From: Comamonadaceae bacterium
Lineage (GTDB): Bacteria; Pseudomonadota; Gammaproteobacteria; Burkholderiales; Burkholderiaceae_C
Length of the DNA: 45,131 bases
Assembly (NCBI GenBank): GCA_947476015.1
Contig: CANJOS010000005.1
Coordinates: forward strand, 1-45,131
Reading direction: 5' to 3'
Shown: positions 1 to 45,131 of the stretch, piece by piece
How the letters are laid out: each line of letters begins with the position of its first letter
Numbering within the stretch: the stretch's first letter is position 1
Program-made: the position numbers and the translations under genes
Notes under the pieces: model-generated
What the model saw: only the letters and a program-made list of their open reading frames with translations
Database searches by the model: none
What the model was told of the DNA's origin: nothing

Positions 1-2642
1 CGAGAGGCAATGGTCATCACATCACCCGCATTGACATTCAATGCCAACATGTCTTCACCGCAAACAGAAGCCATGGCCACGGGCTCAATGGCATCTAAAA
101 CTGTGGCACGGCGCGTCATGCTGCCCGTGTGCCAATGTTCAAGTTGCCTCCCCGTAATGAGCACAAACGGATAATTTTCGTCTGGCCTTTCGTTGGCTGG
201 AATGATGTCGGCCGGCACCAAATTGACACGGCCATCCGCCGTCGCAAAACGTTCTTTGAACACCGTTGGTTCGCCTGGATCTTCTTCTGTGAGACATGGA
301 TAAGTAATGCTCGACTCTCGCACCAATCGATCCCATGAAATACCACTGATCACTTCGTGCATGGCTTGGCGCATCTCTTCGTAAACTTCTGCCACACCAT
401 GGTGCTCACCGTGATAATGCCAATTCAAACCCATGCCTTTGGCGATTTGCTGAATGATCCACAAATCAGCTCTGGCCTGTCCTGGCGCTTGCACCGCTTG
501 CTGACCCATTTGCACCATGCGATCGGTGTTGGTCACAGTCCCTGTTTTTTCTGGCCATGCGGTCGCCGGCAAAACCACATCGGCCAACCAAGCGGTTTCA
601 GTCATGAAAATGTCTTGCACCACCAAATGCTCTAAGGAAGCCAGTGCATGCCGAGCATGATTCAAATCGGGATCGCTCATGGCGGGGTTCTCACCCATGA
701 TGTACATGCCCCGAACCTTGTGCAAATCTGTTTCATCCGCCAAGGCCTTGTGCATGATTTCCACAACGGTATAGCCCGGTTGTCTGTCCAAGGGTGTGTT
801 CCAGAACTTTTCAAACCATTCGTGAGCAGCGGTATTCGTGACGCGCTGATAGTTGGGGTACATCATGGGGATCAAGCCTGCATCGCTGGCACCTTGAACA
901 TTGTTTTGACCACGCAAAGGGTGAAGACCCGAGCCGGGCTTGCCAATTTGGCCAGTGACCGTTGCCAGGGCAATAAGGCAGCGTGCATTGTCGGTGCCAT
1001 GCACGTGCTGACTGACGCCCATGCCCCAGAGAATCATGGAAGCTTTGCTGGTGGCAAACTCGCGAGCCACTATCCGCAGTGTTTCTGCAGGTATGCCGCA
1101 AATGGGGGCCATTGCTTCAGGGCTGTAACCCTGAATGTTGTGTTTCAGTGCCTCGTAATTGTTAGCACGTTTTTGAACAAACTCTTGGTCGACCAACTCT
1201 TCTTCAATGACCGTGTAAATGAGGGCGTTGAGCATGGCCACATCTGTGTCTGGCTTGAATTGAAGTGTTTGCCAAGCGTATTTACCAATGTCTGTGATGC
1301 GCGGATCGGCCAACACAATTTTGGCGCCTCGCTTGGCCGCATTTTTCATCCACGTGGCGGCCACGGGGTGATTCGCGCTAGGATTGGCGCCAATCACAAA
1401 AATGAGGCCGGCATGCTCAACATCGTTCACCTGATTGCTCACTGCAGCCGAGCCCACACCTTCTAGCAAGGCAGACACGCTGGAGGCATGGCACAAGCGG
1501 GTGCAATGATCGACGTTGTTGGAGCCAAAGCCCGTTCGAACCAACTTTTGGAAAAGGTAAGCTTCCTCGTTACTGCCTTTGGCAGAACCAAAGCCTGCCA
1601 ATGATTTGGGTCCAAAAGTGTCGCGCAGTTGTGTGAGCTTGCCTGCCCCCAAAGCCAAGGCCTCCTCCCATGTGGCTTCTCTAAAAACAGAAGACCAGTC
1701 GGCAGCGTTTTGGTTGAGTTGCTGAATGAAGGCAGGGTCTTTGCTGACACCTGATTTTCGAATGAGCGGCACCGTGAGACGTTGGGGGTGTTGAATGTAA
1801 TCGAAACCAAAGCGACCCTTGACACACAAACGATTGTGATTGGCCGGACCATCTCGACCTTCCACACTCACAATTTGATTGTCTTTCACGTTGTAAGTCA
1901 GCAAGCAACCTACGCCACAAAATGGGCACACGGAATCGACTTTCTGATCGACCACTTGCGATCCCACTTGTGACTTTGGCATGAGAGCACCCGTAGGACA
2001 AGCCTGAACACATTCTCCACAAGCGACACAACTGCTGCTGCCCATGCTGTCTTGCAAATCAAACACAATTTGACTCTGTGCGCCGCGGTGCGCATAAGCA
2101 ATGACATCGTTCACTTGCTCTTCGCGGCAAGCTCGCACGCAAAGCTTGCATTGAATACAAGCATCGAGGTTGACAGCCATGGCGGGATGCGACAGATCGC
2201 AAGCAGGTTGCTCTCGCCTGACTGCCTGCAACTCTGGACGAACCGTCACATTCAGTTTGTGCGCCCATTCACTTAACGCACCATGCTGGCCATGTTCTGT
2301 CCATTGGTAGCCCTGGTCGGGCATGTCGGACAACAGCATCTCGAGCACCATTTTTTGGCTTTGCTTGGCGCGCAAACTGTGAGTCGATACTTCAAGGCCA
2401 GGTCTGACGTTTCTGCAGCAACTGGGCGCCAGCGTTCTTTCGCCCTTGATTTCCACCACACATGCACGGCAATTCCCGTCGGCTCGCATGCCTTCTTTGT
2501 AGCAAAGGTGGGGGATGTCGATGCCGTGGCGCTTGGCCGCATTCAGGATGGACTCGCCCTCATAGCCCTTCACCGTTTGGTCATTGAGTTTGAACTCAAG
2601 GCTGGGTGGGGCAAGCAATTTTTGAGGCACAGGTGCATTCAT
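1..2642 (-). CDS. fdhA: NAD-dependent formate dehydrogenase alpha subunit (molybdopterin/tungstopterin, N-terminal 2Fe-2S and 4Fe-4S domains), C-terminus truncated by window edge
   Basis: Not in the ORF track because it has no stop in the window. My minus-strand translation from ATG at 2642 gives MNAPVPQKLLAPPSLEFKLNDQTVKGYEGESILNAAKRHGIDIPHLCYKEGMRADGNCRACVVEIKG..., then CIQCKLCVRAC, CVACGECVQACPTGAL, CPFCGVGC and HCTRLCHASSVSALLEGVGS motifs typical of FdsA/FdhA. TAA of the beta subunit directly abuts this ATG. Confidence 0.93.
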   Translation of the reverse strand, partial: MNAPVPQKLLAPPSLEFKLNDQTVKGYEGESILNAAKRHGIDIPHLCYKEGMRADGNCRACVVEIKGERTLAPSCCRNVRPGLEVSTHSLRAKQSQKMVLEMLLSDMPDQGYQWTEHGQHGALSEWAHKLNVTVRPELQAVRREQPACDLSHPAMAVNLDACIQCKLCVRACREEQVNDVIAYAHRGAQSQIVFDLQDSMGSSSCVACGECVQACPTGALMPKSQVGSQVVDQKVDSVCPFCGVGCLLTYNVKDNQIVSVEGRDGPANHNRLCVKGRFGFDYIQHPQRLTVPLIRKSGVSKDPAFIQQLNQNAADWSSVFREATWEEALALGAGKLTQLRDTFGPKSLAGFGSAKGSNEEAYLFQKLVRTGFGSNNVDHCTRLCHASSVSALLEGVGSAAVSNQVNDVEHAGLIFVIGANPSANHPVAATWMKNAAKRGAKIVLADPRITDIGKYAWQTLQFKPDTDVAMLNALIYTVIEEELVDQEFVQKRANNYEALKHNIQGYSPEAMAPICGIPAETLRIVAREFATSKASMILWGMGVSQHVHGTDNARCLIALATVTGQIGKPGSGLHPLRGQNNVQGASDAGLIPMMYPNYQRVTNTAAHEWFEKFWNTPLDRQPGYTVVEIMHKALADETDLHKVRGMYIMGENPAMSDPDLNHARHALASLEHLVVQDIFMTETAWLADVVLPATAWPEKTGTVTNTDRMVQMGQQAVQAPGQARADLWIIQQIAKGMGLNWHYHGEHHGVAEVYEEMRQAMHEVISGISWDRLVRESSITYPCLTEEDPGEPTVFKERFATADGRVNLVPADIIPANERPDENYPFVLITGRQLEHWHTGSMTRRATVLDAIEPVAMASVCGEDMLALNVNAGDVMTIAS

Positions 2643-4373
2643 TTATGCAATCTCCTGAGGGAAATATTTTTGGACACATCGCACTGGGTTGGGCGCAGCC
2701 TGCCCCAAACCGCAAATGGACGCATCAGCCATCACTTGGTTTAAATCTTCTAAGGTGGCAGTGTCCCAAACTGGCGCTTGCATGAGTTGAACAGCTTTGG
2801 CAGTGCCTACGCGACAGGGCGTGCACTGCCCACAACTCTCATGCGCAAAGAAATGCATCATGTTCAATGCTGCATGCCGAGCTGAATCTTGGTGGCCCAG
2901 CACAATCACAGCGGCAGAACCGATGAAGCACCCGTAAGCTTGCAAGGTATCGAAATCGAGTGGAATGTCTTTCAATGACGCTGGCAAAATGCCACCTGAA
3001 GCACCGCCGGGTAAGTAAGCGTACAAATCATGGCCCTCCAGCATGCCACCACAATATTCATCAATGAGCTCGGCCAGGGTGATGCCAGCAGGCGTCAATT
3101 TAACACCAGGTTTTTTGACACGACCACTGACACTGAAGCTGCGCAAACCTTTGCGATCATGGCGACCGAAACCTGAAAACCAATCGGGTCCTTTTTGCAC
3201 GATGTCGCGCACCCAGTAAAGCGTTTCGAAATTGTGTTCAAGCGTGGGCCTGCCAAACAAGCCCACTTCCGCAATGTAAGGGGGACGCATGCGCGGTTCA
3301 CCCCTTTTCCCCTCAATGCTTTCAATCATGGCCGACTCTTCGCCGCAGATGTAGGCTCCCGCACCTCGTCGCAATTCAATGTGCGGCAAGCGGCAAGGCG
3401 GATTCGCTTGGAGGCTTTCCAATTCTTTTTCTAAAAGCGCTCTGCATCCGTGGTATTCATCGCGCAAATAAATATAAACGGCCTCAATGCCCACCACCTG
3501 CGCTGCTACCAACACGCCTTCTAAGAAACGATGCGGGTCGCGCTCTAAATAAGTTCTGTCTTTGAAGGTGCCAGGTTCACCTTCGTCAATGTTCACCGCC
3601 ATCAATCGAGGTGCGGCTTGCTCACGCACAATGCGCCACTTGCGGCCTGCTGGAAATCCTGCGCCGCCCAATCCACGCAAGCCTGAGTCTTCCATGGCCT
3701 GCAACACGGTTTCTTTGTCTTGCTGGCCATTGGAGACCGCTTGCAACAAAGCATAACCACCCTCCGCTAAATACGCATTCAAATCGATGTGGTCAGGCAC
3801 CACGGGATGAATGGCTTGGACTTCTACGGCCTGCAAGATTTTCTCAAGGGATGCATGACCTATTTCATGGTGATGCACCACAGCTACCGGGGTCTGCTCA
3901 CAGCGCCCCATACAGGGTGCAGGCATCACTTTGACAGGGGTGTTGCCGAGAGCTGCCTTTAATTTGTTGAGCAGTGTAGAAGCCCCTGCCATGTCACAAC
4001 TGAGGCCATCGCACACCCGCACTGTGAAGCGAGGTGCTTGCTCGCTCTCGCGAATCACTTCGAAGTGATGGTAGAAAGTGGCCACCTCAAACACTTCGGC
4101 CATGGGGGTGTTCATGAGCTTGGCCAAGGCCACCAAATGCCTTTCATGAAGGCCGCGGTAGGTGTCGTTGATTTTGTGCAGATGCTCGATCATCAGATCG
4201 CGTCGGTGACGCAGCGACTTGGCATCCAGCATCAGCAATGCGTTGACCTCCTTCAATGAAATTTCATCCGCCTGCCGACCTTTTAGTTGGCTTTTCTGAC
4301 GAAGAGAGGCTTTCATTTGCGCCACCGAGGCCAATGGCACGATGCTTGTTGGGATAGGCGTCTTGGAGTTCAT
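2643..4373 (-). CDS. fdhB: Formate dehydrogenase beta subunit, NuoE-NuoF (FdsG-FdsB) fusion
   Basis: 576 aa; NuoE-like N-terminus (HLVALAKLMNTPMAEVFEVATFYHHF, CDGLSCDMAG, PCMGRCEQTP) fused to NuoF-like part (GLRGLGGAGFPAGRKW, DEGEPGTFKDR, GAGAYICGEESAMIESIEGKRGEPRMRPP, ESCGQCTPCRVGT). Confidence 0.93.
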   Translation of the reverse strand: MNSKTPIPTSIVPLASVAQMKASLRQKSQLKGRQADEISLKEVNALLMLDAKSLRHRRDLMIEHLHKINDTYRGLHERHLVALAKLMNTPMAEVFEVATFYHHFEVIRESEQAPRFTVRVCDGLSCDMAGASTLLNKLKAALGNTPVKVMPAPCMGRCEQTPVAVVHHHEIGHASLEKILQAVEVQAIHPVVPDHIDLNAYLAEGGYALLQAVSNGQQDKETVLQAMEDSGLRGLGGAGFPAGRKWRIVREQAAPRLMAVNIDEGEPGTFKDRTYLERDPHRFLEGVLVAAQVVGIEAVYIYLRDEYHGCRALLEKELESLQANPPCRLPHIELRRGAGAYICGEESAMIESIEGKRGEPRMRPPYIAEVGLFGRPTLEHNFETLYWVRDIVQKGPDWFSGFGRHDRKGLRSFSVSGRVKKPGVKLTPAGITLAELIDEYCGGMLEGHDLYAYLPGGASGGILPASLKDIPLDFDTLQAYGCFIGSAAVIVLGHQDSARHAALNMMHFFAHESCGQCTPCRVGTAKAVQLMQAPVWDTATLEDLNQVMADASICGLGQAAPNPVRCVQKYFPQEIA

Positions 4374-4422
4374 GCTGCGCCAATTTTAGCGCCCAAGTCA
4401 TGACCAGAACACCCCTTTCTAT

Positions 4423-5742
4423 TTAGCCACTGACCATCCAAGTCATTAATTCTTTGACGGAGCGAATGCTGTCACCAAATGGCAAACGCCCCGACCCTCT
4501 GAAAAACAAACCTTTTTGAACATCTCCCAAAAGGGCATGACCCAATTGCTGATCAATGCAAAATTGACCCATTTTAGAATGCCCATCTCGAAGACCGCAG
4601 TGTTGAAGGCAATCAAAAGACATGTTGCATTTTTTCTTCACATGCGCTCGCTCCTGCAACTTAGATTCAATGCGCATGTATTTTTCAAGCCACGGCGTCT
4701 TCACAGCTCTGGCGGGCAAGCCTGCAACGCTGATGAACTCCTGCAGGTCACTGGGTTCAGAATGGGCCAAGACTTCCTTGAAAGCCAGGGGTGCATCACA
4801 TTCTTGAGTCACCGCAAAAGCTGTGCCCAATTGAACAGCTGCGGCACCCAGTCCTTGTAATCGAAGAATGTCCTCCCTGCATGACACGCCACCTGCTGCA
4901 ATCAAAGGAATCTGCCCCTCTAGACCGGCTGTTTTGAAGAACGCCAAGATGGCAGGAATGGCCACATCAAAATTAAATCGGGGATCGTTCAGATCTTCGA
5001 TATTGGCGGCACCTAGGTGGCCCCCTGCCAATTTAGGATGCTCAATCACGATGGCAGCGGGAAGCCTGCCCTTTTTCTCCCATTTCTTAACCACCAGTTG
5101 AACTCCCCGCGCATCTGAAAGGATGGGAATGAGGGCTGTATGAGGAAAATCTTTGGCCAAATCGGGAAGATCCAAGGGCAAGCCAGCGCCCACCACAATG
5201 GCATCCGCCCCAGAGGCCAGAGACTGCTGAACGTAGCCCGCATATTGGTTCAATGCCTTCATGATGTTGACAGCAATCAGGCCGTGACCATTGGCTATTT
5301 TTTTCGCTCGTTGAATTTCCCGATCAAGGGCCACCAAATTGGCTTTTTCAATTCGCAGGCGAGCATCAGCCTCCTTGTCGAGTTTTTCTGTGATCGCCAT
5401 CAAATCAGGATGCAAACGCCGCAAATCCACGGATGAAATGGTGCCCATCGCTCCCAAATTGGCTACGCTGCCAGCCAGGCCCCCCGCTGAAACGCCGACG
5501 CCCATTCCACCCTGCACCACTGGCAACAAAATTCGTTCTTTGAGGCGCAACATTTTGATCCCCGACTCAAGACAACTTTGGTGCAAGGCTTCGAACAAAG
5601 GCAATTCATTGATTAACATAGCGGCATGTTTCGTAAAATGGGCAGAGAATGAGCCCATTAATGTGCGCTCCGCGAAGCAATGTGAGCTATGCGATATGTC
5701 AATAAACCCTGAAGTCGTGTAGGCTTGAACCATTTGAATCAT
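4423..5742 (-). CDS. Nitronate monooxygenase / 2-nitropropane dioxygenase family protein
   Basis: PVVQGGMGVGVSAGGLAGSVANLGAMGTIS, IPLIAAGGVSCREDILRLQGLGAAAVQLGTAFAVTQEC typical of NMO/NPD TIM barrels. True start probably internal (ATG at 5619 or 5553, MLRLKERILLPVVQGG). Confidence 0.85.
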   Translation of the reverse strand: MIQMVQAYTTSGFIDISHSSHCFAERTLMGSFSAHFTKHAAMLINELPLFEALHQSCLESGIKMLRLKERILLPVVQGGMGVGVSAGGLAGSVANLGAMGTISSVDLRRLHPDLMAITEKLDKEADARLRIEKANLVALDREIQRAKKIANGHGLIAVNIMKALNQYAGYVQQSLASGADAIVVGAGLPLDLPDLAKDFPHTALIPILSDARGVQLVVKKWEKKGRLPAAIVIEHPKLAGGHLGAANIEDLNDPRFNFDVAIPAILAFFKTAGLEGQIPLIAAGGVSCREDILRLQGLGAAAVQLGTAFAVTQECDAPLAFKEVLAHSEPSDLQEFISVAGLPARAVKTPWLEKYMRIESKLQERAHVKKKCNMSFDCLQHCGLRDGHSKMGQFCIDQQLGHALLGDVQKGLFFRGSGRLPFGDSIRSVKELMTWMVSG

Positions 5743-5755
5743 CCAAGGACATGGA

Positions 5756-6628
5756 ATGTCAGAGTCACCTTATATCCCCCCCAAAGTCTGGACTTGGCAA
5801 AAAGCCAATGGCGGTCGGTTTGCCAACATCAACCGCCCTGTCGCAGGCGCCACCCATCAGCAAGCGCTGCCGCGTGGCAAGCACCCCCTTCAGCTTTATT
5901 CCTTGGGAACACCCAATGGCATCAAAGTGACGGTGATGTTAGAGGAATTGTTGGCCTTGGGCCATCAAGGTGCGGAATATGACGCTTGGCTCATTCGCAT
6001 CAGCGAAGGCATGCAGTTCAGCAGTGGTTTTGTGGACGTCAATCCCAACTCCAAAATACCTGCGTTATTGGACTGTAGTGGTCCCGAAGAGATTCGGGTT
6101 TTTGAATCTGGTTCGATTCTTTTTTATTTGGCAGAAAAGTTCAAAGCTTTTTTGCCAACCGATGCAGTCAAGCGAACTGAGTGCATGTCTTGGCTGATGT
6201 GGCAAATGGGCAGCGCACCCTATTTAGGTGGTGGTTTTGGGCATTTCTATACCTATGCGCCTACCAAAATTGAATACGCCATTGATCGCTTCGCCATGGA
6301 AGTCAAACGCGAATTGGATGTGCTCAACCAAAGACTGGCCACTCATCGGTTTATTGGGGGCGATGAATACACCATTGCAGACATGGCCATTTGGCCTTGG
6401 TATGGCGGACTGGCCAAAGGTGAGCGCTACGATTCTGGTGAATTTTTACAAGTTCACGAATACACTCACGTGATTCGGTGGTCGGATGAAATAGAAGCTC
6501 GTCCGGCCGTGCAACGCGGGCGCATGGTCAACCGCGTGATGGGGCCTTTGGAAATGCAGCTGCACGAGCGTCATGATGCCTCTGATTTCTTGCACCGTAC
6601 ACAAGACAAATTAGCACCGAAAACCTGA
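5756..6628 (+). CDS. yghU: Glutathione S-transferase, YghU/nu class
   Basis: KVWTWQKANGGRFANINRPVAGATHQQALPRGKHPLQLYSLGTPNGIKVTVMLEELLALG...FSSGFVDVNPNSKIPALLD is close to E. coli YghU throughout. Confidence 0.93.
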   Translation: MSESPYIPPKVWTWQKANGGRFANINRPVAGATHQQALPRGKHPLQLYSLGTPNGIKVTVMLEELLALGHQGAEYDAWLIRISEGMQFSSGFVDVNPNSKIPALLDCSGPEEIRVFESGSILFYLAEKFKAFLPTDAVKRTECMSWLMWQMGSAPYLGGGFGHFYTYAPTKIEYAIDRFAMEVKRELDVLNQRLATHRFIGGDEYTIADMAIWPWYGGLAKGERYDSGEFLQVHEYTHVIRWSDEIEARPAVQRGRMVNRVMGPLEMQLHERHDASDFLHRTQDKLAPKT

Positions 6629-6641
6629 GTGCAGTTTCCGA

Positions 6642-7523
6642 TCATTCTTCATCTGCGTAAATTTTTCCACCAGACCTCAAAGCAGAAAACTCTCGCTTTG
6701 AGTGAAACAAAGGGTAAAAAATTTGGTGATACCAATGCTCCGGGCCAAACAATTGGTCATCCTTCAGTCCTACTTCCATGGGATACATTCGAGTGATGTG
6801 GGCAGAGCCAAAAATAATGTCCCAAATGAACAACAGGTTGCCAAAGTTGCCCTTGTAATGGCCCACACCATCTCTGTTTGTGATGGCATGGTGAGCCCAA
6901 TGCGTGGCGGGGGTTGAAATGGTTCTTTCCAGGACCCACATGAGCGGACGCAAGGCCGGGATTTTGTAAAGCGGTTCATCCCAACGCCAAGCGCAATGGG
7001 CACCCAAAATCACGGTCAGCTTCACCACCATGTACAAGGCGTAAACCATGCCGTCAATCCCCAAATAAATCAAGGTTCCAGCGAACCACAAGCCGGGCAT
7101 CATCAAATAGTAGAAGAAATTGTTTCGAAAGGTGACACGAATACTCATGTAGGCCGCTGAATGATGTGCGCGATGCAATGGCCAGAGCAAAGGCGAGTGA
7201 GACAAACGATGCCACCAGTACTGCGTGAGGTCATCGCACAAAATTAAAACGCCCACCATGGCCCACCATGACCAATCTGCTAACACGTCTTTGAAATCAG
7301 GCGCCAGCCATGCGCCCAGGTTTGCGGTGGCCAGCAAGGCCAAGGGCTGAGTGATGGCGACCAAGCTGATAAAGATCAAGAGTTCGAGCTTGGTGTCGTT
7401 GGCCGTTGCATGCACAGTGTTCTTGTAGCGCTGACTGATGAATTCTGAAAGGGCATAGCCCACCATGATGCAGAGTAGCAACGCGTTTTGTACTTGCGAG
7501 GGGTTCAGATCATTCAAATTCAA
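6642..7523 (-). CDS. Sterol desaturase / fatty acid hydroxylase family membrane protein
   Basis: His-box motifs HRLSH, HRAHHS and WAHHAITN; several hydrophobic segments. Confidence 0.88.
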   Translation of the reverse strand: MNLNDLNPSQVQNALLLCIMVGYALSEFISQRYKNTVHATANDTKLELLIFISLVAITQPLALLATANLGAWLAPDFKDVLADWSWWAMVGVLILCDDLTQYWWHRLSHSPLLWPLHRAHHSAAYMSIRVTFRNNFFYYLMMPGLWFAGTLIYLGIDGMVYALYMVVKLTVILGAHCAWRWDEPLYKIPALRPLMWVLERTISTPATHWAHHAITNRDGVGHYKGNFGNLLFIWDIIFGSAHITRMYPMEVGLKDDQLFGPEHWYHQIFYPLFHSKREFSALRSGGKIYADEE

Positions 7524-7570
7524 TTGAATCTCCTAAAAAGCAGTCGCCATTTGCTGCGCTTGGAATTCAC

Positions 7571-7810
7571 TCAACCCAGTTGAGCCAATGCAGCCTGCAA
7601 ACCCGCAAGCCCACCCACACGCTGATCATTGATGAAAATTTGTGGCATTTGGCGAACCGAGGGGCCGCACTTTTCATAAAAAGCCATGCGCTCAGCTTCA
7701 TCGTCTATTTTGATTTCTTCATAAGCCAAAGATTTGGACTTGAGAATCATCTTGGCGGACTCGCATTGAGGGCATGCGGACTTTGAGTAAACAAGGATTT
7801 TGAGGCTCAT
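7571..7810 (-). CDS. Glutaredoxin family protein
   Basis: 79 aa, active site YSKSACPQCESAKMIL, MPQIFINDQRVGG. Confidence 0.85.
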   Translation of the reverse strand: MSLKILVYSKSACPQCESAKMILKSKSLAYEEIKIDDEAERMAFYEKCGPSVRQMPQIFINDQRVGGLAGLQAALAQLG

Positions 7811-7982
7811 AGGGTTAGCATTTCTATACCAAATAGTGGGCAGCAGCGGCAGTCGATTCTCAAGGCGCAGGATACAAGCAGAGCCTTGACTTAAATCATA
7901 CGATAAACTTACCCCTTAGAACATACTTCAGTCATACTGCTAAGGAAATTTTCCAAGCGGGGATCTGGGAAGGAAATTCAAA

Positions 7983-8261
7983 ATGTCACACACATTTCAA
8001 GTCGAAGTGGAAAACATCAAATGCGGCGGCTGTGAAAACTCCATCGTCAAGGGTATCCACAGCGTGGCAGAGGTGTCTGCATTGGTCATCGATCGTGAAA
8101 AGCAGTTGGTGAGTTTCACTGGCGAAGAGTCCATCAAACAAACGGTCATTGATAAATTGCGCGCCATGGGCTACCCAGAAAAGGGTTCTGTTTCTGGCTT
8201 GGCAGCAGGCCTGACCAATGCCAAATCTTTTGTGAGTTGCGCCATTGGTCGAATGTCTTAA
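7983..8261 (+). CDS. Heavy-metal-associated (HMA) domain protein
   Basis: FQVEVENIKCGGCENSIVKGIHSVAEV with CxxC metal site; small HMA fold length. Confidence 0.8.
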   Translation: MSHTFQVEVENIKCGGCENSIVKGIHSVAEVSALVIDREKQLVSFTGEESIKQTVIDKLRAMGYPEKGSVSGLAAGLTNAKSFVSCAIGRMS

Positions 8262-8293
8262 ATTGAAAGGCCTCCCCCAAGGCCATCTGATTC

Positions 8294-9499
8294 ATGAGTG
8301 AATCGGGAGGTCAAAACAAGGCGCCTGAGCCTGAAATTTTTTTCAGAGCCTTTGACCGCTTGCAGGTTGAGAGTTTTTTGAGCGCATTGAAGCATGGCAA
8401 CAAAAGTCTGGCCATTCTCAGCCAACATCAGGAACTGCTGTCCTACTATGGCGATGTCGTGGTTCATCGGCTGCGAAATGAGTTCCCTGAAGTACCCTTG
8501 GAATTTTTCATGCCAGCAGACTCTGACGAGATGCTGGAACGCTTCAATGCCATTTTAACCACTCAGTCATTCGACACTGCAACCAAGCCTCGCGCCAAAG
8601 GCCCCCCTGACAAAATTTGGATCATCCAAGATGGCCATGCGCTTGGCGAAAGTGAACTGCAACTTTTGGTCAGACTGATTCAAAACTTTCCAGGTGCTGG
8701 TATCAGTACATTGGTGATGTTCAGATCAGATCAAGACCTTGGGTCCACCGCCTTTCATGATGCCTCCCAATTCAATACCTGGGCACTTGAAATGCCTACT
8801 GCTGAGCAAAAGCTGAATGCGGTGCAACAGGCGAGGCGCAACGGCCATGAAAATTTAGCGCTCGAGTTGTTCAAGCAATGGGCCATTGCGCAAAAGAAAG
8901 CCATTGCACCTCCCCCATCGGCAGCATCCAAGGCCCGATCAACACCGCCACCAGCAAGCAAAACTTCTAGCAGAAAAGTAGGGCCTGCCATCCTGATTGT
9001 GTCTGGACTTCTGTTGATTTCAGTAGGGATATCTGCATTCCTGCACCCCGATTTAGGCGACAGGCTGGTGGCAGCTCTGAGCTTCAAAAGCAAACCTCAA
9101 CTGGTGGTGAGAAACACAGATCAGCGCGACATGAAAGATGTCAAAAAAAAGCGGGGTTCACTTTCAGAAATGCCTGAGGTGGCCGCACAAGGCCTCAAAT
9201 GGCTGCAAGGTTTACCCGGCGATCAATTTCTTCTGGAATTCCAAACTTTTTCAAATGTCAGCAACGCAGAGAAATTTATTGCGTCGAGCGAATTGTTGAA
9301 GAGAGCTCAAATTGTGCCTATTTATGCGAACGACAAACCCGACCTTCAATTTCTGGTGGTCGATGGGCCTTATCGAACCACAGACATTGCCAACAAGGCC
9401 GCATCACGACTGCCTGGATCTGCAGAGGTTTCGATTGAGAGCGTGGACAGTCTGCGGCTCTTTACCACCCAGAATCTGGCACCGCCGCCTAAATCTTGA
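8294..9499 (+). CDS. DamX-like SPOR domain protein with degenerate AAA-like N-terminus and single TM segment
   Basis: 401 aa; N-terminal ATPase-like domain without Walker A, Pro/Ser-rich linker, TM (VGPAILIVSGLLLISVGISAFL), C-terminus (DQFLLEFQTFSNVSNAEKFI...PDLQFLVVDGPYRTTDIANKAASRLP) resembling a SPOR repeat. Confidence 0.6.
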   Translation: MSESGGQNKAPEPEIFFRAFDRLQVESFLSALKHGNKSLAILSQHQELLSYYGDVVVHRLRNEFPEVPLEFFMPADSDEMLERFNAILTTQSFDTATKPRAKGPPDKIWIIQDGHALGESELQLLVRLIQNFPGAGISTLVMFRSDQDLGSTAFHDASQFNTWALEMPTAEQKLNAVQQARRNGHENLALELFKQWAIAQKKAIAPPPSAASKARSTPPPASKTSSRKVGPAILIVSGLLLISVGISAFLHPDLGDRLVAALSFKSKPQLVVRNTDQRDMKDVKKKRGSLSEMPEVAAQGLKWLQGLPGDQFLLEFQTFSNVSNAEKFIASSELLKRAQIVPIYANDKPDLQFLVVDGPYRTTDIANKAASRLPGSAEVSIESVDSLRLFTTQNLAPPPKS

Positions 9500-9543
9500 T
9501 TCACGTCAATATTTAAATTCTTGCAAGCTCCAAACTCGGGGGC

Positions 9544-10272
9544 ATGACAAGCACCCATGCACCTGCCTCCTTGACATCCCCCCTTGCAAATCTGAATTGC
9601 GACCCTGCCATTCCAGCCTACCTCCAAACTGAATATGGGTGGGCCTATGTCCACCCCAATGCAGTTCGTCTCTTTGAGCGCGAGTGGCTGATTAACCTCA
9701 TCCTTTTTGGTCATTACGGGCTGCTCAGGCGTCTTGCCTTGGCTGAATTGGGCCCCCAGATTTGTGGCCAAACACTTCAAGTGGCTTGCGTTTATGGCAA
9801 TCTCACTCAAAAGTTGATTGAGCAACTGGCGCCTGAAGGCAAGCTCAAGGTGGTGGATATTTTGCCAATTCAGTTGGACAACTTGGCACACAAATTACAA
9901 GCCGATCCCCGAGTTTCCCTAGAACGTTGCAATGCTGCTTCACTCACAGATGCCGATGCCAGCCAAGATCAAGTTTTGCTTTTCTTTTTATTGCACGAAC
10001 AACCCGCAGATGTCCGACGCGCCACCCTCCGAGAAGCCTTGCGTGTGGTAAAGCCCGGAGGGAAAATCGTCATCATCGATTACCACAAGCCGCACCCTAT
10101 GCACCCCTTAAAGCCTTTGATTCGACTGATTTTTCGTTACCTGGAACCTTTTGCGATGGACTTATGGGAGCAAGACATCGAAGACTTTTTGCCTCAAGAC
10201 TTGCATTGGACCTGCAAGCGGCAAAGCTCTGTTTTTGGTGGCCTCTACCAACTAACAGTGATTCAACGCTGA
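9544..10272 (+). CDS. rquA: Rhodoquinone biosynthesis methyltransferase-like protein RquA
   Basis: WAYVHPNAVRLFEREWLINLILFGHYGLLRR, LQVACVYGNLTQKL (atypical SAM motif I), VVDILPIQLDNL, VLLFFLLHEQPADVRRATLREALRVVKPGGKIVIIDYHKP; matches remembered RquA signature rather than UbiE/UbiG. Confidence 0.87.
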   Translation: MTSTHAPASLTSPLANLNCDPAIPAYLQTEYGWAYVHPNAVRLFEREWLINLILFGHYGLLRRLALAELGPQICGQTLQVACVYGNLTQKLIEQLAPEGKLKVVDILPIQLDNLAHKLQADPRVSLERCNAASLTDADASQDQVLLFFLLHEQPADVRRATLREALRVVKPGGKIVIIDYHKPHPMHPLKPLIRLIFRYLEPFAMDLWEQDIEDFLPQDLHWTCKRQSSVFGGLYQLTVIQR

Positions 10273-11469
10273 GGAGATTGACGGGATTTGAAGCGCATCG
10301 TACTCAAACAACCAGTCGTAACGGGTGCGAACTTTTTCTGGCGCCCATTCAGAGGAGACATAGCTGACCGCTTTGGCATCATCAGACAATTGAGGATTGT
10401 GAAATCGCAAGGCATTGTCGCTGGATCGATTCACAATGTCAGCGGTGCGCTGCCAACGCAAAGATTCAAATTGAACAAATGCCTCTGAAACCTGCGAGTG
10501 TGCCGCTAAGCACCGCGCCATCACTGCCGCGTCCTCAAGGGCCATGTTGGCACCTTGTGCCAGAAATGGCAAGGTAGGATGCGCGGCATCGCCGATCAAA
10601 CAAACAGCACCCTGAGCCCACCCTTTTTGAGGTGTTCGGCCTAACAATGCCCACTTAAAGGGTTGCTCAATTTTTTGCATCAATTCAAGCACATCGGGAT
10701 GCCAATGACCAAAATCTTTCAACAACTCTTCATGACTCCCGCGCTCGTTCCATGAGTCACTTCGCCAACCATCTTTCTCCACAATGCCCACCACGTTCAT
10801 GAGTTGTCCACCGCGAACTGGATAGGTGATGACGTGAGCGCCCGGTCCCACCCAATTGGTACCCACTTGGGCTTGCAGATGCGCTGAAATATGCTGAACT
10901 GGCACCAAACCTCGCCATGCCAACAAGTCAGTGAAATGAGCTTTGTCTTCGCCCAAAAGTTGTTCGCGCAAAACAGAATGAACACCGTCGGCTGCGATCA
11001 AACCTTCAGCCACATGTGAAGTGCCGTCTTGCAAATCAAAAGTCACGCCAACCGAGGTGCTTTGCGCCGACACGACGCGTGCATTCAATTGGACCGGCCT
11101 GTCCGACCTGGCGGCATAAACATCCAGCAGCACCTTGTGCAAATCACCGCGATGCACCAGCCAATATGGCGCGCCAAATCTCACCATACAATCATTGCCA
11201 AGGTCAAACAATTTCCATCGTTGACCCGTGTTCCACATTCGAATTTCTTTGCCGCTGGCTTCGCAAACCAAGCCTTGCAAGGCTTCTCTCAAGCCTAAAT
11301 CGATCAAGATACGTGAGCCATTGGGAGAGATCTGCAAGCCAGCACCCACCTCGGCCAGGTGGCTGGCTTGTTCATAAACATCAACCTTGAAACCCTGCTG
11401 TAACAATGCAAGGGCTGTGGCCAAACCGGCAATGCCTGCGCCTGCAATGGCAATCCGTCTGTCGGTCAT
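10252..11469 (-). CDS. FAD-dependent (class A) aromatic monooxygenase, salicylate/3-hydroxybenzoate 6-hydroxylase-like
   Basis: RIAIAGAGIAGLATALALLQQGFKVDVYEQ, GAGLQISPNGSRIL, CLIGDAAHPTLPFLAQGANMALEDA. Start at ATG 11469 overlaps the upstream gene stop as ATGA; 3' end overlaps rquA 3' end. Confidence 0.88.
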   Translation of the reverse strand: MTDRRIAIAGAGIAGLATALALLQQGFKVDVYEQASHLAEVGAGLQISPNGSRILIDLGLREALQGLVCEASGKEIRMWNTGQRWKLFDLGNDCMVRFGAPYWLVHRGDLHKVLLDVYAARSDRPVQLNARVVSAQSTSVGVTFDLQDGTSHVAEGLIAADGVHSVLREQLLGEDKAHFTDLLAWRGLVPVQHISAHLQAQVGTNWVGPGAHVITYPVRGGQLMNVVGIVEKDGWRSDSWNERGSHEELLKDFGHWHPDVLELMQKIEQPFKWALLGRTPQKGWAQGAVCLIGDAAHPTLPFLAQGANMALEDAAVMARCLAAHSQVSEAFVQFESLRWQRTADIVNRSSDNALRFHNPQLSDDAKAVSYVSSEWAPEKVRTRYDWLFEYDALQIPSISSALNHC

Positions 11470-12464
11470 TCCGCTTTGATGTTGTTGTCTTTGGCGACTT
11501 GGGTCCATAGCTGGATTTCTTGTGAGATAACTTTGGCAAAATCAGCGGAGGCTCCTCCGACAGGCTTGATGTCCAACTTGCCCATTCTTTCTTTCACATC
11601 AGGCATGGCCATGATGCGTGCAACTTCTTCTTGAACACGTTTCACAACCACTGGCGGCGTACCAGAAGGCGCCAGCAAACCACTCCAAAAATTCACTGAC
11701 AAATCAACGCCTTGCTCTTTCAGGGTGGGCACTTGGGGGTATGCGGCCAAGCGCTGCTCGGATGTCACAGCCAATGCTCGCAATTTGCCAGCCTTCAACA
11801 AAGCGGCAATGGGGCCCGAATCAATCAGTGTCATTTGTACTTCTTGGGTGAGCACTGCATTGATAGAAGGCGCGCTGCCTTGGTAAGGCACATTCAAAGC
11901 TTTCAGGCCCGTTTGCGTTTTGATCAACTCCATGACCAACTGAAAGGAAGCTGAGGGATGCGAGTAATTGAACTTGCTGGGATTGGCTTTGGTGAGATTG
12001 ACCAATTCTGAAAATGTCTTGGCACTGGAAGCCTCGTTGACCGCCAAAATCATGGGAAATGAACCCACCAAGGAAATTGGCATTAAATCGGTCACAGGGT
12101 TGTAGGAGAGCTTGGCCACCAGAACAGGGTTGAACACAATGGGACCACTCGCCGCCATCAACAAGGTGTAACCATCGGGTGCAGACTTGGCCACCAACTC
12201 GGTCCCAATTGCAGCGCCAGCGCCCGGTTTGTTCTCAACCACCACAGGCTGGCCCAATGCAGGCGCCAATTTTTCGGCCACCACGCGCGCCAAAATATCA
12301 TTGGCACCGCCAGGGGCGTAAGGCACCACAATTTTCACCGACTTGGTCGGCCACGCAGCTTGCGCAAGCGCAAAAGTGGGAACCCAAAAAATAGCGACAG
12401 CACTCAACAAGAGTGCCATGCGCTTGCTTGGCAAGACTGCAGTTGAATCAGTTGTTTTCATCAA
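11466..12464 (-). CDS. Tripartite tricarboxylate transporter (Bug/TctC family) substrate-binding protein
   Basis: Signal peptide; WPTKSVKIVVPYAPGGANDILARVVAEKL, VVVENKPGAGAAIGTELVAKSAPDGYTLLMA. Confidence 0.93.
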   Translation of the reverse strand: MMKTTDSTAVLPSKRMALLLSAVAIFWVPTFALAQAAWPTKSVKIVVPYAPGGANDILARVVAEKLAPALGQPVVVENKPGAGAAIGTELVAKSAPDGYTLLMAASGPIVFNPVLVAKLSYNPVTDLMPISLVGSFPMILAVNEASSAKTFSELVNLTKANPSKFNYSHPSASFQLVMELIKTQTGLKALNVPYQGSAPSINAVLTQEVQMTLIDSGPIAALLKAGKLRALAVTSEQRLAAYPQVPTLKEQGVDLSVNFWSGLLAPSGTPPVVVKRVQEEVARIMAMPDVKERMGKLDIKPVGGASADFAKVISQEIQLWTQVAKDNNIKAE

Positions 12465-12479
12465 TATCTCCTGTTTTTC

Positions 12480-14207
12480 TTAAAGCGGCGTAATGCGAAC
12501 ATGAAGCAAAACGCTGCGACCTTCATCAAGGACTTTCACACAGCGTGCAATGGCGGCATTCACTTGTGTCGGATCGTTCAGTCGCTCACCGTGCGCGCCT
12601 GCCGCTTCGGCAATGGCGGCAAAGTCGGTGCCGTGGCCCAACACTGATGCAAATTGATTTGTATTTTTAGCTTGCCCTTGCGGGTACATGCGCAATGTAG
12701 ATTCCTTCACAGCCGACCAACCGCCGTTGTCCAACAGCACCGTGAGAATGGGCAATTGATTTTCCACTGCAATGGTGTAGACAGCGCTTGGGTTACCAAA
12801 ATAGAACGAGCCATCACCCACCACATGAACCACACGCCTGTTGGGCTGAGCCAATTTCATGCCCAAGGCAGTGCCTGCAGAAAAACCGAGACCACCCCCC
12901 ATCAATCCCACCAAAGTTCCTGGTGTGTTGCGCGGGATCTGTTCAAACACAGCCATGGTGTTGCGAATGGCTTCGTTCAGGACCACATCCTCTGAATTTA
13001 AATGCTGGCCTAAAACGGCACACAGGTAGTGGGGGTTGATGGCATTGACAGTGCCTTGTTCTTTGGCAAGCAGCGCCACCCTTTGCGCATTTTTCGCATG
13101 CGCATTGCTCAATTCAAGGGTTCGTTGTTTGACTTTGGCTTGAAATTCAGGCGTGGCCATGGCTTCCACAGCTTCAATCAATTGCGCCATCAAACGCACA
13201 CTGTCGCCTTCAATGCGTGCATCCAAGGGGAAGCCCCACATGGGAATGTCACGTTTGATGGCATCGACATCAAACTGCGCCCAATAGGCATTTGGATTGA
13301 CGCGCGTGGTTTTGGGGATCCACGGCACATCGACATCGACCATCAGACCAACATCAGTTTGTTCGGTGAAGGCCGCGGGGTTGTAACCGCCAAAGAAGGG
13401 GGAGTCACGGCGCAAATTCATGTGCGCCGTATTGAACTCACACACCCGCATGCCGCACAAGGCCGCCAACTTTTCAATCTGGGCGGGTGCTTGATGGTTT
13501 CGTCCTGCATAGGCGGTGACCATCATGGGGTTGTCAGATTGAATTAATTTTTTGGCGATGGCTTTGATGCTGGCAGGATCTGCCCCTTGCGCTTTCACTG
13601 GCAGATGTTTCTGCAAACCGTAAGCGCCAATGCTGGCAGCATCCACATGAGCAGCCAACACCTCTCTTGGCAATGTCAGGTAAACCGGCCCGGTGGGATC
13701 ACTTTGCATCACAGCAACCGCACGCGAGACTACTTCATGCGCCATGGACGGCCATGCCAAGTTGTATTCCCATTTCACATAAGGTCTGACCACGCTGCCT
13801 TGATCGAATGGTTCTTGAATGAAATGAACGTAGGTATCTCGACCACCTTCTGAGTTGTCAAACGTCGTCATGGGCGCGCGACCTGCAATCAGCAAAATCG
13901 GAATACGTGCACGGCACAAATTGTGCAAACCCATCGCAGCGTTGGCTGTGCCTGCGTCGACGTGAACCAACACAGCTTGACCGCGACCTGTCGCCAAGGC
14001 ATAACCACCGGCCATGTGAACAGCCGTATTTTCATGCGGACACAAAATCAAACTTGGGAATTTTCTGCCTTGCTCGCGCCAATGCGCCATCTCTTCAATG
14101 AGGGGCGCATGGTCTGTGCCCAGATTACAAAATAAATAGTCAATGCCTGAATCAACCAAACCTTGAAGCAAGTCGTTGGCAGCCGTGCGTGTATCAACAT
14201 CAGACAT
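12480..14207 (-). CDS. Thiamine diphosphate-requiring enzyme (acetolactate synthase / benzoylformate decarboxylase-like)
   Basis: LCPHENTAVHMAGGYALATGRGQAVLVHVDAGTANAAMGLHN...LLIAGRAP; C-terminal ThDP motif VVGDGSFYFGNPSAVYTIAVENQLPILTVLLDN. Confidence 0.88.
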   Translation of the reverse strand: MSDVDTRTAANDLLQGLVDSGIDYLFCNLGTDHAPLIEEMAHWREQGRKFPSLILCPHENTAVHMAGGYALATGRGQAVLVHVDAGTANAAMGLHNLCRARIPILLIAGRAPMTTFDNSEGGRDTYVHFIQEPFDQGSVVRPYVKWEYNLAWPSMAHEVVSRAVAVMQSDPTGPVYLTLPREVLAAHVDAASIGAYGLQKHLPVKAQGADPASIKAIAKKLIQSDNPMMVTAYAGRNHQAPAQIEKLAALCGMRVCEFNTAHMNLRRDSPFFGGYNPAAFTEQTDVGLMVDVDVPWIPKTTRVNPNAYWAQFDVDAIKRDIPMWGFPLDARIEGDSVRLMAQLIEAVEAMATPEFQAKVKQRTLELSNAHAKNAQRVALLAKEQGTVNAINPHYLCAVLGQHLNSEDVVLNEAIRNTMAVFEQIPRNTPGTLVGLMGGGLGFSAGTALGMKLAQPNRRVVHVVGDGSFYFGNPSAVYTIAVENQLPILTVLLDNGGWSAVKESTLRMYPQGQAKNTNQFASVLGHGTDFAAIAEAAGAHGERLNDPTQVNAAIARCVKVLDEGRSVLLHVRITPL

Positions 14208-14210
14208 ACA

Positions 14211-15197
14211 TTACTTCTGGTAAAGCCCGGCTGCTTTCACAACCGGCAGCATCTGTTTAAGTTCGGTTTCAATTCTTTGACGAACCACCTCGGGTCCTGC
14301 GCTGTCACTTTCATGGCCCAGTTTGCTGTACGCCTCCCGCGTGGCAGGCATTTCCAAATACTTTTTCAATTCTTGGGAAACGCGCGCCAGAATGGCTGGC
14401 GGTGTTTTGGCAGGGGCAAAAAGGGCCAGCCAAATTTCAAACTCCGTGCCTGGGTAACCCGCCTCAGCCAGCGTTGGGACGTCTGGCATGAAACGCGATC
14501 GCTTCTGCGATGCGACGGCCAAGGCCCGCAAACTGCCCGCTTGAATCTGCCCCTTCACAGGTGCCAAATCTGCCATCGCCATGACCACACGGCCCGTGAT
14601 CAGGTCTGAAACTGCCGGTGGGAAACCTTGGTACGGCACATGAATCATGTCCACACCAGCGCTTTGTGTCAGCATAGCGGTACCCACATGTCCCATGCCG
14701 CCGATGCCATTGCTGGCGTAGGGCAAGAGACCAGGTTTGTTTTTGGCATCGGCCATCAACTCCTTGACAGTGTTGTAGCGATTTGAAGTGGCAGTGACGA
14801 GATAAAATGGCAAGCGAGAGACCATGCCGACAGGCGCAAAGTCGGTCAAGGAATCAAATGGCAATTTGCCTGGATGGGTGAGCGGCAACAAAGCCATGGT
14901 AGAGCCACCAGCCAGCAGAAACGTATAGCCATCAGGTGCTGCACGCGCCACCATTTCAGCGCCAATGACTGTGCCGCCACCAGGTTTTGGATCGGTCAAG
15001 ACTGACTGACCCAGCACGGTGGTCAAGTGCTGCGCAACCAGACGCGCCGCGGAATCTACGCCACCACCTGCAGGGTAAGGGACCACAATTCGAATGGGCT
15101 TGGAAGGCCACTCTTGCGCTTGGGCCGTCAGCGACAAACAAAATGTGATGAGACAAATAGAACAAATGGAAAAGGAGCGCAAAAACTTCAGACGCAT
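14211..15197 (-). CDS. Bug/TctC family substrate-binding protein
   Basis: WPSKPIRIVVPYPAGGGVDSAARLVAQHL, DPKPGGGTVIGAEMVARAAPDGYTFLLAG; likely start MRLKFLRSF at 15197. Confidence 0.92.
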   Translation of the reverse strand: MRLKFLRSFSICSICLITFCLSLTAQAQEWPSKPIRIVVPYPAGGGVDSAARLVAQHLTTVLGQSVLTDPKPGGGTVIGAEMVARAAPDGYTFLLAGGSTMALLPLTHPGKLPFDSLTDFAPVGMVSRLPFYLVTATSNRYNTVKELMADAKNKPGLLPYASNGIGGMGHVGTAMLTQSAGVDMIHVPYQGFPPAVSDLITGRVVMAMADLAPVKGQIQAGSLRALAVASQKRSRFMPDVPTLAEAGYPGTEFEIWLALFAPAKTPPAILARVSQELKKYLEMPATREAYSKLGHESDSAGPEVVRQRIETELKQMLPVVKAAGLYQK

Positions 15198-15378
15198 ATA
15201 AAACCATTCTGTGAATGCAAACAGCCCAGAAGGTAGCACGAGTGCTGGCTTGGCGGAATGATGAAAACCCCAATTTCAGGCCGACGACACTGACCAATTT
15301 AAGAAGCCTGAATCCGTTCAATTACTGATTGCAATGGAGACCATGCGCGACTAGAGTACGGGCTCCTTAGGAGACCTT

Positions 15379-16368
15379 ATGCACACCATTTCAGTTCGTT
15401 GGTTTCGTTGGCTTTCAAGTTCAATTTTGGCCATCATCATGGTATTTTCAGCTGGCGCACAAACCACTGACTACCCAACCAAGCCCATCAAAATTGTGGT
15501 GACATTTCCACCGGGCGGCAGTTCTGACGCCATCGTTCGCATTTTGTCTACCCGTCTGAATGACAAATTAGGCCAAGCTTTGGTGATTGACAACAGGCCC
15601 GGTGCAGGCGGCAACATTGGTTTGAGTGCCGTGGCCAAGGCTGCGCCGGATGGTTACACGCTAGGTGTTGGCGCTGCGGGTGGTTTGACGGCCAATTCAA
15701 GCCTTTACCCCCAAATGCCTTTTGATGTCGCTAAAGATTTTTCACCCATCACCATGTTGGCGGCCATTCCCTTTGTCTTGGTGGGACACCCCTCCGTGCC
15801 AGCAGACAATATGCAACAACTCATTGCACTGGCGAAGTCGCAGCCCGGCAAAATTGCCATTGGCCATGGCGGCAACGGGACGGCCATGCATTTGTCAACG
15901 GCACTCTTCACGCAAATGGCAGACCTGAAACTGATTGAAGTGCCCTATCGTGGCTCAGGTCCTGCCGCCATGGATGCCTTGTCTGGTCAAATTCAATTGT
16001 CCATGACAGACTTGGCTGCAGCACTGCCCCACATCAAGGCAGGCAAGCTCAAAGCCTTTGCAGTGACCAGTCCCAAACGTTTGAGTAATTTACCCGATGT
16101 GCCCACCCTCGCTGAAAGTGGACTTGCAGGCTACGACGCCACTGGATGGTTTGGCTTGGTCGCACCTGTGGGCACCTCGCCGCAAATTATTCAGAGGCTT
16201 CACACTGAATTTGCTGCGGCCTTGAACGATGAATCCTTGAAAGCTCAAATGCGTCAAAATGGCATGGAACCGATTGTCACAAGCGTTGAAGGTTTCGAAG
16301 CCTACATCAAAAGCGAAACACAAAAATGGGCCAAGGTCATTCGACAAGCCAACATCAAACTGAACTGA
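15379..16368 (+). CDS. Bug/TctC family substrate-binding protein
   Basis: YPTKPIKIVVTFPPGGSSDAIVRIL, IDNRPGAGGNIGLSAVAKAAPDGYTLGVG. Confidence 0.93.
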   Translation: MHTISVRWFRWLSSSILAIIMVFSAGAQTTDYPTKPIKIVVTFPPGGSSDAIVRILSTRLNDKLGQALVIDNRPGAGGNIGLSAVAKAAPDGYTLGVGAAGGLTANSSLYPQMPFDVAKDFSPITMLAAIPFVLVGHPSVPADNMQQLIALAKSQPGKIAIGHGGNGTAMHLSTALFTQMADLKLIEVPYRGSGPAAMDALSGQIQLSMTDLAAALPHIKAGKLKAFAVTSPKRLSNLPDVPTLAESGLAGYDATGWFGLVAPVGTSPQIIQRLHTEFAAALNDESLKAQMRQNGMEPIVTSVEGFEAYIKSETQKWAKVIRQANIKLN

Positions 16369-16376
16369 ATAGAAAC

Positions 16377-18047
16377 ATGACGATGAAATTTGACAGCGAT
16401 GTCCTGGTGGTGGGTGCTGGCCCCGTGGGCTTAACCTTGGCCACAGATTTGGCGCAACGGGGTGTGAAAGTGCTAGTGGCTGAAATTCGGAAATTTGCCG
16501 AGCCCCCCAATGTGAAATGCAATCACGTCTCTGCCAGAAGCATGGAACACTTCAGAAGACTGGGCGTGGCTGCCACGCTGCGCAATGCCGGTTTGCCAGA
16601 AATTTTTCCAAACGATGTTGTCTTCAGAACGTCGATGACGGGTATCGAGCTGACACGCATTCCCATTCCTTGCAGAAAAAACAGGTACACAGAAAAAGTA
16701 GGGCCAGATGCTGGCTGGGCGACGCCCGAGCCGCCACACCGTATCAATCAAATCTACTTGGAGCCTCTGCTGCTCAAGCACGCCGTGTCGCATGAGGGCG
16801 TCTCGTTGCACAACAGAACGCAAGTGATCGACATGGTGCAAGACGATGAGGGGGTGAGCGTCACTCTTCTGAATTTAGACACACAAACTTCTCAAACTGT
16901 GAGGGTGCGCTATGTGGCGGGCTGTGACGGCGGCAGTTCATGGGTGCGCAAGAAAATTGGCGCCAAGCTAGAAGGCACTGAAGTGATTCAAAGGGTGCAG
17001 TCCACGTTCATTCGTGCGCCACAATTGCTTGCCATGCTACCTGGCAAACTCGCTTGGTGTTATTACTCAGTCAACACCCGCCGATGCGGTACGGTGTTTG
17101 CTATTGATGGCCAAGAAACTTGGCTGGTACACAACCATTTACATCCTGATGAACCTGAGTTTGATTCCGTCGACCGTGATCAATCTATTCGCAACATCTT
17201 GGGTGTAGATTCAAACTTCCAATACGAGATCATCACCAAAGAGGATTGGGTCGGCCGCAGATTGTTGTCCAATCGATTCAGAGATCGGCGCGTATTTTTA
17301 GCGGGAGATGCCGCACACCTTTGGGTTCCTTATGCAGGCTACGGCATGAATGCTGGCCTTGCCGATGCCACCAACTTGGCATGGCTGTTAGATGCTGCAG
17401 TGAAGGGGTGGGCCAACGAAAAAATATTGGATGCCTATGAAGCTGAACGTCATCCCATCACGGAACAAGTCTCGCATTTTGTGATGAACCATGCACAAAA
17501 AATGATCAAGGCCAGAAAAGCGGTGCCTTACAACATTGAAAGCTTCGACGCGGAAGCTGATGCTGCCCGCGCACTGGTCGGCGCTGAGGCCTACGACTTG
17601 AATGTGCAACAGTTTTGTTGTGAAGGCCTTAACTTTGGTTACTTCTATGAGAAGTCGCCCATCATTGCGCACGAGTCAGAAGCCGCACCCGCTTACTCAA
17701 TGGGGGCTTTCACACCTTCCACATTGCCAGGTTGCCGTGCGCCCCACTTCTGGCTCAACGATGGCAGTTCACTCTACGACGCATTGGGCAAGGGCTACAG
17801 CTTGTTGCAATTTGACACTTCGGTCAATGTGCAATCCTTGTTAGACGAAGCCCATCGCTTAGGCTTGCCCATCAAATTGATTGAGCTTGGCGACCAAACT
17901 CAGAAGCCCGAAGCCTATCAACACAAATTGGTATTGTGCAGAACCGATCAGCATGTGGTTTGGCGTGGCAACACCCTGCCCCATTCAGTCGAAGCGCTGC
18001 TGAACTTGCTCAGATGTGAATTAACACAAGAGGCTTTAAACGCTTAG
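16377..18047 (+). CDS. FAD-dependent (class A) monooxygenase, PheA/TfdB/MhpA-like
   Basis: VLVVGAGPVGLTLATDLAQRGVKVLVAE, RVFLAGDAAHLWVPYAGYGMNAGLADATNLAWLL; ATG at 16377 follows the Bug gene stop by 8 nt. Confidence 0.9.
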   Translation: MTMKFDSDVLVVGAGPVGLTLATDLAQRGVKVLVAEIRKFAEPPNVKCNHVSARSMEHFRRLGVAATLRNAGLPEIFPNDVVFRTSMTGIELTRIPIPCRKNRYTEKVGPDAGWATPEPPHRINQIYLEPLLLKHAVSHEGVSLHNRTQVIDMVQDDEGVSVTLLNLDTQTSQTVRVRYVAGCDGGSSWVRKKIGAKLEGTEVIQRVQSTFIRAPQLLAMLPGKLAWCYYSVNTRRCGTVFAIDGQETWLVHNHLHPDEPEFDSVDRDQSIRNILGVDSNFQYEIITKEDWVGRRLLSNRFRDRRVFLAGDAAHLWVPYAGYGMNAGLADATNLAWLLDAAVKGWANEKILDAYEAERHPITEQVSHFVMNHAQKMIKARKAVPYNIESFDAEADAARALVGAEAYDLNVQQFCCEGLNFGYFYEKSPIIAHESEAAPAYSMGAFTPSTLPGCRAPHFWLNDGSSLYDALGKGYSLLQFDTSVNVQSLLDEAHRLGLPIKLIELGDQTQKPEAYQHKLVLCRTDQHVVWRGNTLPHSVEALLNLLRCELTQEALNA

Positions 18048-18083
18048 CTTTTTGACCCAATATCGCTTCAAGGGGACATTGGA

Positions 18084-18482
18084 TCAGTTGTCGATCACCA
18101 AATCGGGGGCCACCCTCCTAACACGGTGGTCGACATAATAGCCTCCATATTCGGTGTACTTCAGCACCGCGCAACGGCAGTTGCTACAGGCGTAAACATC
18201 GCATCGGTTGTAGGGAAAGTAGGGAGGTGCAATGGGTGCATTTGCCGAATCGTATCGGGTGCCCTGTGGGTGATACTCTTCAAAACTCAAGTCCATTTGC
18301 CCTTCAGGCAAAGGCGTGCGCAGTGTGCCTTCAAGTTTCAATTGATAGGCTGGCCAGCGCTCATCGCTCACACTTTCCCATCCATCACAGATTTTGAGCG
18401 AACAATTGCAAGCTGAAGTTTTTCGCTGGCCCAATGCTTTGAGTTCAGCCCCTGTCATCGGCTTCTCCGATGGGAGGGTCAT
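18084..18482 (-). CDS. Uncharacterised Cys-rich small protein
   Basis: 132 aa; ACNCSLKIC and CDVYACSNCRCAVL clusters; start overlaps the stop of the bicupin gene (ATGA). Confidence 0.6.
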   Translation of the reverse strand: MTLPSEKPMTGAELKALGQRKTSACNCSLKICDGWESVSDERWPAYQLKLEGTLRTPLPEGQMDLSFEEYHPQGTRYDSANAPIAPPYFPYNRCDVYACSNCRCAVLKYTEYGGYYVDHRVRRVAPDLVIDN

Positions 18483-19210
18483 GTGCCGAGTGAAGGGAAT
18501 TGCAAAACGAGCACTTCGACGCCCTCAGCGCCAGCCTTTGCATTCAAGGTATCTTCAGGCGGCACGTGGACCACAGAGAGTGCCGGGCTTTGACCCGCAG
18601 TAGACTCCAAGACGCCATCAGTGATCACAAAAAATCTACCGCCGTGTATTTTTTCAGTGGGCAAATTCAAGGTTTCACCTGCTGGCAATCGAAACAATTT
18701 AGCAGACAAGCCATCTTCTCTCAACGAAATCAAGTCTTGTTCTTGCGAAGTTTTGAGCGCTGACAGTGCCGTCTCTCGAATGCCGTCTTGAGGTTCGCCG
18801 TGCTGCTGCTCGCGCTTCAGACCCTTTTGCATGCGCTCTCTAGAACCGGGCTTGTGCAAGTACCAGGCGCCTGTATCGCCTGTGGCACGAAGGGTGAGGT
18901 AGGACACGCCCGCTGGCCCGGCTTGTATCGGACCGTAGCCCGTCTCCGGCGCAGCGTAGTGGACCGTTAAGGGTGCAACAGGGTGTCTTCCAATGGCGCC
19001 ATCTCCCGCCACAACCACTTGAAATTGATGCTCCAAATGAAAATGCGAAGGCGTGCTCCAATGGGGCAATTGCTCCACTAAAAAAGCTTGGGCACCCGCT
19101 TGTCGAATTTCATGCGTGGCAATGAAGTCCGTCACGCTGCCTTCAAAGGTATCTTTGCGAACCGTTTTTTTTGAGGCTCGGGCATCCAGCGAGTTTTGAA
19201 TTTGGATCAT
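18479..19210 (-). CDS. Bicupin-like protein
   Basis: PHWSTPSHFHLEHQFQVVVAGDGAIGRHPV cupin motif; second half (LFRLPAGETLNLPTEKIHGGRFFVITDGVLES) looks like a second cupin. Confidence 0.65.
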   Translation of the reverse strand: MIQIQNSLDARASKKTVRKDTFEGSVTDFIATHEIRQAGAQAFLVEQLPHWSTPSHFHLEHQFQVVVAGDGAIGRHPVAPLTVHYAAPETGYGPIQAGPAGVSYLTLRATGDTGAWYLHKPGSRERMQKGLKREQQHGEPQDGIRETALSALKTSQEQDLISLREDGLSAKLFRLPAGETLNLPTEKIHGGRFFVITDGVLESTAGQSPALSVVHVPPEDTLNAKAGAEGVEVLVLQFPSLGT

Positions 19211-19216
19211 TTCAAT

Positions 19217-19876
19217 TCAGCGCTTGGCTTTCACCATGGCCATGACCAACTCAGCCACATGATCGGCAGTCTCATTTTTGCTCAAGCGACCATCAGGGCG
19301 ATACCAAACATAGGACCAACTGATCAAGCCGCCAATGGACAATGACGTGAGTTTCACATCATCGACTTGAAATTCGCCATCTTTGACGCCTTGTTCGAGC
19401 AATGCACAGAATTTACGATCAAATTCTCGGCGCATTTTTTGGATGGCCTTGCTACTTTCGGGTGAAAGATGTTTTTCTTCTCGCGTGTAAATGGCAATGT
19501 GACTTTGGTTCTCAATCACGGCCATCATGAAATCATGTGCCAACACACGCAACTTGACCGTAGGCGAATCTTTGGAGGCCACCACACGGTCTAGAACATC
19601 CAAGGAAGCGCGAATGCCGCGTGAGCAAATTTCCGACAACAATTCGTTTTTGGATTTGAAGTGGGTGTAAATGAAGGGCTTGGTGACATTCATCTGCTCG
19701 GCCACTGCGTCGAGCGTGGTGTTGGTCAAGCCATTTTGGTTGAACAACTCTAGCGCAGTAGAAATGATGCGTTCACGTTTAAGTTTGGTGACCGCATCCC
19801 GAATATCATCAATGGGCGGCGACGAAGATGACGTTGTTTTCTTAGCCGTTTTAGCAGGCGCTTTGACTGTGTTCAT
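19217..19876 (-). CDS. TetR/AcrR family transcriptional regulator
   Basis: RERIISTALELFNQNGLTNTTLDAVAEQMNVTKPFIYTHFKSKNELLSEI is a canonical TetR HTH. Confidence 0.93.
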   Translation of the reverse strand: MNTVKAPAKTAKKTTSSSSPPIDDIRDAVTKLKRERIISTALELFNQNGLTNTTLDAVAEQMNVTKPFIYTHFKSKNELLSEICSRGIRASLDVLDRVVASKDSPTVKLRVLAHDFMMAVIENQSHIAIYTREEKHLSPESSKAIQKMRREFDRKFCALLEQGVKDGEFQVDDVKLTSLSIGGLISWSYVWYRPDGRLSKNETADHVAELVMAMVKAKR

Positions 19877-19904
19877 ATAAGGATTGTAAATAGTTTCCAG
19901 TGGC

Positions 19905-20309
19905 TTATTTCATTTGCGGCTCAAACAGCCACTCCAAGTCACCCCGGCTGTTGTCATAACGGCCTTGAACTCTCAAACCAATGGTCAACGGAAGGTCACC
20001 TTTCCAAATGCCCAAGGATCTCACGCCCTCGTCCAAGTCAACCGTGACCAGTGTGTAGGGCACATCGGCGGCAAAGCCAGCATGGAATGCATGGTGGCAG
20101 CGTGTCCAACTGTGAACAACCCCCAAGCCTGAGGAGTTTTGCCAAAAGTGTTCATGAGAATAACACTGGGTGCACAGCATCCGGGGATAGTGCCGGACCG
20201 TGCCGCAAGATGCACAAGTTTGCAGCACCAGTCGGCCCTGCGCCGCCGCATCCCAAAAGGCTTGTGTCATGGGGCTAGGTTGGGGAATGGGTTTGGAGAC
20301 TGCGTTCAT
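19905..20309 (-). CDS. DUF35 Zn-ribbon/OB-fold protein (ChsH2-like), thiolase partner
   Basis: FWDAAAQGRLVLQTCASCGTVRHYPRMLCTQCYS then OB fold GVVHSWTRCHHAFHAGFAADVPYTLVTVDLDEGVR. Confidence 0.88.
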   Translation of the reverse strand: MNAVSKPIPQPSPMTQAFWDAAAQGRLVLQTCASCGTVRHYPRMLCTQCYSHEHFWQNSSGLGVVHSWTRCHHAFHAGFAADVPYTLVTVDLDEGVRSLGIWKGDLPLTIGLRVQGRYDNSRGDLEWLFEPQMK

Positions 20310-20313
20310 GTTG

Positions 20314-21468
20314 TTAAGCTTTTCTCATAATCGCCAAAGCGCCATCGCCCATGTCGCCATAACCTGTCACAAGGCCAACTTCTGCACCTTTGACTTGGGC
20401 TGCACCACCATGGCCGCGCAACTGGCGTACCAATTCAACCACGTGATTCAAGCCCCAAACATGCCCTTGGGACAACAAGCCGCCATGGGTGTTGGTGGGC
20501 AAGGCACCGCCTAGTTTGAGCCGACCCCCTTCCACAAAAGCACCTCCCTCCCCTTTGCCACAAAAGCCCATGTCTTCAAGCTGGCGGATGACTGCGTAGG
20601 TAAAGCAGTCATAGATTTCAGTCACGTCGATGTCGGCATGCGTGACACCGGCCATTGCGAAAGCCCGCTTGGCTGCTTTGCCAATGCCCAGGCTCGTCAT
20701 GTCGGGGCGCTGGGTGATAGCACCGGGAGAATCGGGGTGACCTTCGGCCACGCCTGCAATGTAAACCTTGGGTTGAGCCATGTCACCAGCACACTCTGAG
20801 GCACTCACAATGACTGCCGCACCACCATCGCTTTCCAAACTGCAGTCCAGCAGCCGAAAGGGATCGGAAATCATGCGGGAATTGAAGTGATCTTCCAAGG
20901 TCATGGGTTTCTTCATCACCGCGTTGCCATTCAGCAAAGCATGTTCACGACAGGCCACCGCAACCTCACCAAATTGCTTCACGGTGGTGCCATAAAGTTC
21001 CATGTGACGTCTGGCCATGGGGGCATACAACTGCGCAGGTGCAATGGCACCCATGGGGTACTCAAATTCAGTCACATAGTGAAATTGCGGCATGTTGTGA
21101 ATGCGAGCCCCTGCCTTGTTCGAGCCCATGCTCACATTGCGACCAAAGGTGATCAGCACATGACGGCAGACCCCGGACGCAACGGCAGCAGCAGCACATT
21201 GAAGCGCCATGACAGGGCTGGCGCCACCATGCGGAATAACGGCAGAAAAGCGCAAATCGGGAATGCCAAAATTTTCGATAAAGTCATCGGCTGTGCCACT
21301 GACAATACCGACTGGAATCACACCATCAATGTCAGTCGGCTTCAGTCCAGCATCTGCAATGGCCTTCAGCGAAGACTCAATTTGAAGTTCAAAAGCCGTT
21401 TGGGTTGAACCTCGCATGTAGGTGGTTTCACCGATGCCTGTGACACAGGCTTTGTCTTTAAGGCTCAT
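20314..21468 (-). CDS. Thiolase-superfamily protein, SCP2/Ltp2-like, apparently lacking the nucleophilic Cys
   Basis: ACVTGIGETTYMRGSTQTAFELQIESSLKAIADAGL, EIYDCFTYAVIRQLEDMGFC, NTHGGLLSQGHVWGLNHVVELVRQLRG; position of the catalytic Cys reads IPHGGASPVMALQ. Confidence 0.87.
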   Translation of the reverse strand: MSLKDKACVTGIGETTYMRGSTQTAFELQIESSLKAIADAGLKPTDIDGVIPVGIVSGTADDFIENFGIPDLRFSAVIPHGGASPVMALQCAAAAVASGVCRHVLITFGRNVSMGSNKAGARIHNMPQFHYVTEFEYPMGAIAPAQLYAPMARRHMELYGTTVKQFGEVAVACREHALLNGNAVMKKPMTLEDHFNSRMISDPFRLLDCSLESDGGAAVIVSASECAGDMAQPKVYIAGVAEGHPDSPGAITQRPDMTSLGIGKAAKRAFAMAGVTHADIDVTEIYDCFTYAVIRQLEDMGFCGKGEGGAFVEGGRLKLGGALPTNTHGGLLSQGHVWGLNHVVELVRQLRGHGGAAQVKGAEVGLVTGYGDMGDGALAIMRKA

Positions 21469-21482
21469 ATTGATCCTTCATC

Positions 21483-22805
21483 TCAATGCTGCGCCGCTCG
21501 TTGGCGCTCGCGCGACATTTGTTGCCGGTAAAAAACAGGGTCTAACTCAAGCGCATAGCGAACGCTCTTGGGGTAATGCCTTCTCAAAAACGCTTGTTCT
21601 TCGTCCATTGTTTTTTGCATCTGTTCGCTTGAGGGTACTTTGTAATTGCCACTCACCATGTCGCTGATCCATTCAGCCTGATCGTCCATCATGCGAATGT
21701 TGCCACCCCCAGCCACATTGAACATACCCGCAAAGAACAGATTTTTTTGTGTGGGATGAACCACGCGCAAGAAAAGATCGAGGTGCCCCTTGTGAAAGGG
21801 TGCCAGTGCCGAATCGAGAAATGGCAAATCAACCTGATAACCTGTTCCAGCAATCACGCAATCAAAGCTTTCTTGCGTGTCATCTGTGAAGGTCACCGTT
21901 TGACCCTGCACTGTTTTGATGCCAGGTTTGGCACGCACGCGGTTCCACACAAAGTGCGCCATCAAACTGGGATGACTGGTGGGGTGTGTTCGCGACTTCG
22001 GGGTGACAAATCCCCACTGCTCCATGGTGCCGTGCACAATGCGCGTTAAAACTTCGCGAATGGTGCGCCGAACAGGCCAAGGCATCCAGGGTTTTTCCAA
22101 TTTGGCCAAGACACGCGAGGTGGGAACACCAAACAAAACGCGCGGCATGACCAAAACGGGTGATCTTGCGGAAATCACCGTGGCCTTGGTCATGGTGCAA
22201 ATATCGGAAGCTATGTCGACGGCGCTGTTGCCCATGCCCACGACCAACACACGTTTGTCGCGAAAGGGTTCTGGCACGCGGTAATTGTGCGCATGCAAAT
22301 ACTCGCCCTTGAATTCAGAAGCCCACTCAGGATGCAGGGGCTTGCCTTGGTGGCCCGTACCAATGACCACGGCATCAAAGTGCTCTGCTGCTTTGCCTTT
22401 GACCGTGACGCTCCAAGATTGATCCTGGGCCTCCAATTTCACAACAGGTGAATGGAAGCGGATGTGAGGCAACAGCTGAAATTTTTCAGCGTAAGCTTTC
22501 AAGTAACTGTGGACCTGCCAATGATCAGGGTAAAGGGGCGTACCTTCTGGGAACGGGAAATCTTGATAGGCCGTGACACGGGCCTCAGAATTCAAATGCA
22601 AAGAACGATAGGCTGGGCTGATGCCGTTGTCGTTTTCATAGACCCACAGCCCCCCCACGTGAGATCCCATTTCAAAGACCACCACGTCATGTTGCTTGGC
22701 CAGCAAATGTTTGGCTGCACACAAGCCAGCAGCGCCAGCACCAATCACAGCCACTCGTTTTTGAGAAGTGGGTTGCATGTGCGTCATCATCAAGCTAATT
22801 TGCAA
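21483..22805 (-). CDS. Flavin-containing monooxygenase (class B FMO)
   Basis: VAVIGAGAAGLCAAKHLL, FMO fingerprint FKGEYLHAHNY, VLVVGMGNSAVDIASD; start may be the internal ATG at 22778. Confidence 0.88.
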   Translation of the reverse strand: MQISLMMTHMQPTSQKRVAVIGAGAAGLCAAKHLLAKQHDVVVFEMGSHVGGLWVYENDNGISPAYRSLHLNSEARVTAYQDFPFPEGTPLYPDHWQVHSYLKAYAEKFQLLPHIRFHSPVVKLEAQDQSWSVTVKGKAAEHFDAVVIGTGHQGKPLHPEWASEFKGEYLHAHNYRVPEPFRDKRVLVVGMGNSAVDIASDICTMTKATVISARSPVLVMPRVLFGVPTSRVLAKLEKPWMPWPVRRTIREVLTRIVHGTMEQWGFVTPKSRTHPTSHPSLMAHFVWNRVRAKPGIKTVQGQTVTFTDDTQESFDCVIAGTGYQVDLPFLDSALAPFHKGHLDLFLRVVHPTQKNLFFAGMFNVAGGGNIRMMDDQAEWISDMVSGNYKVPSSEQMQKTMDEEQAFLRRHYPKSVRYALELDPVFYRQQMSRERQRAAQH

Positions 22806-22812
22806 TCAGAGA

Positions 22813-23976
22813 TCATGCGGTGGTCTTGGGAGCGCGCGGTAAAATAGCATTGCCAATGATTTGCCTCATGACCTCTGCCGTACCACCGCCCAAACGGCAC
22901 ATGCGGGCGTCGGCAAATGCGCGCGCAATGGGGTATTCCCACATGTAACCCCAGCCACCAAAAAACTGCAAGCACTCGTCCATGACCTTGCCTTGAAGTT
23001 CGGTGGTGACCAACTTAGCGCAAGCCGCATCGACTGCATCAAACTCGCCCTTCAAATGCATTTCAATGCATCGATCGACAAACACACGCTGCGTGAGAAC
23101 CTCTGCGGTGAGAGATGCCAATTTGAATCGGGTATTTTGAAAATCCCCCAAAGTGCCACCAAACATCTTCCGATCTTTGACATAGTCTTTGGTCCACTCA
23201 AGAGCCGCTTCTGAACTGGACACACCGCGAATAGCTTGGACCAAACGTTCTTGCGCTAACTGCGTCATGAGCATCGCAAAGCCACCGCCTTCGGAGCCCA
23301 ACAAATTTTCAACGGGCACATGGACATCGGCAAAGAAAAGCTCTGAAGTGTCTTGCGCCTTGCAACCCATTTTTTCCAACTTGCGACCGCGTGTAAAACC
23401 CTTTCGATTGGTTTCAACCAAAATAAGGCTGACGCCTTTGCCGCGGGCTTTAGGATCCGTCTTGCAAGCCAACACCAGCAAATCTGCGGTATGGCCGTTG
23501 GTGATGAACACTTTTTGTCCATTGATGACGTAGTCATCACCATCGCGAATGGCTTGCGTCCGCATGGCTTGCACATCACTGCCACCGGAGGGCTCGCTCA
23601 TGCCCAAAGCGGCAATGACTTCACCCGTGGCCATTTTGGGCAACCACTTGCGCTTTTGTTCTTCGGTGCCAAAGTCAACCAAATAGGGTGCGACGATGTC
23701 TGAGTGCAAATAGAAGGTAGGGCCGGTAGCACCAGCGCGGGCCATTTCTTCAATCAAGACAGCGCTGTGCAAAAAGTCGCCACCCAAACCGCCGTATTCT
23801 TCAGGAACATTGCAGCATAGAAGTCCAAACTCACCCGCTTTGAGCCATAGTTCTCGCGGCACTTGGCCCTCTTTCTCCCACTGGGCGTGAAAGGGGGTCA
23901 CATGTTCTTCAATGAAACGTCTGACGGTGTCGCGAAAGAGTTCGTGATCGGGGCTGAATATCTGTCGTGGAATCAT
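22813..23976 (-). CDS. Acyl-CoA dehydrogenase
   Basis: GMSEPSGGSDVQAMRTQAIRDGDDYVINGQKVFITNG, QERLVQAIRG, QFFGGWGYMWEYPIARAFADARMCRLGGGTAEVMRQII. Confidence 0.94.
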   Translation of the reverse strand: MIPRQIFSPDHELFRDTVRRFIEEHVTPFHAQWEKEGQVPRELWLKAGEFGLLCCNVPEEYGGLGGDFLHSAVLIEEMARAGATGPTFYLHSDIVAPYLVDFGTEEQKRKWLPKMATGEVIAALGMSEPSGGSDVQAMRTQAIRDGDDYVINGQKVFITNGHTADLLVLACKTDPKARGKGVSLILVETNRKGFTRGRKLEKMGCKAQDTSELFFADVHVPVENLLGSEGGGFAMLMTQLAQERLVQAIRGVSSSEAALEWTKDYVKDRKMFGGTLGDFQNTRFKLASLTAEVLTQRVFVDRCIEMHLKGEFDAVDAACAKLVTTELQGKVMDECLQFFGGWGYMWEYPIARAFADARMCRLGGGTAEVMRQIIGNAILPRAPKTTA

Positions 23977-23983
23977 TTCAATC

Positions 23984-25201
23984 TCAGGTAGATGGGATCA
24001 GGGGATGGCAAGGGCCGCCTTCGGCAATCCATTTTTCAATCATCGCGTCTTCAAAGCCGCACTCTTTCAATATTTCTGCAGTGTGCTGGCCCAGCTGGGG
24101 CGGCAGGCGATCAACGTGCGTATCAGCGCCACTCATTTGAATGGGCACGCGCGGAATGCGCAAAGCTCCCTCCGTGGGATGCTCCCGAATTTCCCAGAAG
24201 TTGATGCTCTTCAAATGAGGATCATCGACCAAATCTTCTAAGCTGTTGACCACAGAAAATGGAACATCTTCAGGGGTCAGCAATGCCAGCCACTCCGCAT
24301 TGGATTTTCGCGCTACTTGGCGCTCAATTTCATCCCACACGTGACGGAAATTTTTCTGTCGTGCTGCAAACGTTGAAAAGCGTTCGTCTGCCATGATTTG
24401 TGCTTCACCCGCCAGTTCAAAAAATCGCTTCCAATGCGCATCAGAATAGGGTAGCAATGCCAAGTAACCGTCCAGTGTTTTATAGGGGCGGCGCGAAGCG
24501 GAACTCACAGGTTCATACCCCATCGCTGCCATGGGCGGCTCAAAGGCGTATCCCCATTGGTGTTCCATCATGTTGAAAGCCGCCATGGTTTCAAACATGG
24601 CCACATCGACATGCTGACCGACACCCGTTTGGTAGCGCTGCATCAATGCCATGGCAATGGCCCAAGCGGCATGCAAGCCACTGATTTTGTCGGCAATGAT
24701 GGTGGGAATAAAGCGGGGCTGCCCAGCGACCACCGTTTGCAATCGTGCCAAGCCAGAGGCCGCTTGAATGATGTCGTCATAAGCGGGGCGCCCCCCATAC
24801 AAACCATCATCGCCATACCCCGCCACATGACAGTAAATCAGACGTGGATTCTTGGCTGACAAACTGGCGTAGTCCAAGCCCAAACGATTGGCGGCGTTGG
24901 TACGCATGGAATGCAGAAGGACATCTGTTTCAGATACGAGTTTGTGCAAAATTTCTCGGCCTTCTTGCGTTTTCAAATCAACCACAATAGAGCGTTTGCT
25001 GCGATTGCTTGTGAGGAAAAAAGCACCCATGCGAGGGGTTCGACGGGGGCCGATGGCGCGCGTCAAATCACCCTCTGGGGGTTCGAGTTTGATCACATCA
25101 GCGCCCATGTCACCCAGGTACTGACCCGCCAAGGGGCCAAAAATCATGGACGCGATCTCGAGAACACGAATGCCTTCAAGGGGTCTGGTTTTTTTCATCA
25201 C
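23984..25201 (-). CDS. CaiB/BaiF (family III) CoA-transferase
   Basis: PLEGIRVLEIASMIFGPLAGQYLGDMGADVIKLEPPEGD, NRSKRSIVVDLKTQEGREIL. Confidence 0.95.
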   Translation of the reverse strand: MMKKTRPLEGIRVLEIASMIFGPLAGQYLGDMGADVIKLEPPEGDLTRAIGPRRTPRMGAFFLTSNRSKRSIVVDLKTQEGREILHKLVSETDVLLHSMRTNAANRLGLDYASLSAKNPRLIYCHVAGYGDDGLYGGRPAYDDIIQAASGLARLQTVVAGQPRFIPTIIADKISGLHAAWAIAMALMQRYQTGVGQHVDVAMFETMAAFNMMEHQWGYAFEPPMAAMGYEPVSSASRRPYKTLDGYLALLPYSDAHWKRFFELAGEAQIMADERFSTFAARQKNFRHVWDEIERQVARKSNAEWLALLTPEDVPFSVVNSLEDLVDDPHLKSINFWEIREHPTEGALRIPRVPIQMSGADTHVDRLPPQLGQHTAEILKECGFEDAMIEKWIAEGGPCHPLIPST

Positions 25202-25202
25202 T

Positions 25203-26087
25203 TTAGAGAATGGCTACGGGAGACAAAGGACTGCCAGAAGCGCCCACAATGGGCAGTGCACTGGCCACAAACATGAAAGTGAATCGACCACTTTCAACCA
25301 AGGGGTCAAGCATCAACCCCTCCAAGAGTGGAATGCCATAATCTCGAATCAAGCACTGGTGTACGGGGAAAATAGTCCCTGGTGCGAAGGGCAAAACTTC
25401 CACGGCGAAGTTGTCTGCGCCCACAATGGCCACGTCACTTTGCGCAAGCCACAAACCGGCATCTTTGTCGATACCAGGCTCAGAATTGAAATCCACATCC
25501 GCTTTGCCTTTTTGGGACTCCAGCCAACTGGTTCGAATCAAAATAGCATCACCCTTTTGCAGTGTCACACCGGCCATCTGTGCGGCATCTTGCAAGTCTT
25601 TTCGTGTGATCACTTCCCCTGGCACCAGGCTTCTTTTTTTCAAACGAACGATGTCCAGCAGCACACCCCTTGTGACGATGGGCGGCATTTTCTCAATGCC
25701 TAATTTTTCAGCGCCCCTAAGACTTCGGATGGTGTTGCCTAAATACCCGTTGTACAACTCATCGTCATACCAAGCATGACACAAAGCATCAATGTGAGTG
25801 CCGATGTGCAATGGCATGACGACAGTGTCTTCGGCAAATTGGAAACCTCCTACGACGCGTTGCCCGGCAGCATAGTCGCCACCATCACGGTTCATAAAAT
25901 GTTGCAAACCACAACGATGTCCAGGAACAGGTGTCTTGGCGCTGAGCAATTGCGTCAAACGCAATACCTCACCAGTTTTCACCAAAGAAGATGCGTTGCG
26001 AACTTGCTCTGGCCCGATGTGATTCAGACTGCCTTTTTCATCTTCAGGACCCCAACGGCCCCAAGCTTCTTTGCTCATGACTTCCAT
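25203..26087 (-). CDS. Cyclase family protein (kynurenine formamidase-like metal-dependent hydrolase)
   Basis: LHIGTHIDALCHAWYDDELYNGY metal motif; GVLLDIVRLK; GDAILIRTSWLE. Confidence 0.88.
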   Translation of the reverse strand: MEVMSKEAWGRWGPEDEKGSLNHIGPEQVRNASSLVKTGEVLRLTQLLSAKTPVPGHRCGLQHFMNRDGGDYAAGQRVVGGFQFAEDTVVMPLHIGTHIDALCHAWYDDELYNGYLGNTIRSLRGAEKLGIEKMPPIVTRGVLLDIVRLKKRSLVPGEVITRKDLQDAAQMAGVTLQKGDAILIRTSWLESQKGKADVDFNSEPGIDKDAGLWLAQSDVAIVGADNFAVEVLPFAPGTIFPVHQCLIRDYGIPLLEGLMLDPLVESGRFTFMFVASALPIVGASGSPLSPVAIL

Positions 26088-27178
26088 CCTAGTCGAGCGG
26101 ACAAACGATTGGCCGCTTCTTTCAATGCCTGCAATGCGGGATCATCCTTGGGAAAGGCATCTGAATCCCCCATCATGGTCAACGCTAGCACAATGGTCCC
26201 GCTGGCATCAAAGACGGGAACACTGTAACCGTTCACACCTTTTTCGTTGATGTCGGCCATGATGGCGTTTTGAACATCCCCGATTCTCGCTTGTCTGACC
26301 TGCTCCAAGTGTTGGTCGACTTGGAAGGGGTTGATGAATTCTGAGCTGCCTGTTTTTTGAGCAGCCGTTATTTCAGCATCTAAATAGGGTTGTGTGAGCG
26401 ATCTGTTGGAGTAAGCGGCAAATACTTTTCCTGTGGCGGAGCCCAACAAAGGCAAAACCATGCCACAGCGCAAACGCACATCGAGAGGTTTCTTGGCTTC
26501 AATCCACCATATCAAGGTGGGTCCAAAATTACCCCACACCCCTAGACCCACTGTCTTGTCGGTTTCACGATTAAGGTCTTCAAGACAAGGACGCGCCAGA
26601 TGAATGGCATTTAAAGTGGCAACATGGCCTGAACCCACATGCTTGCCGGGCGAGTTGTCGTAGGGGTGGACCACCATGTACTTGCCAGAACCAAATGCCA
26701 AAGGTCTGCGCGTTGCATTCACGATGCGTTGAACGCGACCCAAGAACAACAAGTGATCGCCACCAGGATAGGTTTGCTCAGTTGTGCATTCCAAGTAAGC
26801 TGCACAACCCTCAATCAAGGGCACGCCACCCAAGCCCTGGGTCCAAGCCACACCCTCAAAACGGTCCAAACCAGAACGAGCAAACCGATTGGAGATGTCC
26901 ACTTGGTCTTCTGCAAGGATATTCACCACAAATCGTTGAGCATTGCTGTAGGTGCTGAAGGCCGTGGCGTTGAGGCGCAAACTCCAAACAATCAAGGCGG
27001 GGTCAAGTGACACCGAGTTGAATGAATTGGCGGTCATGCCGATGGGGTTTCCTTGATCATCCAACACAGTGATGACCGTCACGCCAGTGACGAAAGAGCC
27101 CAAACAACGGCGCAATTCAGCTGGATCAATGGGCGACAACGCGAGTTCGGTTTTGTGCGGCATTTGAATGACGGTCAT
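26075..27178 (-). CDS. Flavin reductase (HpaC/NtaB-type) fused to an IclR-type effector-binding domain
   Basis: N-terminal ELRRCLGSFVTGVTVITVLDDQGNPIGMTANSFNSVSLDPALIVWSL flavin reductase; residues ~185-367 (LEDLNRETDKTVGLGVWGNFGPTLIWWIEAKKPLDVRLRCGMVLPLLGSATGKVFAAY...INEKGVNGYSVPVFDASGTIVLALTMMG) look like an IclR C-terminal domain with no HTH. Confidence 0.87.
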   Translation of the reverse strand: MTVIQMPHKTELALSPIDPAELRRCLGSFVTGVTVITVLDDQGNPIGMTANSFNSVSLDPALIVWSLRLNATAFSTYSNAQRFVVNILAEDQVDISNRFARSGLDRFEGVAWTQGLGGVPLIEGCAAYLECTTEQTYPGGDHLLFLGRVQRIVNATRRPLAFGSGKYMVVHPYDNSPGKHVGSGHVATLNAIHLARPCLEDLNRETDKTVGLGVWGNFGPTLIWWIEAKKPLDVRLRCGMVLPLLGSATGKVFAAYSNRSLTQPYLDAEITAAQKTGSSEFINPFQVDQHLEQVRQARIGDVQNAIMADINEKGVNGYSVPVFDASGTIVLALTMMGDSDAFPKDDPALQALKEAANRLSARLGWKS

Positions 27179-27198
27179 GTTCTTTTTTCTTTGTGAGT

Positions 27199-28509
27199 TC
27201 AGCTCAGCAAGTTTTCACGAAAGGTACTGGCTTCGTAGGAGGTGCGGAAAACACCGCGCTTTTGCAAAATAGGAATCACGTGATCGACAAAATCATCCAC
27301 GCTGTCGGGATTGGTGGTCGGGCTTAAGTTGAAGCCATGGCAACCTGTTTCGCGCCAGACGCGTTCAATTTCTGTGGCCACTTGTTCAGGCGTGCCAATG
27401 ACAGGGGGAATGGCCACTGAGAGCGCCCATTTTTTGGTGACTTCTCTCAAAGTGACAGACTCACCCTTTTCGTTGGTCATGGCCGCAGCCATCAGACCAC
27501 GAGAGCCTTGGGCACTGCTACTGTCTGACAACGGTTGATCGGGATCGAATTTGCTCAAGTCGAGACCAAACACACCCGACATGCGGGCCAGGTTGGCTTC
27601 CAAAGGAATGCGCTCAATCAACTCCTCCGCACGCTGACGTGCTTCCAGCTCGGTACTTCGAACAATGGGCTGAAGTCCAAAAATAACCTTGCGCTCGGGA
27701 ACACCATATTTTTGAGCTTCAGCTTTGAGCTGGATCATGGTTTTTTTCATGCCTTCCACATGACTTTGGATGGCAAAAATAAGCTCCGCATGCTTCATCG
27801 CAAACTGCATACCTCGACCCGATGAGCCTGCTTGAAACAACATAGGGCGACCATATTCAGAGGGCAGCGTAGGGCCTACGGCCTTGCATTGAAAATACTT
27901 GCCTTTGAAATCCACACGCGTCACCTTGTCAGGATCGGCAAATTTCAAGGATTGCTTGTTTTTCAAAATGGCATCAGCCGGCACACTGTTCCAAAGCTGA
28001 TAGCAAATGTCCATGAACTCATCGGCCATGTCATAACGTTCATCATGTTCAATTTGCTTGCCAAGACCACAGGCCATGTGCTCAGCTTGACTGAAGCCTG
28101 ACACAATGTTCCAACCCACACGACCTCGGCTGAGGTAATTCAAGGTCGAGATGCGGCGCGTGGCCAAATAAGGCGAAGTGCCATTGGTCGACAAGGTGAC
28201 ACCGATGCCCAAATTTTGAGTGGCGGCACTCATCACCGCCACCAAAGGCATCGGGTCGTGATTAGGCCAGGCCACTCCCCACTCCACTGATGGCACTACG
28301 CTTTCTTTGTAAACACCATGGGTAGCAGGACTGTCTGCGAAGAACACACCATCAAAGCACCCTTGCTCTAATTTTTTCGCCAAGTGTTGCCAGTAAGCGT
28401 AGTCTTGCAAGCCCTCTAACTGCTGATCAATGGGATCAGCCCATGCTTGAAGCGTATGGGTCTGGCTGGTGTGAACCAGCATTTGCAGCAAATGCATTTT
28501 GGAGCTCAT
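27199..28509 (-). CDS. LLM class flavin-dependent monooxygenase, NtaA/DmoA/SnaA-like
   Basis: RISTLNYLSRGRVGWNIVSGFSQAEHMACG, GRPMLFQAGSSGRGMQFAMKHAELIFA typical of NtaA-type bacterial luciferase-like monooxygenases. Confidence 0.92.
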   Translation of the reverse strand: MSSKMHLLQMLVHTSQTHTLQAWADPIDQQLEGLQDYAYWQHLAKKLEQGCFDGVFFADSPATHGVYKESVVPSVEWGVAWPNHDPMPLVAVMSAATQNLGIGVTLSTNGTSPYLATRRISTLNYLSRGRVGWNIVSGFSQAEHMACGLGKQIEHDERYDMADEFMDICYQLWNSVPADAILKNKQSLKFADPDKVTRVDFKGKYFQCKAVGPTLPSEYGRPMLFQAGSSGRGMQFAMKHAELIFAIQSHVEGMKKTMIQLKAEAQKYGVPERKVIFGLQPIVRSTELEARQRAEELIERIPLEANLARMSGVFGLDLSKFDPDQPLSDSSSAQGSRGLMAAAMTNEKGESVTLREVTKKWALSVAIPPVIGTPEQVATEIERVWRETGCHGFNLSPTTNPDSVDDFVDHVIPILQKRGVFRTSYEASTFRENLLS

Positions 28510-28554
28510 GTCTCTGACCTTTCTTGGCGGCAGATTATTTTGACAGGGAAAGAA

Positions 28555-29043
28555 TTAGCGAATCAAAGATCGGACGTAGGCTTCACCCAAGCCGACTTTC
28601 TTGCAGTGTTCGGTATAACGGTCTAGACGCAAAAAGACATCGTCGTAATCTACGGGATTGCCCTGTTCATCCACATAGACCAGGGGTCCCATGACATGGA
28701 ACAATGCCGTCATGTGACCCACTTTGGGGTCAATGTAGAGGGTGTGAATATGGCCCGCGGGCTCATACGCAAAACTGCCTGCAGTCGCTACCCAATCGTG
28801 TTCTTTGTAACCCCAGGCGCCATCCATGGTCCATGCTGTGACGGGGGATGCGTGGCGGTGTCGCTGAATAATGCCAGAGCCTTTGGCTTTGAGAATGCTG
28901 ATCCAACCGCCATTTGCCACATCGAACATCAAGGGACGGACCATGCCCATCTTGCCAAGGGCGTACCACTTTTCGTCTTCCACCATGACGTCGGGTTCAA
29001 ACATTTCTTTCAATGTGAAATTGGAGGGTTGAATATTGACCAT
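28555..29043 (-). CDS. Cupin dioxygenase, 2,4'-dihydroxyacetophenone dioxygenase-like
   Basis: GIIQRHRHASPVTAWTMDGAWGYKEHDWVATAGSFAYEPAGHIHTLYI; family call by resemblance. Confidence 0.72.
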   Translation of the reverse strand: MVNIQPSNFTLKEMFEPDVMVEDEKWYALGKMGMVRPLMFDVANGGWISILKAKGSGIIQRHRHASPVTAWTMDGAWGYKEHDWVATAGSFAYEPAGHIHTLYIDPKVGHMTALFHVMGPLVYVDEQGNPVDYDDVFLRLDRYTEHCKKVGLGEAYVRSLIR

Positions 29044-29121
29044 GAGTGTCTCCTGACGTTGGGAATGATGGGTAAGTGAATTCGCTGATGCAAGCCTGAT
29101 GGCGGGTATTTTCTCTCAAGC

Positions 29122-29165
29122 TTGAATAATATACCATTTGGTATTTAAAATTTACCTGCGGGTAT
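29122..29165. promoter_or_regulatory. Divergent promoter region with two 14-bp inverted-repeat operators: ATACC-ATTT-GGTAT (29131-29144) and TTACC-TGCG-GGTAT (29152-29165)
   Basis: Read directly: WTACC-N4-GGTAT twice, start-to-start 21 bp; possible plus-strand TTGAAT (29122-29127) N18 TAAAAT (29146-29151) promoter. Confidence 0.6.
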
Positions 29166-29311
29166 CATAGCGTTAACCCTAGACCCGAAAAAGATGCATT
29201 TGCACAAGCCCCGTCGCACCCGCTATCGTGAACAGGAAAAGTGACGTTACTCGCTTGCTGAGGGTTGCAAATCCCTCTATAAACGCAACACTTTATTTGA
29301 TTAAAAAACGC

Positions 29312-30370
29312 ATGAACGCCTCTCCTTACTTCTCCATCCTGCGAATGAAATTCCCCATGGACAGCGCCCTGTTTGCCGAGAAACTTTCAGTGGAACCTCG
29401 CATAGGCTTGCATGAGTTCAATATCACGGGGCAAGACGATGAAATTCGGGCAGCGTTTCAACATGTTCATGCCTACCACATCACCTCAGCCCGAGATGAT
29501 TTACCCCAGCCTTGGTTCGCTCACCAAGCCCTGCTCCAACACTGTCCCAAGCTCTTGGTGGTTTCCACTTTTGGTGCAGGCTATGACACCGTGAATCTTC
29601 AAGATTGCACCCATGCAGGAATTTGCGCAGTCAACCAAGCAGGCAGCAATGCACGTGCCGTGGCGGAACATGCCCTGGCCCTCATTTTGGGCTTGTCCAA
29701 ACGCATCAATGAGAACGACCGCCGTCTTCGCCGTGGTGAAAAATTCACGCGCGTTCAGGGCATGGGCTATGAACTGCTCGGGCGTACTTTGGGTTTGGTG
29801 GGCCTAGGTCACGCAGGCACTCAAATGGCCATGCTAGGGCACGCACTTGGGATGAAGATCATTGCCCACGACCCCTTCCTAAGCGCTGAACAAATGAGTC
29901 AGCGCGGTGCACAAGCCGTCACATTGGATGAATTGACTTCTGAAGCCGATGTCATCTCTCTTCACTGCCCGCGCGACGAAACGACGCTGGGCATGTTCGA
30001 CGCAGCAAGATTTGCCGCCATGAAAAAGGGGGCGTTGTTTGTCACCACTGCACGGGGAGACATTCACGATGAGGACGCACTGCACGCCGCACTCACTTCG
30101 GGTCATTTGGGTGGTGCAGGTCTGGATGTTTGGTCAGTTGAGCCGCCGGAGGCATCTCATCCCCTGCTCAAATTGGACAACGTGGTCGCCAGCTATCACA
30201 CGGCTGGTGTGAGTGTGGATGCACGTCGTCAAATGGCCAGCATGTCTGCCCAACAACTGCTGCTGATAGCCCAAGGCCATCGCCCCCCTCGCTTGCTCAA
30301 TCCGGAGGTTTGGCCAGCCTACAGCCAAAGATTCAAAGACATTTTGGGACGGAACGTTCAAGAAACTTGA
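29312..30370 (+). CDS. D-2-hydroxyacid dehydrogenase family NAD(P)-binding protein
   Basis: GRTLGLVGLGHAGTQMAMLGHALGMKIIAHDPF, DVISLHCPRDETTLGMFDAARFAAMKKGALFVTTARGDIHDEDALHAAL; ORF opens at 29228 but ATG at 29312 is likelier. Confidence 0.9.
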   Translation: MNASPYFSILRMKFPMDSALFAEKLSVEPRIGLHEFNITGQDDEIRAAFQHVHAYHITSARDDLPQPWFAHQALLQHCPKLLVVSTFGAGYDTVNLQDCTHAGICAVNQAGSNARAVAEHALALILGLSKRINENDRRLRRGEKFTRVQGMGYELLGRTLGLVGLGHAGTQMAMLGHALGMKIIAHDPFLSAEQMSQRGAQAVTLDELTSEADVISLHCPRDETTLGMFDAARFAAMKKGALFVTTARGDIHDEDALHAALTSGHLGGAGLDVWSVEPPEASHPLLKLDNVVASYHTAGVSVDARRQMASMSAQQLLLIAQGHRPPRLLNPEVWPAYSQRFKDILGRNVQET

Positions 30371-30374
30371 ACGT
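30354..30374. terminator. Hairpin ACGTTCAAG-AAA-CTTGAACGT at the convergent gene junction, possible bidirectional terminator
   Basis: Perfect 9-bp inverted repeat with AAA loop overlapping the TGA of the dehydrogenase; no U-tract follows. Confidence 0.35.
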
Positions 30375-30395
30375 CCTTCAGAAAACAGCGTGTGC

Positions 30396-31367
30396 TTAAT
30401 CGAGCTTGGCACCCGATAACCGTACAACCTCTTTCCACTTGAGTCGCTCAGTTGCCGCAAAGGCGGCAGTATCGGCGGGCGAAGCAGAAATAGCCCGCGC
30501 TCCTGCCTGCAAGAAGCGCTCTTTCATGGCGGGTTGTGACAAGATCTCTTGAATTGCTTTTGAAAGTTTGGCTGTGATGGCGGGAGGAGTTGCGGCTGGC
30601 ATGACCAAGGCACCCCATGACGTGATCACAAAATCAGGCATGCCCGCTTCCGCCATGGTGGGAACCTGAGGAAACGTGGGCCAACGATCGGCCGACGTCA
30701 CGGCCAGCGCACGCGCACGACCTGCACGAAGCAAGGACGAATAGCTTGCCAAATTGTCAATGGCAAAGTCAATCGTTCCAGCAATGACCTCTGTATTGGC
30801 GGAGCCGCGAAACGGCACATGCACAACTTTGATACCCGACTTGAGGCCAAACATTTCGCCCGCTAAATGCGGTGTGGTGCCGACCCCTGATGAACTGAAG
30901 GTCACGCCCTTGGGTTGAGCTTTGGCCCAAGTTTTGAACTCCTCCAAAGTCTTTGCGGGATGGTCTGCAGAAACGGCAAACACATTGCAGTTCTCCCAGA
31001 AAGTGGACACAGGAACAAAGTCTTTGGCAGGGTCATAGCCCAGCTTGGAATACAAAAACTGATTGATCGACAGGGTGCCAATGGTGGCCGATCCTAGGGT
31101 GTAGCCATCTGCCGGCGAATTCATCACGGCCACCATGCCGATGTTGCCTCCTGCCCCTGTTTTATTTTCAATGGTGAAGGTCTGATTAAAGTAGCTTGTC
31201 AGTTTTTCTGCCAACAGGCGTGTCAACACATCCGAGGCCCCCCCCGCTGGGAAAAAAACCAGAATCTTGACTGGCTTTTCAGGCCATGCGGGTTGTGCAT
31301 GGGCTGTGGGGGCTAAACCCAATGCGGCCCCTAAACCTGTCACCACGATATCTCTGCGATTGAACAT
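30396..31367 (-). CDS. Bug/TctC family substrate-binding protein
   Basis: WPEKPVKILVFFPAGGASDVLTRLLAEKL, IENKTGAGGNIGMVAVMNSPADGYTLGSA. Confidence 0.93.
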   Translation of the reverse strand: MFNRRDIVVTGLGAALGLAPTAHAQPAWPEKPVKILVFFPAGGASDVLTRLLAEKLTSYFNQTFTIENKTGAGGNIGMVAVMNSPADGYTLGSATIGTLSINQFLYSKLGYDPAKDFVPVSTFWENCNVFAVSADHPAKTLEEFKTWAKAQPKGVTFSSSGVGTTPHLAGEMFGLKSGIKVVHVPFRGSANTEVIAGTIDFAIDNLASYSSLLRAGRARALAVTSADRWPTFPQVPTMAEAGMPDFVITSWGALVMPAATPPAITAKLSKAIQEILSQPAMKERFLQAGARAISASPADTAAFAATERLKWKEVVRLSGAKLD

Positions 31368-31415
31368 GAAAGTCTCCTTTATATTAAGTTAATTGATTGA
31401 ATCACTCGATGGTTG

Positions 31416-32129
31416 TTACTCGCCGATTTCGATCAACAGGTGGGTTAAACCATCGGGGTCTGTCACCATGGCATCGTGCCCGGTTGCCAGCTCGCGCCAA
31501 TGCCAGTGGCCTTGCTGCCGTGCCCATGCTTGAGAGGAAGCAACAGACCCCAGCACAGGCGATGTGCAAGCAATGTAAGTGCAAGGCAAACCATTGCCCA
31601 CGGCTTTCGTGATGGGCAAAGGTGTGTCGTACAAGCTCTCGGGTTGAGGCGTTAAATTCGATCGCACCCATTCGGCTTCAGGATGGTCTTCTGGAATACC
31701 GAACACCGAGACCGGTGGTGGCGGAAATGCACGCACACCGTTATAGCTGGTGCAGCTGGTTCGACGTTGTGACACCACTTCTTCGGGCAACACGCCATAA
31801 GGTGTTTGCCCCGCTTGAAGAATCAAGGCATCCAAGTAAACCAATTGCCTGATGCGACTGGGCAATCTTTCTGCCACCCCTGAAATGGCCAAGCCGCCAA
31901 AGCTGTGCCCCACTAAGATCACTTCTTTCATGTCCTCGCACATCATGTGATTCACAATGTCCTCGACATACATGGCCAGCGTCAAAGCATTGGATGCCAA
32001 ATGACGTCTAGCCCCTAAACCAGTTTGGGTGGGCGTGGTCACGCGATGACCTTGCTGAAGCAGGCGGTCTGCCACCAAGCGCCAGCACCAACCACCATGA
32101 AAACCGCCGTGAACTAAAACGAAATTCAA
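31416..32129 (-). CDS. Alpha/beta hydrolase (esterase / hydroxynitrile lyase-like)
   Basis: FVLVHGGFHGGWCWRLVADRLLQQGHRVTTPTQTGLG, VILVGHSFGGLAISGVAE, C-terminal GHDAMVTDP. Confidence 0.9.
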   Translation of the reverse strand: MNFVLVHGGFHGGWCWRLVADRLLQQGHRVTTPTQTGLGARRHLASNALTLAMYVEDIVNHMMCEDMKEVILVGHSFGGLAISGVAERLPSRIRQLVYLDALILQAGQTPYGVLPEEVVSQRRTSCTSYNGVRAFPPPPVSVFGIPEDHPEAEWVRSNLTPQPESLYDTPLPITKAVGNGLPCTYIACTSPVLGSVASSQAWARQQGHWHWRELATGHDAMVTDPDGLTHLLIEIGE

Positions 32130-32157
32130 AATAATGCCCCAAAAATGAATTGCAAAC

Positions 32158-33165
32158 TTAACGTCCGTTCAGCGGATAATTTGGATCGTTGTAACCTGCG
32201 CTACTGGCATGACCTGGCGTAACCAACGCATCCACAAAAGCTTCATCTTCAGGCCTTATCGTTATTTCAAGTGCACCAAAATAATCTTGCCACTGGGCCA
32301 AGGTCCGAGGCCCTGCAATCACGGAACTCACCGACTTGTGGGCCAACACCCAAGCCACAGCAAAATGACTCAATGCCACGCCTTTGGGTTCACAATAGGT
32401 TCTCAATCGCTGAGCGATCATCAAGGTGTCATCGCGAAATTCTGTTTCCATCAAGCGTTTGTCATTTCGCGATGCGCGTGTCCCAGTCTCAGGTGGTGCG
32501 CCCGGTACATATTTACCTGAAAGTACACCCCGAGCAATCGGGCTGTAGGGCACCACCCCCAGACCGTAATGCGCACAGGCTTCCAACACCTCTTGTTCAG
32601 GCTGACGCTTAAGTAAGTTGTAATAAGGTTGGCAAGCAGAAGGCGGCTGAATGTTCATGCGCTTGGCTTGATTCACAATTTCTGCAATGCGCCAACCTCG
32701 AAAATTAGAAAGGCCCCAATAGCGAATTTTTCCACTGCGCAACAAGTCATCCATGGCACGAAGTGGCTCTTCAAAATCCATACCGTTGTAATCTCGATGC
32801 ATGTAATACAGGTCGATGTAGTCAGTGTTTAATCGGCGCAGACTGGCCTCACATGCCTGCAACATCCAAGAACGTGAATAGTGCGATGTATTGGGCGACA
32901 TATTGGGTTTTTGACTCATCGGCATACCCACTTTGGTGGCCAACACCCATTTCTCCCGTTGGCCTTTTAACAACTGGCCCAGCATGCTTTCTGATCCGCC
33001 CAAACTGTAAGCATCGGCCGTGTCGATGAAATTACAACCCTGCTCTTTCGCATGGTCAACGATGGAGCGCGCTTCGGCCAATTCGGTCTGGTCTGCAAAC
33101 ATCATGGTGCCCAAACAAAGCTCAGACACCTTCAATTGATTTTTCCCTAAGTCGCGGTATTTCAT
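32158..33165 (-). CDS. Aldo/keto reductase
   Basis: MKYRDLGKNQLKVSELCLGTMMFADQTE, CNFIDTADAYSLGGSE, YIDLYYMHRDY; ATG at 33165 preferred over ORF start 33351, which would overlap the neighbouring gene. Confidence 0.93.
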   Translation of the reverse strand: MKYRDLGKNQLKVSELCLGTMMFADQTELAEARSIVDHAKEQGCNFIDTADAYSLGGSESMLGQLLKGQREKWVLATKVGMPMSQKPNMSPNTSHYSRSWMLQACEASLRRLNTDYIDLYYMHRDYNGMDFEEPLRAMDDLLRSGKIRYWGLSNFRGWRIAEIVNQAKRMNIQPPSACQPYYNLLKRQPEQEVLEACAHYGLGVVPYSPIARGVLSGKYVPGAPPETGTRASRNDKRLMETEFRDDTLMIAQRLRTYCEPKGVALSHFAVAWVLAHKSVSSVIAGPRTLAQWQDYFGALEITIRPEDEAFVDALVTPGHASSAGYNDPNYPLNGR

Positions 33166-33193
33166 GAGGACTCTCCAATAAGTTTCGAGGGTT

Positions 33194-34198
33194 TCAGAGT
33201 GGCCAATGCCAATGAATTGGGCGAAGTCCCGCAACAGGGGACCTGAAGGTGGTGAGGGTATCGCCGGCCAAACACCCCATGTAGGCTGTGCGCAGGTCCT
33301 CACCGCCAAAGGCAATGCTGGTGATGTTGGGCAGTCGACGGCCGCGCGCACTGGATATCATGGGTCGCGTCAGTGTGCGTGTTTCAAACGCGTGTTCTAA
33401 GGCGCTGCAAGTTTCTGGCACTGCATCGTCAATGACCGTGACTTGTTTGCCCTGGGACCCTACTCGGTACAAACGATTGCTTCCCACACACACCACCCAA
33501 AAGCCACCTTCAGCATCGAGCGTCAAACCGTCGGGGAAATCGCCATCAGTGAATTGGGCTACCACCTGTTTCTGACTCAACACCAGTTGCTCTGAAAGAG
33601 CAAAACGACTGGTGCAGCGTCCAAAAGTTTCATTCACATAAAGATGGCGTCCGTCTTGGCTGACTCGACACTCATTCGTGTAATGCAACCCATCTGCCAC
33701 GATGCGAGACCCTTTTGCGTCCACCACAGAAATCCAGCCAGTAGCCGTGTCCAAGGGATAAAGATCGCCCCCATCGGCAGCGCTGACACACACCCAAACA
33801 CGCTCGTGATCGTCCACAGTAATGAAGTTGACACGCCCCAAGGGTTTGCCTTCAACTTCCATCAGCCAAGGCTGAACGCCCTCCTGAGAGGACAAGCGCC
33901 AGACCCCGCCCTCAGGGCTCAAGTTGGCCACCAAGAAGCTGCCATCCTTCATCAGGGCAATGCCATTGGGCACCAGCGTTGAAGTGTGTGACAAAAAGTT
34001 CGCAGCACCCGCTTTCAATTGCATGACCCCACCCCTCGCATCCGATACCATCAAGGCCCCGGATGAATGAGTGAGAACACACTCAGGTCGCTGTAGCCCC
34101 GAAAACACTTGGGTCAGTGAATGGGTGCTTGAATTGTCAGGATGCAAAGATTTTGAAACCGCAACCCACTCGGCAGTTGAAACAGTCATGGCTGTCAT
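33194..34198 (-). CDS. SMP-30/gluconolactonase/LRE family protein (lactonase-like)
   Basis: FSGLQRPECVLTHSSGALMVSDARGGVMQL, DGDFPDGLTLDAEGGFWVVCVGSNRLYRV beta-propeller pattern. Confidence 0.87.
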   Translation of the reverse strand: MTAMTVSTAEWVAVSKSLHPDNSSTHSLTQVFSGLQRPECVLTHSSGALMVSDARGGVMQLKAGAANFLSHTSTLVPNGIALMKDGSFLVANLSPEGGVWRLSSQEGVQPWLMEVEGKPLGRVNFITVDDHERVWVCVSAADGGDLYPLDTATGWISVVDAKGSRIVADGLHYTNECRVSQDGRHLYVNETFGRCTSRFALSEQLVLSQKQVVAQFTDGDFPDGLTLDAEGGFWVVCVGSNRLYRVGSQGKQVTVIDDAVPETCSALEHAFETRTLTRPMISSARGRRLPNITSIAFGGEDLRTAYMGCLAGDTLTTFRSPVAGLRPIHWHWPL

Positions 34199-35166
34199 TC
34201 ATCCAATGAAAGTTTCAAGCGCTGAATTATTTCTTTCCACCTCGATACATCTTGCTTGATAAGCTCTGTAGTTTTAGCGCTGTCCAGATAGGCCGGCTCT
34301 AAGCCTTTGTCGCGCAACTTGGCCTGCATTTCTGGCTCTGCCACCACCTTGGCAATGTCGTCACTGATTTTTTTCACTATGGCCACAGGTGTTTTGGCAG
34401 GTGCCACAATGCCGTACCAAATGTCGGCATCAAATCCAGCAATGCCACTTTCCACCACAGTGGGTACCTCGGGCATTCGGCCAAATCGAGTGGTGGTGGT
34501 CACGGCGAGTGGCCTCAGTCTGCCAGCTTTCACCATGCCATCAAAGGCACTCATGGCACCAAACGAAAATTGAACTTCATCGGCTACCAAAGCAGTGACA
34601 GAAGGCGCCGATCCTTTGTAGGGGATGTGCACCATGGACAGGCCCGAACGCAAGGCCAACATTTCGCCTGCCAAATGAGGTGCAGTTCCCGTGCCAGCAG
34701 AGCCATAATTTAACTTTCCATTGTTGGCTTTGGCATACGACAAGAATTCAGCGAAAGTTTTAACTGGTAATTTATCGTTCACGACCAAAACCATGGGCGA
34801 GTTGGCATAACGCGACACAGGCGAAAAGTCACGCATCAAATCCCAGTTCAAGTTTTTGTACAAGGTGGTGTTGATGGTGTATGAATTCACCAACAACAGC
34901 AAGGTGTACCCATCTGCTGGTGCCTTGGCCACAAAGTCAGCGCCAATGTTGCCAGCAGCCCCCGGCTTGTTTTCGACAACAACGGCTTGCCCCCACATTT
35001 CCGACAGGCGCTGTGCAATCATTCGAGCTGAAAGATCAGAGCCACCCGGCGCGAAACCCACAATCAGTCGAACCGGCTTGTCTGGATAAGCATGGGCAGT
35101 CAAGCTCATGCCCATCCCCAGCAAACACGCCAAGACTCCCAGTAATTTCAACACCGAGGGCTTCAT
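34195..35166 (-). CDS. Bug/TctC family substrate-binding protein
   Basis: YPDKPVRLIVGFAPGGSDLSARMIAQRL, VENKPGAAGNIGADFVAKAPADGYTLLL. Confidence 0.94.
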   Translation of the reverse strand: MKPSVLKLLGVLACLLGMGMSLTAHAYPDKPVRLIVGFAPGGSDLSARMIAQRLSEMWGQAVVVENKPGAAGNIGADFVAKAPADGYTLLLLVNSYTINTTLYKNLNWDLMRDFSPVSRYANSPMVLVVNDKLPVKTFAEFLSYAKANNGKLNYGSAGTGTAPHLAGEMLALRSGLSMVHIPYKGSAPSVTALVADEVQFSFGAMSAFDGMVKAGRLRPLAVTTTTRFGRMPEVPTVVESGIAGFDADIWYGIVAPAKTPVAIVKKISDDIAKVVAEPEMQAKLRDKGLEPAYLDSAKTTELIKQDVSRWKEIIQRLKLSLDE

Positions 35167-35175
35167 GGTGAGTCC

Positions 35176-36414
35176 TTATTGTTTTGGCCAGATGGCCTTG
35201 GCTGAGGCGAATGAATCAGGGAAAACAGTTTTGGGTTCGCCGTCTTGCCATTGAACCAAGACCAAATCAGCATTGACACGTCGACCGCTGGCATCAAATG
35301 CCAACTTACCGCCAGGGAAGTACTTCGACGCGCCACCTGTATCGTTCATGGCGCGAATGGCAGCTGCCACTTTCTTAGGATCAGCAGAGGCGGCCTTTTC
35401 CATGGCTTCTTTGAAGATCCACATGTCGCCATAAGATGAGACGCTGTCTTGAGGCATCCAAGGTTCTTTGTGCTTGGCTTTGAATTCAGTCACCAACTTT
35501 TCAAGCCCCTTGCCACTCCAGTTGGCCATGGCAGCCATCACGCCCTCCATTTGCTGCTTGCCCACAACTTGGAGTAACTCAGGTGCACCCATGTGACCCC
35601 CGTTACCAAGCATGGGAACTCTGCCGCGTCCCATGCCCATTTCGTTCATCTTTTCAATGACCAATTTGGTATCGGGCACATTGGTCGTGAGCATGAGCAA
35701 CATGTCAGGCCGTGCATTGCGAACTTTTTGAATCATGGAAGTTGCATCGGCCAAGGGTGGTGTGAACACTTCATCCACAACCAACTTCAATCCCAACTTG
35801 GCAAATTCACCTTCGCGCATCGGCTTGGTGAAGGCCATGGGCGATGCCGTGTTGTCCATCACAATGCCAATGGTTTTGGGCTTGGAACCGCCGGACAATC
35901 TGGCAATTTCCATCATTGCAGGCAATGCGTCCAAGGATTGTTTGGACGCCACTGGCGATGTTTGAAATACATATTTATAGCCGCGTGCGGTAATTTGGTC
36001 TGAGTAGGAAAGCGTCAACCAAGGCACCTCGGCGCGTTCAGTGATTTCAGTGATGGCCAATGTGAAGGAGCTCACAAATGCGCCCGTACCCCCCACCAAG
36101 TCGGGCTCTTGGGACAGCAAACGCTGTGCCGCATTTTTGGCTTTCTCGGTGCTGTCACCCGAGTCCACCACAATCAATTTCATTTTCGCGCCGCCGAGCG
36201 CCTTGATGCCCCCTGCTGCATTGATGTCGTCAATGCCTGATTGAGCACCTTTGAGGTGCAGCTCGCCATTGCGAGCCCAAGCGCCTGACAAAGGTACTGC
36301 AATGGCAACCTTGACTTCTTTTGCTTGCGCATGCGACAACATGGGTGAACCCGCAGCAGCAGCCATGGCAGCACCACCCAATAAAAAATCACGACGTTGT
36401 GTCTTCTTCATCAT
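35176..36414 (-). CDS. ABC transporter substrate-binding protein, Liv (branched-chain amino acid/amide, HAAT) type
   Basis: VKVAIAVPLSGAWARNGELHLKGAQSGIDDINAAGGIKALGGAKMKLIVVDSGDS; twin-Arg-like start KKTQRRDFLLGG. Confidence 0.93.
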   Translation of the reverse strand: MMKKTQRRDFLLGGAAMAAAAGSPMLSHAQAKEVKVAIAVPLSGAWARNGELHLKGAQSGIDDINAAGGIKALGGAKMKLIVVDSGDSTEKAKNAAQRLLSQEPDLVGGTGAFVSSFTLAITEITERAEVPWLTLSYSDQITARGYKYVFQTSPVASKQSLDALPAMMEIARLSGGSKPKTIGIVMDNTASPMAFTKPMREGEFAKLGLKLVVDEVFTPPLADATSMIQKVRNARPDMLLMLTTNVPDTKLVIEKMNEMGMGRGRVPMLGNGGHMGAPELLQVVGKQQMEGVMAAMANWSGKGLEKLVTEFKAKHKEPWMPQDSVSSYGDMWIFKEAMEKAASADPKKVAAAIRAMNDTGGASKYFPGGKLAFDASGRRVNADLVLVQWQDGEPKTVFPDSFASAKAIWPKQ

Positions 36415-36432
36415 AGTCTCCTGTTAAAAAAA

Positions 36433-37146
36433 TTAAAGTCCCAAATATGCTTTTTTGATGTCTGTATTGCGAGACAACTCTTCATGAGTGCCGCTCATGA
36501 TGACTCGCCCTGACTCCAGCACATAACCTCGATCACAGCTGTCCAAAGCTTCACCCACACGCTGCTCAACCAAGAGCACGCTGATGCCTTGTGTTGCGTG
36601 AATTTGCTGCACACATTCAAAAATTTGGTCGGCCACAGTAGGCGCCAAGCCCATCGAAGGCTCGTCTAACATGAGCAGTTTTGGCAAAGAGGCCAAGCCG
36701 CGACCAATGGCCAACATTTGCTGTTCACCACCTGACAAGGTGCCGGCCGCTTGAGTTTGGCGCTCTGCCAAGCGTGGGAACAGGCCATAAATGAAATCCA
36801 AGGTCTGCGTCAAAGCTTTACGAGCATTGGCGGTTTGTGCGCCCATTTGCAAATTTTCTTTAACCGACAAACTGGCGAAAACTTGACGGCCCTCAGGCAC
36901 GTGCGCAATACCAAGCTCAGCCCGCATGTGCGGCTCAATCAATGACAGATCTTGGCCGTTGTAGGACATCTGACCCGATTGAACAGGCACCACACCGGAA
37001 ATGGCTTTAAACAAGCTTGTTTTCCCCGCGCCATTGGGCCCCACAACAGCGATAAATTCACCTTGTTTCACTTGCAGAGTCACGCCAGACAAAGCGCACA
37101 AACCGTCGTAATAAACATCAATGGCATCAAGTTTGAGCACGTGCAC
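36433..37146 (-). CDS. livF: Liv-type ABC transporter ATP-binding protein LivF
   Basis: GPNGAGKTSLFKAISG, LSGGEQQMLAIGRGLASLPKLLMLDEPSMGLAP; probable GTG start at 37146 or 37140, ORF-track ATG 37218 lies inside the upstream gene. Confidence 0.92.
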   Translation of the reverse strand: MHVLKLDAIDVYYDGLCALSGVTLQVKQGEFIAVVGPNGAGKTSLFKAISGVVPVQSGQMSYNGQDLSLIEPHMRAELGIAHVPEGRQVFASLSVKENLQMGAQTANARKALTQTLDFIYGLFPRLAERQTQAAGTLSGGEQQMLAIGRGLASLPKLLMLDEPSMGLAPTVADQIFECVQQIHATQGISVLLVEQRVGEALDSCDRGYVLESGRVIMSGTHEELSRNTDIKKAYLGL

Positions 37147-38905
37147 TCCATCGCTTACCCAGGTAAGCCTCAATGACCAAGGGATTGCTGGTGACCATTT
37201 GAGGGTCTCCTTCAGCACAGACCACTCCGTGATTCAATACCAGCATGCGATCGGTCAACCTCACCATGGCATGCATGGTGTGTTCAATAATCACCACTGT
37301 GACGCCGCTTTGACGAATGGCCTCAATGACTTTCAAAACGTGTTCTGTTTCGTTTGTGCCGAGACCGGCCAGGATTTCATCAAGCAGCAAAATTTCAGGC
37401 TGCGGCGCCAAGGCTCTGGCCAATTCCATTAAACGCAACTCAACCGTGGTGAGAGACGATGCCAAACTGTTCAGGCGAGGACCCAGGCCAACGCGTTCGA
37501 CCGCCAAAGTGGCCATTTCACGCGACAGCTGATCATTTGCTTGCGCAAAGAATGTAGCAATGATGACGTTGTCCAAAACGGTCATTCGCGAAAAAGTTCG
37601 AACCACCTGAAACGTGCGGCCAACACCGGCACGACAGACCTCAAAGGGTTGACAGCCTGAAAGGGTTTGATCATTCATTGACCACTGACCTGTGAGCGGC
37701 GTCACAAATCCATTGAGGGTGTTGAACAAGGTTGTTTTTCCTGCGCCATTGGGGCCAATGATGCCCAGTATTTCGCCTTGATAAACATCAAAACTCACAT
37801 CGCGCAAGGCGTAAAGCCCGCCGTAACGAACGGTCACATCTTTCACCGACATGATTTGTCGGGGTGCTTGCTTCGTTGTCACATGGGTTCTGACAAAACT
37901 GCGCACATCCAAGGCCAGAGGTGCAGGTTCTTGTGAGATGGGTTTTTGCTTGAAGGATTGAAGCCATGGCCAGATGCCTTCAGGTGCCCGCAGCACCACC
38001 AAAATAATGGCCGCACCAAACACCACGCCTTGAATGCCAGGAAATTTATGGCCTAACTCTGCATGCAAAATTTCACCCAAGGGGATGAGCACAAAAGCAC
38101 CCAACACAGGGCCCGCAATGGTCCCAATACCCCCAAACAAAGTGACGATCAATGCTTGCGCTGAAGACAACATACCAAACACTGTGGGTGGCGTCACAAT
38201 GAGAAGCACCACGGCATACAAGCCTCCTGCCATGGCTGTGAATGCACCAGAAATAGCGATGGCTGCAAATTTCCAGGGCACTGGGTTAATGCCACATGCC
38301 ATGGCAGCAGCTTCATTTTGTTTAATGGCCAGCAAAGATAAACCAAAACGCGAGCGCGCAAGTTTCAAATTCACCAACAAGGCAGCGACCAACAGTGCTA
38401 AAGCAATGAGCACATAGATTCTTTGATCGGTAAATTGCATGTAGGCGATTGGGTTCTCGCGCATCATGGGCAAAGTCACCTCTTGAAATCCGAGCCATTC
38501 AAAGACATAAAGCAGTGCCAATGGAAAAGCCAACATGGCCAAAGCAAAGTAATGGCCGCGCAAACGGAAGGTAGGCCATCCAATGAGCACCCCACTTAAT
38601 GCGCCAGCAAAACCAGCAAAGACCAAACCAAACCACGGACTGATTCCAAAGAAGGTCATCAGCAAGGCGACTGAATAGGCACCCACACCAAAAAAGGCAG
38701 CATGACCAAAAGACATCAGGCCGGAATACCCTGAAAAAATATTCCATGCCACACCGACCAAAGCCCATATTGGCGCCAAAGTGAAGAGCAATTGATAGTA
38801 GCGGTCTTGCACCATCCACACCGCGCCGGCGTAAAGTACGGATGAACCCAAAATCCAAACCAAGGCGTTGGAAAGGGAAGAAGAAGTTTTAACGGGCAAC
38901 GACAT
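37127..38905 (-). CDS. Liv-type ABC transporter permease-ATPase fusion (LivM-LivG)
   Basis: N-terminal LivM (GYSGLMSFGHAAFFGVGAYSVALL) fused to LivG (GIIGPNGAGKTTLFNTLNGF, LLLDEILAGLGTNE). Confidence 0.92.
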   Translation of the reverse strand: MSLPVKTSSSLSNALVWILGSSVLYAGAVWMVQDRYYQLLFTLAPIWALVGVAWNIFSGYSGLMSFGHAAFFGVGAYSVALLMTFFGISPWFGLVFAGFAGALSGVLIGWPTFRLRGHYFALAMLAFPLALLYVFEWLGFQEVTLPMMRENPIAYMQFTDQRIYVLIALALLVAALLVNLKLARSRFGLSLLAIKQNEAAAMACGINPVPWKFAAIAISGAFTAMAGGLYAVVLLIVTPPTVFGMLSSAQALIVTLFGGIGTIAGPVLGAFVLIPLGEILHAELGHKFPGIQGVVFGAAIILVVLRAPEGIWPWLQSFKQKPISQEPAPLALDVRSFVRTHVTTKQAPRQIMSVKDVTVRYGGLYALRDVSFDVYQGEILGIIGPNGAGKTTLFNTLNGFVTPLTGQWSMNDQTLSGCQPFEVCRAGVGRTFQVVRTFSRMTVLDNVIIATFFAQANDQLSREMATLAVERVGLGPRLNSLASSLTTVELRLMELARALAPQPEILLLDEILAGLGTNETEHVLKVIEAIRQSGVTVVIIEHTMHAMVRLTDRMLVLNHGVVCAEGDPQMVTSNPLVIEAYLGKRWSARAQT

Positions 38906-38908
38906 GCA

Positions 38909-39907
38909 TCAGACCCTTTCCACACTGCGACCGAATAAACCCTGTGGACGGACCAACAAAATGACCAAGAAAACCACAAAAATTGCTGCGTTTTGAAGTT
39001 GATTGGGCAAGACAAGTGTTGAAACTTGCTGCACCAACCCAATGGTTAAGCCCCCTAGAAAAGCACCCGAAACGCTTCCCATGCCCCCCAACATCACGCC
39101 GGTGTACATGATGATGATGAACTCCACCCCAATGTAGGGTTGGAATGGGTAATAGGTTGCAATCAAACCACCTGCGATGGCCGTGATGGCAGAACCCAAC
39201 GCAAAAGCCAAGCGATGCGATTTGCCAACGTGAATGCCCACAAACGTTGCGGCCAGAGGATTATCTGCAGCTGCACGCATCATGGTGCCGACACGCGAAC
39301 GAGAAATAAAGAGAGAAACACCCACGGCCACAGCAACAGCCACTAAGGCCGCCACAGTTCGACCTTGATTCAAAAACAGCATCAAGCCTGATTCACCCAA
39401 GGGACCAATTTCCCAAGCTGTCGATGACAACGGAGTGCGCATGGTTTGAGGTGTCGAGCCAAACAACAACAAAGCGCCATTGGACAACATCAGGGACAAA
39501 CCCAAAGTGAGGGTCAGTTGGGGGTAGTGCCCTTCCCCTTCACTCTTGGCAACTCGCATTCCTGTGATATGCCGCAAAAGTAATTCGTAAATACCGATAC
39601 CCAGCACAAAAACAAATGCGCCTGACAGCAAAGCAGAAATGAAGGGGCCAATGTAGACCCCAAACAAAGCATTCAAGCCCAATTGAGTGAAACAAAAGAA
39701 CGCGGCATACATGCCCAGCATCAAGGATTCACCTTGTGCAAAATTAATCACACGCATCACGCTGAAAATCAAGGCCAAGCCAACGCACATCAGCCCATAA
39801 ATACATCCGACGATCGTGCCCGTGTAAACCGATTGCAAAATGTTTTCAAGCAACACCCAAGCGTCTGGCAGTTGAAGCGCTCCAAGCTGATTCATGAATG
39901 CGTTCAC
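38909..39907 (-). CDS. livH: Liv-type ABC transporter permease LivH
   Basis: GTIVGCIYGLMCVGLALIFSVMRVINFAQGESLMLG. Confidence 0.93.
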   Translation of the reverse strand: MNAFMNQLGALQLPDAWVLLENILQSVYTGTIVGCIYGLMCVGLALIFSVMRVINFAQGESLMLGMYAAFFCFTQLGLNALFGVYIGPFISALLSGAFVFVLGIGIYELLLRHITGMRVAKSEGEGHYPQLTLTLGLSLMLSNGALLLFGSTPQTMRTPLSSTAWEIGPLGESGLMLFLNQGRTVAALVAVAVAVGVSLFISRSRVGTMMRAAADNPLAATFVGIHVGKSHRLAFALGSAITAIAGGLIATYYPFQPYIGVEFIIIMYTGVMLGGMGSVSGAFLGGLTIGLVQQVSTLVLPNQLQNAAIFVVFLVILLVRPQGLFGRSVERV

Positions 39908-40734
39908 GCGGCAATCCGATGAATCATGCGGTTTCGAACACCGTCCAAACCTTCTGCGGGTCGAGACTTTAATGGACGGGCTGAAGTTTGATCGTAATTG
40001 CCCAGTTGCCGTTCAATTTGCGCAGCACAAGACCGAGTGCAATCCAGTAGCTTGCGCTCGTGGGACTTGGTGGCTCGTTTTTGCAACACAGACACATGAA
40101 GTGCGGCCGTCAAGCCGCCAGCACCGTCATAGATCGGCACCGAGTAACCGAAAATGCCCTCGACAGACTCACCATCGCTCTTGGCATAGCCTTGCGAACG
40201 AATGCGTTCAAATTCCAGTTCAAGATCTTTGGTGTTGGCAATGCTCTTGGGGGTGATTCTCACCAACTTAGACATCAAAGCATGTGCGCCCAACTTGGCA
40301 TCGAGGGCGGCAAACAATTTACCGGTGGCCGTGCAGTGAAGAAAAAGCGATTCGCCCAAGCGGATGTCCAATGAAATTCTTTGTGTGCCTAGACAACGGT
40401 CAGCATAAATGACGCGATTGCCAATTTTGATAGCCAAGTAAACATCGTCACCAATTTCTTTGACCAGATCTTGTAAATAGCGTCTGGCAACGGTTCGGAT
40501 GTCCAATGATTGGAGCGTTCTCAAAGCCAAGGCCACTGCGCGCGGTCCGACCGAATAACGCAGATCTTCACTGACTGTTGCAAGTTCTGCATCAATCATG
40601 GCCTGCAGCATGTTGTGAACACTGCTGACAGGCAAATTCAACTCCGATTTGATCTCAGTCAATCGAAGGCCCTCCTTGTGCTGAACAAGCAGGTTAATGA
40701 CGTCAAAGATACGGATGTAGCGATCTGGATTCAT
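39904..40734 (-). CDS. IclR family transcriptional regulator
   Basis: HTH LTEIKSELNLPVSSVHNMLQAMIDAELAT plus IclR effector domain (LHCTATGKLFAALDAKLG, EGIFGYSVPIYDGAGGLTAALHVS). Confidence 0.92.
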   Translation of the reverse strand: MNPDRYIRIFDVINLLVQHKEGLRLTEIKSELNLPVSSVHNMLQAMIDAELATVSEDLRYSVGPRAVALALRTLQSLDIRTVARRYLQDLVKEIGDDVYLAIKIGNRVIYADRCLGTQRISLDIRLGESLFLHCTATGKLFAALDAKLGAHALMSKLVRITPKSIANTKDLELEFERIRSQGYAKSDGESVEGIFGYSVPIYDGAGGLTAALHVSVLQKRATKSHERKLLDCTRSCAAQIERQLGNYDQTSARPLKSRPAEGLDGVRNRMIHRIAA

Positions 40735-40756
40735 AATTCATTCACCTCATGCCTGT

Positions 40757-42385
40757 TTAAGCTGTGACCAATTTGGCGAGCATCATTTTTTGCAACTTGC
40801 CTGTGCTGGTCAATGGCAAATCTTGTTCATTCACCCATTGAAACTTGGCGGGTACTTTGTAAGCCGCTAACTCCTTCTTGCAAAAAGCCTTGAGCGCCTC
40901 ATGGGACACAGTTTGCCCCTCTTTGGCCACCAGCAGCGCCACCAAAATTTCGTCCAAATGAGGATCAGGCATGCCGATCACGTAAGCAGACTTCAATGCA
41001 GGGTGACGCATCAAAACCTCTTCGACCTCGATGGGTGCAATGTTGATCCCCCCACTCTTGACCATCTCTTTCAAGCGACCTTTGTAATAAAGCCTTCCTT
41101 CATTGTCCAACATACCGAGGTCACCCGTGCAGAAGTAACCCTCTGAATCGTAAGAAGCTTGAGTTTTCTCTGGCTCTTTGAAATAGGATTTGAAAAGGGG
41201 CCCTTTGATCCGAATTTCGCCCACGGATTCGACAGGCAAAGCTTGTCCGGTTTCGATGTCACAAATTAGAGCCGTCACACCTGGCAAGGGCTGGCCTACA
41301 CATTGAACACGGATTTCCAAGGGTTCGCGATGGTCTATCACGGCGCAGTTGCCATAGGTTTCACTCAAACCATAAATATTGCAAATGTCATGAACGCCCA
41401 AGGTCACCGCCATCTGAATTTGCTCAGGTGTGCCAATCATGGCACCCGTGCGCAGACTGGAAAGGTTGCGGGATTTTCGACTGGGATGCTCCAACAAGGC
41501 TTGAACCATGTTGGGCGTACCGTAGATGACTGAACATTTTTCGCTTTCGATCAAGCTCAAGGCTTCATCAGCATCAAAATGTTCCTGCAACACAATGCAG
41601 GCACCATGAGACAACAAATTAGGCATGGCATTCACGCAGCCAAAGCTCCAAAATAAGGACACAGCCAGCCACAGTCGATCTGAGGAAGTGATGCCAAGAC
41701 GCTCGCCAATATTCCAAGAATTCTCAATCCAGTTGCCTTGCTGCAACAAGATACCTTTGGGTGCCGCAGTAGAGCCAGAGGTGTAGAGTAAAACGGCCAC
41801 ATCCTCTGGCTGATTGAGCAAGACTGCTTTGTCAATGACGGTGTCTTCAACAGCCTTACCCAAGGTCAGCAGCGAATCCCACTCAAGGCCGGAATCAGTA
41901 TCAAGCACCGCCGCACCGGACTCCACCACCCAGACAATTTTCTTCAGATGAGGCAGCCGCTGGGCATAAGGCCGCATCTGCCCCAGCATCTCTTGATAAT
42001 CATTTCTGCGAAACTGAGTGACCGCGACCAAATACTTCACTTCCGCGTGCGATAAGGCATATTCCATTTCACGCGGTGTCGACCAGGTGTTGAGACATAC
42101 GGCCGTTGCACCCAAGGATTGCAACGCCAAAAATGAAATGACCCAATGGGCTTTGTTGCCCATCAAGATGGCCACGTGATCTTGAGCTTTTACACCCAAC
42201 GCGTGAAAACCTTTAGCCGCCTCAAGGACCGCCGCATTCAGTTGCGCGTAGGAATAGCGCTGACCGGCGGCTACCAAGGCAGGCTTGTCAGCAAATTGAT
42301 GCGACTGCTCGCGAAGCAGCGCGCCTATGGTGCGACTTTGAGGACGAACGTTTTTCACAAAATCTCTCTTAACTGTCGAAACCAA
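40757..42385 (-). CDS. Acyl-CoA synthetase (AMP-binding, class I adenylate-forming)
   Basis: VAVLLYTSGSTAAPKGILL, IYGLSETYGNCAVI, GYFCTGDLGMLDNEGRLYYKGRLKEMVKSGGINIAPIEVE, LTSTGKLQK. Confidence 0.94.
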   Translation of the reverse strand: MVSTVKRDFVKNVRPQSRTIGALLREQSHQFADKPALVAAGQRYSYAQLNAAVLEAAKGFHALGVKAQDHVAILMGNKAHWVISFLALQSLGATAVCLNTWSTPREMEYALSHAEVKYLVAVTQFRRNDYQEMLGQMRPYAQRLPHLKKIVWVVESGAAVLDTDSGLEWDSLLTLGKAVEDTVIDKAVLLNQPEDVAVLLYTSGSTAAPKGILLQQGNWIENSWNIGERLGITSSDRLWLAVSLFWSFGCVNAMPNLLSHGACIVLQEHFDADEALSLIESEKCSVIYGTPNMVQALLEHPSRKSRNLSSLRTGAMIGTPEQIQMAVTLGVHDICNIYGLSETYGNCAVIDHREPLEIRVQCVGQPLPGVTALICDIETGQALPVESVGEIRIKGPLFKSYFKEPEKTQASYDSEGYFCTGDLGMLDNEGRLYYKGRLKEMVKSGGINIAPIEVEEVLMRHPALKSAYVIGMPDPHLDEILVALLVAKEGQTVSHEALKAFCKKELAAYKVPAKFQWVNEQDLPLTSTGKLQKMMLAKLVTA

Positions 42386-42386
42386 T

Positions 42387-43457
42387 TTACAACAGGGGCA
42401 CTACTTTTTCAGCCATGAGAATCATGGAATTTCGAGCAAGAACAGGATCCTTCCAATCAACGCCCGCATACATCAGCGTTCCAAAATCGCCTGTGACTTC
42501 TTTGAAGGCGTGGACTTTGTCGGCCACTTGCGCAGGGGTGCCATAAATCATGAGCGTATTCATCACATCTTCCAATGTGACGCTCTCATCGGGCTGCTTG
42601 GGATCGTTTTTGAACACGCCCAATGCGCCGCGGCGTTTCAGTTTTGAGAACAAGGTTCGGTAGTAATAGTAGTACGGCCCATCGCTGCCCAGTGCATAAG
42701 CTTTGGCCGTGGCTTCATCTTCCGCTACGAAGACAGTTTTGGCAACACGCCAATCTTGAACCTTCGGCATCCGCTGAATACGCTCGCAACCTTCTACGAA
42801 TTTAACCCAGTGCGATGCAACCCACTTGGGATACAAGAAGTTGGCCGACAAAGGATCCCAGCCACGGGCGGCTGCTTCAGTGATGCCTGGAGAGAAAGGC
42901 GCAACAGCCGTCACCACAATGGGAGGATGCGGACGCTGCAAGGGCCCAGGAATGGTTCCCATGCCCGTTTCCGGAATATGAGTGCGCTCAGTACTGACGT
43001 TCCAGAACTGCCCTTTCAGGTTGTAGGGCGGCTTGCTGGCCCAAATGTCCAGCACCATGTTGATGCACTCCAAGAACATGGCAGGGCGTGCCATGTCCAT
43101 GTTGCCAAAGGCCTCTGCATCGGAGGGCAAGGCGCCAGGACTGATGCCCAAAATAAAGCGACCCCCCAACAGGTGATCCAGCATGGCAATTTGACTCGCT
43201 ATCTCAACGGGGTGATGGTTCGGCATGTTCAGCGTCCCGGTGCCCAATCGGATGTTTTTGGTGGCATCCGCCAAAGTGGCGATGAAGAGTGCAGAAGAAG
43301 TGATGTTTTCTTCAGGGTCAGTAGAGTGTTCACCCACAAAGGCCTCTACAAAACCCAATTGATCCGCCAAAATAAACGCTTGGCGATCTTGCTGCAATGA
43401 CAACTGCCAATCTTTCCCAATGGGATGCATGGGCATGGTAAAAAATCCGAGTTTCAT
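42387..43457 (-). CDS. LLM class flavin-dependent monooxygenase, limonene monooxygenase/alkanal monooxygenase-like
   Basis: MKLGFFTMPMHPIGKDWQLSLQQDRQAFILADQLGFVEAFVGEH, IRLGTGTLNMPNHHPVEIASQIAMLDHLLGGRFILGISPG; ATG at 43457 preferred. Confidence 0.9.
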   Translation of the reverse strand: MKLGFFTMPMHPIGKDWQLSLQQDRQAFILADQLGFVEAFVGEHSTDPEENITSSALFIATLADATKNIRLGTGTLNMPNHHPVEIASQIAMLDHLLGGRFILGISPGALPSDAEAFGNMDMARPAMFLECINMVLDIWASKPPYNLKGQFWNVSTERTHIPETGMGTIPGPLQRPHPPIVVTAVAPFSPGITEAAARGWDPLSANFLYPKWVASHWVKFVEGCERIQRMPKVQDWRVAKTVFVAEDEATAKAYALGSDGPYYYYYRTLFSKLKRRGALGVFKNDPKQPDESVTLEDVMNTLMIYGTPAQVADKVHAFKEVTGDFGTLMYAGVDWKDPVLARNSMILMAEKVVPLL

Positions 43458-43498
43458 AGTGTTTCCTTTTGAACTGCATTGGAAATGAGGAAGAGAGC

Positions 43499-45100
43499 TT
43501 AAGAGGTGCTCAGTTTGAAACCTTGATAGCCCTGATCCGCGATGTTTTGACATTCCTTGCGGTACAAACCTATCTTGGCAACATACGGCATGAACACCCG
43601 CGGCTTACCCGGAATGTTGGCGCCCAAAAACCATGAGTTGGCCAAAGGCAAGAGTGTTTTATTGGCGGCCTGGTTGACATGCTCAACCCAGTTATTTTCA
43701 GCGTCTTTGCTGGCTTCCATGCAATTGAAACCCTGCGCCTTCAAATACTGCAAGGCATCACAAATCCACGCCACGTGATGCTCAATACCGACAATCATAT
43801 TGACCAAAACAGAAGGGCTGCCTGCGCCCGTGATGAAGAACAAATTGGGAAAAGCTTGCGTCATCAATCCCAAATAGGTTCTAGGACCTTGCGCCCATTT
43901 TTCTTTCAGCGTTTGACCTTGAAGTCCTTGAATGTCAATGTTCAAAACTGCTCCGGTTAAAGCGTCATAGCCAGTGGCACACACCAAGAGATCGATTTCA
44001 TGAGCCTTCTGCGTTGTCACCACCGCATTACCGCTCAGTTCACGGACAGGCGTTTTTTTCAGGTCAACCAACTCGACGTTGTCTCGATTGAAAGTTTCGA
44101 AATACCCTGTATCAACGCAAATGCGTTTGGTTCCCAAGGGATGGTCCGTGGGGCACAGTGAATCAGCCACAACAGGGTTTTTTACAATCTGACGAATTTT
44201 ATGGCGCACAAAATCAGAAATGGTGTCGTTCGCGGCCTTGTCAATCATCAAGTCGTTGAAGGCATGGACAAAATTCACACCACCTTTTTGCCATCGCCTT
44301 TCATACTCTGCCACGCGCTCTGCAGTGGGGGTTGCAAGTGCCGACTTCGCACTGAATTCATAAAGAGTGCCCACTTCTTTGGCACGGGCACGGTGGTCTG
44401 CGTAGTTGCTTTTCCAAGCCACCTGGGCTTCGTCTTCCAAGGGCCCATTGTGCGCAGGAATGACAAAATTAGCAGTTCTTTGAAAAACGCTGACTTTTTT
44501 GGCTTGACGTGCAATCACAGGAATGGCTTGAATGCCAGAAGAGCCCGTTCCAATCACGCCGACACGCTTGCCTCGCAGATCAACACCTTCGCGAGGCCAT
44601 GCGCCGGTGTGATAGATGGGGCCTTCAAAATTTTCAATGCCAGGCAAGTCGGGCAAACGAGGCACTGACAAAGCTCCCGTTGCCATCACACAGTATTGCG
44701 AACGGAAAGTCAAACCACTGTCAGTTTGCAAACACCACTCAGACAGACGATCGTTAAAGATGGCAGACAAAACCCTTGTGTTGAAAGTGATCTCGCGACG
44801 GAGATCAAAACGACTGGCCACGTGTTCGATATAGCGCAGAATTTCAGGTTGGGCGGCATACTTCTCTGTCCAATTCCAACTTTGCTCTAAGTCAGAACAG
44901 AACGAATAGGAGTACTGCAAACTTTCAACATCGCAACGTGCGCCAGGGTATCGATTCCAGTACCACACACCGCCGACGTCACTTGCTGCCTCAATCACTC
45001 TGGCAGAAAATCCCAAGCCCCTGAGTTGATGCAACATGTGCAAGCCCGCAAAGCCTGCACCCACAATGACAACATCAGATCGTATTTCTTGCGACATCAA
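43499..45100 (-). CDS. Type I Baeyer-Villiger monooxygenase
   Basis: VVIVGAGFAGLHMLHQLRGLGFSARVIEAASDVGGVWYWNRYPGARCDVES; BVMO fingerprint FEGPIYHTGAWP (FxGxxxHxxxWP); second Rossmann GVIGTGSSGIQ. Confidence 0.93.
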   Translation of the reverse strand: MMSQEIRSDVVIVGAGFAGLHMLHQLRGLGFSARVIEAASDVGGVWYWNRYPGARCDVESLQYSYSFCSDLEQSWNWTEKYAAQPEILRYIEHVASRFDLRREITFNTRVLSAIFNDRLSEWCLQTDSGLTFRSQYCVMATGALSVPRLPDLPGIENFEGPIYHTGAWPREGVDLRGKRVGVIGTGSSGIQAIPVIARQAKKVSVFQRTANFVIPAHNGPLEDEAQVAWKSNYADHRARAKEVGTLYEFSAKSALATPTAERVAEYERRWQKGGVNFVHAFNDLMIDKAANDTISDFVRHKIRQIVKNPVVADSLCPTDHPLGTKRICVDTGYFETFNRDNVELVDLKKTPVRELSGNAVVTTQKAHEIDLLVCATGYDALTGAVLNIDIQGLQGQTLKEKWAQGPRTYLGLMTQAFPNLFFITGAGSPSVLVNMIVGIEHHVAWICDALQYLKAQGFNCMEASKDAENNWVEHVNQAANKTLLPLANSWFLGANIPGKPRVFMPYVAKIGLYRKECQNIADQGYQGFKLSTS

Positions 45101-45131
45101 AATGACCAGGCGATGAAATGCTCAATGCTCA

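Follow-up and report, generated by a model that had tools for sequence, protein, structure and literature searches.

What binds the two short palindromes upstream of a cupin-headed operon in a Comamonadaceae bacterium, and which genes do they serve? The window, i.e., the whole analysed stretch of 45,131 nucleotides, contains two 14-bp dyads that an earlier note had pointed out and that are indeed present in the sequence, 21 bp apart from start to start, separated by a gap of 7 bp and located upstream of the minus-strand cupin gene, the ATG of which is at 29043. The note had proposed that a repressor, either a TetR-family protein encoded within the operon or an IclR-family protein, binds them cooperatively. 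The features under discussion are listed in Table 1.

Table 1 Features of the window that bear on the dyad pair; functions are predicted.
Feature	Position	Strand	Remarks
Operator dyad 1, cupin-proximal	29131..29144	.	ATACC-ATTT-GGTAT = ATACCATTTGGTAT
Operator dyad 2, cupin-distal	29152..29165	.	TTACC-TGCG-GGTAT = TTACCTGCGGGTAT
Candidate cupin-operon promoter TTAACG-N16-TAAATT	29149..29176 (29176-29171, 29154-29149)	-	Comparison with G307/G308
AACCCTAG element beside operators	29175..29182	+	
Cupin, first gene of operon	28555..29043	-	PF12973
NtaA/DmoA-family FMN monooxygenase (LLM)	27199..28509	-	
Flavin reductase fused to IclR-type effector domain	26075..27178	-	
Rest of pathway operon	19905..26087	-	Cyclase, CoA-transferase III, acyl-CoA dehydrogenase, FMO, thiolase-like, ChsH2-like OB protein
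TetR-family repressor	19217..19876	-	PF00440, PF17932; predicted binder of dyads
TctC-type receptors	11466-12464, 14211-15239, 15379-16368, 30396-31367, 34195-35166		PF03401

Relatives of the cupin are encoded at 13 loci, and upstream of the orthologous operons in seven other genomes a WTACY-N4-RGTAW tandem recurs with exactly 21 bp from start to start. At the six closest loci (L064–L069) it precedes the cupin gene, and in G308 (L071) it precedes a luciferase-type gene that itself precedes the cupin. With a motif fixed from the window alone, spacings of 14 to 45 were compared in the 250 bp upstream of the seven operons. The summed best tandem matches reached 117 of 140 at spacing 21 versus 86–97 at every other spacing, with shuffle p-values of 0.001–0.002 for six operons and 0.012 for L064, the second dyad of which is degenerate. 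Because the distance to the start codon (34–181 bp), the flanking DNA and the divergent genes all vary while the pair stays, this comparison indicates that the 21-bp spacing is under selection, which would keep both the sequence of the pair and its phase. The same-face phasing that the earlier note had singled out for checking is thus a conserved property. The same variability assigns the pair to the cupin/monooxygenase operon rather than to the divergent dehydrogenase; the latter was looked for next to the sites in the relatives and not found, and its proposed control from these sites is not supported. The dyads of G309 and G310 do not form the 21-bp pair; they occur singly, flanked by ligase and thiolase genes.

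Several features suggest that the dyads are operators of a dimeric repressor, as had been supposed. Dyads of 14 bp lie upstream of the operon in eight genomes, forming a short palindrome near the promoter as in TetR-type operators, and adjacent sites at one fixed spacing, as found in the seven relatives, are what binding by a pair of dimers in the manner of QacR would call for. The protein encoded at 19217 belongs to the TetR family (PF00440, 53.9 bits against a cutoff of 24; PF17932, 116.1 bits against 26.4). Its gene is the tenth of the same-strand run headed by the cupin, in agreement with the proposal that the repressor is encoded inside the operon it would control. Close orthologs (about 49–76%) occur in G302, G304, G305, G306 (two), G307, G309 and G310, and the nine orthologs compared, among them those of Rhodospirillales MAGs, share one and the same recognition helix, VTKPFIY.

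The most telling evidence for TetR as the predicted binder comes from dyads at tetR starts. Operators at a TetR repressor's own gene, which permit autoregulation, are common but not universal. Such a site, a single dyad lying over TATACT-N7-ATG, is found at tetR in G305, G307 and G306b (one mismatch in the last), and also in G302, which has TACACT. The −10 box takes in the left half-site, the right one extends into the start codon, and tetR in these relatives looks like a leaderless gene. In G304, TATACT and the ATG are kept and the dyad is not; at the window's own tetR start, a PWM scan of the window found only a degenerate remnant in place of a clear dyad. These two cases speak against TetR, as does the lack of the 21-bp pair in G309 and G310. 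Moreover, four site-bearing genomes have a TetR ortholog and lack a close IclR ortholog, two with the tandem (G302, G307) and two with single dyads (G309, G310). Taken together with the invariant helix, these observations support the TetR candidate of the earlier note. As distantly related bacteria preserve the pair together with its exact spacing, it very probably serves as docking sites for the TetR encoded further down the same operon.

The promoter context was examined on both strands. The plus-strand promoter suggested earlier, TTGAAT-N18-TAAAAT, can be read at 29122–29151, but chance alone would give 0.8 such matches over this stretch, and it was rejected. In G307 and G308, the pair lies within and after TTGACA-N17-TAACTT. 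By comparison, TTAACG-N16-TAAATT in the window is a possible cupin-operon promoter, with the same geometry relative to the dyads and weaker hexamers; a consensus promoter scan did not report it. On the cupin strand, the dyads overlap plausible −10/+1 sequences. Next to the operators, five promoters (window, L066, G304, G305 and contig C43 of the host genome) have an AACCCTA(G) element that varies in distance and orientation, and ACCCTA adjoins the sites in G303, G304, G305 and the same C43. This element may bind a second factor or form part of the promoter.

The AACCCTAG element bears on the first alternative, namely that the pair is bound by some other regulator whose gene lies elsewhere in these genomes, with TetR merely a neighbour, because the element suggests a second factor acting at the promoter. 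We consider this unlikely. It is favoured by the MAGs G301, G303 (4.4 Mb) and G308, in which sites are present and no TetR ortholog was detected; however, orthologs not found may reflect assembly gaps, and a dyad on the tetR start itself, as in several relatives, is the usual mark of an autoregulated repressor.

Less probable still is a dimer of dimers of the IclR-family regulator at 39904 that would span the four half-sites. Tetramers of IclR proteins do occupy tandem sites, as in the case of TtgV, and the IclR gene sits in a neighbouring pathway operon; in G308, furthermore, sites occur together with an IclR ortholog (62%) in the genome just mentioned as lacking a detected TetR. Against this, close IclR orthologs were found only in G304, G305, G306 and G308, and the site-bearing G302, G303, G307, G309 and G310 have none, so that the sites do not co-occur with the IclR gene as a TtgV-like operator should. 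The IclR genes of the window, G304, G305, G306 and G308 likewise have no dyad upstream. With most site-bearing genomes devoid of a close ortholog and its own promoters devoid of sites, IclR, the second candidate of the earlier note, is not supported as the binder.

Motif counts speak to the weakest alternative. WTACCN4GGTAW occurs twice in the window versus 0.01 expected from shuffles. The genome scan that had been proposed as a check found it at three places in the whole host genome (2.8 Mb, about 79% complete; nine for the backward control pattern). Two of these are the window pair, and the remaining one, C25:2705, falls within an ORF of 270 aa and was set aside, leaving the pair as the only intergenic sites of this form in the host genome. 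A relaxed tandem pattern with at most two mismatches matched two places, the window and C43:14199, and the backward control none. A PWM built from other genomes' sites ranked the window pair first in the window (29.96 bits; 1.06 for the next unrelated place), these sites having been gathered with a window-seeded motif, so that the spacing test upstream of the seven operons is the more independent one. That the pair is a product of chance or merely structural is barely credible: palindromes do arise readily in AT-rich intergenic DNA and some copies are degenerate (L064, p = 0.012), but the tandem is found at only two places genome-wide even with two mismatches and its spacing is kept in seven genomes.

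We therefore return to TetR as the binder, and hold it to be highly likely that the dyads are operators through which this protein would repress the cupin–monooxygenase–CoA operon. One TetR dimer would bind each WTACY-N4-RGTAW dyad, and the 21-bp distance, equal to two helical turns, would place the dimers on the same DNA face, probably touching. We infer their cooperativity from the fixed phasing only. The bound dimers would cover the −10/+1 region of the operon promoter and block it by occlusion. The run from cupin to tetR is presumably co-transcribed, and as tetR is its tenth gene, repression would also limit the repressor itself in a negative feedback; in relatives, tetR would additionally have its own, apparently leaderless promoter, with the single dyad over the −10 box and start codon. 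Release is proposed to be brought about by a pathway intermediate, which by analogy with MbdR could be a CoA thioester.

The site C43:14199 (L143, G000:C43, 5199–5233), the only other tandem place of the host genome, has two mismatches and is flanked by an SDR-like gene and by a LIV-type transporter operon. The same contig also holds BVMO, hydrolase-like and enoyl-CoA-hydratase-like genes (all C43 genes being named by similarity to window proteins or by sequence reading), orthologs of which neighbour the pathway in G303, G304 or G306. At this SDR/LivK promoter, G303 has a tandem, G304 one dyad and G306 none, and in G304 and G305 dyads also precede the CoA-transferase gene beside tetR. We predict that the C43 tandem before this pathway transporter operon is a second target, weaker as a site than the window pair. 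A more tentative reading, to which we give somewhat less than an even chance, is that this is an undescribed TetR with two operator grades that moves with its pathway between beta- and alphaproteobacterial lineages. Tight shut-off of the catabolic and transport operons would then fall to phase-locked 21-bp pairs, and the repressor would be limited by a single dyad fused to the −10 box and AUG of a leaderless tetR.

The closest functional model is MbdR of Azoarcus sp. CIB, a TetR-family protein that binds ATACN10GTAT over the −10/+1 region of catabolic promoters, represses itself through several operators at its own promoter and is released by 3-methylbenzoyl-CoA (PMC4424350). The likeness lies in the ATAC/GTAT half-sites and in the kind of repressor, a betaproteobacterial TetR for a degradation pathway via CoA thioesters. 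Other pathway genes are involved, however, and the inner spacing here is ATAC-N6-GTAT in a 21-bp tandem, so the window dyads are not MbdR sites; the two systems are compared here by their operators, genes and mode of control. AcuR of Rhodobacter sphaeroides, also of the TetR family, is leaderless and autorepressed, with an inverted-repeat operator overlapping the promoter before the ATG (PMC3017554), and offers the closest precedent for the tetR genes of the relatives. Unlike the window dyads, its operator reads TAATAGAC-N6-GTCTATTA; the repressor gene heads its operon, and the window TetR scores 27.2 bits against an AcuR model cutoff of 247 bits. Among regulators of acyl-CoA catabolism, KstR2- and FadR-type TetR proteins are sequence relatives of the window TetR (5.5e-13 for KstR2 structures and 2.2e-13 for the FadR model, with scores far below equivalog cutoffs). 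The known operators of these proteins differ from the present dyads. QacR of Staphylococcus occupies one long operator with overlapping dimers, whereas here two separate dyads are found. The title of a 2001 paper, cited in PMC4424350, describes QacR, a TetR-family protein, as binding its operator as a pair of dimers. TTHA0973 of Thermus was rejected as a motif precedent owing to its different consensus, AACnAACGTTnGTT, and no closer precedent emerged from a search of the literature for tandem TetR operators spaced 21 bp apart. The operator pair is thus real and conserved and very probably serves a TetR, an ordinary kind of regulator (cf. MbdR, AcuR, QacR), with presumed binding and inducer, and its operator code is apparently undescribed. 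For a monooxygenase/CoA degradation pathway that is uncharacterised and belongs to mostly uncultured bacteria, it provides a concrete regulator, an operator code and a predicted regulon. It also joins separate contigs of a fragmented genome in one predicted regulon, and shows cleanly how two repressor sites keep their spacing when everything around them changes.

Some further observations concern the distribution of these elements. The strict tandem was found in 3 of 401 genomes of the family. That in G103, at the end of a coding frame, falls outside this regulon. The strict 21-bp tandem of G344 (G344:C5:122235; L132 from 10235), built from the same dyad, is likewise outside it: it precedes unrelated genes, a 203-aa ORF followed by an FAD-oxidoreductase-like ORF, and may be due to chance or to a further regulator that uses this code. 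G307 (L070/L128) is a MAG labelled Verrucomicrobia with the cupin, a TetR ortholog (71–73%) and the tandem site, owing to horizontal transfer or a binning error. In the window, the reductase fusion (PF01613 + PF01614) has no DNA-binding domain; it is kept in L065–L068, whereas the shorter proteins of G306 and G308 align over the reductase part only. It is possibly a substrate-sensing reductase, like that of p-hydroxyphenylacetate hydroxylase. The 243-aa protein encoded at 18479–19210 (minus strand) has no Pfam match and has 42–43% identical copies near pathway genes in L064, G304 and G306. TctC-type periplasmic receptor genes number five in the window.
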